From Argyresthia goedartella (Eukaryota; Arthropoda; Insecta; Lepidoptera; Argyresthiidae): a stretch of 64,000 nt of DNA. The notes under the pieces were generated by a model. That model did not search any database. It had not been told where the DNA came from and saw nothing but the letters and a program-made list of their open reading frames with translations. The stretch covers positions 27,510,001 through 27,574,000 of the forward strand of contig OX463813.1 in assembly GCA_949825045.1 (NCBI GenBank). Reading direction: 5' to 3'. The translations under genes and the position numbers were made by a program. Shown here in pieces: positions 1 to 64,000 of this stretch; within the stretch, counting starts at the first letter, position 1; every line of letters starts with the position of its first letter.

Positions 1-260
1 CCGGACCGAACGAAACTTTAGATTAACAAAAGCTTTATCTCAAAGACCTTAATAAATATCAATTTTATAAAGTTTAAATTGATTTTTCGACAATTTTTGC
101 TCGGTGACGCGACGAATTATCGACGATAGATCAAACGAAAGTAATCTCTAAACCTGAACGGTTTGATGAAAAAATAAAATTGTTCTCTCATTTTAATCGT
201 TATCGGCAGATGATGGATTGCTGCAAAAATGTGGGAATAACTTTTTTTAAAATATATTTT

Positions 261-590
261 TAGGGTTCCGTACCTTAAAAGAAAAAAGGCAACCCTCATC
301 ACTTTGTCCGTCTGTCCGTCTGTCTGCCTACAAGGCCCTTTAACACGTAGACGTAGCATGAAGGAATTAATATCAATTACGCGGGTGGTTTCATGAAGTC
401 GTGAAAAATCAACCATCTAGGTCAAGTCCTACAAAAGTTACACCGTTTAAGCCGCTAATTCACTATATTCCATTGATACTTGCAAGAAAATAAAAACCTA
501 ATATAGAGTACTTCCCGTTGACCAAGAATCAGATAAGAAAAGAACCAAGGTCTTAAATCACAAGTAAAATAAAAAATCGTGCTCAGAATA
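261..590 (+). repeat. AGGGTTCCGTAC repeat, copy 1
   Basis: AGGGTTCCGTACCTTAAAAG followed by a CCGTCTGTCCGTCTGTC stretch and GTTGACC/AAGAATCA; same order as at 54176-54480. No coding content. Confidence 0.72.
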
Positions 591-1888
591 TTTGTTGTCT
601 GCGGCAGAAGATAATAAACCTCCTTGTAGGCTTTGCTGCTTGCTGCCCCAATTATTTCTCTTACTGTAAAGGCCAAAGAGTTCTGACCTATTCAGTAAGA
701 AAAATATTATAAAAATAAACATACGAGTTCAATGGCACTTGTTTCGTTCGGAGTATTTCGATGTTAAATTAATTAAAATAAAATTATTTAATTGAATAAT
801 AAACTTTTTTCTGTCTAATTAACGTTCTTTATTAGGACTTTAATATTATTATAATCTGCCATGTTAAAAAACTTAAAAAAAAACCTTTAACTGTTAGTCC
901 GTCACATATTCTTAGCCCCTCGCCGGTGGAAGCCACCGATATCAATTGAAAAGCAATTTTATAAATAACCCACTGATGAGAAGTTAACTAAATTTACCCC
1001 CGGGGTCAAATATTCACGACTCGCGCCACCTAAGAAGTTAACTTAAAAAAATGTACGGAACTCTCGGTGCGCGAGTCCGACTTGCACGAAGCATTTTTTT
1101 AATTATTTTCGGCCTGTTGTTTCCTACAATTTCCTTCATTTTCACAGATTAGTATAATTCAGTTTTGGGTGAATAAAGGCTATATACACAGTCACTGTAG
1201 GGGAAAAATTTCCTTCAATATGTCGCTGCAACGTTGAACAGTGTCCCGGAACATGTCCCGCGACATTAAATAATTCCACACTGTGCAACGTTGCAGCTAC
1301 ACGTTGCAGCGACATACTGCAGCGACATTTTGGAAGCTATTTTGTCTCTAGTGGGGAAGAAAAAAATCCCCTGATCTTGGATGTGTTCGCTGTTTCTGGT
1401 TCCCACGACTCAGGGTATCCTAGTGTGGGGCCAGAAGCAATGTATGTGCCGGTATATAAATGTTTATATTTATCACATCACTCTTGACATTGTGGTCGTG
1501 CTCGTCACTTCGTTTGGGTGACCGCTTGGGTCCCTATATTTAGTGTAGCAATGTCAAAGTCAACATTTCTTTGGTACTGTGGATATTTAGGTATACTTTG
1601 TTAACGTAGTATCTGAGCCATAAGTGTGACGACTTGTGGTATATCGTCACGGCTTTTTCTCACATAAGGCACAGGACTTGCACTCAGTAGTTTTAGCTTG
1701 AAAGAATAAGAAAACGGATCCACCCATTCTAACTCTCGCGGTAGGGCGACTGCAGGCCTTGTGCAGCAGACTTTTGATAGACGCTGTCGTTACACACAAC
1801 TTCCTTCGCTTTCATTTTAACGATGCCTTTTTTAAACGATTAATAAGTATATAAGGTAAACCGTAACAAATTATTACTATACACATAT
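590..1888. other. Non-coding stretch
   Basis: A/T-rich, no convincing ORF. Contains an inverted pair with core GCAACGTTG (about 1219-1320) and a piece of the second SINE type body (1376-1470). Confidence 0.5.
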
Positions 1889-2085
1889 ATGTCATTGTAA
1901 GATTGTCAAAACCGTTAGTTTATAAACTAACGCGGCAGTTTGTAATCAGCTTATCGGGTCAATGTACTGAGGGACAAATATTTTTTTCCCTTTGCGACCA
2001 TCTGTTTCTTGTTGAAAGTTCCTCGTTCATAAATGATGGGTACTATCATTCCTCAAAATATGGCTCGCTAATTAAATGTCACCTT
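1889..2085 (+). mobile_element. Chimeric MITE fragment
   Basis: The left 45 bp (ATATGTCATTGTAAGATTGT) is the head of the GTCACCGTAAGAT family. From about 1930 the sequence instead matches, in inverse orientation, the MITE at 18948-19075 (CAATGTACTGAGGGACA). Confidence 0.6.
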
Positions 2086-2109
2086 GTATACGAAAGAACA
2101 AAGTTGTAA

Positions 2110-3335
2110 TCAAGTACGGCATGTTACTTGCTTGTCAGGTTCGCACTTAATGTAGTCGTGTTGTATTTAACTCTTTCGCGGACGGTCACCGAATGGAGGC
2201 CACAGACGTAATACACGGATAGAAAAATTTTAATGCCAGAGAAGTCGTGTTCATTTGCTGCTGTAGAAGTCTAACGCTATAGAATTAAACTGAAAGAGCA
2301 AGCGAGCCAGAACTATCTTCTGTCTCGGTTGCTCTTTGCTAATTTTCTGTGTTCAGAAATGGTCTAATATGACACTATCCGACCTGTGGAAGTACCCATA
2401 GTGACACAAATAACTGCAATGAAAATGCGAATTCTACAGAGTTCCGTCCACAACAGTCAATCCAATGACTAATCATATAGCAACGCAATTAGTGATAAGT
2501 TGTATTAAAACTGTATTTAGTGCCTGTCAAAACTCTGTAGCTCTATTCTCTATCTCTGACATCTAGAATGTTCGAGCGCAATCCCTGTCAAATTTATATT
2601 TTGAAAGATGCTTACTTCAAATTGACGTTGGACCAATCAGAGCGCGATTATCGGTGTCAGGAGCTGTCATCTAAACCGGCTGTCATATTTTGTCAAGCAA
2701 GGGATACTGAATGATGTTTTGTCAGCTTTCTCCGAATGGACCACCAAAATTATTGATAATGTGGCAAATCTCCCCGAATGTTTTTTTGACAACAAAATGC
2801 CGAACTCCCCGCACTGGCTGCTGCACGTGGCTCCGTCCGCTCCAAAACCACGGATGAGTGCAGATGAAAGGAGTCCATTGCCAGCCAGACCTGAGCTCCC
2901 AGCCGTTCTATTGCCGCGCCACGCGGCTTGTCTCTTCCAAGGGGGCTAGTTGAAGTTTGATGTTGACGAATTCAAACACAGACTTTAGTTTACTGAATTT
3001 GCTACTTTATTGAAACTAGGGCTCTGAACAATTATGACAAATGAAAGTTACGCACTCCGTGTTGACAACTGAGATTACAACAATATACACGACCGGTCGC
3101 TACGTCAGCGTCTTGCAAGAGAAAGATGAGAATGAAAGATTTAGTGATGTGACAATATCGGACAATCGATCGGTAGTTATTAGTATCGATCCGTTACAAA
3201 CAACATACCATGTTAATTTGGATTAACAGATACTGATTCGAGATACAGGCCCCCACTTAACGCAGCCGTGTTGTATGTTGTGTTTAAATTGTATTTAGCG
3301 ACTGTAAATGTGTAGTGCAAGTCGGCCTAGGATTA
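2110..3335. other. Non-coding stretch with one unexplained ORF
   Basis: The plus-strand ORF 2719-2949 (FSEWTTKIIDNVANLPECFF) starts without good context and resembles nothing I know; 3041-3226 is similar. I call neither a gene. Confidence 0.4.
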
Positions 3336-3890
3336 GATAAAAGATAAAAGATAAAGATTTTTTATTTGTGAATGTGGGTTACAGGGTTGTTAGAATCTAA
3401 ATAAATATTGTTCTTGCCACACTCTACCTTAAAGGCGTACAAATATTAATTTAAATTAAATTATATTTAGATTAAATTTAAATTACATAACAATACATTA
3501 TATTACATGTCCGTTTGATTATTCAAATACTGCAAATTACATAGATCCTTAATAAACTTACGCTACCACCCACCCATTAAGCAATCTTTCAGTCACCATT
3601 GAGGAAATCTTGTACGCTATAGTAGGCTTTATTAAGCAAATGTTCTTTAAGCTTTAATTTAAATAAATGAAATGATTCTATTTCTCTGATACATTTTGGA
3701 ATATTGTTATAAATTTTTGGTATCATCCCAAACAAATTTTTTTGAAATAGTGCGGTATTAGTACAGCAATATCTGTAAGTACAATGTTTGACACAACAGT
3801 TTTTATTGAAGTTTGTACAACATATAAACTTTACTCTGTTAATTACACAGCTTCGCAATGCTTCGCATTCCACGTCGTCGAGAAAGCGAG
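3336..3890 (-). mobile_element. 5'-truncated Jockey-type LINE fragment
   Basis: The minus-strand frame 3873-3589 ends IPKIYNNIPKCIREIESFHL, FKLKLKEHLLNKAYYSVQDF and a stop, the usual C-terminus of LINE RT proteins. The 3' end is a run of TTTATCTT-type repeats (3336-3370). Only the last 95 codons or so remain. Confidence 0.72.
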
Positions 3891-5040
3891 GAAGAATGTT
3901 TTAGAATTCCCGTATGAGGTTTCCGGAGTGTTAAAATTCTTGTACTAATATGACTTTATGCATCAATTGGAACCGTGAAATGGGGTGAGTAGAGATTCTG
4001 GGGTAAACAGAAAAAAAAACTCTTATAGAGGATATTTTCTGCCGAGAATCATATTCTCACTGGCTCCAGCTTCGGATGATGCCGACGCGTATAGGTGTGC
4101 GAGGTTTCGTAGCACTTCATATAAAGAATTCTAAAATCTGATCCGTCCGGTGCTTCCGGTGCGGATGCTCCTTATAAGTGTGCGTTCACCATTCAAATTC
4201 TGCGCAGAGCTGCATGTGCGCTCGGTACAGAATCTATACCGAAACGACCCGGTCTGAAAACTTTTCCACAATTTCGTTACATGCGCGCGGTAAAGAATCT
4301 GTACAGATTCGGTACCGAACCAAAATAAGTGAAATATCATACTAGCGCTGACATTTCCCTAACGAGAGTCAGCGTCAATAATAAGACGTCAAACTTTGAC
4401 ATGGGAGTTATGAATCTGGGCCCAAGAAACAACATAACTAACTAAACTGACCCAATAAAGGCGTCGCTGGCGTCATTGGCACATAAACATGGAAGACATT
4501 TCATCCTAGAGAATTGAGTTCTCTTTTTGGCCACCGGGTCAGAAATATTTATGGCTCTGTATAGGTACATATATTGATAAAAATATTAATGCCAAGGAGC
4601 CGATAGACGCCATTTTAGATAATCGGGCAAGATTTTAAATACCTAACCTATTTAATAAGATAGCATTTTGCATTTCCCGCTGCCTGCGGAACTCCACAAA
4701 CCGGAACTGTCTTGTTCGCCCGCGCTGTTTTTTGTATATACTTGCTTTTTTTGTTTCGTATGGATACCACCGGCGAGGGGTGCAACTTCCAATATCTGTG
4801 CCGTTATCGCGAATGTTATTGACGCCCTGCCGCGGAGGCTGCTGTAGAAAGAGGTCGCCTGCAGGATGGACTTATTTCATCTTCTTGAATAAACATTAAC
4901 ACTATACTATTCAGGCACTTCTTTTCATCGTACGCCCGTATAGATGTCCCCATTTGGCGAAGTCCCCTTTTCGAGAACTCCTCGTTATGCGCTTAAGAGC
5001 TCTTTCAAATATTTTACATTTCCATTTACATTTAAATATA
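3890..5040. other. Non-coding stretch
   Basis: No gene or clear element seen. Contains a duplicated GGTACAGAATCTATACCGAA / CGGTAAAGAATCTGTACAG word near 4219 and 4288. Confidence 0.45.
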
Positions 5041-5215
5041 GGCGCATACTTCTTCTGGCCCCACACTAGGACAACCTGTGTCGTGGGAACCAGAAACAGC
5101 GACATCACTCACATATAAACATCCAAGACCTGAGGTTTTTTTCTTTATCCCCAAACGGGGATCGAACCCGCGCATGGTTGGCAAAACCACTACCGCAGCA
5201 CCACAGAGGTCGTCT
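5040..5215 (-). repeat. Second SINE type, copy
   Basis: GGCCCCACACTAGGACAACC, GTGTCGTGGGAACCAG, ACATATAAACATCCAAGACC, then the inverted B box GGGATCGAACCC. The body also recurs at about 1376-1470 on the other strand. Confidence 0.65.
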
Positions 5216-5561
5216 AATATACATATAAGCGTTTTACCCTCTCAATAGCCATAAAAAACAAAACATGGCTATAAAAAGCCAAATTGTCATGGCCGCCAGC
5301 AACATTACCGTTTTTTTTTTTCATTCAGTCAGTCGACCAATCAAGTGTGAGATACCGGAGAGAAGGTACGTTTATCCTCTATTTCCGGTAAGTATTGTCA
5401 GTACTAAAAATAGTAGTGATTAGTAGTAATTATTAAAAATAAATAAAAATTTAATGCAAATCCATACCTATCTGTTCATACGCGAGACGACGGGTTAAGT
5501 TGCGCGACAGACAAACTGCAGCGGAGGCCCTTAACATTATTCACGTCTGCAGGGCGTCTCA

Positions 5562-5588
5562 CACCCATATTCTTAGTTGTTTCCTCAC
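5562..5588 (+). repeat. Harbinger subterminal inverted repeat, left
   Basis: 27 bp beginning CACCCATATTC; its exact reverse complement is at 8966-8992. It is a probable binding site for the transposase or the Myb-like partner. Confidence 0.9.
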
Positions 5589-5822
5589 ACTCACTGAGCG
5601 TTTACTCAACCTTCCCTGAGCGGAATCTTATCGTTAGTCGTCAAAAAACGTCATACACTCAAAATATTTTCTCACTTGAGGGTAATCCATGAACTGTCAA
5701 ATGTAAGGTACCTCTCGACCTACCTTACAGCGTCCTCACTCCTCACTACTCCTCAAAGGTTGTTTTGAATGTTTTGGTAGGTACTACTTAAATCTGCACA
5801 AACGTGATCGTGGAGTGAAGAA

Positions 5823-7021
5823 ATGTTCGCGGAAAACGATGATTTCGAAGATTTTATGGACTATGTTTATGATGAAGCCCCTTATAACTATCCCGCAAGG
5901 AGGTACTTGCGAGATAATATGAACCCGCTCAAAGCATTCGACAATGACGAGTTCATACAACGCTACAGGTTCTCGAAAGAAGTAGTCGTCAACGTTCTGC
6001 TGCCGTTGGTTAATTTGGAGAACCATAATAATAACAGGAGAGGGCTGCCAATCCCGCCAGTGCTGCAGATCCTCGTGGAATTGAAATTTTATGCCACTGG
6101 ACATATCCAAGTAACCACGTATCCAAGTATCCAACAAACCTACACCTAATCTCTAAACAAAAAATCTGATCAATTCACCCACTTTTACCCCCTGCTGGGT
6201 ATAGGCCACTTTACCTTATTTGCCTAACCTATACACCTAATATTATATTACAGTTAACTGTTGGAGATCTCCAGAAGTTGAGCCAGTCGAGAATTTGCAA
6301 AATAGTAGCAAGAATTTCTAGAGCTATTGTACTAAAAGTCAGACAATATATAAAATTCCCACCAGTAAATGAACTAAATGATGTCAAACTGAAATTTTAT
6401 CAAATAGCCAGGTTTCCTGGTGTCATAGGGTGCATCGACTGCACCCATGTACAGATTCAGAGCCCCAGCCGAGCGAATGGCGAAAATTATCGCAACAGAA
6501 AAGGCACCTATTCTATAAATTTACAGCTTGTGTGTGGCCCAAATATGGAAATTTATGATATTGTTGCCCGCTGGCCAGGCAAAGTTCATGACTCCAGAAT
6601 ATTCCAAAATAGTCGTTGCTGTCTGCGCTTCGAAGAAAGGGAACTGCCAGGTATTTTAATCGGGGACAGCGGTTATGCACAAAAAACATACATGTACACC
6701 CCGGTAATTAACCCTGTAACAGTACAACAACAACGCTACAACAGATCCCACATAAGTACCAGAAATATCATTGAACGGTGCAACGGAGTACTCAAAAGGA
6801 GATTCGCTTGCCTGGGGAACAAATTGAGAAATAAAATTAACAATATTCCCATTATAATTGTGGCTTGTGCCATTTTGCATAACATCTGCATCATGACTCG
6901 ACAGGAACAACCAGAAGTAATAGTACAGGAGCATGCAGAGGATGATGATGATGTATATCCTGACAATCAAAGGGGCAGTGTGATTAGAGCGGCATTTATT
7001 GCCAGACATTTTAATTGGTAA
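5823..7021 (+). CDS. HARBI1-like PIF/Harbinger transposase, two exons
   Basis: Join of 5823-6110 and 6254-7021, 351 residues, close to the usual length of this family. The intron 6111-6253 has GTAACC and TATTACAG ends and joins in phase 0 between FYATGHIQ and LTVGDLQKLSQSRICK, the helix-turn-helix-like part. The DDE nuclease fold shows in GVIGCIDCTH (Asp near residue 158), GILIGDSGY (Asp near 234) and ERCNGVLKRRF (Glu near 270). The start is the first ATG in a good upstream context at 5823, followed by an acidic N-terminus (FAENDDFEDFMDY). An AATAAA lies at about 7059. No stop or frameshift interrupts it. Known members cut and paste the element together with a Myb-like partner; a domesticated HARBI1 gene is less likely because intact element ends surround it. 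Confidence 0.9.
6111..6253 (+). other. Intron of the Harbinger transposase gene
   Basis: 143 bp with GTAACC donor and TATATTACAG acceptor. Excluding it fuses two halves that read as one HARBI1-like protein in phase 0. Confidence 0.85.
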
Positions 7022-7491
7022 CAGTGAGAAAATACCCTTACATAATAATTAGTTATGTAAATAAAGATAAAATATCATCTGTTGTGTTTATTACATATTG
7101 ATAATTTTATTGTTTATCAGTAAATAAAGTTCTGAATGCAAAGCTGTAGAAGAACTGTTCCACTGTAATCGTCTTAAGTGGGAGGCTACTGAACTTCCAA
7201 ATGTAAATAAAAAAAAAAAACATGGTGTAAATGAATTAACGCAAAATTAGAAACTACTTTGTTAGGGAAATCATTCTGAGCCACTTTCATTATGTAACCG
7301 ATTTGATCAGAGAAACTTTATTTTTCACTTCTCCATACAAATCAGCTGACCCACTAAGGCCAAAATGTACTGGAAAGTGAAAAATAAAGTTGCTGTGATG
7401 AAATCGGTTTCATAATGAAAGTTGCTCAAAATGATGTCCCTAACAATGTAGCTTCTCATTTTGCGTCAATTCATTTACACCCTGTAGACAT

Positions 7492-8709
7492 TTAATTATT
7501 ATTTTTTAACTCTAACAGACGAAGCTCAGCGGCCTCCTGCTCAGCATGATGGGAGAGGAGCAATTCTTCTTCAGCTTGGCGCTCAATGAACTCTTTCATG
7601 CAGACTTCCTCAGCAGTTTTCATCTTAACATTGTGTAGTTCTTCCTCTCTTTTTTGTGCCCTCTCATAATTTTTTTGACGTTGTTCATGCTCTTCTGCAA
7701 TGACTCTGGTTCTGACGTTTTTTGCACCTGAAAATAAAAACACAGCGTCAGGCTTATTCTAAAACAAGGTGGCAGAGGCACAATTGATTCCAGCACCAGC
7801 TGATTACGTATTCCAATTTTGCGTGACAGTGGGCTAGCTAGCTATATATTATGAAGGTTTCCTCATTTCTAGAATTTAATTGTATGTCATGAATATTATG
7901 TTGATAGTTACCTAACCAACCAGGTCTTTCGGGCTGGACAATGACATCTCTCTGTCTTTGGGGTTCGGGCTGGACATTGTCATCGCTCTGGCTTTGGGGT
8001 GCAAGCTGGACAATGGCATCGCTTTGTCTTTGGGGTGCATGCTGGAATATGTCATCACTCTGACTTTCCTCCACCTCCATCTCCACCCTAGCTTGTTCCT
8101 CCGCTAGCTTCTGTATTTCTGCAATATTGTTTAACCCTTCCGCCCCCTTATCGACACTCTGACCAATACTTTTTCATAGTTCATCCATAGCCAAAGAATA
8201 TATAATGAGTATAAATTAAAGTATCACCATGAGGATGTGAATCACTATCAATGACAAACTATTTCTACATCAGTTGACTCCGCTAGTGCTTCTTCAATGT
8301 GATCTGCATCTGGTTCAGCATCCGGTGTAGTAGAGGAGGGACCAGGATAGGGCCCTCCACCAGTGCGCATTCTCTCCTTTTTCTCTGTGGCGAGAGCTTT
8401 TTTGCGTGTGGTCTTCAAATTGTCCAAACATTTCCTCAATTGGGCTTCTGTTCTCTAAAACAAGAGACAATATTTTACACATTGTACTCAACATTATCAT
8501 CCCACTGTCGAGCAAAGTGCATTACTTTCTTACCTTTGTATTCGTTTCTATTGAATTGAATTCTTCAGTCAACTGACCCCAAGCCATTTTTTTTACGTTA
8601 GGGTTTCGAACCCCCCTGGTTGCCGTTGAGTTCAATTTATGTTTTATAATTAACTCCTGCAGGCACCGCTTTCGCTTGCAGTAAAATACTGCTTTTCTTT
8701 TTCAGTCAT
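7492..8709 (-). pseudogene. Harbinger-associated Myb/SANT-like DNA-binding protein, damaged
   Basis: Four blocks read from right to left: 8709-8534, 8454 to about 8262, about 8160-7912, and 7727-7492. The Myb/SANT-like domain is clear (MAWGQLTEEFN, then RTEAQLRKCLDNLKTTRKK and RTGGGP). The third block has a short repeat (QSDDI.Q..PQRQ) and the last is a charged coiled coil (ERAQKREEEL). The frame shifts around 8665-8680 near the N-terminus, and a TGA interrupts the frame near 8175. In Harbinger elements this partner binds the ends and helps import the transposase. The splice boundary between blocks two and three is uncertain. Confidence 0.72.
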
Positions 8710-8965
8710 GATAAAACAAAAATCTGATGAATCTGAAAGAAAGAATCTGACAAGTTTTTTTTTGTTTCTGTTGTACGGCCTTTGAATGAATGATATTCAC
8801 ATTGGCCAACATTTTACAACGAATTGGCCTCAGTGAGGTGGCTCAATTGTGACGTCATATCTCAACTTAGGAATGCTCATTTGCACTAATAAGAATAGAG
8901 TTCGGAAGGTCCTCAGAGAAGGCTGCCTCACTGAGGCTGCCTCGGTGAGTGAACGCTTAGTTAGG

Positions 8966-8992
8966 GTGAGGAAACAACTAAGAATATGGGTG
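8966..8992 (-). repeat. Harbinger subterminal inverted repeat, right
   Basis: 27 bp, exact reverse complement of 5562-5588. Confidence 0.9.
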
Positions 8993-9009
8993 TCAGTGGC
9001 GAAGCTGTC

Positions 9010-9073
9010 TCTAGCGTTTGTCGCGCTGCCGACGCTAGCTTTTGTCGCCCTGCAGACGCTAGCGTTTGTCGCG
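9010..9073 (+). repeat. Threefold 24-bp tandem repeat at the Harbinger right end
   Basis: Three near-copies of a unit with core GACGCTAGCGTTTGTCGC. The left end has only one related copy (CAGACAAACTGCAGCGG region), so the two ends are asymmetric. Confidence 0.75.
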
Positions 9074-9089
9074 CGATACTTTTAGAAAG

Positions 9090-11230
9090 TTCAGGATGTG
9101 AAAGATGAATGCTTACCCCGTCTATTGGCATCACCATGTGTGTTCTTCTGGAAGAAAAATACCTGATGTTTCACCCTGTAGAACACAGCGATTAGCACGC
9201 ATGTCGAATTCTAATCTACCCTCCAATAAACTAGTGTGGTATGTCATAAACGGACTACATATAAAACAAAAAAAAAGGACTCGTAGTTTATATTCGGGTT
9301 CTTGGGTTCACCTCACCCTTGTGACCGGGTGGTGCGGCAGTCCAAGCACCAGTACTTTAATTTCCTGCTGGTTCGACGATCAGAGGGGAGGGCGGGACGA
9401 GACATAAAGTAGTATGTTTATCCTAGATAGGGTGGCAGAGGCATGACAAGACCATACAAGTCACAACAAACTGTGTTTTCTCACACACATAACAACACAT
9501 AATATAACCTTCTTACCTTTAATTTTTTTTAGACAGTTGTTATTATGGCGCATGACTTTAATGAAAAGAAAAACTGGTCAATGAAAACACGTCGCGATCA
9601 CCGACCACCACAGCCATAGACAATGCTAGGGATGACAGTCTCCAAATAGTGATGTGATGAATAAAATAAATAAATAAATGTAGCCCATTATTGTCCCCAC
9701 CGAGGGGCATTGGCTTTTACTCAGAGTTAGTTTGAGCCTTATTCCACCACGCTGGCTCAGCATGGTTTGGTGGAGGGGTGTCGGGCTAGTGGCCGACCCG
9801 ACTGACAGAATTTTTCGAGATGCCTTATTAAGAATAACTGAATAATTAGCAATTATCACTTTAAAGAATATAAATTTATATGGACATGATCAGTAAAAAT
9901 AACTTTTTTGGTGTCAGATTCAATACACGAACATATAAATCACTGTTTATTTACACACCCATTCACTGATTTGTCACAAGAAGAATGTACTTTGTAAAGG
10001 ACATAATCCAGTTTACTCGTACTCGCTGAACAACAAACTAATATTTGTGTAAATAATGACAATCCGTTATGTACATACGTCACTCAAATTGTTATAAACG
10101 AGCTCGTATTACATGATAAACTGGGGAGCCGATACGTAAGTAGTTTTTTTTTTTGGGTAACTTCGTTAATATTTCGATGGGCTACTAGGGTTCCATGTTT
10201 CTGTCTTAGTTTTCTTATATGGTTATGGTTTGAGATATTTATTTCTCAAAATAATACAATTAGACAGGCGCGCGAGGGATAGGCACTTAGGCATTGATAA
10301 TGTTGAAAAATAACTTATTTTACAGATTTTGTTTCACTTTTACAGATGATAAAGAATCGTAAAATATCTAAACCTACATAATTCTGTTTATGTTGAATGC
10401 TGTTAAGATCGTCAACCATTATAAATATAAGTGATTAAACATAAGGAAAAGATCCACCGGCTCAACACAAAATCATGCAAAACTATTGATAGGAAATATT
10501 AATGATTTCTCATCTTTGCTGGAAAATATGCAGAAAAGCGGAACCCGTTCCATTTTTCATCAAAAAATATATCAGTCCCACAGTTCTACTTCAATACTCA
10601 AATTGATAGATTTTCGTTTCGATTGCAAGCGACGACGCTCTAAGTAACGTTCTATATATATTTATTTCATGCTGCGGAATAGTATGTATTTCTTTTATTA
10701 TTTTCTGGTGACCACGGATGAAAATGAATGCTTGGATAAATTAAGGAGCTTGAAATTCCGATTTCTTTTATACTCACAAGAGGGCTTCTAAGACACGGTA
10801 TTTTGTTATCCGATTACTGTATATTTTGGGCAGTTCAAAGCTTTTTGTATGGAAGTCTGGCATATCTTCCCCCTCCGGATTTATTTCCTTACACGCGCGA
10901 TGCATTCACCGTGGTATCGATGTGTGAGAACACTCGATTCTTTACTTCCAATCTCGCTAACGTGACACTTTAGGGTACCTACCATATTACTAGTAAATCT
11001 TTGTTTGTATAAGTGTTCTTTAACCATCTATGAAGAAAGTCCTTTAGGCTCTTTGAGGGCGGACTGCAAAGGGTCCATTCCGCTGACGAAGAAGTTTTCC
11101 AATGGCTGCTCCGGCTGCCGCCTTTGCAACGAAGACGCTAGCGAACAATCGCTAAATAAATACCCACCTTTTCAGCATATAGCTTTTTTCTGGTTTTATT
11201 TTACTTCATATTATAATTTTTATTCGCTCT
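9090..11230. other. Non-coding stretch
   Basis: Apart from the SINE tail at 9675-9800 I see no coding signal; short ORFs lack domain-like sequence. Confidence 0.45.
9675..9800 (-). repeat. tRNA-headed SINE, tail fragment
   Basis: GTCCCCACCGAGGGGCATTG and CACCACGCTGGCTCAGCATG are the inverse of the tail of copies 1 and 3. Confidence 0.65.
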
Positions 11231-11231
11231 T

Positions 11232-11505
11232 TGGAGCTCCGTGGTCTAATGGGTTTCACGCTTGCTTCTCACGAATCCTGACCATGTACCAATGAGATAA
11301 TTAATTTATCTTAAGTACATTGTCGGACGTTCAGTGTTTCGGATGACATGTTAAGCTGTAGGCCCCGGCTACAATCGCTACGTGGTAGTTGTCTTAAAAC
11401 CTCTCCACCAACCCGCACAGAGCTAGCGTGGTGGAGTATCGCTTAATCTTACTCGTATCTGGGTAAAGGCCTATGACCCTCGGTGGGGACATTATAGGGC
11501 TACAA
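11232..11505 (+). repeat. tRNA-headed SINE, copy 1 (B box lost)
   Basis: Head AGCTCCGTGGTCTAATGGGTT (A-box-like TGGTCTAATGG), then CACGAATCCTGACCATGTAC, where about 20 bp including the B box is missing against 20090-20110. Tail CCTCGGTGGGGACAT shared with 58733-59008. Confidence 0.7.
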
Positions 11506-11939
11506 TTATATTATATAATTCTCATAATTTTTCAAGTAAATTAGCAAACATCGGCGAGTAATTTCGCACCTGCCATGACAGCTCGTGTTTACGGCATATC
11601 GGTAAGGCTAATTACTCCTAGTGAAAGAGAAGGGATTTACAGAAAATAAAGAATTTCGATATTTGAAAATTTGTTAATAACCCTGCTTGCTACAGTTTAC
11701 TTTTCCAGACATTTGTTTTGACTTCGACCAGACGACTCGCATTGAATTGCATCAATGCGAATCGGTTATTTCTTACTCAACAAACTAAAAGGATGTAATA
11801 TAAAGGTATACCCAGTAAACAATTTCGGCCTTATTCAGAGCCCTTTGAAGAGAAACAGTGTGAAGCCGATATGATCAATATTATTTTTTTTCACTTCTCT
11901 GAGTCTTGGCTCGAGATAAATACAGACTACTTGTACACA

Positions 11940-12704
11940 TGTCGGCGGCCGATTGTAGAATTGAGCACATCATGATGTGCCGCGCCATATTAGGAAATGG
12001 CGGCGTTTCCTGAAATACGCCGTTGTCTATGGGGCACATCATGATGTGCCCAAACCAATATCGGGCAGATCGATGAGCACCAAACGTTTGTCCCTATGCC
12101 CATATCATGATATGGCCAAAGGATAAAACTTCACATCGTAAAATAATTCGAATTTTACGAATAAACAAATCAATTTTATTTGACAATGATGTTTTTGTTG
12201 TTAAACGTAATCTAGTTGAATATTTTTTAATCAAGAAAAGTAGGATGACCATCAGACGGGATTCGGTGGACTACTATTGGGTATCCGCGTATGATATTTT
12301 AGAGACTTATAGCGTATGCTATAAGTCTCTAAAATATCATTATTAAATGATGTTTATAATTGCATGTTTCTCTCCGCTCCGGTTTTGCTTCTTTTAAGTT
12401 CGAACCTGAAATTTAGCCACAATAACCTACTCTGGATAAGTTTGACTTTTTAATACTTTCAGTCGCAAGCTCGTTTCGCTGGTTGCACTTACACGTTCTA
12501 ACCTAACCCAACGTACCGAGCTAAATTTATTGTCACCCCATTTTTCGATTTGCCGAGTTATAAGCCGGCAGATCGCGGAACGTTGGTCTTGAAACCATAC
12601 GGCGGGTTTAAGATGGCAGATCAAGAAATGCCGCCATTTCATGATATGCTGAGTATTGCCGAGGCACATCATGATGTGCCAAATTTGGCGATCGGCCGCT
12701 GACA
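11940..12704. mobile_element. MITE-like element with repeated ATCATGAT palindromes
   Basis: Ends TGTCGGCGGCCGAT and, inverted, TGTCAGCGGCCGAT. Inside are perfect palindromes at 11965-11980, 12032-12051 (GGGCACATCATGATGTGCCC), 12100-12115 and 12663-12680, a degenerate one near 12640, and a 23-bp-stem hairpin in the middle. No transposase. No clear target duplication was found. Confidence 0.65.
12291..12340. repeat. 23-bp perfect hairpin with 4-nt loop
   Basis: Arms 12291-12313 and 12318-12340 are exact reverse complements around GTAT. Confidence 0.92.
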
Positions 12705-15600
12705 TACATTTGCTGAGGGGTACAGCTGAAAGTACCTATGTATACTCCGTTCACAGGTATTTTACCTCCGACATGGGTCATCAAAATACAGGAAGTAAGA
12801 GTTATGTGTCATTCCTATGTCAGTCAGCGCAGGACAATAACTAAAGCATTCGTTATCGTTCAGAGTCAGTCAGTCTCCCTTTCCTTTTTTCAGCGGAAGA
12901 AGGACGAGGAGATTGACGCTCAGCTCTGTCTCTTACATCCCGTGTTTTGAAGAGACATGTCAGAGGTAAAATATCTATGAACGGTCTGTATGTATTTAAA
13001 TAAATTAAAACAAACAAATGAATATAGTTGTCGTAACCAGTCAGCTGAAAACATTGAAACAAAATGAAAATAACACGCTTTGGGGTTATTCCCATTTCAG
13101 CCTTTTCCGATCCGTCCAATAACATAAATTGCAGCCTCTTTTCTTCCATTGTGCTTAAGCACAGCCGAGTAGTTGTTTTGTTGCGAGTCTAAGACAACAT
13201 AAGTTAAAGGGATTAAATATGGCCAGAAATGCATCTTTAGCTTCAATTCTAGGCTAAACTAGACAACATAAAAATTTAGGATAAATATATGTTATAAAAT
13301 GTCTATTAGAGTTAAGAATGGACTTTTAAAATTACCGGATATCTGTTATATTTAATACTTAACAATGTTTTTCGCAATGCATTATTATTCAACTAAATGA
13401 ACAAGCGCTCGGAGACCAAATCAGTTTCCTATATGAAACTTACACGCGAAAATAGGTATAAAAAATGGAAAATTTTTGGTTGTTTTATTATATTTTTAAT
13501 GTTATTATTACAGGAGTTTAGTAATATTTTCTATAATTTTCTTGGTCTCGGAGCTCGGGCTGCCCCGCGAGGCTCTGCGCGGGAGCATGCGTCAGTCTGC
13601 TTCGACGCGATGCGACGGGTATTTGTTTTCTTTGTCTAATTCTCAATGCCATTGGCCTTTGTTCAGCCCTTAATCATCTCGTTACGTGTGTAGATCTCAG
13701 CTCCGGGTTAAGCTCAGCATAAGTGGGTTTGAAAAGCTGCTCATATAAGTGCTGCTTATATGTCCGCTGTCCTATCCCGCGAGACAGTAACAGCATGTCT
13801 TTGAGCGTCTGTCAAACTTTGAGTTGTCGGCCCCGCATCCGTGACAAACGCCAGGTTTCCGAAACGAAAGGTATGTTGCTGCGACAACTTGTTAAAATTG
13901 TTACAGCTATTTACCTGCCGCTATTTAGAGTTAACTTTTGATTTATCTGAATAATTACTTGTTACATTTGACCACTCTTTCAGAAACTGGGGGTAATTAG
14001 AATGAACCGGAAAAACCATATTGGTTTTTCCTGGTGCTATCTGGTTTTACTGGCGACAAATTAAAAACCACAATGATATTTTATACTCAAAATACTGGTG
14101 TCTTTTTATCCAACAACCAACAAATACAAATTGGTTGAAATACTTCGAAAATGGATCATGTTTGGACGCATGAATTGTATATACCTGGCAATATAATAAC
14201 AAAGGTTTGATCATAGAGTTAAAAATAATCACACTAGTGAATCTGACCTTATATACCTACTGATCTAAAACTTGGTCTTTGTATGACATCCAAGAGTGCA
14301 GACTTGAAGTTTGCCAGCGGAATATGAAGCGCAATATTCTGGATCCTAAATGCAAAATGAGTACGTGGTCGTCCTAGGAGGCGCTGGAGTTGCGAGCTGA
14401 GGGAACACGACAAGGACTAGTGGTAAAGAGCCCAGGAGCTTTATTTTTGAGTCACTCGTGTGAAATAATATATCGAATGCGACTTATGTCACGTTCGACT
14501 TACAATTTGCATGACGTTGATTTTCTGCATTTTTTAATCGTTCGTCATCGGTGTTGCCAATAAATTTGGGACTGTTGATTTTTATCCGTTGTACGCAGAA
14601 AAAGTAAAAATCGGTAAATACCACATGGGAAACGGAACTGAAATGGGCTCATATTAATTATTTATTTAATTGTTTTCATGGGAAGCGTACAGCTATCAAA
14701 CAGTTTTACACTTTGGTAATCTACCAGCTAATTATAAGCAACCACATATAGTTAAGAAACTGATAACAGTAAAAAAGAATAGTTAATCCACACACAGATA
14801 AAGTTATGAAAGGTTTCACTGCTCACGCATGCCTCTACCTCAACCTATTGACTTTTCACTAAAATTAATTAGACTACATTGCTATGACGGTCTCTAGGAA
14901 TCCAACGACACCTCACTTGTTAAAATCAGTTTGAGCTGTAGAGGTTTTTTTTACATTTTCAAATTCAAATCTCCGACATCAAAACAAATTCAAAAACTGA
15001 ATAGACCAAAAATTACATCGAACCTGCTCACAAAAATTCACGAGAATCGGTTGAGAAATGCGAACTGAAGAGGAAAACAGCCGGATAGAAATCGCAATGA
15101 AATCTGGAATGGAGACCCTTCGCATCGCACGCTCGGTCAATACATTAAAATTTTCTACGAGGGTCTGTGCTCTATTGTTTCATTCGACAGCTCAGATAAA
15201 CGAAACTCTTTGCTTATTCGGCATACTTGTTGGACAACTCTAAATGCACAAATGTTGCACATGCACAGTTATGTACAATGTCGATCGCCAATAACCACTC
15301 TGATTTAAAGCGAAACTCAAACTCGAAAATGTGTATAACTGGATTATTGCTCTGCCAAATTAAGTAGTACTCGTTTGTTGCGTTAGTCTGACAACAAATA
15401 CATCCTTCCAAATAAGTCGCACAACTGTACTGTCATGGTTTTGTCACAAACGAGATGTAATTTTCTTACTGAAAACATGAAATCTACTACACTCGTTGGG
15501 TCAAAAGTGAACCTATGTTGTGAATCACTGGGAGACGCCAATGTCACAGGGAATATAAAGAAATCGTGCTTAAAGAAGCCAGCATTCCTTACGTATGTGC
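12705..15600. other. Non-coding stretch
   Basis: Short ORFs only. The segment 13720-13850 (TCTGTCAAACTTTGAGTTGTC) recurs inverted at about 52670-52710, so at least part is repeat-derived. Confidence 0.45.
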
Positions 15601-15603
15601 TTT

Positions 15604-15800
15604 TAGGGTTAAGTACCCGAAGGGTGCCAAACGGGACCCTAGTATTAAGCCTCCGCTGTCCATCCGTCCGTCCGTCAGGCCGTCCGTCCGTCCGTCTGTC
15701 ACCGGGCTGTAGCTCATTGACCCTGATAGTTAGACAGTTAAAATTTTCACAGATGATGTATTTCTGTTGCCGCTATAACAACAAATAATAAAAAACAATA
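15604..15800 (+). repeat. AGGGTTCCGTAC repeat, copy 2
   Basis: GGGACCCTAGTATTAAGCC, a CCGTCCGTC run, and CACAGATGATGTATTTCTGT then TTGCCGCTATAACAACAAAT. The proteins read from it are meaningless. Confidence 0.75.
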
Positions 15801-16039
15801 AAATAAATATTTAGGGTGGCTCCCATACAACCAACGTATATTTTTTCTCGTATTTGCTCGATATTGATAACGGTAACGCTTGAAATATTCACAGATTATT
15901 TAGTAATATATTCACTAAATAAATAAAAAATAAATAAATAAATAAAAATAAAACAAATATGTAAGGGGGGGTCCCATACAACAAACATGATTTTTTTGCT
16001 GTTTTAATAGATAGTCTCGCTCAGTAATTATGCCTAGTC

Positions 16040-16270
16040 TACTTCAAGTTCGTCCGCCATCTTCAACGTTGCGCCCGCAAATGAACGAAATTCGTCATGC
16101 CGCATGATGGGCCGTCATGCAAGCGCATCAATCAGCCCCGTCAATCAAAATTTCTGTCAATATCCGTCATGCAGCAGAATGCATGATGGTAGCGTCATGC
16201 CTACGCGGTAAACGGTCAATTTTGCATGAATCATGCATGCATGTCATGCAGGATTGATCGTCTCCGGGAA
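16040..16270. repeat. CATGCATGAT-rich segment
   Basis: Dense TCATGC/GCATGA words (for example GCATGAATCATGCATGCATG near 16224) with weak inverse symmetry; possibly an old MITE, ends not found. Confidence 0.4.
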
Positions 16271-16724
16271 CCTTAAGCGTGTGAAACATTTATATCAATA
16301 ATTGGATAAGAAAACATATTTGATGTACATACACTTAAGTTATTTTAGGATTAACCTTCATGAAAATTCGCAAGATGCTTGTTTCGTTCTTGGTGTATTG
16401 AGCACCAGATTGCATTGTACTTTTACCCTAAGGAACCCCATACTCATTGTGATTTCATAAAGCAGTTGCATTTTCGATGTTTCACCGCCAGATCAGCTCA
16501 GAATACCCAATAAAACCATGTACAACATAATAAAAAAATCGAGAAAAGTATTAACTGTAGTGTAGTACTATTTCATCCTGATGATACCTACAGCACAGTA
16601 CATAGCTACACCACTGAGTTGTGTTGTTTCTAACTATAAAAGTTACTTAAAAGGCTACATTCATTGAAACATTCGTAATTGTTCAAATCAAATCAAATTG
16701 AATATTTGCCATAAAATATGTATA

Positions 16725-17036
16725 TGTTACCGGCCAAACCCGATTTCAGGACAAACTAGTTTTGCCTAGGATAAGTTTATTTTCATTGGTACTCTGCTGC
16801 CCTATGATAATATTGTTGTACTTACATGTTCAACCTAACACGAAGGATAAAGGGGGCTTCGCTTCGCTAGTCCCCTTTACCCTTCACCTAAGCTACCGCA
16901 GTGTTTTCCCTGATAATATCTGTGTTATAACATTGCTCGAAACCCAAATGGCAAAATAATGTCTGACCAAAGTGATAAATAATAGTTTATCCCAGGCAAA
17001 ACTAGTTTGTCCTGAAATCGGGCATGGCCGGTAACA
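16725..17036. mobile_element. 312-bp MITE with about 48-bp inverted repeats
   Basis: Ends TGTTACCGGCC, inverted repeats of about 48 bp (CCCGATTTCAGGACAAACTA inside), TATA on both sides (16721-16724, 17037-17040). The centre contains CACCTAAGCTACCGCAGTG, shared with two other MITEs in the window. Confidence 0.85.
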
Positions 17037-17039
17037 TAT

Positions 17040-18945
17040 ACATAAGATCTTAAATTCACACCGAATCATGTCTTACCGGTAAGTTATTTTCCCGTTATAA
17101 ATCGCGATGCCTGAAAAAGGATTGGGTCGGTGAGATGTTACATAAAAAATTGGTAAGCATAAATATCAACTTATTCACCATCTAGAAGTTGGTGTGCAAA
17201 TATTGTGCAACAATATTGTTGTGTTGGGTATGATATGCTTGAACGCAAAACGCAATATTAAATTTGTTTGAGACACGAAAGTATCGCCGCCTTACTTGAA
17301 CAATAAGACGAGACCTAACCGCACCCACATCTAACATAGGTGATGAATGACGGAGGGTTGCATACTGCAGTCAGCAGTCAGCTGCGAGTCAGACACATTA
17401 GTGCAAGTATAACTGTCCTAGACGTAGACAGGCTAGGCTTTGAGGTAATGGGTAGTGCAGGTTTACGCAGATAAACAGACGGCGTATTGTCTGACACTAG
17501 ACAGTGGCCCATGTCATTTCCGGAACTCAAGAGTATTTGTTTATCGTATTAGAGTAGTTTATGTGCCTGATACATAATGTAAGGCATTAAAACTCGGTTC
17601 GGCTTGTTTCATAATAATATCACTCGAGAGTTTTAATGCCTAATTATGTACTGTTACATACACTAGTTTATCTACACACATATCATAAGCTCTCTTTAAT
17701 ATGTTCAGTAAGCGCATGTTTGACCGGCATTGTGGCATTGAGTTGTTTAGCTTGTTCTGTAGTACCAACTTCACAAACAAAGTATGGGCGGCACGCAGGC
17801 GGGCGTCGGCGTTCGAAATTTGAATGTCATAATAGATATGTAGAAAGTTTACACATTATGGTCATAATGTTCAATATTCAGATAATGAATGAGTTTTTAC
17901 AAAGTAGTTTAACATAATGCTGATCGTATGTGCGGTTTTTGGACGCAGTAAAGAGGGTTTATGATACGTGTGTAGATAAAAGTTATTTATGAATTTGTTT
18001 TAAAGTGAAATTTGTTTAGAATAACTACCTCTCCATATGACTTCGAAACACTTTAACATCCTTCAGTATTATGAATAGAATGAACACAAAAATGAGAGGA
18101 AAAACCACGAGGTGGCGTTAAACCAGCAGATTGTTGTATCTGTTGCTTAATTCTTCGACTAGTATTACACAAAAAAAAAATCTGCACCCACTGGAAAGTG
18201 ACTGTGTCCCATGATACAGGTTTTCCTACTTTGGGAGGCAGGTACCTTTAATAAGTAAACAACGTTATTTTTAACAATACATTATAATTATTATTATTCC
18301 GTATCTCGGGGCAAATCCCCATTAATTTTAAATTCAAATCAAAGTCGCTTTATACGACAGCTCGTGTGAAATAATAATCGCTTCTCATTGGTCAAATGTC
18401 AATTTTGAATTTGGCGAACATCCTACAAAACATCAATTTGAAAGCGATCGATGATGTCAGAAATTGAGAATAATACAATCGCATTGAATATAGTACTTTA
18501 TACATTCTATTTCCTCGATAGCTCATTTGGATTGTCGTGTAAGCAGGGGTGGCGGGGCGGGTTCAAGTCTTATTACGGAAATGTTATAATTTTCGCAATT
18601 TTTTTTTCAATAATGCTTTCTTCGACGCTTCATATTGCTGTCGGGTTATCGGTGAAATGTCATAGACACTACGCTTGCAAGTTGCTTTCATTGCAAGCTC
18701 AACTAGGATTTCCTTTGTCAATAACTCATGTTCTGTCGCCCAGACATACATGTCTACTTTTTATAGTATAGGTAAGATAAGGGACTATTTGTTTGTTTCC
18801 CTTCTCAGCTCCTACTTACTTGTCTCCTGATGCTCTGATGATGTAAAGAGGTAACGTATCAACACCCTAAAGTTTTGAGCTTTTGAGTGACAGACAACAT
18901 TCTTTACCAACCGACTATCTATTAATCTATCTATCTATCTATCTA
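17040..18945. other. Non-coding stretch
   Basis: No gene seen. The ORFs 17636-17917 and 18451-18771 show no family features. Confidence 0.45.
18918..18945 (+). repeat. (CTAT)n microsatellite
   Basis: Five to six CTAT units next to the MITE at 18948. Confidence 0.85.
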
Positions 18946-18947
18946 AT

Positions 18948-19184
18948 TAGCTGACCATATTTTGGGGAATGGTAGAACCTAGGATTATGAGCAATTTTCC
19001 CCAAAAAACAGCTGGTCGTAAATGGAAAATGTCCCTCAGTACATTGAACCGATCAGCTGATTACAAGTTACCCAAAACATTTTTATTTAGCGACCATATG
19101 TTTTTCGGGGAAAACTTTTCCAATCATTATGAACAACTGTTCATAATGATTATTATCATTCCCTTAAATATGGTCGGCTGATTT
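18948..19184. mobile_element. MITE with long imperfect inverted repeats
   Basis: AGCTGACCATATTTTGGGGAA at the left is mirrored by the right half (TTAAATATGGTCGGCTGATT). It includes a hairpin around 19121-19150 (AATCATTATGAACA). Half of it recurs at about 1930-2080. Confidence 0.7.
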
Positions 19185-20042
19185 AATATCACCTGTATAT
19201 AACGGCTTGGAACTGTCAATTACCTGCCAGGAAATAAAGCACTAATACCTACCTATACCTATTGTTACGGTATTCGGTTCCGGCTCATGGAGTACTTAGT
19301 AACTGAGGTATTGTTAACTTAAATTCCGAAATTCTGAATCCCTTCAGAACCTAAAGGGATCCAACCTTGAGGTCCGAACCCGTCGTCTCTTATAATAAAT
19401 CATAGAGGAATATTGCTGAGATGGGAGATCTTTCGTCGGGGTAAGCCAATTGACGTTACGGCAGTACAATTGGCACTTTGCCGGGTTGTAGGTAACTTGT
19501 ATTTGTTTCGCGATATCTTTAATTATATCCGTTTTTAGTTAGTTATATCCAGTTGGGGCTGTCCTATCGTCGGAGGACGGCAAACACATTTGTACCATGT
19601 CTTCCCTGATTGCCATCCGAACCTGTCGCGAACTATACCTACTCTCTTGAAACTCTGTTACTTTGAGTGACTTCCTATGTTATCAAATGGGACGACGCAA
19701 TCGTTGAGGACTCGTCTGTGATTCGGTCAATATCTATATTCCATGTCAGGATTGATGGCCAGAGGGGAAAGAGAAAATTACGGAGGGAGTGACATCCCGC
19801 ACACTAGCAAAGGCCGTGAGCTGTCGCTTAAAGCTACTCTGAATTTAAATTGGAAGGAATCAGGATCCAAAAATCCAAAATCAAACTTTATCACATGTGA
19901 CATCCTTCTCACGTTTTAAAGGCCTAAAATTGCACTTAAGTTATATCGTCTGCTAGATAGTACAACCTTGCAAACGACTTATGTATTAGACTTGATTTCC
20001 AATTTAGTTTATAGGAATATTTTATGGCATTATGCTTTCTTG

Positions 20043-20300
20043 TAGAACTCTGTGGTCTAATGGGTTTTTTCGCTTGCATTTCTTACAGGAGATGCAGGTT
20101 CGATTCCTGACCATGTACCAATGAGATAATTAATTTATCTAAAGTACATTTACGTACGGTCTAACGGTGATCGAAAACATCGTAAGGAAACCTTCATTAC
20201 TCCATAGCTGCGGCGATCAGCTAGAGTATTGAATAACTGGCTCAAAGTGGGCACAATTGTGCCGCTGCCAGCCCGTATTTGAAAAGGCGTGAAGCTATGT
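20043..20300 (+). repeat. tRNA-headed SINE, copy 2
   Basis: Head TGTGGTCTAATGGGTT, B box GCAGGTTCGATTCCTGACC. The tail differs from copies 1 and 3: AAAACATCGTAAGGAAACC and then CCAGCCCGTATTTG. Confidence 0.75.
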
Positions 20301-20823
20301 CATGTTATGCTATATATTTCTTCAATTTAGTATTTTGACAACATTCTATCTTATCTATGCCTTTTTAAACGCTCCATATAATCCTTATTTATTGCTGGCC
20401 CCTTGGGATGAAAAACGTCAAATTCAAAAAACATGTTTGAAGCATCGACTATTGGAATTGACCAGAGGTTTTCAGAGAAAAGGAAAAACCAAAAGAAGGG
20501 TCTTTCTGCAGCTCTCTGAAGAGGGAACAAGTAAGAGGCCAGACTCGTCTCTCTCTCTCTCAAAAAGTTTATTGTGCGTCCAACTAAACCAAAAAAATCA
20601 ATACTGTGCGTCTATTGGACGATGTTTTAACCTGATAACTGAACTCTTCACGGTGAATTCTATCACCCCTCACCATTGCACCACTACACGGCCTGGACCC
20701 AGATAATAGTTGCCCACCACCGTCTCCGGGCCTCACGAAGGTTCCCCCCACCCCCCCCCATCTAGTGGACTGCTCCAATCACCACGACGCCCAGGGCTCA
20801 GTCTCTAGATTTTTGTGTAAATA

Positions 20824-20890
20824 GTTAGGTAGGTAGGTTTAGTATAAAGTTAATAGTTAGGTAGGTAGGAAGCTTTAGTATAAAGTAGGA
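20824..20890 (+). repeat. Short tandem duplication with TAGG runs
   Basis: ATAGTTAGGTAGGTAGG...TTTAGTATAAAGT occurs twice, about 34 bp apart. Confidence 0.8.
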
Positions 20891-21484
20891 AAACTTGTAT
20901 AACTGAAAACGGACGGTTAGAATTTAGTATCCTTTGGTAAGAGGAGGGGGTGGGGGGTTAGGGGAGGGGAAGGGGAGAAGTCCCCTGACACCACTCCCAA
21001 GAAAAGGTAATGCACCGTTCTTGAGAAAAATAACTTTATAACCTAATTTTTGAGGTTAGGTTTACATAATTTTCGCTTCGAAAGTGACCTTTTTCGAATT
21101 AATATTTCGAAATCACCTTAGTTCCGGCTACTACGGGGTTGCGGAGACGACCCTGCACTGCGGTGCACCCACGCTTTCCTCCGCAGCCTCGGCAGACGGA
21201 GCGGCCGAGGCTGGTTGGCAGCCGGCCAGCCTCGTCTCACTTGGTGCGCAGCAGTGCGCGGTCCCCTGCGCCCCTCCGTGCCACCGGCTAAAAACACTCT
21301 AGAGTTAGGCACAAGACTGCCTAGGGAGTGAGGTACCCTGATTCGGATTTTCTATCCCAAAACGAAACGCAAAAAAAACATTCACGAAACTCGTGAAGAA
21401 ACGGAATGAACGAAAACTAATGATCATGAATGATGATGACACATGACGCAAATGGGGAATATATTTTTTTACATTCCGATTCAT

Positions 21485-21908
21485 CGATTGAGAAACAATG
21501 AAATAAAAAAAAGAAAGAAACATTTATAAAGACAGTGAACACACTACAATTACAACAAAGAAACAAAACACAGAGATGAAAAATAGCAATGACACATGAT
21601 GAATGAAATGACAGTCGTAGTGTGCCAATGTCATTATAAATGGCGTCTGACTCAGCATTATGTTGAAGGCCAGGCCTTCAACGCTGATTTTTAGTCAGCG
21701 CCAAGTGTTACCTCGCGAGCGTCCCAGACCGCGGCGTGGTACAATCCATAAATACATAAATATAAAGAATATATAAAAAATAGGTAACAATAATGGTAAA
21801 TATAGATATGGCTGTTATATATGATACATACAAAAAGTTAAATAAATAAACATGGCCCGCGCTTTTCAATCCATTTTTCAATAAATTTAAGTGTTGGGTT
21901 TTCGGTCC
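21485..21908 (-). mobile_element. 3' UTR part of a LINE split by the Bel/Pao insertion
   Basis: On the minus strand this continues the LINE whose RT lies at 30113-31455: both pieces abut the Bel/Pao element at the duplicated GGTCC. It contains CAGCGTT, a hairpin (GTTGAAGGCC around 21663-21683) and ATGCTGAG, which align in order with the 3' UTR of the related LINE at 44960-45060. It ends in an A/T-rich tail at about 21500. Confidence 0.65.
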
Positions 21909-22158
21909 TGTACAGGACAACGCCTTGCACAATACTTACTTAGCAATTATTATTGTACATAATTTAGCAATCTCTTATATCTAACTGCCACTTACTTACA
22001 TCAACTACTAGTGAACAGAACCGAACCACATCAGCGTTCTACTTTTGTATTACTTGATAATAAACGTCAGTTATTAAACTAGCTGGATTTAACTACAACT
22101 ATCCACCCCTAACGAACGAAGCAACGGGCTGCGGCAACAAGACCTGACGGCCCATACA
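21909..22158 (+). repeat. Bel/Pao 5' LTR
   Basis: 250 bp starting TGTACAGGACAACGCC and ending GGCCCATACA. It contains the polyadenylation-like AATAAACGTCAG. Its partner is 29863-30112. Confidence 0.92.
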
Positions 22159-22164
22159 TCAAAT

Positions 22165-22178
22165 TGGTCCTTCGAACC
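22165..22178 (+). promoter_or_regulatory. Bel/Pao primer binding site candidate
   Basis: TGGTCCTTCGAACC begins 6 nt after the 5' LTR. TGG fits the complement of a tRNA CCA end and TTCGAACC fits a T-arm. The tRNA was not identified. Confidence 0.6.
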
Positions 22179-22374
22179 TTCAACATCAGACCTCGAGTCG
22201 TCCAACTCTACGGTGCAAGCTACCTATCAAGCAAATATCGTGTGCTTGTACGCAAGAAGTCGCCCTAACTGACCTCAACTCTACGAGGAATTCCACCATA
22301 GTGGAAACTGAAGACATCGACAACGTTGGGGTCTCAAGAACCTAAAGCCTACGGAAAACCCGTCAACTACCAAA

Positions 22375-23790
22375 ATGTTCAGCAATGCAGAGATTGAAGA
22401 ACTCATCAACAAGCAGAGCGCAGCCTTCGAAAACATCAAGAAAATCTGTCAAAAACAAAAACAAGAAGGACTCCGCATCTCGCAAAACTCAAGAGTACTT
22501 GGAGAAACGATCCAATGCTCTGGACTCCCACTGGCTGGAGTACGAAATCAACCACAAAACACTTTTGCAAGTTGAAGACAAAGGCAACGAGTACTTCGTG
22601 AGAGACGTCTACACGAAGACCAGAGCCTTGTACGAAGAAACGAAGCAAAACAGTCAACAACTACAACAGAAACCACCGCAACAACAACTATTAACTACGG
22701 AGGGATGGATGCAACAGCAACACTCCCATACTCCTGCCGCCATCGCGAGCACATCGGGAAAGCAACCGCCTGAAAGAGCGCAAGCAACCCCGGGAGCTAA
22801 CATTGATAGCAACAAGGCCGAAACTCTGTTGCGTCAGCAACGCTTCAACTTTAACGCCTTCGAAAGAGCTGTTTGGAAAATCAACATCTCCTCAAGCACC
22901 GCAAAATGGGTCTTAGAGGATAAGCTCGCCACATTGAAAGCTAAATGGGGCGCAATTGAGAAAATACACTGGGAGCTCGAGTACCTACTACAAGGTGCGA
23001 ACGCGGGATACGTGGATGAATTCAACAAGTGGGAATCTACCTATGAAGAATACAAGACAGAACTAAACCGAAAAATGTGGTCGTCTCAACACTTCCAGAA
23101 GTCAACTCCGAAAATAGATCTGCCGAAATTTAACGGAGATTATACTAAATGGGTATCCTTTGAGGACCTGTTTACGTATACTATTCATGCAAATCCACTA
23201 CAATCCAAAGCACAGAAGATGCAACACCTGAGAACTAAGCTGAAAAACGAAGCTGAAAAAAGCTTATTCAGCATCTCAGCGTGAGTGCGGAAAACAACGA
23301 CTCCGCCTGGGAATTAATATGTCACCGCTACGATATCAAAAGACTTCTCTTCTCATTATACGTCAACACTCTGCTAAATCAACCAGAAATGCTTGAACCA
23401 ACCGCCAAATGCATCAAGAAGCTTCATGACGTCACACTCGCATGCCTGAACGCACTCAATAATATAGGCCCGAATACGCACACTTGGGACCTAATCCTCG
23501 TGCAACTATAACTGAAGAAATTGGATCCCTCAATATACAGCGACTATATCCACGACTTGAAAAATCCAAGAGATTTTCCGGATTTAGAAGAGTTCATATG
23601 CTTTTTGGAGTCAAAGTTCATGGTGCTTGAAACCATGTCCAACGATAAAAATATCCAAAAACATCAACAATCCATATCAAGCGGATCGGCCAAGTCTTCA
23701 AACAAATATAATAACTAAAGATCGAACGAGAATAAGTCGGAACCGTGGACTAAAACTTATCACTTGTCCGTTTGTACATGCCCACTATTC
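22375..23790 (+). pseudogene. Bel/Pao gag remnant
   Basis: It starts MFSNAEIEELINKQ at 22375, changes frame near 22490, stays open to 23284, changes frame again, and meets a stop near 23511 before resuming at 23521. The middle part carries LPKFNGDYTKWVSFEDLF, the Bel/Pao gag signature (FxGDxxxWxxFxxxF). A damaged cysteine/histidine stretch near 23767-23809 (CPFVHAHYSVKIMC) is in the position of the nucleocapsid knuckle. The product would assemble the particle. Confidence 0.8.
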
Positions 23791-23961
23791 AGTAAAAATC
23801 ATGTGTTGATGAACTGTCCTACATTTCAAGACATGGCCGTCGAAGCAAGAATCATCAATGTTGTGAAATTGCAACTCTGCAAGAACCGCCTGTTTAGTCA
23901 TGGCACGAAAAAATGCGAGTAAAAGAAAACATGTAAGATCTGCGACAAATATCATCATACA

Positions 23962-24267
23962 ATGTTACATGATCATAACTATCGCGCTCAACGGACATCA
24001 ATCGCAGGACCTTCTACAGGACTAAGGGCAGTAAATCACATAAATGAGGATGGCAACGAGGTGCTCTTGGCTACTGCCCAACTACAGGTGAAAAATGCTG
24101 ACGGCGACTACGTGAAACTGAGAGCACTCATTGATCAAGGCTCTCAAGTAACTCTGATCACCGAAAATGCTACACAACGGCTACGACTTCCGAGGAGAAA
24201 ACTGAGCACAGTAATGTCTGGAGTTGGCGCATCCTTAGGAAACAGCAAAGGAGCCGTCAGGATATAA
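23962..24267 (+). pseudogene. Bel/Pao aspartic protease region
   Basis: It encodes LRALIDQGSQVTLITENA, the retropepsin-like active-site motif of Bel/Pao pol (D-x-GS), and then a flap-like GVG. The frame ends at a TAA (24265-24267) before the RT, so polyprotein continuity is lost. Confidence 0.8.
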
Positions 24268-24315
24268 TGCAGATCTATTCATTCCGACTTCGAATTTGTA
24301 TCGAAAGCGCTGATA

Positions 24316-25440
24316 ATGAGAAAACTGATAAACAATTTGCCGATCACCAATTTGAAACATGAGAACTTTGATCATCTCGAGAACATCAAACTAGCTGACT
24401 CATCTTACCACATATCTGGCCCTATCGACGTGCTGTTAGGGGCGGACTACTACTCCGAAATTATCATGGGCGGCCTCCTCAAACAGGAAAACAACAACGC
24501 ACCAATAGCGCAACAGACCAAACTAGGATGGATCCTGTGCGGAAACATTAAGATGAACACCCTGAATTGCTTCGTCACCCTCAATGAGCTAGACGATATC
24601 ACGCGTTTCTGGGAAACTGAAGAAATAACAACCGACAGCACCCCTCATGAAGACTTCTGCGAAAAGTACTTTGTGGAAACAACGGAACGGCGGTGCGACG
24701 GCAGATACATAGTCAAGATGCCATTGAAGGACGACATCACAACAAAACTAGGGCAATCAAAGCCTCAGGCCGTCTCTCAATTGTTACAATTAGAGAGAAG
24801 AATGGCTAAACAACAACAACACGCTACAAAGAATTCATAAAAGAATACAAGGCACTGGGTCATATGAAACCGGCAAAAAGATCAACAAACTCGCAACTAC
24901 AAACATACCTACCTCACCACGGTGTAATTAGAGAAGAGTCTAGTACAAAAAAACTACGAGTAGTATTTAACGCGTCAATGAAAACCGATACGAAGTTTAG
25001 CCTCAACGACTGCATGGAAAAAGGTCCTTACCTCCAAAAGGACATCTCAGCCCTTATTATCAACTGGAGAAAGTACAAATTCGCACTGACAGCGGATGTG
25101 GAAAAAATGTACCGGAAAATTTACGTGCACGAAGATCAGCAAGCCTTACAGAAGATCATCTGGAGATCATCACCATCAGAGCCGCTCCAGGAAATGCAGT
25201 TATGCACAATGACGTATAGAACGAAGGCAGCGCCTTTTCTCGCTATGCGCACTCTACAACTAGCTGATGATGAAGGAAGGACATATCCAGATGCAGAAAA
25301 AGCTCTACGTCATGAATTCTAAATGGATGACGTCATAACTGGGCGAAACTCAATCGATGATGCGAAGTAACTTCAGTTACAGCTGGGCAAACTACTTCGA
25401 AAGGGTGGATCACCCTACGGAAGTGGGCGAGCAACGAGCC
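24316..25440 (+). pseudogene. Bel/Pao reverse transcriptase, N-terminal part
   Basis: Two frames: 24316-24840 with LLGADYYSEIIMGG and TKLGWILCG, and 24864-25322 with YLPHHGVIRE, LRVVFNAS and LTADVEKMYRKI. A stop codon at 25319-25321 falls where the Tyr of the YxDD catalytic box is expected, directly before MDDVITG. A frameshift follows before the solo-LTR insertion. Confidence 0.82.
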
Positions 25441-26074
25441 CGCTATTATACAAAATCTACACCAAAAATACAAAACTGTGTAGTGTTATGCTACTTACAT
25501 GTCATTTTCCTTGCTGCTGCTGCTTGATGCTTGCTGAGCTGTACAGCTTATTATTTGTCATCACCTTTATTTTCAGAGGACCCTGTAACGTTTTAAACCA
25601 TAAGAACACATTAACAAATCATTTTCGCTCTGCATTTTCATGCTATCAGCACTTCTAAATCGATAGCGAAGGGGTTTACCTTTGGTGACCTTGTATTTGG
25701 CTTTCTCCGAAACTCTGCAATCTCGGGCTTCGTGCGCGCTGGTGCGCTACCCTTTTTCCTTTCGCTGTTATGTAATTTACTTCAAGGTTTTATTGTTGTT
25801 TATCGTATTACGAGCCTGAAACTAAACTTTGACATTGGTTGACGTCTTTGTTTATCTGGTTGTCATGGCAATGCCCATTCAAACTCGTTAGCGGTCTGAT
25901 ATGTTTGCTTCAATACTTTTACAAAAATACTCTTTCTCTCTTGGCCACTCACAAAAATTACGTTTAATTTAAATAATTTTTAGAACTCTCCAAAAAGGGT
26001 ATAAAAGCGGAACATTTCTGAAATTCTGGAGTCTCACGTCAGCTTCTGAACTAGAAGTACCACTTAAAGGCCTT

Positions 26075-26100
26075 ATCCCGGGGTCGCACTACCCCGGGAT
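26075..26100 (+). repeat. 10-bp-stem hairpin inside the solo LTR
   Basis: ATCCCGGGGT and ACCCCGGGAT separated by CGCACT, just upstream of the tandem repeats and about 80 bp after the TATA box. Confidence 0.8.
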
Positions 26101-26550
26101 CTTGCGAGCCTTCAAACTCCCTCAAACCTTCAAACAATCCTTCAAACAACGGGATCCTACGAGCCTTCAAACTCCCTCAAACCTTCAAACAATCCTTCAA
26201 ACAACGGGATCCTGCGAGCCTTCAAACTCCCTCAAACCTTCAAACAATCCTTCAAACAACGGGATCCTGCGAGCCTTCAAACTCCCTCAAACCTTCAAAC
26301 AATCTTTCAAACAACGGGATTCTGCGAGCCGTAACTACAAATACGCCCGCTACCGTTCCACTCCTACAACGGGATCCTGCGAGCCGTAACTACAAATACG
26401 CCCGCTACCTACATCGACCCTGCGAGCCACTCCTACAACGGGATCCTGCGAGCCGTAACTACAAATACGCCGCTACCGTTCCACTCCTACAACGGGATCC
26501 TGCGAGCCGTAACTACAAATACGCCCGCTACCGTTCCTACAACGACGATT
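26095..26550 (+). repeat. Two related tandem arrays in the solo LTR
   Basis: Four copies of a 55-bp unit (starts 26095, 26150, 26205, 26260; core CGGGATCCTGCGAGCCTTCA) are followed from 26315 by about four copies of a second unit of about 54 bp that keeps CGGGATYCTGCGAGCC but continues GTAACTACAAATACGCC. The shared head suggests one array arose from the other. Confidence 0.9.
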
Positions 26551-26805
26551 TCAACAACATCTACAACAACAAATACACTTGCATCCTGGTCATTAACCCT
26601 ACCAGTCTCCTATTCTTCGTGTCCTCCGCTTCCTTTTTTACTTAACCTGTGTTTTATAAAAAACCTGTTCTCATCTCATCCATCCAGCATCGTACCATTT
26701 TTTTATCGTCCTCGCTGTAAATAACTAATAAACTGTTACTACTAAATTTTATCCTGGTTGTTTTCTGTTAGGTTCTGGTAGGTTCTTGTCGTCACACGAT
26801 AACTG

Positions 26806-27620
26806 ATCAGAATACTTTCAACTTCAAAAAAGAAGAATCAACGAAAACTTTGGGTCTCAGCTGGATGACAAATAACGACATGTTTTTCTTCAACTGGGAG
26901 GTCCCAACAAGCAACGGAAAATTGACAAAACGTATATTGCTGTCCGAAATAAGCAAACTATACGACCCACTGTGATGGTTGGCCCCCATGGTGATCAAAG
27001 CTAAGATCATATTCCAAAAACTATGGACGGATAATTTCACATGGAACGAATGCCTGCCTATCGAAATAATAAAAGAATGGGAGTTATTGCGCTCCGATCT
27101 ACCTAACATCAAAAACATAAAACTACAACGATGGATTAATTGGAAAAGCCCAAAAGCAGTCGTACAACTACACGGATATTGTGATGCCAGCGAAAAGGCT
27201 ATTTCAAGCGTCATCTACAGCAAAACCGTATCTGAAACTGGAAAAAGCAGCATAATCCTAATTAACTTAATAACTTAGGAAGAAAGTAACTCTACCGAGG
27301 CTTGAACTGGAAGGTGCCGTCCTATTAGCGAAACTAATGCAGAAGGTCAAAAATTCCTTAACTGAAGTACCACTGCAAATTTATTGTTGGACAGACTCCC
27401 AAGTGGTCCTAGCATGGCTATGGGGAAATGAAGCCAGATGGGAAAAAATCATCGGAAACAGAACCGCACAAATCAAGAAAATCACGCCCGTAACAGAATG
27501 GCGGTACGTGAAATCGGGATAAAATCCAGCTGATTGTGCAACCAGAGGTCTCCTACCCACACAACTAAAAACCTTCAACTTATGGTGGGTTGGACTTCAA
27601 TGGTTACCTGACTGGAATAA
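26806..27620 (+). pseudogene. Bel/Pao RT end and RNase H region
   Basis: After the insertion the frame reads TLGLSWMTNNDMFFF and KLYDPL (Bel/Pao RT thumb), then VQLHGYCDASEKAI (RNase H) and LQIYCWTDSQVVLAWL (RNase H second acidic motif), then NPADCATRG. Stops at 26974 and 27521 and a frame change near 27280 break it. Confidence 0.82.
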
Positions 27621-27684
27621 ACAGGAAAAAACGGAAATTAGTTCTAAATCTACAATTAACGAACTCGAAGTCTACCAAACGTGT

Positions 27685-28613
27685 GTGTCAGCGATACCTA
27701 CACAAACACATAGCGAGGCGACGAATTCAATATCGGTCATCAAAACATTGCTTGCGTCGCGCAGTTCGTTAGAGCATATTACAAGAATAATCAGTTGGTT
27801 GCTGAGATTTAAAGAAAAAAGAACTTCGAAACGAACATTTGAAAACTATCTGGAACTGCAAGAACTTGAAAAAGCAAGAAACATTGTCATCAAGGCCACC
27901 CAAACGGAAGAATTTGGAGATGACTTGGAAAACATAAAGAAAACTGGATCCGTTAGCAAGAAAAGTCAACTTCTGCAACTGTCACCCTTCATAGACGACA
28001 ACGGTATACTGAGAGTTGGAGGATGTTTACAAGTTTCAGCGCTACACTACGATACGAAAAATCCTATTATTCTACCTCACAGCAGCCGCCTAACTGAACT
28101 GGTCATCGAGCTGACCCACAAGCAAACTTTGCACGGCGGTCCCCGCCTAACGTTAACCAAATTAAGGCACCGGTATTGGGTCGTTGGAGGAAATAGAGCT
28201 GTGAAAAAACAACTCCGGCTTTGTATCCTTGCCATAGATACAAATCTAACAAGACCGAACAGATCATGGGAAATCTGCCGAGTGTAAGAATAACACCGTC
28301 GCTCCCCTTCACTCACACAGGGGTAGATTTCACCGGGCACGTGGAGATAAAAATAAACAAAGGCAGAGGAGTGAAGACAAGCAAAGGCTACATAGCCATC
28401 TTCATCTGCATGGTCACGAAAGCCGTCCATATAGAACTCGTGTCGGATATGACGTCATCAACATTCCTCGCGGCTTTGAAGAGAATGTGTGCCAAAAGGG
28501 GTACCCCAAAACATATGTACTCAGATAATCATTTCCTAACGGGAAGTCCCATCATGTCACTGTACCAAGATGACCACTGTGACATTAAACATATCGATCT
28601 CAGGAACAGATAG
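27685..28613 (+). pseudogene. Bel/Pao integrase, truncated
   Basis: First frame to 28287: a zinc-binding-like stretch with LTHKQTLHGGPRLTLTKLRH and a later cysteine. Second frame from 28250: GVDFTGHVEIK (first catalytic Asp) and PKHMYSDN (second Asp). The region that should follow with the catalytic Glu is missing; the sequence jumps to the C-terminal domain, so the enzyme cannot work. Confidence 0.8.
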
Positions 28614-28624
28614 AGATTAACAGA

Positions 28625-28960
28625 AATGATGCATCAACACTTTTGGAAAAGATGGTCCAATGAATACCTTCATCAACTACAACTTCAAACAAAATGGCAA
28701 CAGAAACGAGAGAACCTGAAAAAGGCGATCTTTTACTAATAAAGGAATCAAACCTGCCACCTGGAAAATGGGCTATGGGAAAAGTGATAGACCTATTTCC
28801 GGGAAGCGACGGCAACACACGGGTCGTCACTCTGAAAGCTAAGGGTGGTACACTGAAACGACCTATCAACAAACTGGCCCCACTACCGAGCAACACTTTA
28901 GAACCAGAAGTCAAGCTGGATTCCCAAGAAGAGCAAAAGAAGCCAACCCCAACAATGAAG
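28625..28960 (+). pseudogene. Bel/Pao pol C-terminal domain
   Basis: HQHFWKRWSNEYLHQLQ and then GDLLLIKESNLPPGKWAMGK and RPINKLAPLP, the conserved C-terminal domain after integrase in Bel/Pao elements. Spliced by deletion to the truncated integrase. Confidence 0.8.
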
Positions 28961-29790
28961 GAGTCTCGAACCAGAGGAAGCAAAATCAACAGCTTCATGG
29001 CATGTATCATGTTAACGCTGCTAACCGTACCAATCAGTAGCGCCGCTACAAGAACAACAGCCTACAGCATTAACCCAATAGACGGGAATCGACCGATCTA
29101 CTTCGATGAAATCGGCAACATACAACTGATATACGACAAGTGGTCTCTACTGGTTTATTACGACCTCACATCATATTGGAACACAAAAAAAAACATCAAA
29201 CTCTACATCGATCAAATACCAAGCTCTTCACTCCAGCTCAGCTGATATAGCAACTCAATCACATATCAACTAGAATGACAAAACGACTATTTCTATCCGT
29301 CAAGAACTTTCAGCAAAACATTAAAGAAATGTACAAACTTATCTACGTAAAAGCAAGAATATATGACAACTACCTATTCTTCGAGTAACACTAACCGCTT
29401 ATAAGCGATGACGAATACAAATTATATCGCGCGATACCTATTACGATGAAGAGGAACAATACCTATATCACCGTAAAGCAATCGCCAAAGTACATCGCTA
29501 CAAACATCATGAAGAACACATTCATAAACCTGAAAGAAGAGGACATCCAACAATGTATGACATCTAAAAATAACCTTTTATGTCAAGCATACCATCCCAT
29601 CTACAACACAAACGGAAACAAAATACTATGCGCAGCAAAAATTATAAGTCACCAGACTGGAAACCAAAGGTCGAACAAGTTCCTTGCACCGACAAATGGA
29701 TCAAATTACATCAACAAAACATATGGCTGTTCACTTATTGCGGATCGTGTCAACTTCGAGTGATATGCGAGAATCAAGTTGCAGAATGTA
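28955..29790 (+). pseudogene. Bel/Pao env-like remnant
   Basis: A hydrophobic leader (SFMACIMLTLLTVPISSA) is followed by PIYFDEIGNIQLIYDKWSLL, which looks like the N-terminus of F-type envelope-like proteins found in insect retroelements. Later frames (29446-29763, 29580-29897) hold cysteine-containing pieces such as LLCQAYHPIY. Several stops and frameshifts separate them; the copy is inactive. Confidence 0.6.
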
Positions 29791-29862
29791 GCTTAATTAC
29801 ATTAATAACTAAGGTACATTACTTACATTATAACTGTTGTTCTGTAGCTGCTGTCGGGAGCA

Positions 29863-30112
29863 TGTACAGGCCAACGCCTTGCACAATACTTACTTAGCAA
29901 TTATTATTGTATAATTTTAGCAATCTCTTATACCTAACTGCCACTTACTTACATCAACTACTAGTGAACAGAACCGAACCACATCAGCGTTCTACTTTTG
30001 TATTACTTGATAATAAACGTCAGTTATTAAACTAGCTGGATGTAACTACAACTATCCTACCCCTAACGAACGAAGCAACGGGCTGCGGCAACAAGACCTG
30101 ACGGCCCATACA
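29863..30112 (+). repeat. Bel/Pao 3' LTR
   Basis: 250 bp starting TGTACAGGCCAACGCC and ending GGCCCATACA; near-identical to the 5' LTR with substitutions and two compensating single-base indels. Confidence 0.92.
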
Positions 30113-31455
30113 GGTCCCACTGGCAATGAGCGACAGATATGGTCTGTGCTACAGACCATATCTGGTCTGTGGCACAGACTCTCAGACCACAGACTCTGTG
30201 GAGCGACTCAAGTCTTATTGCGGCGTGAAGTTGGTACGGAGGGGAGGAGTAGTCTCTGCTGATCTAGCAAATGTGCCCTGAGTTTTCGCACAAAGACACA
30301 CCTACTAGCCGCTTCACGGACTGGAGGGGGAATATCATTCCAACACTTAGATGCCGCAAATCTGAAACTCCCGCGGAAAGTCGACGTTCGATGCGCCGGT
30401 GTAAGAATTCTTTCCTTGTGCACGCCACGTTGCCTTGTCGCCCATTTTATCTTGGTTGTACACCAAGTAGACTTGTACAGTAGGGTGGGGTTTCCGTGTG
30501 TATAACACCAAAGAGTAGTTTGGCTAGGTATAAATGCCGACGAGCTTCCATGTTCAGAAGTTTTTCTGCATCCAAGATATGGGATCTAGGAGGAATTTTG
30601 AAACAAAAACGTATACATGCGTTTTGCACACGTTGAATTAACCTTTTCGACCGACCAAGAATACAGCTACCATACACGACATCACAGTAGTTTAATCTAG
30701 ATAATATCAATGATTCACTCAGCCTGACACGCAAATCAGTGCTAAGGTAATCACGTATATTATAAAGAATCTTAAGGCGGTATAAACAATTGCTGACTAC
30801 GTTTCTGATATGATTTTCGAATCGAAGCTCACCGTCCATCAATAACCCAAGATTTTTTGCTTCTACGACCCTTTCTACTGGGTCGCTCCTGATAGCTATA
30901 TCATTGGGGGCTAGGGCTTGGACAGTATTATGGATCTGACATTTTGTACCGAGGATCATGTACTTAGATTTACTAGGATTTAGCACTAGACAGCTCCTCT
31001 CAGACCATGACGCCACCCGCTCTAGATCGTTATTTATGGATTGGACTGCAGTGTTGATGTCGGAAGGAACGGATGATATATACAGCTGGGTATCATCTGC
31101 GTAGAGATGGCACATGCTGCTCTCCACGGCAGAAACTATCTCTGCTGTGTAAAGAATAAATAAAAGGGGGCCTAATATCGACCCTTGAGGCACACCCCTT
31201 GTTAAGCGCTTTGTCGAGGAAAACAACATAGTACCATCGCTTTTTTTCAATCCACGGCCCGAGAGCACAGCTGTCAAACCACTTCACCGTGGTACTGTCA
31301 AAACCACAATATGACATTTTTGATAATAAGAGGGGCGCGCTCAGACAGTCGAAAGCTCGGGAGAAATCTAGCAACACCAGAATTGTGCTTCTACTTCTGA
31401 TTTTGCGTAACATTTTAGCCCACTGACTGTTTAACACCACCATTTTAGTCTTCAA
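30113..31455 (-). mobile_element. CR1/Jockey-type LINE, RT part, 5'-truncated
   Basis: RT motifs on the minus strand: [26 protein letters not shown] and CHLYADDTQLY, followed by the C-terminal thumb (LSRLNYCDVVYG, IQRVQNACIRFCF) and FRGSFRFAASKCWNDIPP. Frames shift near 31270 and 30430, and a stop splits the C-terminus, so it is a dead copy. The 3' UTR continues at 21908-21485 on the other side of the Bel/Pao insertion. It is closely related to the LINE at 43120-45175. Confidence 0.82.
30134..30164. repeat. 14-bp-stem hairpin in the LINE 3' UTR
   Basis: CAGATATGGTCTGT, loop GCT, ACAGACCATATCTG, followed by further CAGACC/GGTCTG half-copies to about 30200. Confidence 0.85.
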
Positions 31456-32650
31456 TTGCCCATTTTTACGTTTTGTTATCGCTTTTTATCTGATTTGAGG
31501 TCAGAAACTATTTTGATTAATAACTCGATGAATTTGCATTACATTGTAATAAGAGTGGTAGCGTTATAATAAGGGAGCCAGCCCCTACCAGATTTAACCC
31601 CTTTTACCCCCCTGCTCCTGCCAAAGGATTCTAAATCCTATCCAAACGAACTCATTCTAATTTCTTTCTAACATTTCTTTTAGGACCTACACTCTAAATT
31701 ACTTTCTTTAGGCTTCCGTTACGGGGGGCTATTCACCCCAACCCTTAGTAACGTGATATGTTTCAGCTGATTTCCTTCGCCGTTAATTTGGCTGTAATGC
31801 GCAACTGTCAACTGTCACGAAAAAAATGGGCAAAAGCAATATCCGGTTGCCAGCTTCTCATTACGATTCCCCGCTTCCATAAATAAGGTTGGAGGTATGT
31901 AGTTTACCTACAACCTTGCACAACACGAAATAAGTAAGCTAGTGGTTCCTTAAAAACAGTAGACCTCGCTTCAATTCAAAAAATGAAATCCGTCCATATC
32001 GCTACAGAAAACTACCCCCCTTTTTTCCCGCTTCACTTCCCCCTTTTGTTTTTTTTTCGAAACATCTTGTGTAGAATGAAGTCCTCTTAAATTTGATTGA
32101 AAATTTCCCTCCTAGTTCCACACAATCAAAAATAGCGATCGACTAAAAAAAAAATTTATTTTTTTCTTAAAACAAGCTTTTATTAAAAATGAACTTAAAA
32201 GTTTAAAATAAATTAACTCTAATAAAAATATATCACTTTATAAATTTATTGTAACATTTAACGATAATTAAGCTTCTTCGTCTACGACAAAATAATTACA
32301 TACCGTACCTAATTATATATGTTTAACATTAAAACCTTTACACTTTAATTGTTAAATCTTCCCGTTTTTAACACAGTCCCAATTTTATAAATAATAGCGT
32401 GTTACGTTGTGATAGCGAGAGGAAAAGAAGGTACTAAATGTTCTTAATCATACCATCAAAATGTAAGGTTTTAATGTTAAAAATATGTTAAAAATAGGAC
32501 AGGTGAAACTAAATAAAAGCTTGTAAAAATGTGCCAATTTCTGTCAAAATCGGTTGAAAAATGCGACCTGTAGGCGAAAACAGACAGACGGACAAAATCA
32601 TTCTTGGCCAATCTCGAAGCTGGAAGTTTCGCTCGGCCGGTCAATCATAT
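31456..32650. other. Non-coding stretch downstream of the LINE
   Basis: A/T-rich with no ORF of note; a short repeat piece near 32530-32610 (AATCGGTTGAAAAATGCGAC) resembles 15040-15060. Confidence 0.45.
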
Positions 32651-32652
32651 AT

Positions 32653-32911
32653 GTCACCGGAAAATTGTCAAAACCGTTAGTTATAATCTAAAGTTTTTTT
32701 CTTGTTTGTTCAACAACTATGATAAATTGTAAACTGTATCGTACTGCTTAAGATATGACGCGTTAGTTTATAACAAAACCATTAAATTGCAAAGGACAAA
32801 CAGGACAAACCTAGTAATAGTCTTCGTGTTAGATTGAAATGAAAGAACAAGAGAAACGTAAATTCTTAACCCTGTCGGTCTAGTTAACAGTTTAGACAAT
32901 CTTACGGTGAC
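32653..32911. mobile_element. GTCACCGTAAGAT-family MITE, copy 1
   Basis: Starts GTCACCGGAAAATTGTC and ends TCTTACGGTGAC in inverse match, with ATAT outside both ends. Contains AACCGTTAGTT and its inverse inside the ends. Confidence 0.75.
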
Positions 32912-33683
32912 ATATACAAACGATATCTTTGAGTATCGTCAACGTATATGAACATTTACAGTATGAGTGAGTTATGATATATTCCCTCTAACTTTTGGCC
33001 TTTTGGGTAATACATTTTTCGAAAGCTAGCAACACCTATTTCGTTGCTACCAACTTAATGGCGAAGTGAAATTAAAGCTGAAACGCACTCTACTAGTGAT
33101 TTCCATAGCAGACATTTACGAGAAGATAAATCAAAAACCAAAAAAAAATTTTGTGTAATTTACTTTTTTACAAATTACTTTTAAAACTTACCAACTATTT
33201 TATAAAAACAGTCATCTTAAACTAAAGTCTGTGTCACACAGAAACCATTTATTCACTTTGTCCGCTAAATAATTTTAATCAGTCCTTTCAGTACAAAATT
33301 GTTACGCACTTGCTTTTTGTCCACTTACTGTCAACACAAAAAAATAATTACTGATTACATTGGTTCTGGCTACCAAAGTTCGGTATAACCTGGTCAATAT
33401 GTCGACGGGACTGATTTCTCGCTCACGCGAGTTACGCATCGTATCATAAGTCTGAGACTCCCAGGGGTTAATTGACCAGGCTTAACATGCGCACAAAACA
33501 CAGCGACAACACACTTTTAACATCAACACTTTGTTTCTTCAAAAATTTCTGCAATATGAAATACATTTCTGCTGACTTTACAATAAATGAACACGATATA
33601 ACTAATGTTAGGCCAGAAGTATTTAAGGAGTTGCGTCGTTTCGCTTCCTACCCAACGGGCATGGTCCGAGTCCGTTGTAGCGG

Positions 33684-33689
33684 TTTATT
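33684..33689 (-). terminator. Candidate poly(A) signal of the Sidestep-like gene
   Basis: AATAAA on the minus strand just downstream of the predicted stop at 33735. It depends on the last exon being right. Confidence 0.35.
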
Positions 33690-33734
33690 CCTAGTCTACG
33701 GTGGCAGTCAGGTATCGTTATGGACTGGCGTCGT

Positions 33735-33769
33735 TTAGCTCCGCCCTTGATAGCTCACATTCACGTAGC
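33735..33769 (-). CDS. Predicted last exon of the Sidestep-like gene
   Basis: 35 nt, phase 1 in, acceptor CCAACAACCAACAG; it encodes [11 protein letters not shown] and then TAA in the expected frame. An AATAAA signal on the minus strand (33684-33689) follows 46 bp after the stop. Because the exon is so short it could be a chance match; an alternative terminal exon may lie to the left. Confidence 0.4.
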
Positions 33770-36700
33770 CTGTTGGTTGTTGGACGTCCTCGGCTCGTTT
33801 GGTTCGGGGTTCGGATGTGAGAGGTTCAGGTTCGAACCCCCGAGGTGTTGAGACATTGATGATCCTGTAACAATGTGTACAAATCAGAAAACTATTAAAA
33901 CGGGCATCTTGGAATATAAAGTAACATTTGCTTGCAGTAACAAAGCTTAGCCGCCTTTAGTAATCGTTGAGTATACTGATAATAACATCGGTGAGGTATG
34001 AGTCAGGCTCGCACACGAAAGGTCCCACAACGTACAATAAATCGCAAAAAGGAACGTCTCTTGCATGGGGATCCCCTTAATATTTTTTAAATGGGCGTAG
34101 TTCATTATTTTCTGCTAATATTAGGTCCTCACATATGAAATTGGCGTTTTGTATGGAGAAATTGAAGTTAACTCAATATTCAGTACAAAAATATTTGTAT
34201 TTTTTTAGGAATGACAGATCCTAATTTTATAAACTTTGTGTGTATGAATGAGACAACATTTAGCTAACAGAAAATTTAATATAATTTTGGAAAAGTGTCA
34301 GCTGTAAAAAAATATTACGAATATTATCATGAAAATTAATGACATTTAGGAGGCACTGATTTTGAAGATATCATTTTAGTTATCAAACTGAAAATTAAAA
34401 GAAAATTTAATAAGTAGATGTAAAATATGGAAATTAATTTTAAAACAATAAAAAAAACTGAAAATAGCTATTGAATTACTCGAATTATGAACTCCTGAAT
34501 CTGGAAGAAAAATTCGCCAATTTCATAGGTAACCACCCAATATTTGCTGCTGCTATATAGCGGCAACAGGAATACACATTCTGTGAAAATTTAAACTCTC
34601 TACCTATTATGGTTCATGAGAAACAGCGAATTGCTATCAGAAAATAATCTTCTTTACAAGATTCAAAAGTTATTTAGTGCTGTAGATATTATTAAATGTG
34701 CTAAGGCAAACCGAACGTTCCATCAACTTAATAAAATGCTATTACACAGCCTAAACCGGTGGAACTAGAGTCACGGAACTTTGTACAGGGGTTCCTTATG
34801 CAGCGTTAACCTCTCAAAAACCGAGGGTAGTTGTACAGGTCGCGATTTTGAACCTTATGACATGGTAATAAATTTTAAAACATCTAAAAAGTGGCGTTTG
34901 CTAAAGCAGTTGGTATTCAAGAGGTTAAAAAGGAATTTGGCGAAATTCATCCCCTAAGGAGGGGAAGAGGGGGATTACAGTTTGTATGAAAGTAAAACTA
35001 CTTGACTTGTGAAGCTGAAATTTTGCAGTCCACAGTTGACAGGTGTGAGACGTGTATTAATAAGTTTTTTTAATTTTCCCCCACTAAGGGGGTGGGAGGG
35101 CAATGGGGATCAACTTGCATCGTGAAGTCTAAAATTTACGAGGGGGAGTATTTACGACGCATAAATGGTGGGATTAAAGACAAGAAATTTTAAACTAAAG
35201 ATTCTTCTTTAGTTTAAAATTTCTTGTCCCGCGTTTTCATATAAAATAGTGCCGTAACGTCGCATCAAGGCCACTAATGCGTAATAGGTCTTACGCCAAG
35301 TGCCCACCTACTTGACGTGGCATGCGCGTGACATGTTTCTACCCAATCGGAATTGGAAGATTAGAAGATACTGCTAAACGACAAACTCAAAGTCAAAATT
35401 TCTTTATTAAAATTTACATATTTACAATATACTTAGCAAATGACACTTTTTTCCTCTTCTATACATTGGACCACTGTGGGAGATACAGGGCGAAGAAACT
35501 CCCAAAGACTGTTTTTAGACCTCTTTAAAACATGTATTTAACTAATACAAAAATTTAAATATTAATTATATGAAGGGGAGAGAGGCCTTTGGCCAGGAGT
35601 GGGACGTTATGGGCTAATTAAATAATAATAATAATAAGCAGGAATAAATAGGGGTTGAGTAAAATTAACCCCAAACTGTCTCGTCATTTGAGTAATCTTG
35701 AACATTGTAATATCCTTTTGGAGACAAACTCGTTTTTACGTTGCCCAAATAGCAACTTCAAAATCTCCAGAGTTATCTTGTGGGTGTGCGCCCAGTACCC
35801 ACACTGTACAACACAGTACAGTGTGGGTACTGGGCGCAACTTGACTGTGATTATTTCTTAGGTTTACATTTACAACTATCTCTACATTTGGAAAATGTTG
35901 TAAAGTTCTTGCGTACATACATTATATTTTCGAAAATAAATTGACTAGCTTCAATTACTATGTCAATTTCTTTTAAAAGTTCACTTAGGTAGTCGAAAAT
36001 TGCTCGAATAGCTCTTTTCTGTAGTATAAAAATATCCGCTGCTTTCCCCCAAAACAAGATACCATAGGACATGATATGACCCTATGAAACTAACTAAAAC
36101 AACTAGCCTAGATGTAGCCACATCCGCGTTGTGTCTGAACTCACCGCTCCCCCTATCACCGTGCAGCCTGGGCAGCGTGCCGCCCCTCCCCGCGCCCCCC
36201 CGGCTGTAGTAGACGGCGCCGTCCCCCGCGTCTACCCGCAGTGGCGGCGGACTGCGACACCTGTCAACAGTTATGACACCTGTCAAAACTTTTAACACTT
36301 GCCACATGTTACACCTGTCATAATTATTAGACCTGTCCAAAGCTATGAAAGCTGTCAAAAGTTTTGATATGACTCTATATATATTTTGATATGACTATAA
36401 AGTGAAAAGTTATGAGGCCTATGACAGCTGTCAAGATATGAGACCTGTCATGTCAAGCTATGAGACCTGACAGCGAAAAATAAACAGCTTCATAAGTTAC
36501 AACTTTAAAACTTGTCATACAGCTGTCAAATCAACAGGTAGATTTAGGATTGAAATGCTTCTCATTGACTTTCTTATAACACCTAACAACCAACGCCAGG
36601 TACACCTGAAGCTAAGTTTTTTGGCGCCAGAGTGCCGCATGGAGGGGTAGCGGCGCGTGGGAACAAGAGAGATGCATATGTCACCGGAAGATAGTCAAAA

Positions 36701-39700
36701 TCGTCAGTTGATCAACTAACGCGGTAGTTGATCAACTATCGACAGATAGTAAACCAGACCGACGAATTTACGTTTCATTTGCTCTCGCCCCCTCTAGTCT
36801 TCACCTAAGCTACCGCAGTGATTGCCCTGGTCCCTGGTATTTCATTTGCAATTCAAGTTCAAACCAGATTAATATTTAACGGTTTTAACCGTTAGTTGTT
36901 CAACTATCGCGTCATATAGTACGCAGTACGCTAGCTACAGTTTACTATCTGTCGATAGTTGACCAACTTACGAGAAAAAAACCGTTAGTTGATCAACTGA
37001 CGGTTTTGACTATCTTACGGTGACACACACATGGGCGAGAGAGATGATGGCCTCGAAGACAACAAGAAACCATGCGATATCTGTACTCACCTCGGATCAT
37101 GTCGTGGGTTCTGCGTGTCCCAGCCCTGCCGGTCTGGATGGGTCACTTGGGTCAGATTGTGTCGCGGGTTACTGTACAATGAGCTCGAATGCAGCTCTGG
37201 CGGCATCAGTTGTTCTGCTGGTAGCTACAGAAAATACGTAACGGATCATTTATAAAAAGGTACATACATTGCCTGTGGATATTCTGTGTCGTGGGAACAA
37301 CGGCGTCACACACATATAAACATCCAAGACCTGGGGATATTTTTTCTTCCTACCTAGCCGGGATTCGAACCCAGAACCTCTCGCTGGGGAGGCAGAGCCT
37401 CAAACCTCAACGCCAAAGAGGTCGTCAACGCCGAGACGTAAAACGTGTGACGTGAACGAGAAAATGACGTCAAAAACAAAGGTACAGAGGGGTTACCACA
37501 ACGTCTTAGGCTTAGGCTGATGGGCAATATTACCATGAGCGTCTGAAACCAAGTCTTGGTATAAGGTAAATAAAGCCCATTATGGCGTATTGGAATGGAA
37601 ATGTTTACCATGGTAATGTTCTTGTTTTGAACCTAATCTGAATCGCTAAAAAGTTGTGGTAACCCCCCAGGTCGCGCAATGTATGGCTCTAAGCGAGCTA
37701 TGACCTCTCTCTCTCGCATAAGGTAGGGTGAAATGCAAGAGGTGGCAGCTCCCTCAGAGAAAAAAGAAACTTGGCGCGAACTGTACATAACAAAAAAGAC
37801 CCGTGGACTTTTCAACAGATGAAGTTGTGGCTGCACAAAAGTGTTGCTGTGCGAGAGTGACTGATATATCGACCCATAATTTCCCATTTAGACATGGGCG
37901 GAAAGCTTCAAACCCACAAATAGTCAAGTCAATACTCAAAATTCTTAACAGTTATGTAGATATTAAAATATACTTGGCAAACATATTTTTTTGCCTCGTC
38001 TCTACATTGGACCACTGTGGGAGAAGCAGGGCGTAGAAACTACCACAGATTAATTTTTAAATCTCTTTTAAAAATTGGTTGTGCATAACTAATACCAATA
38101 TTACAATATTAATTATTATAATTAATACGCAGGAATAAATATTTACAAAGCTGTTGCCTATCTTACAGGTCTTAAGCCTATGTAGCGGGCCCCCGGGCAA
38201 AGGTCTGAGCCGCCGCTAACAGTAGCTATGATCGTCTATTCTATCTATCCCAAAATGAGAGGACCCGATTCGGCTGTAAGTTTTGTAAGTAAGAATGATA
38301 AGTCGGATTTTCTCGTTCGTCGAGAAATCCGTTAGGCGTACAATAGTCGATGGTTCAGAAGTTACAGTTTCTAGTTAGACAGAGAAAGCATATATGTCCG
38401 CGAGCCGGTAATTCGCATCAGTCAGCGGTGTTTTGCGCCAAAACGATCGTTGTTATATTTTATGTGATGGCACCATCTGGTTTTTGTATATATGAGCGCT
38501 TTGGAACATCTTTTGTTTTAGTTTTAGTTTTAGTGATCGATCACAGTTATAGTATAGATATCCGTCGTAGTTTTACGACGTGAGTACTCAATTATATTTC
38601 ATGTGCTCGCTAGTAGCGGCTTGTGGTGGTTCCAATTATATATTTGATTCACGGCAATAACGATCCGAAAAGACCGGTTTACACAATTGCGATTTGAGTT
38701 CCGAAATGGGTTCTGAACTAGCGGTTACCTCAAAAGGTCCGTAACGTTTTGAAACCTTCAACTCTGCGCAATTTGAGCTGGATGTTATCGAAACGCAAGC
38801 ATTATTGTTTTAGGATATCTAACCCACACCATAGCGAAGTGCATAATTCGATAAATACCGAACTATGAATTCCACTAGCCGCAGCACGTCCTGGGCTGAG
38901 CCAAATCATATATACCGACTCAACTTACACATTAGATATCCAGCGAAATTTACATTTAATTTAAAAATGCAACTTGAATCCAATCTGACCCAAGGCAATG
39001 CAAAACACCTACCCGGACCTAAACAATGAACTTTAGACTGTAAATTGATCTCTTCGCGCGTCCCCGACAGCACTCAAATATCAAAATATCAACAGGATAT
39101 GTTATCTGTGTTGACACCGGTTTAACTTTGTTCTGAATTTGTTATTTCCATCCGCGGAACCTCATCGATCAAACAGTCTCCCTATGCCCTGACAACCTAG
39201 GTTTAGCCGCAACTAAACTCCTGTCTAGCCTAGTCTAAAAACCTAGTGTTATACCACGTCCATTATCGACACCACTCGAAAATGGTTGAGTTTGATTTGA
39301 ATGTGCTTGAATGTTTAACGACTGTGTGTGTGGGAATTTCAAAGCTCGCTAGTCGAAGGAAATGAGGAGAGGATTAGCCCGCGAATATCCTAAGAGCCAA
39401 TCCAGGAACCCTATGGTGAAGGATAAAGGAATTTAGGGTCGCTCCAAGCCCAGACTCAGACTCAGATAAATTGACTTAAAAGTTCTTTCCTAACGACCCA
39501 AGGATAGTTTTGGAATTAGGGGTAGGTTGATATAAAGGTTAGGAACCGAGGTAAATCTCGGCGCTTCAGACACTCACGAAAACCCACTGAAACTTCGCAA
39601 TCACCAATTCGTATAGTTCTGACGCGTAACACGGCAGCCAAAACTGTTTAGAACTCGTGAGGGGACTGTCACAGTAGCTAGACGCTGAGACTGAATGCTC

Positions 39701-42700
39701 TCCCTTCCCCCACAATTGTATTTATACGCCCCACATGCGTCCTTTGCGAAAACGCTCCGCCCAAGCGAAGCTTCTTATCACTAACTACACAGGGTCTAAT
39801 TTCAACCATGCCATGCAGATCCGCCGTTCTACAAATTGTGTGTGTACGCATATTCACTATGATCAACCGTAGGTTATCACTCAAATCATTTGGTACTGCC
39901 GATACACAGAATCTGTTGATCGCTGACCAATAAAAGCTTGTTGCGATTAATTAAGCATTACCCGACCACTAGCTGCGCGTAGCAAAAGACCACTAGAATG
40001 ATATTCAATCCAGAGGTGTCAGACCCTCCATATCATACCTCAATCGCAATTGTATATTTGCAATCAACATAATAGCTTTCTCCGTTCCATAATAACCTTT
40101 CATTATTTAGTTATTCATAATTTTAATCAACGCGCAGCCAAATCGGCTCTCATCTCTACACATCTCGCAGGAATGCGACAAAAAAAACTTGACCTGAACT
40201 GAATTCCACGAATGAACCCACGCGTCTTTTTTTCGAACTTTGCCAGTAAGCAACGCAAAACCCCCAAACGTTATCTGAACCGATTCTCGTATTCAAAACA
40301 GCGCGGCGTTGGGCTAGCCCTCTATCACGCAGAATGAAGTATCTAATGTACCGACTCTCGTGTACCATTACACCTAGTTTAGGTAACAGTAACAAACATA
40401 TAATGTAAAACCTAAATTGATTAATAAATTATTCTTATTCTTATTCTTATACAAAACTATTAACAGCAAGGTCTGTGTTGAGTCAGATTAACCCCATACA
40501 GACCTGTCATTTAAGTAATATTACTTACATTATATTTTCGAAAATAAACTGACTAGCAACAGTTAGTATGTCAATTTCTTTAAAAAGCTCTCTTAAGGAG
40601 TTTGTTCGTTTAAAATTATAAAATTCTTGAATACCTCTTTTCTGAAAAATAAAAATAGTTTGAATATCCGCTGCTTTCCCCCACAACAAGATACCATAGG
40701 ACATGACAGTATAAAATTAATAAAAATATACTAGCCTAGATGTAGCCACATCCGTGTTTTGGCTGATGTTCGTAACTGCGTAAGCCGCAGAACTTAATTT
40801 ACCAGCTAATTTATCTATGTGGGGTCCCCACTGCAATTTGCTATCAATGGTTGTTCCAAGAAACTTCGTGTCATTGACTAATTCTAACGTGTTGCTGTCT
40901 AACACTAAACTGGTCTCAGCTTGCCTGACATTGGGAAGTTAGAATTTGATACACTTGGTTTTACCAGCGATTGACAATACATTATTAACTGTGAACCAAT
41001 TCAATGTTAAAGACAATACACCATAAACATGATCAAAATCTTCTTGTCTTTCAATTTCGGAGACCAGCGAAATATTATCAGCAAACAACACTATGTCAGT
41101 CAATTTCTCCACCATGAAAGGCAGATCGTTAATATATACCAGGAATAAGAAAGGGCCTAATATGGAACCTTGTGGAACGCCAATTTTTACACCCAATCAA
41201 TCAGATTTAACGTCGTTGTCTTCTGCCTTTAGAATTCTATAACTTAAGTATAATAATAATAATAATACCTAGGACACTATTTACACACATAGATCTAGCC
41301 CCAAACTAGGAATCCCTGTGTCTTGGGTACTAGACAACGATACATATATTTATATAGATAAAAATTATACTTAGATAGATAAACAACCATGACTAGGTTA
41401 TAAACATCCGTTCTCATCAAACAAATATTTGCCCCCACCGGGACTCGAACCCGGGACCCTTGGCTTCGTAGGCAGGGTCACTGCCAACTCGGCCATTCGG
41501 TGGTATGATCCAAAGCTTTATTTCTAACCCTGTAATGATTTAATTTCATTAGTAGTAATACTACAAGCCAAAGTGTGGTTAGACAAATGTGGAAATGGAC
41601 TCGCAAATGTGGTAACGCTACACAAACGCAAGCGCACACCTCTTTGATAACTGCCATAAAACCGACACGACTGCGGATCGGCGGCAAGCACAAACTTCCG
41701 CAAAGGGCACCGTTCTCAAGTTTTATGCTTGGAGTTTAAACGATATTATAAAATAATAAAAACAAAACAACTCACCAGCCCGTTAGTATTCAACGGCAGA
41801 GCGTTTTTATACTTGAGCCAATCTTCGTAAACTTTGTCATACGGTGGCCGCGGAAGATGGCAGTCAGTGCCAACGTTGGATAAGTGTGCGAACGTTGACG
41901 GCGGCCGCGGGAACTGGCAGTCGGTACCAGCGTTGGAAAGGTGCGCTAATGTTGGCGGCGGCGCCACACTCTGTGGGCTCGGCGCGAGGGAGCGCATGGG
42001 CAGGATGTTGGACGGTTGGTATGAGGGACGCATCCTGAAACAATAGTGACTTCAGAACCTTCCAGGTTGCAAACAATGAAAATAGAGCCTAATTAGACTC
42101 ATAAATCAAGGCGACGATAAATTGCGAAGGATTTGGCTGCGGTTAAAGATTACCGAATGAGCATTAGAAACGCCACTACCACTGGTCGAAGGTGGCATGA
42201 CACTCACGTATACGATTCATCATCGTCTGGACAAAATAAAGACTTAAATTCTTGTAAACTCAAGAAATTATGAAATACTAGACATAATTATGTTAGTTAA
42301 AGTTAAAGTCAAAATAAAGTGCACCTGTACTCCATCGGCCTAACTTGCATGTACTGGCAGTGGTCGCCTGGCCGCTCGCATGCGAACCGCTCGGCAGAGT
42401 CCGGGCGCAGCGAGTCGTACTTGTCTCCCGCACCATACTTGTCTGCCGCACTGCACGAGATGAGCGGTCGCGTGCTGTAGTCGCTTGTCTTGAGCGAGCT
42501 GTTGTCGCTCAACTTGCCATCTAGCGGGATTAAGTCCGGGTTCTTGTCTGGGGACAACAGCTACTTATTGCCATCTGTTTTATAGTTCCTGCGAGACTGA
42601 GCCGTGCGCCGTGCTCGACGAAATAAAATGTTAAACAGTAGAAACAGATGCAATGCGAACGATCGGGGATCCAACCCGATGCAGACAGAGAAGGAACTCT

Positions 42701-45700
42701 CTCTCGGAAGGTTTGACCACTGGTTAACCCCTCGTGTGGTTGAGGCAAGCAGATCTTTTCAGTGGTTTTGGAATTTATCACCAAGCCACAAGGTTGAAAA
42801 TATGACGGCAAATATATATATATATATATATATACAGGGGTGTCTCATTGAAATCGGTCAGTATGGGAAAGTCTGAAACTATAAGACATACGAAGATCTG
42901 TTCTTAGGAACCATGTCATTGATTTTAATAAGATGAAAAACTGCATTCATACATTTTAAAAAACCTTTACTCGGCTCGGGAATCGAACCCGGTGGTTTTG
43001 AAAAAAAAAACTTAGACTATTTCTGTTTAGATATCGATTGTGTAGGTCTTAAGCAGTAAAAGGCTCTATGAAACATGATGTCTAAAATGAATAAAATGCA
43101 TTGTTTTCACATACTTTAACACTTCCCAATACCCTGGACATAATAACATTCATGATTAATTATTCCATTCAATCATCAACTTTTCCCGATCTATGGAAGG
43201 CTGCGATAGTCCGGCCTATACCTAAAAAAGCAAACCCTGCAGACGTTAATGAACTACGGCCAATAAGTCTACTTTGTTGCCTCTCTAAATTACTAGAAAA
43301 GGCTGTATCAGTGCAACTTACTCGATATCTGGAAATTAACAGAATCCTCCCTTGTTTGCAATCTGGATTCCGAAAATCCCGGAGCACTGCCACGACCCTA
43401 CTTGACGTAGTAGATAATATTATAGCCTCCCAAGATATAGGTAAGGGTACATTGCTGACTTTACTTGATTTTTCCCGGGCGTTCGATGCTATTAATGTTG
43501 CGCTGCTATTGTCAAAATTATCCTTTTATGGTTTCGAATCAAGCACTGTTGCCTGGTTTCATAGCTACCTAGAAAACCGGACCCAGCGTGTGGAAGTTCG
43601 CAGAGGAGACGGCTCCGTCTTGTCCTCAGCTGATTCTCCGATTACGAGAGGCGTTCCACAAGGATCAATACTTGGCCCCATACTATTTATATAGTATGGG
43701 GCCAAGTATTATATATATATTTATATATTATATAGCGCTGACATTACTCGTTGTTTAGAGAACTGTTCCTATCATTTGTACGCAGACGACTTACAAGTAT
43801 ACTTATCCTTTAAACCAGACGAAACCTCTGCTGCTACTGAAAAGATCAATCAAGATCTCCATCGTATTGTCGCGTGGTCCACTCAAAATAGTCTAATGCT
43901 TAACCCCAATAAATCAAAATTTATGGTCATTGGAAGTAAAAAACAAATAAATAATATAATTTCTCACAAGCCTGAAATCAAAATCATGGAAAAGAGCATC
44001 GAAAGGGTTGACGAAATTCGTAACTTGGGGTTGCTGATGGACAGTACCCTCAGATTTGAGAAACATGTCGCAAATACAGTGCGTAACTGCTTCTATCGAT
44101 TGAAAATACTGTACAAAATTAGGCCTTTCCTCAGCATAGATCTTCGTGTGCAGCTGTGTGAATCCCTTGTGCTTTCGAAACTAAATTATATGGACACGGT
44201 ATATGACGCGCGCCTTCTGAACCGATCTGAACGTCTACTTCAACGTGTTCAGAATGCGTGCGCCAGGTTCTGCTTCAACGTACCCCCCCGCGCTCATGTC
44301 ACCCCTTATATCAATAAGTCCAATCTTCTAAAACTTAGCGCTAGAAGAAATCTTCACTTTGCGACGCTGTTGTTTGGAGTAGTAAGATTTCAGGTTCCGG
44401 AATACCTTTACTCTAAACTTAACTGGTCCCGTAGGAACCCGACTAACTCAAGAGCAGCCACGTCTCTGCTGTCGTGTCCAAGACACAAGACTGCTGCATT
44501 CCGTGGTAGTTTTCGCTATGCTGCAACCAAATGCTGGAATAATATACCACCCCCGTTTCATGATCTGAAATCAATTAGCTCCTTCAGACACAAGCTCAAG
44601 GCACATTTGTTAGCAGCACAAAAAACCATACTATAGGACAGAGCACAGTTGACTTCACCAAATACCTCTACATAGGTATACATATATACATAATAGGTCT
44701 ACCCAAACTCTCACTCTCTCGCAGTCTCACATATTTCCACTACTTAAGCTACACTACTCACTTACCCCAACATTTAACATATGACTGTATGATTGGATTG
44801 TTTGTATGTCTGTTTTTTAACATATGATTGGCTTTATTTATATTATTTTATTTTAATTTCCGATCGTTTCTTGTTGTTGCATTTTGCCACTGGTGCATAA
44901 TTATGCTTGAGCTCTTTCTGCGTATTTACTTTTACTCAGATTATAAGTTTAGTTTTAAGTTTCTAGTTTTAGGAAATGGTGTGAGCTGAAAACCAGCGTT
45001 ACGAGCAGCTCACTGCTACACGTAACACATGCTGAGCTCAAACCATTTTGGCATCTAAAAACCTCAACCCCGAACTGTACTATGGTTTCTTTTTCTTTCT
45101 GTATATCCTTGTGTTTATTTGTCAAATAAATATATTTCTATTTCTATTCTATTTCTATTTCATTCAGTAATCACGTCATAAATTTTTTGTCCTATACAAA
45201 AAAAATATGACGTGATTACTGAATGGGAAATTTATTTTAGTAGGTGTGATTTAACGCCTCTTGACTATTTCTTGTGGGGTTACGTTAAGGATGAAGTGTA
45301 CAAAATAAGCTATAACACCGTTGAAGACGTAAAAGCAACCATAGAGACAATTTTAACGCAAATTCATCACATGAAAATACAAAATGCAATTGTAAGATCG
45401 TTACCTAAACGTGTTGAATATTGTATTGAAAAAACGGTGGTCACTTCGAACACCTACTAAAATAAATTAAAGTATGTGAAAACAATGCATTTTATTCATT
45501 TAAGACATCATGTTTCATAGAGCCTTTTACTGATTAAGACCTACACAATCGATATCTAAACAGAAATAGTCTAAGTTTTTTTTTTCAAAACCACCGGGTT
45601 CGATTCCCGAGCCGAGTAAAGGTTTTTTAAAATGTATGAATGCAGTTTTTCATCTTATTAAAATCAATGACATGGTTCCTAAGAACAGATCTTCGTATGT

Positions 45701-48700
45701 CTTATAGTTTCAGACTTTCCCATACTGACCGATTTCAATGAGACACCCTGTATATGCCACCGTAAGATTATCAAAACCGTTAGTTTAGAATCTAACGTTT
45801 TTTCTCGTTAGTTTACAAACTATCGATAAAATTGTGAACTGTACGGTACTGCTTACTATATGACGCGTTAGTTTATAATAACACCGTTGAATTGTGAACT
45901 GGTTTAAACTTGAATGGCAAAGTAAAGACCAGGGCAAACACTGCGGTAGCTTAGGTGAAGACTAGAGGCGGCGAGCGCAGTGAAGCCCCCGACTAGTCTT
46001 CGGGTTAGGTTTATATGTAAGAACAAAAGAAACGTAAATTCTAAATCCTGTCGGTCTGGTTTACAATTTGTCGATAGTTTACAAACTAACGTGTTAGTTC
46101 ATAAACTAACGGATTTTACAATCTTACGGTGACATATATATAGGCACTACATTACTTCTGGCACCACATAGGATACCCTGTCAAGGAAAGGAAAGGAGGT
46201 AATTCTGAGTCTGGAATTATCTGAAATGAGCGAAAGAAATACTGAATTGTGCGAAAAATAAATTACGGGAAAAAAAAAATAACTGGCTTGCGTTGGCTAA
46301 ACCAGATAATATTTTTTTCGCTAAATTTGGCTAAATAAAGACTGACTGGTGTCTGGGCAAAGTGGTGGGTCAGGGTAAGTGAAGGATAAAGGGGGTGAGC
46401 GAAGCGAAGCCGTCTTTATCCTTCGTGTTAGGTTACACATGTAACATCAACAAGATCCAACGGGCGTTTTGTTTTTCTATCCTATTCGAATTGAAATTTT
46501 CAAGTTGCTGTTTTTCAGATTTCTAGTCGCGTAATTCGTTAATTTTCCAGACAAAACTAGTATTTCTAGTCGAGCTCAGCTTGTCGCGCAATTAATGAAT
46601 TTTTTCAGGCAAAATCAGTCAATTTGACAATCAAAAACCAGATATATGGTTGGACGTTTAAATACTACCATTAATAAAATGACTGATGAAAGCAAAATAT
46701 ACAGACTCTCACCTAAACTGTCGACACCTTGAGACTCCTTGGTGCCCGTCAGCGGAACATTCGAGGTTTCATCCTGTCGCCGGTTGTCCTTCTCACTCTT
46801 ATCTGAAACAACCACGAGAGTGACAGGGATGTGACAGAAGCTGTATGGATATTCTCCTGTTAGCGATTGCCAGCAAGCTTTCAAAAAGTCATCATTGAGT
46901 TACACCGCTCTGGTCAAGTCTAAGGTGGATTATATAAGGAATATGATCCACAGAAATAAACTAAACCATTCATTGCTTCCGACCTAAAACTAAAATAGCC
47001 TATCACGTGGGAAGCTGAAACAAACCTCAAACCTGTATTTTGTGTCAAAGGCAAAGTCAAAGTACTTTATTACTGTAGATTTATTTATACTTAGCTAACG
47101 TCATTTTTTGCCTCTTCTCTACATTAAACCACTGTGGGAGGAGAAGGGCGTAGAAACTCCCACAGATTGATTTTTAGATCTCTTTTAAAAATAGGTTGTG
47201 CTTAACTAATACAAATATAAAAAAAATATTTTTAATAAGCAGGAATAAATAATTACAAAATTATTAACAGCAAGGTCTGTGTTGAGCGAGATTAACCCCA
47301 TACAGTCCTGTCATTTAAGTAATCTCGAACATTACTGGGTCAAAAACATGTGTGGGTATCGTCACGTTAACGCTAACTAAACTCTGGCATAAGAAAGCTG
47401 AGAACGAGCGCCAAAAGCATGTCAACCCCATATTTACGATCTGACGAGTGTGGCGTACGGACACTTGTCTGAGCCGAGCGCGACGAAATATTTGAACGTC
47501 TCAGCTTTTTTGCCCGAGTCTATCTTATTTCATCGTCAACAGCGGCGTCAGAAATATACAAAATAAGTACCTATATATCAACAAAGATAACTTACTATTG
47601 TTGTGTTTGCAGTGGCGGCAACAGAACACTGCGGCGGACATGGAGGTGATGAGTAGCACTATACCCACAGCCGCCACCACCACCAGGAGGACAACTGACA
47701 GCTCCACTCGCACCGGGACTAGCGCTGGAGAAAGATGACGATTCAATTATATGCAATTCTTCTTAGGGTTCCGTACCCAAAATGTAAAAACTGGACCCTA
47801 TTACTAAGACTCCGCTGTCCGTCTGTCTGTCCGTCTGTCACCAGGCTGTATCTCATGAACCTTGATAGTGAGACAGTTGAAATTTTCACAGATGATGTAT
47901 TTCTGTTGCCGCTATAACAACAAATACTAAAAACAGAATAAAATAAATATTTAAGTCAACATCTCATACAAACTTATGAACAAGTAGCCGCACCAATAAC
48001 TTTGTAAAGAACATTTTGCTATGTAAAATCCAAACTATTCACTCCACACCATACCGTTCCGTACCATTGTACGGTGGTACGGAACCGGAGTTGGACTCGC
48101 ACTTGACCGTTTTTTTAATGTATAAAGCAGTCTGACAAAAATTTGCTAACGGCAAATGGAAAAAGGGCCAATGTCACGTGTTTTGGTGAATTGACCAAGC
48201 GAGCGAACGGCTCTGTTCCAGGATTGGGCAAAAATGCTTTCGTATTTCCGTATGTTTTCCTCTAAAGGGCGCATTTCTCAACGGATTCTCGTGTTTTTTG
48301 TGAGCAGGTTCGGTAATTAAATACATAGGTCGGGACATATGTTTTGTCACATATCTGAAACTTCGAAGTTAGAACTCGAACCAAAAAAAATATGAGCATC
48401 CGGAATACGATAATATTAAGAAACTGAATTTTCAAAAATGGAGTGGACGCGATAAGACTATAGGTAGGCCATACATTTTTCTCAGACATATATATTTTTT
48501 AAATTTTATTTTGAAAATTAGATGATCTTGATATAGAAAGGGAGCGAAGGGTGTTGGCCCGCAGATTTGCGTGTTGTGGGAGGGCTGTCAAGGTGACTTT
48601 ATTTACTCTGAGGGTCAGATACAAGCAGAAGTCGACGACGCCCTTCGCGTATAACAATGGTTTCAGAATGTTGTTGGAGCTGCCGCGTTCTTGCAGTGTA

Positions 48701-51700
48701 TCGGGATGTTTGCTGAGGAGCGTGCGTCAGACGTTTACGCCGTGCTAAGAGCGAGAACAGCATCCCTGATATACCGTGTGCGCGGCAGCGTCAATACCAT
48801 CCTGTCCATTATTTCTGACAGGGTGGACTGTCCGGTGCCGTTGGGAAACAATTCACTTGAATTCAAATAAGAGAGAAAGAAGCCGTTGCACTGGGGTCGG
48901 ATAGTCGCCTTATCCGTCCGCTTATTTATTTGTGATGTATTGTTATGGTGTGATGTCTATTTTTTTAAATGTAAATATTTTCTGTGTGTATTTTATTTAT
49001 GTGTTCTATGCCTATGGATCCTATTGTTACCCGAAATAAACGTTATTGAACTGAATTTAATTGAATAGACCATTATAAGAAAGCGACTTAAATATTTTTG
49101 GGATTTATTCACTGCGTCTATTTAAAAAACAAAGCTAAAAGTTTACCCGCCAAAAGTAAACGTCACGTCACTAAGAGACGTATTAGGATCAGTTTCTTTG
49201 CCTACCACAAAAAAAAGTGGTAGTCAAGTCAACCAAAGAGTGCCAAGTATATGAGTAAAGTCAACTGTCAAACAAACATCACGTCACTCACGTCAGTACT
49301 AACCTGACTAAAATGAAATTATTGATTATTATCGTGATATGATTTAAAAAAAAATATTGTTTTTCATAATGGGAAGCAAAGAGTGTTTCGTCCCATACTG
49401 TTCAAACAGGAGTGATAACCCGGATTTATTATTCGTACCAATTCTATAACGTCTGCAAGAAGAATAATGTCGTCAAGTGAACGCAGAATATTTCAAGAAT
49501 TGTTCGCAGTTTTGTTTAGGCTACTTGGATCAAATTGTAATGATTGCTTGTGGGCTAATAAATTTGCAGGATTTTAAAATAAAAATACATGATGTAATTT
49601 TAAATATACATTACTGACGCTAGTGTTGGTTTTTAATAAAGTCTCTGCTTCATATGGAGATGAATTTAGAGGCTCTGTTGTGAGTAAGGGTACATTGGTG
49701 AAGAATGTTTCGAAAGCTCGAGTAACCTCAGAGTTGGATTTTATTTTATTTATTTTATTTATTTATTATATTTGGGACATCAACAGCGTATATATTATAA
49801 ATTAGTTACAGTAGGTAAATACAAAAAAATATGCCGGTAACAGATATCCACAGAAGGTACAATAAACAAGTAGAAGAAGAAAAAACTTAGCGGTTATCTT
49901 AGCAGTATACATATAGACATTCAGTTTTAGGAAATTAGAAATTTTATACATGTACAGGATGATTATAAGGGGATATGTGAGGAGTGTAACTGTATTGTTT
50001 GTGTAAGGGTGTGTGTGTGTGTGAGTGTATTTATGTAAGGGTGTGTATGTGTGTGTTGATTCACTTGTTACCCTCGTCGTCTATCAAGACATTTATAATG
50101 TCATGACGGAACTTGGCTTTGGAGGATGAAAATGGATCCAAATCACTAAATAGTTTATTATATTCAGAGGCGAGGCGAGCTATGGTAGAATTTTGGGCAT
50201 AATTAGTATGTGCTAGAGGGACGGAGAATAATCTATTGGATGTATGGCGAGTGCGGCACTTTGGGACGCAAAAAGATAGTTCAGATAGTAACGGGGGAGA
50301 ATCGAGGCGGCCAGATAGAATATCGTGGAGTACCATCATGTCTAGTAATACTCTACGATCTTCGAGAGTAATGAATTGATGCCGGTGACAGGACTCCTCG
50401 TACGAACGGTCCTGGATACGGGATCTGAAGTTCAGGTGTTTCAGGAATTTGTATTGAATACGTTCAATTCGCTGGATGTAGGTAATGTAGTTCGGGGACC
50501 AAATACACGACGCGTATTCTAAAATACTCCTGACATAGGCACAATAGATCAGCTTTATGCATCCCAGATCGCTGAAAGGTTTGCAGATACGAATGACAAA
50601 TCCAAGATTCCGAAATGCGCGACCCACGATGCTTTCAATGTGCTTTTGAAAGGTTAGTTTACTATCCAGTATGACACCCAGATCTCGGATCGAGTCGACG
50701 CGAGTGAGTGGTTGTTTATTAATATTGTAATTATATACTATTGGTACTGGACGCCTGGTGAAGGATATTTGGACACATTTGCTAGCGTTTACAGAAATTC
50801 TGTTTTGTTTATAATATACACCATCATTTAACAACATCATCATCTATCTTTAGGCAGACATAATTGTCCTTTGGTATAACTTTGCCAGTTTCACGGTATA
50901 TTATTAGCCAAACTGTTTTCTTTCTGTTATTTGAATTTTGTATTTTGTTTCAATATGTAAAGTTTTTGCAGTTCTGCAAACCAACTTGAAAGTTTTGGAG
51001 TATTTTTAACATAGTCATGAAATTGTCTTTCAAAGTTATAGGTTTGTTTATAAAGGTCATACAAGATAACTCTACTTTTACGAACTCCAAACGTTGCCCA
51101 GTCATTAAATTTAGATTTACCGTTTTAGTTGTTTACAACACACTGACTTTCTTCAATCTTAAAACTTTATTGAATTCTGTTTGAATAATTTTGAAGAAGT
51201 CTGAGTAGATTTTGTTTGTTCATTAAAATCCGGTACCAGCAAAATATCTATGTTTTTCGTATACGTCTCTAATCTATGGGTTGTAATAGGCCTATAAAAT
51301 GATGGATCAGTTTTATTTTTACTAGCGTTTGGGAAGGAGACTGTTTGACCGCTGTGATCGGAGGGTAAGCAGTTAATTACATTTTAACTTGTGAATGCAC
51401 AGTCACAAAAAACGTTATCTAAGCAAGTTTGGCTGTTACCAGTAATTCTAGTCGGCTCTAGAAATACATGGCGCACATGCACAGCAAACATGGTGATTTT
51501 GTTGCTTATAAGTTCCAGCATGTGGTTTATGTACAAGATGAACCCAGCACGGTAACCTGTGGCACCCCTATATGTAATTCAGTATTACTAGATTCAATAC
51601 TATTTAATGTTTTTGAACGATTATCTATGTGTGGTAATATTACCCTTTGAATATGATTGCCCAAGTACGACTTTAACCAGACCAGCACACACCCCCTGAT

Positions 51701-54700
51701 GCCATAGCGTTCAAGAATATAAGTTAAAACCCCATGATTTACATGATCAAAGGCTTAAGATAGATAGACCTTTCGACTTTAAACCATCAATAAGGCCCAC
51801 AAGACTCTGAGCATTCCCTTTTTTATTTCCTTTAATAGTTTTGTTTGCTATGCTCCAACTGGTATTTATTTTGTTGTTTGAAGATAGAATTAAACCCTTC
51901 TTATTGATCGCGCGTACCGCTACTGTTATTAGTTAGCTCAGTACCTGTTTTTCTCACCGGGTAATTGAGCAGACTGTTGCTTAGTGTGAAGGGGTTGCTC
52001 GCTCCCTTCTTGTTGACCACGCGCATCGCTAACGTGAGCACGAATGTACTTGTTAGATGAGTACCTGTATGTCTCTCTGGGTACATGAGCAGACTGCTGC
52101 TCAGTGTGAAGGAGTTGCTCGCCCCCTTCTTATTGATCGCCCGCACCGCTACTGTGAGCGCACCGCTCGCCGATACCCCCGACACCACGAACTCCGCACT
52201 CTCGCTTGAGACGTTCGTGAGGAGCTGCCCGGTGCTCGCGTCATACAACTGAAGAGAAACTGATATACAGCTAGGAAAATATGGCTTTGAATGAAATTAG
52301 ATTTTTGGCTTCTGAGAGAAATTCTGAAGTGGAATGACTTGACTTTTGTTCAAAGTAGTACGCAGGAAGCCTTTAATACAAGGAGTTAAAATCTTTCTGC
52401 GTAGTTGAGAATCTCATTTTCTTTTAAATTGATATGATAGCTGCCAAAATAAACGTAAGTTATCAAGAAGTTAGCATTCTTACGGCCGATTTTACAAGAT
52501 GATACTTAAGTGAAATGCATCTTAAATCGCATGCAGATCAAATGTAATTACTGGCTAAACGTGGGCACAGCTGTGCCTCTGTTACCGCGTACGGGAAAAG
52601 ACGCTGTACCTATTAGTTTTATTATTGCTGTACAAGGTGATATCATTTTATTATCTTTGGCCCGGAAATACAACAGACAACTCAAAGTTTGACAGACACA
52701 TAGCCATGCTGTCCCTGTCCCGCGCTTAGGAAATGAAATCGCCAATTATGTGTCACCTGTTAAAATAAGTGACACCTGCCAATTTATGAAACCTGTCAAT
52801 ATTAACGACACCTGTCAAAATTAGTGACATCTGTAAAAAATCATAAAGATGTAATATTGAGTGCAGCTATGCCACAGTCAAATTTGGGTCAACAGGGTAG
52901 CCCCCTGATGACTTCACCGCAGCTATGAAAAAAAATTGAAGACATCAAGCGCTTTTAAGTATAGGCATGTGAAACATACGGGTTGAGAATAAATATGCAT
53001 AGAACATACCTGCCTGGCAAAAAGTACCCGTGGAAATTAAACGTGTAGAAAATGTAACTACTGGTAACATAACGGTATAAACGCAAATGGAACCAAAAAT
53101 ACTGGGAATAGATTATTTTGGAAATGTTATCTATACAGTTTTTAAATGAGAAAATACAACAAAACAAACATAGTGTCACACTTTTTTCCATGCGGGATGA
53201 AAGAGGCACTGTTTTTTGGACTCACCTCCAGTACAAAAGTCTGCCGGATCCCTCCGTCGTGTCCCGGCGTGCAGTTCAGCGTCAGAGAGTCGTATGTGAC
53301 GTTCGTGACCTCACACGCCTTCACCGGAGACGGCTTATCTGAAAAAACAAAACTCTGTTACTCACACTACTACAGGCACCTAAAAATTACCCAAACACAT
53401 GACCTCAAAATCAGAATCCTCGTTATTTGGGAGCTCAAATTGAGCACAAAATTCCCTGCAAACTACTGCCAACTTCACAGACCCTCAAACTTTGTGGAGA
53501 GACATCTGCTAATGTTAGAGTATCTGGTGCTCAAAACCCTTAAATGTAGAAGCATGTGGCATATCAAAAGCAAATGAACCACATGACAGTATTTAGCTCT
53601 TAAACTATCTATTTACAATATTGAAATAGTCACAATCTAGGACCGATCTCCCGATTTATATTAAACTTCATCTTAGTCTACTGATCCAGTCTGTTTAAAC
53701 GTTGAACCCGTGACATTTGGCGACGTTCGACGCCACAGAGGTGGTTTTGGTGATGATGATGATGATATCGAGGATGCCTTCGAAGCCGTATTTGGCCACG
53801 GCTACAGCTTTGTGAGGTCCCTGGTTTGTTTCTCTATGATCATACCAAAGACAAATAAACAGGAACCTCACAGAGTAGTCATCTTGGCCGAATCCGAGGG
53901 AAGTTACCTGCGGGCATGATGTGGAACAAGCACGGCTTGATCTGTCTGCCGACACTGTTGGCGCCGGAGCACTGAACCCAGCCGTAGTCAGCTGACGTGT
54001 TCACCATGTACGTGAACGTCCCTGGGCGATAAGAGAAGAAAATTACTATCATTCACGTACAGTTAAATTGTTCCTGGACAAGGAAGCAAGGACACCTTGT
54101 GGAGATGGGCAATTAGAATTAACGATGTCACAAACATATCATGCACAACTCTATGTAGATATATATCATCATTTTTAGGGTTCCGTACCTTAAAAGGAAA
54201 AAAAAGAATCCTTATACGATCACTTTGTTGTCCGTCTGTCCGTCTATCAAGATATTTTTACCTAGATAATGCTGAAAAAATTGGATTTTCGTAGTACTTG
54301 TAAGGGAACCAAAACCTATAGGTTACTTTCCGTTGACCTAGAATCATGAAATTTGGCACAGAGCAAGGTCTTATAGCACAAGTAAAGGGAAAAGTCTGAA
54401 ACCTGTAAATTTCTGTCAATCTGTCTGTTATTTTTGACTCACTGTCTGTAGCACTGGTCCGCATACGCGTTTCTTGATACTGTATGTAGGCAATGCAACT
54501 TTTTCGATCACGTGATTTAAGCTTACCTATATATCAGCCACTATTCAAACAGTCTGCCTTCAGCCTAAACGTGAGTACAGCTTTGCGGATCCTTTGGCTT
54601 GCGGTAATAGGTGGAACTAATGCTTTTCGACTGTTTCGGTGCATGAAGTTGCGCAGAACTGGCACCATCCTGTAAACGTTGCTCACGCGCCAAAATATCG

Positions 54701-56383
54701 TTGAAAGACTGTATACTATAAACTTACTAAAGAATAAATGATATACCTATCTTCTCTGCCTAGAGTCTGGGTAGCCTAAAACATCTTAAAGTGCGGTGAA
54801 TTAGAAAAATCTTATGCTTGTATGTTACACAATTTATAATGCTAGTCTATGTTAACGGCAAAGTAAAAAAAATACACGCTTGGTTGCCATACATTTCACT
54901 GTGTATGAGTCGTCTGTCTTAATCTATGGTCCGTGAACACAGCCTTATCTACAACTATGTATGGAACCCTTGGTGGGAGAGTCCAACTCGCACTTGATCG
55001 TTTATTTCAATTAGGATTTATATCAGAATTATATAACAATGCTACCATATCAAAGTCCGTTGATCCGTTGGCTTTACCTTTTATAGGTGACTGTGTAATA
55101 ACATACTTCATCTGCTCTCATATCGTAAAATTTGAATTACAAACTTCAAAACGAATTTATATTGACATACTTTATAAACACATTACCGAAATTCAAAAAT
55201 ATAATCAAATTATTACACTTTCTCTCAAACAAAAAAAAAATAAATTTAATATTTTTTTCATTAAGATACAGTTTTACTTTTCTATGTCAGCAGCTACTTT
55301 AGCGCATGCGCGATGATATGCTTGGTTTTGGCGCCATTCATACGTTCTGTTGTACGTACTAAATTTCGTGGCAATATTGTTATCTTAGCTTAAAAATCTC
55401 CAATAGCAGTGATAGTTAAGAAAATTTGACTCGGCCCGATATTTTAAATGCGGCGAAGGAAATGACTCATAAAACTAGCAAAGTCGAGAAAATTATATGG
55501 CAAATGCTATGAAGACTTTATGGAACGTAAAATGCAAAAATGCTACATCCTTTTTGGAAAACGTGTTAATGTTCTTTTCTAGTCTGACAAGTTCAAGTGT
55601 TCCTTATTATGGTCTAAATAATCTATGTTAAATGAATAATTTATTATATACAATATATTTTACATATTTTATTTGGCAGGTGAAACAGCTGTGTACGAGA
55701 GAAGATAAAATAGTGTATGAAACTGCACATAACTATGTATTAAAACACTCGTGTGATACTATTAAAACCCTCGCCTCGGCTCGGTTTTAAAACACATTTT
55801 AATACCCCTCATTAAGCAACAGTTTCATAAGCTATTACGACACACTACGTAATTATTATGAATGTTGAGAAAGTGGGAGAGAGATGTATGCCAAGAGGAC
55901 AAGTGGGGGATCTCTCTGCCTGCCTTTCTTCAGGGAAAAGGTGTAAGGATACCGATGTATCTATAAATAAACTCACCTGGAAGGTTCTGTGCAGCATTGA
56001 GGCTGCTGGTGTAAAGCTCGTGCTTCGTGTGAGCAGAACTGTTGAACCACCAGTGATACGACATGTCTTCCTGTAGACAAACACAAAATATTCTCAGCTA
56101 ACATCCATGGTCCCCTGATCCTAAATCATGATCACCCTTTATTTCTATTTGAGAAAATCTATCTGAAGTGCTGGTACAGAGTATTGGCTGTGAAGAAGAC
56201 CTTGATTCTTCATCAACCATTAAGTAGAAATTGACCTATTGAATGAAAAATGAAACTATTGAACATGACTGAATATCGACAAAGAAACTTTCGCAGTGGA
56301 TGTGGGAAGCTTGGGACCGGAGAAGATGGCGTGGTAAAGAAGAGGCCTGTACCCAGCAGTGGGTGAGTTTAGGCTGCACGTGG

Positions 56384-56421
<38 letters not shown>

Positions 56422-59400
56422 TTGATGATGATGATGATATGAAGATGTCTGTCTGGAGTGTGTTCTCACCTGCGGGTTGGCGACGAGGTCGCACTGTATG
56501 TGCAACAGCTCACCGCGCGCCGCTCGCAGCAGCGCCGGCACCGCCCCGCGGCAGCTCGGCGCGACTGCAACACAACGATGTTAGTGATCCACACCTCCTG
56601 GGTAAATGGAAGCTCCTTGTAGCTACATTGACTTAACTCAACTACCTAGTTCTTTGACTCAAAAGGGTTTAATCTTATGTTGTGAGACTTGTGGGTAGTC
56701 ATCTTCTGTCTTGCTTTGCGCTCCTGGTATAAAGTTCGCGCCAAGTTTCTTGGCTATACTTGCCTAGGCGAGAAAGAGAGGTCACAGTTCGCTCTGAGAC
56801 AAATAAACATGGCGCGGCCTGTAACTAAGTTTCGAGGATGCTAGGTAGAGTAATTTTCTGAGTTGCTGTACGCTGTTAGATATATCTAATATACTTGTCC
56901 CAATGGATAGATGGTAAGTTGTGTGGGTATTTTATTTGAATGTTGTGAGAACGGATATCGCTGCTCAAGTCTTTCAAGCTACAAAGCCTTGTCTCCAAGA
57001 TCTGGGCTTCCTAGGAAAACACATCAGATACCGCTATGGTACGTATATAAGAACAAAATAGTATAAGGGTGCAACAGAAGACTGCAATAATTTTTGAGGT
57101 GGTACCTATACGTACCTACTTATGTAAACAGAAATTAAAAGTCTTGTAAACTAGGCCAGTCTACTTTAGACCTAAGCATTTATTTGAAGTTTACCTATGT
57201 AGTTTGTGTCTAAATATATTAAGTCCTCTATTAGCAGCATTGAGTTGCTCGTGTCTCATCCCAGCTTAGTAGGACTCATCACAGATGCCCTCACCCCTCC
57301 AAGATTCTTAGGAACAAGAAGAAACAATGATACACCAAGAGTACAAAGCAGCAATGGAGCTACTCACACTTGACATCAAGCATCAGCCGCTCGCTCTGCC
57401 CCTCTCCCAGCGCGTTCCTCGCCACGCACACATACGCGCCGGCCACCGCACGCGACACGCGCTGCAGGACTAGAGACTGGTTCGCTAACAGCACGCCGGG
57501 ACCTGGCTTCACTATTACACCCTGCCGAGAAAATCGGTAGTGCCAAAATATAATGCCAATGTAAAAGTATATAGTCTTATTGGAAGATCCAGGAAGAGTT
57601 CCAAATAACACTGGCATCACGGCATCACCAATCACGCCCTAGAGACAAAAGCTTCGTGAATAGGTAAAACAACAGCCTCAACAACCCAGAAGGAAGGCTT
57701 GGTCGTGACCAGGGCCCGTATTCTACTATTAGCCAATTGGCTCAGAATAATGCCTCGTACTTCATACCGATAAAAAATGGAGTGGTTCGCATTCCACCTA
57801 CCGGACTGCATCCACAACTACTACATTCTCCAGATCTATAGTGCTGATCAGGGAACTGTCAACTATATTCTTCAACTATTCGCCTTTCTTCCTTTCCCAT
57901 AGGAGAGAAAGCTCTTTTAGCTTGCATTAACGATGATACTCAGATGGAGTCACTGGGACCTTCAGACTTAACAGTGGTAGATTGTACTCATGTTATGCGT
58001 AAAATACACGTGTGTTATTCTTTGCCGTGTGTGTGTAAGTACTCACGTTGTGCGTGAAGTGCACGTGTGTATGTGTCGGGTTGGCGCGCACTCTGCAGTC
58101 CAAGTACACGTCGGATCCCTCAAGCACTTGCCGCGCGTCCAAATTTGCTCCCAGCTCCAATTTGCTCACTGGATAGTCTGGACATACAATAAAAGGTATA
58201 GATATACGTCATCATCATCATTACTTACTTACTGTTCCTTTGGCTTTCAACCCAAAATTTTAATAAGAATTATTAAGAAATCCGTAAATAAGATTGAAAG
58301 ATGACGAAGATATTCCGGTGAGGGACTGCTAATTGCACCCGAGTTGCGCAGGACCGAGAATAATGTTTGTTAATTGGTTTAAGCGAAGCACTTAAATTAA
58401 AATTAAATAGCCGATTAGTTTGACAGGTGGCTATGATTAGCGTAGTGATTAAGATCACTAGCTGAGTAGAAGCCGAAACAAGGAAACAGAAAGCAGCTTG
58501 GAAGATGGGTAGATAGTATTACCGGCTAAGTTGGCACAAAAAGGAGGAGGCTTATATAGTAGTAGGCGGAAACAAGCTGCCGAAGATGATGATGTTTCAT
58601 TTAGCTTTAGATAGCATCTTCGTTACAGGGGTAAAAGTTTGAGCAGCCTTTGGATTGCCTCTTTATTATCAGATTGGACTTACTGCAGTACACCTTCGAA
58701 CGACCTTAGGTGGATTATGGTAAAGAAAAAGAGCTCCGTGGTGGTAGAGGTGGTATTGGTTTCATGCTAGCTTCTCACGCAAGAGATGCAGATTCGATTC
58801 CGGTGCTGACCATGTACCAATAAGATTTGCCATATATTATTATCGGATATTTCGTGTTTCGGATGACTCGTTTAGCTGTTATTCCGGCTACTATCGCGAT
58901 TTGGTAGCAGTAGTCGTAAAACCCCTCCATAAACCCGCACTGAGCCCGCGTGGTATGGTTCAATCTTACTCGTGTCCGCGCAAACGCTTGTGCCCCTCGG
59001 TGGGGACATTAATGAGCAACATGTATTACCCTTTCTTATTAGTGTTCAACACTCACACTGCACCTCCATCTTCCACCCATCTTCACTCGTCTCCCGTGCT
59101 TGTGCGTTGTCCCGTGTCGAGGTGTGCTGTGCCGCGCGACACGACAACACGCGCCCCTCGTCCTCTATGGCCGGCGTGAACTGCAGCACGCTGTTCGTGA
59201 CGTTGCCGTCCACTGATGTCTGCGGACAAACCAACAAACTGTAACGTTGTAAGTTACCGTTGTCTTCACTCTATCATTAACTGGTCTTATTTTAAATTTA
59301 AGTAGTAATTCTCTTAATAAAACTACCAAATGAGGCTAGTAATCACAGTATTAATTTTCACGCGCTGTACTAGCAACATTCCACTGTTGACAACTCACTC

Positions 59401-61076
59401 GCTCTGCTATGATTGGCCCGTTTTAAACTAACTAGCCGTGACCGCAACTTGACTTTGCGGCGCCGGCGTGATTCCGAAAACTCACTCAGCACTATACGCA
59501 CGTCCGTCCTACTGGCGCTCTGTAACGGTCCCTTTTTACCGTACGCCGACGAACGACTCTAAACAGTAATTACTTACGTTTAATCATAACGTACTACTAG
59601 TAGTTACGTTTTAGTTTTGTCTGTGCTTCATATTAACCCCGATTGAGTTCGGGGTTCCTGGCACCTCTTCGGGATCACCGCTTTTCCTCGCTACCCTACG
59701 GTTTCCCGGTTCCTGACACCGCTTCGGGCTAACCTGCTTCCCTGCTCCGGCTGCATTCGGACCGTTACTTCTCCGACGTCAGCGGCACTCCGACTACGGC
59801 AAAACCCGCAGGGAAGATTCGTTGCTGCGTAACCAGGGTCAGACTACATTTGGAGAACCCACGTTAAATAAAATTTCTTGTTGGCTACCTATTTGGAATC
59901 TTTTTATTCCTCTCCAAGTAGGGACGTCACGACGTCACGACGTCCCTACTTGGAGAGGAATAAAAAGATTCCAAATAGGTAGCCAACAAGAAATTTTATT
60001 TAACGTGGGTTCTCCAAATGTAGTCTGACCCTGGTTACGCAGCAACGAATCTTCCCTGCGGGTTTTGCCGTAGTCGGAGTGCCGCTGACGTCGGAGAAGT
60101 AACGGTCCGAATGCAGCCGGAGCAGGGAAGCAGGTTAGCCCGAAGCGGTGTCAGGAACCGGGAAACCGTAGGGTAGCGAGGAAAAGCGGTGATCCCGAAG
60201 AGGTGCCAGGAACCCCGAACTCAATCGGGGTTAATATGAAGCACAGACAAAACTAAAACGTAACTACTAGTAGTACGTTATGATTAAACGTAAGTAATTA
60301 CTGTTTAGAGTCGTTCGTCGGCGTACGGTAAAAAGGGACCGTTACAGAGCGCCAGTAGGACGGACGTGCGTATAGTGCTGAGTGAGTTTTCGGAATCACG
60401 CCGGCGCCGCAAAGTCAAGTTGCGGTCACGGCTAGTTAGTTTAAAACGGGCCAATCATAGCAGAGCGAGTGAGTTGTCAACAGTGGAATGTTGCTAGTAC
60501 AGCGCGTGAAAATTAATACTGTGATTACTAGCCTCATTTGGTAGTTTTATTAAGAGAATTACTACTTAAATTTAAAATAAGACCAGTTAATGATAGAGTG
60601 AAGACAACGGTAACTTACAACGTTACAAAACATTCATATACTATTTATTTTTTTTCTTCTAGAGCTTCGCCGCTATTGGATTTTGGCAGTCAACTCCGAA
60701 TATGCCTCATGATCTTTCGCCAAGCGGAGCAGCTCGTCGGCGCTGGCTCTATTTATAGAGGGTGTTGTAAAATTTTAAGGGGGTTTTAAGGACATTATTC
60801 GGAGCGCAACTGACCATGGATTTCGTCTCTCATTCCAAGCCATATGTTATCTGTCATAAAGAAAATGACAGCGTCAATATGGCATAAGCTAGGCTAATAG
60901 ATAGATATTTGAGGTGATACTCACAGATTCTCTCGCAGTCTTCAGCCTTGTGTTGCCCCGCCACCAGGAGATGTCCGGTTTGGGCCGCGCGCCCACCGCC
61001 TGGCACGTGAGCTCCGTGCTGCGCCCCGCCACCAGGGGGCGCGCGCCGCTCAGCAGACGGACCCACAGCGGAGGCA
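33735..61076 (-). CDS. Sidestep-family Ig-superfamily transmembrane protein, 5' end outside window
   Basis: Sixteen exons (listed separately) join in one continuous frame of 728 residues plus stop; every boundary has AG/GT and every phase matches its neighbour. Order: three Ig domains, one FN3 domain, a hydrophobic membrane segment, then a cytoplasmic tail of about 285 residues. Recognition rests on Sidestep-family landmarks: EDGW closing one Ig domain, [11 protein letters not shown] linking the last Ig to FN3, DGG and NKKG in FN3, and DKNPDLIPL in the tail. In Drosophila, Side and its paralogues are surface ligands for Beat receptors in motor axon guidance and synaptic matching; which paralogue this is cannot be told. 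The signal peptide and first Ig domain should lie beyond 64000, because the first exon here starts in phase 1. The introns are loaded with mobile DNA. The last exon is the least certain part. Other Ig-superfamily types such as nephrin-like proteins fit less well. Confidence 0.8.
34545..34625 (-). repeat. AGGGTTCCGTAC repeat, fragment
   Basis: ATAGCGGCAACAGGAATACA and TCTGTGAAAATTT are the inverse of the 3' part of copies 2, 4 and 6. Confidence 0.65.
35179..35228. repeat. 22-bp perfect hairpin with 6-nt loop
   Basis: Arms 35179-35200 and 35207-35228, loop ATTCTT. Confidence 0.93.
35385..36137 (-). mobile_element. LINE family A copy 1, 5'-truncated
   Basis: The minus strand reads ADVATSRLV, then [20 protein letters not shown] and [20 protein letters not shown]; the same words occur in the copy at 40440-41225. 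The 3' UTR (35400-35560) matches the copies at 37925 and 47045. Its 5' edge reaches to within about 8 nt of the Sidestep-like exon 15 donor. Confidence 0.75.
35787..35838. repeat. 23-bp perfect hairpin with 6-nt loop inside a LINE copy
   Basis: Arms 35787-35809 and 35816-35838 (core CCCAGTACCCACACTGTAC), loop AACACA. Confidence 0.93.
36145..36260 (-). CDS. Sidestep-like exon 15: cytoplasmic tail
   Basis: 116 nt, phase 2 in and phase 1 out, GTTGACAG acceptor and GTGAGT donor. It encodes [20 protein letters not shown] and a glycine/arginine-rich end. It is very G+C-rich. A LINE fragment begins within about 8 nt of its donor, and a degenerate CACCTGTCA repeat begins in its acceptor region. Confidence 0.62.
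36256..36540. repeat. Degenerate ACACCTGTCAAAA repeat array A
   Basis: About ten half-regular copies at roughly 20-bp spacing (ACACCTGTCAACAG, ACACCTGTCAAAAC, ACACCTGTCATAAT, AGACCTGTCCAAAG, ACAGCTGTCAAGAT and others). Most contain an E-box (CANNTG) or a one-base variant. The array begins at the acceptor of Sidestep-like exon 15. Confidence 0.7.
36680..37024. mobile_element. GTCACCGTAAGAT-family MITE, copy 2
   Basis: GTCACCGGAAGATAGTC at left, GACTATCTTACGGTGAC at right. Inner short inverted repeats of GTTGATCAACT. Lies in the intron between Sidestep-like exons 14 and 15. Confidence 0.78.
37091..37224 (-). CDS. Sidestep-like exon 14: cytoplasmic tail
   Basis: 134 nt, phase 0 in and phase 2 out, TTTTCTGTAG acceptor and GTGAGT donor. 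It encodes [19 protein letters not shown] and then [15 protein letters not shown]. No domain is recognised. Support comes from an open frame, good splice sites and phase agreement on both sides. Confidence 0.62.
37270..37430 (-). repeat. Second SINE type, copy
   Basis: TGTGTCGTGGGAACAACG, ACATATAAACATCCAAGACC, then GGGATTCGAACCC (inverted B box). Confidence 0.65.
37925..38170 (-). mobile_element. LINE family A copy 2, 3' end only
   Basis: CTACATTGGACCACTGTGGG and following sequence through GCAGGAATAAATA match the 3' UTRs at 35460 and 47120. No coding part remains. Confidence 0.7.
38170..40430. other. Long intronic stretch without recognisable content
   Basis: Inside the intron between Sidestep-like exons 13 and 14. 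No domain-like ORF on either strand and no repeat shared with the rest of the window seen. Confidence 0.4.
40440..41225 (-). mobile_element. LINE family A copy 3, RT fragment
   Basis: The minus strand gives [20 protein letters not shown] and VLFADN (the catalytic box reads FADN in place of FADD), then [20 protein letters not shown] and DVATSRLV. A stop near 40939 and a shift separate the blocks. The 3' end is cut and replaced by a TTCTTA microsatellite (about 40425-40450). Confidence 0.8.
41265..41505 (-). repeat. Second SINE type with full tRNA-like head
   Basis: On the minus strand the head (41505-41430) has A box TGGCCGAGTTGG and B box GGTTCGAGTCC spaced as in a tRNA, but no intact cloverleaf is claimed. 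The body includes AACATCC and TCTTGGGTACTAG and recurs at 5040-5215 and 37270-37430. Confidence 0.65.
41776..42034 (-). CDS. Sidestep-like exon 13: proline-rich cytoplasmic tail with internal repeat
   Basis: 259 nt, phase 2 in and phase 0 out, TTTCAG acceptor and GTGAGT donor. It starts [16 protein letters not shown] and contains two tandem copies of a 19-residue unit (AHLSNxGTDCxxPRPP as the core), then [13 protein letters not shown]. The proline-rich motifs could bind SH3-type partners; that is inference. Confidence 0.75.
42325..42547 (-). CDS. Sidestep-like exon 12: cytoplasmic tail with DKNPDLIPL
   Basis: 223 nt, phase 1 in and phase 2 out, GTCCCCAG acceptor and ACAG|GTGCAC donor. It encodes [12 protein letters not shown], which I recognise from Sidestep-family tails, and a serine/aspartate/tyrosine-rich stretch including [13 protein letters not shown]. 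An earlier GTTAGG donor at 42344 would end the exon in phase 0 and break the frame of the next exon, so the later donor was chosen. Confidence 0.75.
42811..42834 (+). repeat. (TA)n microsatellite at mariner insertion site
   Basis: About 12 TA units directly before the left terminal repeat; a natural target for a TA-specific transposon. Confidence 0.9.
42835..43119 (+). repeat. Mariner-type terminal inverted repeat, left
   Basis: About 285 bp; ends in CACATACTTTAA where the LINE begins. It contains GGGAATCGAACCC near 42977-42994, a tRNA B-box-like segment. Confidence 0.88.
43120..45175 (+). mobile_element. CR1/Jockey-type LINE nested in the mariner-type element
   Basis: It carries RT motifs [29 protein letters not shown] and [14 protein letters not shown] up to 43694, then YADDLQVYL and the thumb to 44636, ending [18 protein letters not shown] and [14 protein letters not shown]. 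The RT is interrupted at about 43686-43735 by a short inverted duplication. The 3' UTR runs to a TTTCTA-type tail near 45160. It belongs with the LINE at 30113-31455. Confidence 0.82.
43667..43710. repeat. 19-bp inverted duplication in the LINE RT
   Basis: 43667-43685 is repeated inverted at 43692-43710, with 6 bp between and A/T-rich filler after it. It breaks the RT between LGPILFI and the YADD block. Confidence 0.9.
45161..45225. repeat. 20-bp hairpin at the LINE/transposase junction
   Basis: CATTCAGTAATCACGTCATA (45161-45180) and its inverse (45206-45225) with a 25-nt spacer, just after the LINE tail. Confidence 0.92.
45212..45460 (+). pseudogene. C-terminus of a Tc1/mariner-superfamily transposase
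   Basis: [20 protein letters not shown] is the conserved C-terminal catalytic block (SCDLTPLDFFLWG type, third acidic residue). It is followed by a helical tail ([13 protein letters not shown]) and a stop at 45460, seven bases before the right repeat. The start is an internal remnant, not a true initiation site. Confidence 0.8.
45467..45750 (-). repeat. Mariner-type terminal inverted repeat, right
   Basis: Inverted copy of 42835-43119, ending ACACCCTG before TA. Confidence 0.88.
45756..46133. mobile_element. GTCACCGTAAGAT-family MITE, copy 3
   Basis: GCCACCGTAAGATTATC at left, ATCTTACGGTGAC at right. It starts four bases after the mariner-type element, sharing its TATA flank. The centre holds CACTGCGGTAGCTTAGGTG, the shared core. 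Confidence 0.78.
46713..46802 (-). CDS. Sidestep-like exon 11: cytoplasmic tail
   Basis: 90 nt, phase 1 in and phase 1 out, TTTCAG acceptor and GTGAGA donor. It encodes a charged hydrophilic stretch ([17 protein letters not shown], ending QGVDSLG). It has no recognisable domain; placement rests on phase and order. Confidence 0.7.
47045..47345 (-). mobile_element. LINE family A copy 4, 3' end only
   Basis: Shares the CCACTGTGGGAG segment and AACAGCAAGGTCTGTGTTGA with the other copies. Lies in the intron between Sidestep-like exons 11 and 10. Confidence 0.72.
47596..47724 (-). CDS. Sidestep-like exon 10: transmembrane segment
   Basis: 129 nt, phase 1 in and phase 1 out, CTCCAG acceptor and GTAAGT donor. 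It encodes about 28 hydrophobic residues ([20 protein letters not shown] and on) followed by CCRHCKHNN, a basic cysteine-containing stop-transfer end. This places the protein as single-pass type I with the Ig/FN3 part outside. Confidence 0.85.
47764..48092 (+). repeat. AGGGTTCCGTAC repeat, copy 4
   Basis: AGGGTTCCGTACCCAAAATG at the left; ends CCGCACCAATAACTTTG and CATTGTACGGTGGTACGGAA. Intronic in the Sidestep-like gene. Confidence 0.78.
48545..49075 (+). mobile_element. LINE 3' fragment of another family
   Basis: [38 protein letters not shown] and [17 protein letters not shown] fit the C-terminal region of LINE ORF2 proteins. A deletion after VKVTLF and a stop at 48748 break it. The tail (48900-49060) is A/T-rich and ends in AATAAACGTTATTGAACTG-type sequence. 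Confidence 0.6.
49369..49450 (+). pseudogene. THAP-type zinc-finger fragment
   Basis: ATG at 49369 starts [15 protein letters not shown], then NPDLLFVP and a stop after 26 codons. C-x4-C followed by N-P-D-x2-F-x-x-P is the opening of a THAP domain, found in host THAP genes and P-element-type transposases. The later histidine-containing part is not found in frame. Confidence 0.5.
49735..50850 (-). mobile_element. Jockey-type LINE, 5'-truncated
   Basis: The frame 50843-50061 (260 codons) reads [59 protein letters not shown] and [13 protein letters not shown], the RT thumb and C-terminus of Jockey-like LINEs, open to its stop. The RT catalytic part is absent. The 3' tail is a TAAA-rich run (49738-49775 on the plus strand reads TTTATTTTATT). 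Confidence 0.8.
50005..50060 (+). repeat. (GT)n-rich microsatellite
   Basis: GTGTGTGTGTGTGTGTGAG and a second GTGTGTATGTGTGTG; lies within the 3' part of the Jockey-type LINE. Confidence 0.85.
50870..51880 (-). mobile_element. Degenerate LINE pieces in shuffled order
   Basis: The minus strand has [20 protein letters not shown] and VWLKSYLG (RT middle; about 51760-51660), then a short GVPQ-like piece (about 51550), then an endonuclease-end-like [17 protein letters not shown] (about 51430-51390) and [14 protein letters not shown]. In a LINE the endonuclease end should precede RT, so the fragments are rearranged or from two copies. Confidence 0.5.
51895..52064 (-). repeat. Partial duplicates of FN3 exon 9 in its downstream intron
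   Basis: Directly after the exon 9 donor the segment encoding NKKGASN..LLNYPxRKTG recurs with its own ACAG|GTACT donor, and a second, shorter copy then begins. The shared CCCTTCTT landmark lies at 51895, 52004 and 52124, giving periods of 109 and 120 bp. The copies have diverged (for example VVNKKG for AINKKG) and neither carries the 5' part of the exon, so they are probably non-coding. Confidence 0.75.
52065..52248 (-). CDS. Sidestep-like exon 9: FN3 domain, second half
   Basis: 184 nt, phase 0 in and phase 1 out, CTCTTCAG acceptor and GTACTC donor. It encodes [15 protein letters not shown] and the FN3 F/G strands [14 protein letters not shown], ending [12 protein letters not shown]. The 3' two thirds of this exon, donor included, is repeated in degenerate form in the following intron (51895-52064). 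Confidence 0.82.
52752..52845. repeat. Degenerate ACACCTGTCAAAA repeat array B
   Basis: Five copies (TCACCTGTTAAAAT, ACACCTGCCAATTT, AAACCTGTCAATAT, ACACCTGTCAAAAT, ACATCTGTAAAAAA) at about 19-bp spacing in the intron between Sidestep-like exons 8 and 9. Confidence 0.72.
53226..53338 (-). CDS. Sidestep-like exon 8: FN3 domain, first half
   Basis: 113 nt, phase 1 in and phase 0 out, TTTTTTCAG acceptor and GTGAGT donor. It encodes [20 protein letters not shown] and then [14 protein letters not shown], the FN3 B and C strands with the family's DGG turn. Confidence 0.83.
53908..54021 (-). CDS. Sidestep-like exon 7: end of last Ig domain and linker
   Basis: 114 nt, phase 1 in and phase 1 out, CCCAG acceptor and GTAACT donor. 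It encodes [16 protein letters not shown] with the second Ig cysteine, then [17 protein letters not shown], which matches the Sidestep-family link between the last Ig and the FN3 domain. Confidence 0.83.
54176..54480 (+). repeat. AGGGTTCCGTAC repeat, copy 5
   Basis: AGGGTTCCGTACCTTAAAAG, CCGTCTGTCCGTC, then the copy 1 type of body. A related fragment (GTCCAACTCGCACTTGATCG) lies near 54975. Confidence 0.72.
55977..56070 (-). CDS. Sidestep-like exon 6: last Ig domain, middle
   Basis: 94 nt, phase 0 in and phase 1 out, CTACAG acceptor and GTGAGT donor. It encodes SYHWWFNSS, which supplies the Ig core tryptophan, followed by a linker with LNAAQNLPG. Confidence 0.78.
56378..56436 (+). repeat. (GAT)n microsatellite
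   Basis: About 18 GAT units with one GTT interruption; the histidine run read on the minus strand is an artefact of it. Confidence 0.93.
56470..56564 (-). CDS. Sidestep-like exon 5: last Ig domain, first third
   Basis: 95 nt, phase 1 in and phase 0 out, TTGCAG acceptor and GTGAGA donor. It encodes [19 protein letters not shown] and the cysteine in [13 protein letters not shown]. Its G+C content is much higher than the flanking introns. Confidence 0.8.
57368..57521 (-). CDS. Sidestep-like exon 4: second half of that Ig domain
   Basis: 154 nt, phase 0 in and phase 1 out. It encodes an L-x-L strand (SLVLQRVSR), the Ig signature [15 protein letters not shown] with the second cysteine, and the closing strand LMLDVK. 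The donor is GTGAGT. Confidence 0.82.
58047..58177 (-). CDS. Sidestep-like exon 3: next Ig domain, first half
   Basis: 131 nt, phase 1 in and phase 0 out, CCAG acceptor and GTGAGT donor. It encodes [19 protein letters not shown] and the cysteine in LDCRVRANP. The position where Ig domains usually have tryptophan reads YVHFTHN, so the core residue appears replaced by phenylalanine or shifted. Confidence 0.78.
58733..59008 (+). repeat. tRNA-headed SINE, copy 3
   Basis: Head GCTCCGTGGTGG, B box GCAGATTCGATTCCGG, tail TGCCCCTCGGTGGGGACAT. Ends about 48 bp from the Sidestep-like exon 2 donor. Confidence 0.72.
59057..59219 (-). CDS. Sidestep-like exon 2: second half of the Ig domain
   Basis: 163 nt, phase 0 in and phase 1 out, GTCCGCAG acceptor and GTGAGT donor. 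It carries [18 protein letters not shown] and the second Ig cysteine in VLSCRA, then a Sidestep-type EDGWKMEVQ ending. The acceptor lies only 20 nt from the end of the 1388-bp palindromic insertion. Confidence 0.82.
59240..60627. mobile_element. Perfect palindromic (foldback) element, 2 x 689 bp
   Basis: Arms 59240-59928 and 59939-60627 are reverse complements over their whole length with no mismatch or indel seen. The centre (59929-59938) is ACGACGTCAC within an 8-bp ACGTCACG repeat. The ends are TGTAACG...CGTTACA, flanked by AAAC at 59236-59239 and 60628-60631. No coding region is seen; each arm has an AATAAA about 60 bp from the centre. TGTNA-type ends with a 4-bp duplication recall Ginger-type DNA transposons (established knowledge, from memory) or LTR ends; the family is unresolved. 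Confidence 0.9.
60925..61076 (-). CDS. Sidestep-like exon 1 of window: first half of an Ig domain
   Basis: 152 nt, phase 1 in and phase 0 out. It is preceded by a pyrimidine tract ending CCCCCAG and followed by GTGAGT. It encodes [11 protein letters not shown], the first Ig cysteine in ELTCQAVG, and the core tryptophan in DISWWRG. The second cysteine is in the next exon, about 1.7 kb away. Confidence 0.8.
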
Positions 61077-62879
61077 CTGGGGGAGACAACCGGGTTAGGC
61101 AGTCGACGAACATAGATCATAATTCTCTATTGCACACAAGTATTAAAGATACATATGTATACAGGGGGAATATCTGTCCGTATGTTGCACTTTATACACT
61201 ATTTTTTCACGTAACGCACAGGTATCCCACCTGTCAGTTAAGAGGGATACCCTGCGGGATTAGTTAGATTTTAAATTAATCCTCTATATAATCTATATAT
61301 AATAATATTAATCCTCTGTTTTATTTTTGTAATGTAACTGGTCCTGTTGTAACCCCTGAATAAATAAATAAATAAATATAACCAATGATCTTAAGTTTAT
61401 AAAGGGTCTGATGTATCACAAGGTTTTTAAGTATCATGAGTTTCTCATAGACCTTAAGAACTCAAAATATCTCAAGAACCCTAATTATCCTCAGTATCGG
61501 AAGACTTATGGGTACGTATGGTAAATTCATTTTGTGGGTTCTGTAGGTTTTTTCTCGGTTATTCAATAAGGTATAGTCCGACAAAATCCTCAAATCGACC
61601 GTATTGCTGTATTCGGTTGGCACATGACAGTGAGGATTGGCGCTATAATGCGACAGCATACGATCCGAATCACTGAAAGAATAGACTTAACAATAGAGCT
61701 CTCATTATTGCGCCCCACATAGATACAGAGAATAGTAACATGCAACGCAGGGTGGTTCTTATTTCCTTTCTTTCCAAGAAATACCCCAAATCCTTATGTA
61801 CTAAATAATTTTATTAAAAAAGAGGTATTCAATACACCACACAACCTTAACCCATATTCAATTCCCAGGCATGTCGTGTACTCCATAAGAGAAAAATAAT
61901 ATCAAAATACCCACACGGATCAGATCCCATGCATGCATTAAACATACATCAATACTCGTCAGGGTAATAAATTATACATCATACATCATGTGCCTTTGAC
62001 TCTTTGTTCTTCCGCATTTTTGACTGTTTTGATTAAAACTGATATAGGGACTACGAGTGTATCGCGTAGGACTTTGGCGGCAAACCGACGAACCTTTTAA
62101 TAAGTTTCACCTGTCCCAAGCTCGGTCCGTTTGTAATTAAATCTTGCAAGTTCAATTTGACCCACTTCCCGGTTTCCGATTGAGCTGGAAATTTTGCTTA
62201 CATATGTAAATCAGACGACAGTGTAATATTTTTTCGACATGAAGCTGATCTAATGATGGAGCCGGAAGGTGGGCGTGGGAACTCTGTAATAAAACAACAC
62301 AACCCCATCGAGTTTGGGCTCGTCGGGTTTGTGTTGATAAGTGCTCTGGTCTTACTTTTTAGGGTTCCGGATTTATTCGTTCTATTTAACAACTAAAAAA
62401 GTTTATCAAATATGGTTTTGTCTAATGCTTGTTATTTTAATTCATTAGTTTTTTTAATGATTCATTAAAATGACGTAGTACCGACTTCCAGCCACAGCTC
62501 AGAGCTGATATGATATGATATCCACAATAATGCACCTTAAGACCGAAGGCTTCACAATTAAAGTAATTAAAAATCTGTCAAGTGCGGGTCGGACTCGTAC
62601 ACAAAGGGTTTTGTATCATCGAACAAGACAAATCAAGGACAAAAAATATATGTCCGAACTAGGTTTAGAACTTAGTACCTACCTCTAACAATGAACCTAA
62701 CCCCCGGATCCGATGTCAACCCAATTGCGCAACCGCAACGATCGATGACGCAAAATTATTGATTACATTTGAATGACGATGATTTGGAATTCTCAAGTTT
62801 AGGGATAATGAAATACGTCACTTGAATTTACAAAATCTCGTGTAGTTCATCATTTGTTGCTGAAGCGGCAACAGATATG
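61077..62879. other. Intron upstream of the first Sidestep-like exon
   Basis: No further Ig exon recognised. Around 62150-62380 there is a repeat-like stretch (TTTGACCCACTTCCCGGTTT ... AGGGTTCCGG) of a type I associate with Lepidoptera. Confidence 0.45.
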
Positions 62880-62998
62880 CACAATCTGTGAAAAGTATTA
62901 CGCTTCATCAGATAGAGCCCGGTGACGGGCAGACAGACAGACAGCGGAGAATTAGTAATAAGGTCCCGTTTGGCACCCATCGGGTACAGAACCCTAAA
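62880..62998 (-). repeat. AGGGTTCCGTAC repeat, inverted copy
   Basis: Inverse of copy 2: CGGTGACGGGCAGACAGACA, ATTAGTAATAAGGTCCCGTT and CAGAACCCTAAA. Confidence 0.72.
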
Positions 62999-63576
62999 AT
63001 CACATACCAGACAAAAATCAAAAAATCAAAATCAAAAATCATTTATTTCCATAGGATGTTGTTACATCACTTAGATCCGTCATTACATTTTTTTGGGTGA
63101 GTTCACTAACACAATGGCGGAATCTGTGGAGAAGAGCTCCGACGTATCAGTTACACAAACGCATTTGTTAGCTTAAACCAAAAACCACTTTAATTTGTAC
63201 AAACCTCTGTAGAATTGCTTGCGAAACCTCTTATAAGCTTGACGGCTTGACGCTTCACTGAACAAATACGACGAATATAGTTTTTCTTTTACAACCCCGG
63301 AATGTGTATTTTATGAGGAAACATTTTTTAATTTCATTTTGAAAGTTATTTCCAGCTTCCTGTTCTTTTTGCATTGTCGGGCGTAGTTCGGTGACATAAT
63401 AGCAAAAAAGCTAATTCGATGTTACGCTGGGTATTGTGCCTAGCCTAGAGACTTATTACGAAAAACTTAGATATAAAAATTGCCAGTACTATTACTACAG
63501 TAATTGTTGAACCCGAATAAAATCTATTCAGACTTATTTTTAACCTACTACAATTCGGCTGTATTTTCTATTTTTC

Positions 63577-63960
63577 AGGGTTCCGTAAGCAAAGCTTAAA
63601 AACGGGTCCCTATTACTAAGACTCCACTGTCCATCTGTCTGTCTGTCCGTCTCTCCGTCTGTCACCAAGCAGTATCTCACCATGATAGTTAGACAGATGA
63701 AAATTTCACAAATGATGTATTTCTGATGCCGCTATAACAACAAATACTAATAAACAGATTAACATAAATATTTAAGGGGGCCCCCATACAACAACAATTA
63801 TTTCAATACCACATAGAAACTAATGAATGCACCTGGTTAAGTAAATGGAGTGTGAAAGTAGCCGCACCAATAACTTTGTAAACAACATTTTGCTATGTAA
63901 AATCTAAACTATTCAGTCCACACCATCCCTACCATTGTACAGTGGTACGAAACCCTTCGT
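63577..63960 (+). repeat. AGGGTTCCGTAC repeat, copy 6
   Basis: AGGGTTCCGTAAGCAAAGC, CTGTCTGTCTGTCCGTC and the same CCGCACCAATAACTTTG end as copy 4. Confidence 0.78.
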
Positions 63961-64000
63961 AATTAAGCTATAGAATTCAAAAGAAAGAACTCAACGGCGT

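What the first reader, a model, noticed from the sequence alone, without database searches (positions are those of the whole stretch)
59236..60631. Perfect 1388-bp palindrome with its own target duplication
Two 689-bp arms are exact reverse complements; I checked both end to end and saw no mismatch, and the end coordinates agree to the base. The ends are TGTAACG/CGTTACA and AAAC flanks both sides, so it moved or was copied in as a unit. Perfect arms mean it is very young or kept identical by conversion. No coding region is present. Ginger-type DNA transposons (TGTNA-type ends, 4-bp duplication), a foldback element, or two LTRs joined tail to tail (AATAAA sits about 60 bp from the centre in each arm) are all possible; the family may be undescribed.
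Basis: partly seen in the sequence, partly recalled or inferred. Interest (0 to 1): 0.9.

Follow-up and report, generated by a model that had tools for sequence, protein, structure and literature searches.

The report
Two retrotransposon ends joined into palindrome
This perfect 1,388-base palindrome, in a predicted intron of an immunoglobulin-domain gene, is two mirror-image copies of the control end (LTR) of a Gypsy-type jumping element; it was likely made when a half-finished DNA copy primed on itself during reverse transcription and was then probably inserted by the element's own integrase, and 16 more tail-to-tail LTR junctions in the same genome suggest that the family does this repeatedly.

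Summary
A search of the window's own 1.1-Gb genome settles what the arms are: each is bases 1-689 of a 692-bp LTR of a Gypsy-type retrotransposon with TG...CA ends, PBS, PPT, gag-PR-RT-RH-IN and 4-bp duplications. The palindrome is two LTRs tail to tail, with no PBS, PPT or coding sequence, and a U3 end outwards on each side. A pattern search finds 17 tail-to-tail LTR junctions (window included). In 13 of 17, one side runs through a full 18-nt PBS in a form seen in only 2 of 14 ordinary 5' LTRs scored, best read as a copy of the tRNA primer, and then turns back into U5: the mark expected of plus-strand strong-stop DNA folding back on itself. The window junction is a PBS-less variant with three GACGTC hexamers at its centre; its exact last step is open. 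The insert lies 20 nt from the acceptor of a predicted 1,705-nt intron and would give a 689-bp perfect RNA hairpin if transcribed. New variant of a known kind.

The parts
59236..59239 (.). target-site duplication AAAC, left copy
   Evidence: duplications are 4 bp in 9 of 11 direct LTR pairs of the family
59240..59928 (+). left arm = LTR bases 1-689, U3 end outwards; on this strand the LTR match runs on to base 691 (GACGTCAC)
59867..59872 (+). AATAAA (LTR position 628), likely poly(A) signal, T-rich after it
59929..59938 (.). centre ACGACGTCAC; with the arm tails it reads GACGTC AC GACGTC AC GACGTC; lacks the terminal A of the LTR and any PBS
59939..60627 (-). right arm = the same LTR, bases 689 back to 1, U3 end outwards
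59995..60000 (-). AATAAA of the right LTR (mirror of 59867-59872)
   Evidence: follows from the perfect palindrome
60628..60631 (.). target-site duplication AAAC, right copy
59220..60924 (-). predicted host intron (1705 nt with the insert), GTGAGT donor at 60924, CAG acceptor ending at 59220; the insert's end is 20 nt from the exon
   Evidence: flanking reading frames together give one Ig domain; no transcript data
60925..61076 (-). predicted host exon upstream of the intron (first half of an Ig domain); outer border read by eye from a CCCCCAG acceptor
59100..59219 (-). predicted host exon downstream of the intron (second half of the Ig domain); outer border not determined

Best explanation
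The palindrome is two LTRs of a Gypsy-type retrotransposon joined tail to tail and flanked by the 4-bp AAAC repeat; it was likely made during reverse transcription, when plus-strand strong-stop DNA (an LTR-only intermediate) primed on itself or on a second copy, and it was then probably inserted as one unit by the element's integrase using two U3 ends. Shown: the arm is LTR 1-689; the unit has no PBS, PPT or internal sequence; the outer ends are LTR U3 ends; the flanks are a 4-bp repeat like those of other copies; 16 other tail-to-tail LTR junctions exist, 13 of which carry the full 18-nt PBS on one side. Inferred: that this 18-nt form is a copy of the tRNA primer; that at this locus the plus strand stopped about one base short of the LTR end, before the primer copy; and that the self-complementary GACGTC tail served as primer. 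Mutual priming of two strands would give a linear duplex directly; folding of one strand would give a hairpin that must then be copied or opened. The centre holds more GACGTC units than either simple step gives, so one more slip or template jump is needed, whose nature is open. If the host intron is transcribed, the RNA would fold into a 689-bp perfect hairpin, a predicted Dicer substrate (untested).
For: Arm = LTR: 47 matches in the own genome, 40 of 838 candidates scored. LTR of 692 bp; 5' copies followed by a PBS, 3' copies preceded by the purine tract gggcgagggggtat. 4-bp duplications in 9 of 11 direct pairs and at 4 single LTRs. Gag, protease (just under its cut-off), RT, RNase H, integrase in that order from separate pieces of one copy. 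17 tail-to-tail junctions, 0 in the reversed-pattern control. In 13 of 17, TGGCGCCCAACGTGGGGC and then a turn into the U5 complement; among 14 ordinary 5' LTRs scored, 11 carry TGGCGCCCATAACGTGG, 2 the 18-nt form and 1 a hybrid. The product that I predicted for a 4-bp snap-back of the 18-nt end (loop 6) occurs letter for letter at C32 (I had seen that junction before writing the prediction). The return arms end at different LTR positions, which speaks for separate events. Two-U3-ended units with 4-bp repeats also occur at C1 (TGAC) and C20 (CCCA).
Against: The window centre holds no PBS, and one-step self-priming does not give its extra GACGTC units; my enumeration of 4-10-bp snap-backs from truncated U5-PBS ends gave no product with this centre (its three flagged 4-bp hits match only unfolded LTR). 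Some of the 13 need only 1-2 paired bases to fold as seen (read by eye), which is weak priming. Only 4 of the 15 other junctions fetched have a whole return arm, so the full return here is not the rule. Three of the 15 (L080, L082, L089) share about 500 bp of left sequence at 99.4-99.8%; their right borders differ, but the 17 may not all be independent. Joining of two cDNA ends is not excluded. How a hairpin would become a two-ended duplex was not shown. Integrase action on two U3 ends is inferred from flanks only. The primer as tRNA-Lys is recalled; the genome search for the tRNA gene did not complete (11 requests).
Confidence: 0.72

Rival explanations
1. Two separate LTR-only or LTR-ended cDNA molecules were joined at their U5 ends by host end joining (with a short templated insertion GACGTCAC), and the product was then inserted through its two U3 ends.
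For: The centre repeats 8 nt of the adjacent sequence, as templated insertions often look (recalled); both arms carry the commonest LTR haplotype, which two molecules could share (16 of 38 copies); several junctions show little pairing at the turn.
Against: The outer ends are exact U3 ends without PPT or internal sequence on either side, so both partners would have to be LTR-only strands; 13 of 17 junctions have the full PBS on one side only and end at the 18-nt copy, which fold-back explains more simply.
Confidence: 0.2
2. Ginger-type or other foldback DNA transposon moved by a cut-and-paste transposase.
For: TGTNR ends and a 4-bp duplication are shared by Ginger and Gypsy elements.
Against: The arms occur in direct orientation as LTRs with PBS and PPT around gag-PR-RT-RH-IN; AAAC is not a Ginger1 or Ginger2 target sequence.
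Confidence: 0.01
3. The palindrome arose in the chromosome after a solo LTR had inserted, by fold-back repair or by a second LTR insertion plus deletion.
For: Fold-back repair at short inverted repeats makes chromosomal palindromes (PMC10622511, passages read).
Against: Such a palindrome would carry flanking DNA in inverted copy or lack the direct AAAC repeat at the outer U3 ends; the flanks are unrelated beyond AAAC (10 of 40 complementary). Two-U3 units with their own 4-bp repeats occur at C1 (TGAC) and C20 (CCCA).
Confidence: 0.03
4. Assembly or missed-adapter artefact.
For: Perfect inverted repeats are a known artefact of hairpin-adapter long reads (recalled); no reads were available here.
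Against: Artefact palindromes mirror the flanks too and have no reason to stop at LTR ends with a 4-bp repeat; 16 further junctions with other centres and other borders occur.
Confidence: 0.03

Closest known systems
Gypsy/Ty3 (Metaviridae) LTR retrotransposons
   Same: The arms are an LTR of such an element in the same genome; LTR ends TGTAACG and CGTCACA fit the rGmr1-clade integrase motifs TGTNANR/CGTNACA (table in PMC3601003, passages read; checked); 4-bp duplications
   Different: Two inverted LTRs with nothing but 10 nt between them. The parent has RT-RH before IN, the standard Gypsy order; Gmr1 elements are recalled to have another order, so the end motif is no proof of clade
Solo LTRs
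   Same: LTR sequence only, flanked by a 4-bp repeat; 4 of these were seen in the same family
   Different: Two LTRs in inverted orientation; LTR-LTR recombination of a provirus does not give that
TRIMs and direct LTR dimers
   Same: Short, non-coding, LTR-bounded; a direct LTR-20 nt-LTR dimer with CTTT repeats exists here at C28
   Different: TRIMs keep a PBS and PPT between direct repeats (PMC6934838, passages read); this unit has inverted repeats and neither
Plus-strand strong-stop DNA of retroviruses and LTR elements
   Same: An LTR-only strand that starts at the U3 end and ends in an 18-nt copy of the tRNA primer (textbook knowledge, recalled)
   Different: Normally used for strand transfer, not inserted; here what look like self-primed forms appear as genomic insertions
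Fold-back inversions at short inverted repeats
   Same: Priming of a strand on itself at a few complementary bases gives a perfect palindrome (PMC10622511, passages read)
   Different: There the substrate is a broken chromosome; here a transposon DNA intermediate
Foldback DNA transposons such as C. elegans Tc4
   Same: Near-perfect palindromic element with long arms and a short centre (recalled)
   Different: Arms here are LTRs, not inverted repeats of a transposase-encoding element

Membership tests
Gypsy/Ty3 LTR retrotransposon (the family that gave the arms) | Direct LTR pairs with TG...CA ends | tested here: met
   692-bp LTR, 11 direct pairs examined
Gypsy/Ty3 LTR retrotransposon (the family that gave the arms) | PBS after the 5' LTR and PPT before the 3' LTR | tested here: met
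   identity of the primer tRNA not tested (search unanswered)
Gypsy/Ty3 LTR retrotransposon (the family that gave the arms) | gag-PR-RT-RNaseH-IN order | tested here: met
   pieces of one copy searched apart: Retrotrans_gag, RVT_1, RT_RNaseH, Integrase_H2C2 and rve; the protease match (23.8 bits) is just under its cut-off of 24.3
Gypsy/Ty3 LTR retrotransposon (the family that gave the arms) | 4- to 6-bp target duplication | tested here: met
   4 bp in 9 of 11 pairs; C15 and C17 without
Intact LTR provirus (for the window unit) | internal region, PBS and PPT between direct LTRs | tested here: not met
Ginger DNA transposon | TGTNR ends | tested here: met
   TGTAA
Ginger DNA transposon | TSD CCGG/CCGT (Ginger1) or RTATAY target (Ginger2) | tested here: not met
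   AAAC; definitions from PMC2836005 (passages)
Ginger DNA transposon | TIRs of 40-270 or 50-180 bp around a lone integrase-like transposase | tested here: not met
   689-bp arms; the parent has gag-pol between direct LTRs
TRIM | direct terminal repeats with PBS and PPT between | tested here: not met
   inverted repeats, 10-nt centre
Self-primed plus-strand strong-stop product | U3 end outwards on both sides, nothing before U3 | tested here: met
Self-primed plus-strand strong-stop product | 18-nt primer copy at the centre, full on one side only | tested here: not met
   absent at the window; present at 13 of 17 junctions genome-wide. So the window works like this class but is not filed as a plain member

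The most novel reading that the evidence does not exclude
This Gypsy family has a regular side route in which plus-strand strong-stop DNA primes on itself or on a partner, yields LTR-only palindromes with two U3 ends, and is accepted by the integrase; each such insert in a transcribed intron becomes a ready-made hairpin-RNA gene against the family's own LTR, so the element seeds its own RNAi control.
Probability: 0.2. Interest if true: 0.82.

Novelty: new variant of a known kind. Interest (0 to 1): 0.62.

Why it matters
Reverse-transcription intermediates are normally studied in infected cells or in vitro. Here the genome itself keeps at least 17 tail-to-tail LTR junctions, 13 with an 18-nt PBS form that is best read as a copy of the tRNA primer, so the fate of plus-strand strong-stop DNA and the ability of an integrase to use two U3 ends become testable from sequence. 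A perfect 689-bp inverted repeat in a predicted host intron, 20 nt from an acceptor, is also a clean natural test of how hairpin-RNA loci begin and how splicing copes with them.

Tried and rejected
Rejected: Ginger (TSD and anatomy); foldback DNA transposon (arms are LTRs); chance; chromosomal fold-back after insertion (flanks). My working idea before the genome answered, a single break at the GACGTC repeats folding with the 10-nt loop, is not well supported: DNA folds of the centre are no better than shuffles (z -0.49, -0.35, -1.18), and the LTR copies read have a single GACGTC before ACA (two have GACG followed by CCACA).

Led nowhere: an internal 19-mer of the arm matched 4 viral contigs and 8 prokaryote genome contigs, only around the motif and by chance; 3 further arm patterns in viral contigs gave 0; plasmids gave none; Rfam and tRNA scans of the window gave none; a protein search with the Ig exons gave none at E 0.001. 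Repeated words in the arm are on the whole not above shuffles. Paper searches: palindromic, inverted or self-primed LTR products, Ginger (20), TGTAACG (23), foldback and Lepidoptera (24), Tc4 (35), hairpin RNA (36), fold-back priming (41). Of these I saw the listings only, except passages of four papers. No listed title or abstract start describes integrated self-primed strong-stop palindromes; most subscription papers are not in that library, so this is weak evidence of novelty. A check for shared descent of the junctions found one group of three loci with a common left side.

Full report
Observation. The arms 59240-59928 and 59939-60627 are exact reverse complements over 689 bp with a 10-nt centre ACGACGTCAC, and AAAC flanks the unit on both sides. 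The symmetry ends exactly at TGTAACG/CGTTACA: of the next 40 flank positions 10 are complementary, as chance gives. No long frame (103 codons at most on the + strand) and no other copy in the window.

Surroundings. On the minus strand the unit lies inside a predicted intron with a GTGAGT donor at 60924 and an acceptor ending at 59220 (1705 nt filled; 313 nt empty, by subtraction of the 1388-bp unit and one AAAC). The reading frames on its two sides join to one immunoglobulin domain (Pfam C2-set_2 E 3e-9, ig E 1.4e-8; best solved relative SYG-2, E 2e-11). The end of the insert is 20 nt from the exon. In the filled site a loose branch-point motif occurs 31 nt (CTTAC, inside the insert) and 58 nt upstream of the exon; in the joined empty site only 79 nt upstream (motif matches, no proof). 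As RNA the unit folds into one long stem (-1415.7 kcal/mol for 1461 nt).

What the arm is. The own genome (1.1 Gb, 89 contigs; the window is C7:27510001-27574000) gave 47 matches, with only 40 of 838 candidates scored: 43 cover at least 687 of 689 bases, two of them being the window arms. I fetched 39 stretches that hold the other 41. They show that the arm lacks only the last three bases of a 692-bp LTR ending GACGTCACA; 5' copies are followed by a PBS, 3' copies are preceded by gggcgagggggtat. Eleven direct pairs were examined, ten spaced 5716-5724 bp and one (C18) 7831 bp (coordinates): 9 have a perfect 4-bp duplication, 2 (C15, C17) do not; the C10 pair is counted from an extra copy of the first LTR bases. 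Four single LTRs with 4-bp duplications were seen among the 17 loci. Separate pieces of one copy on C5 match gag and RT-RNaseH and, just under its cut-off, protease, and the integrase zinc-binding and core domains, in the Gypsy order. Of 38 LTR copies compared (those with intact start and GACGTC at 689), 16 are identical to the arm, 12 differ at one shared site and 10 by one or two bases in other combinations. These are the best-scoring copies, so they show recent activity, not the age of the whole family: LTR stretches in the junction loci are 91.3-100% alike to the arm's LTR. For the window unit, perfect arms need no gene conversion.

Ends. The LTR's own ends, TGTAACG and CGTCACA, and the palindrome's right end CGTTACA fit both integrase motifs of the rGmr1 clade (TGTNANR, CGTNACA). 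I entered 8 of the 11 groups of the table (PMC3601003, passages read); none of the other 7 fits at both ends. The class III motif TGT/ACA, not entered, would fit too, as it asks for little. Ginger ends are TGTNR too, but Ginger1 duplicates CCGG or CCGT and Ginger2 targets RTATAY (PMC2836005, passages read), not AAAC.

Sister junctions. A pattern for two LTR tails facing each other with 2-32 nt between them has 17 places in the genome and 0 for the reversed control. One is the window. Thirteen of 17 contain the 18-nt TGGCGCCCAACGTGGGGC, full on one side only, and then turn back into the U5 complement. C17:32462141 has a partial PBS, C19:986618 only its first bases, C75:572717 and the window none. 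The 18-nt form matters: of 14 ordinary 5' LTRs scored, 11 carry TGGCGCCCATAACGTGG, 2 the 18-nt form and 1 (L037) a hybrid; one search's search string missed L046 (common form), L025 (one base different) and L056 (masked beyond the first bases). So the junction centres carry what is best read as a copy of the primer tRNA, not of the RNA genome, which is the expected 3' end of plus-strand strong-stop DNA. That the primer is tRNA-Lys is recalled; eleven requests to find the tRNA gene did not complete. The product predicted for a 4-bp snap-back of that end (loop AACGTG) is present letter for letter at C32:2767488; I had already seen that junction, so this is a consistency check, not a blind prediction.

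How complete and how independent are they. In the 15 junctions fetched, the return arm is the whole LTR in 4 (C15, C17:32.46M, C19, C20:16.47M); it reaches the U3 end but lacks or replaces an inner stretch in 2 (C1:3.69M, C28:3.90M); and it is a U5-side part only in 9, often followed by a jump to other element sequence. C32:2.767M has a return arm with a large deletion. The arm lengths are ungapped and therefore lower bounds. The return arms stop at different LTR positions, but three loci (L080, L082, L089) share about 500 bp of left sequence at 99.4-99.8%, so I do not claim 17 independent events. A stand-alone two-LTR unit with two U3 ends and a 4-bp repeat is seen at the window (AAAC) and at C1:3.69M (TGAC, span 1377). 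C20:20.67-20.68M is a larger fold-back insertion with two U3 ends and CCCA repeats, and contains a head-to-head palindrome (516-bp arms, 8-nt centre) centred beside the PPT. C32:2.76M has a U5 and a U3 end with GATG repeats. C28:0.456M is a direct LTR dimer with CTTT repeats, span 1404, and C11:8.208M has an LTR-PBS-LTR tandem followed by the internal region.

Mechanism. Shown: LTR identity, orientation, absence of internal sequence, family-wide junctions and the 4-bp repeats. Inferred: origin during reverse transcription by self-priming of plus-strand strong-stop DNA, and insertion by integrase. For the window the strand would have stopped just before the LTR end; GACGTC is its own complement, so two such tails can prime each other and give a linear duplex with two U3 ends at once. 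The observed centre holds more GACGTC units than that simple step gives, so a slip, a template jump or a templated insertion must be added. I could not decide between them; DNA folding of the centre is no stronger than shuffles, and the enumeration of one-step snap-backs gave no such centre. End joining of two U5 ends is the main rival.

Novelty. Each ingredient is known (solo LTRs, strong-stop DNA, fold-back priming, TRIMs). I found no title or abstract start on integrated self-primed strong-stop palindromes in four open-library searches (listings only), which is weak evidence. I class it as a new variant of a known kind. The host species was not identified; the genome carries no name.

Noticed in passing
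window 42835-45750: 282-nt inverted repeats, 99% complementary, starting CAGGG(G)TGTCTCATTGAAATC and flanked by TATA-type sequence, enclose reverse transcriptase frames (43095-44636): an RT gene inside an inverted-repeat frame.
   Followed up: partly
window 21963-30062: BEL/Pao-like element (label recalled): 147-nt direct repeats 97% alike, DUF1759 and Integrase_H2C2 frames, with an internal array of 55-bp tandem repeats at 26095-26537.
   Followed up: no
window 6170-7021: Frame with a DDE_Tnp_4 transposase domain (E 9e-38), Harbinger-like (label recalled).
   Followed up: no
L024 (C20:20678640-20680800): A second kind of palindrome of the same family: head-to-head, 516-bp perfect arms, 8-nt centre beside the PPT, plus a fold-back inside the LTR (positions 506/584).
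   Followed up: partly
L040 (C28:456133-457853) and L052 (C11:8207919-8209640): Direct LTR-PBS-LTR dimers with about 20 nt between the LTRs; L040 stands alone with CTTT repeats.
   Followed up: partly
L022, L032, L037 against L026, L029, L033 and others: Two forms of the primer binding site in one family, TGGCGCCCAACGTGGGGC and TGGCGCCCATAACGTGG, with a hybrid in L037; fits primer-copied against genome-copied strands.
   Followed up: partly
L080, L082, L089 (C7:26924110-26925700, C13:20804410-20806000, C29:3426920-3428510): Three junction loci share about 500 bp left of LTR position 407 at 99.4-99.8%, unlike the arm's U3: perhaps an LTR subfamily with another U3, or copies of one source.
   Followed up: partly
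window 51932-52159: 120-bp tandem duplication (82% alike) inside a minus-strand frame 51901-52296, perhaps a duplicated exon.
   Followed up: no
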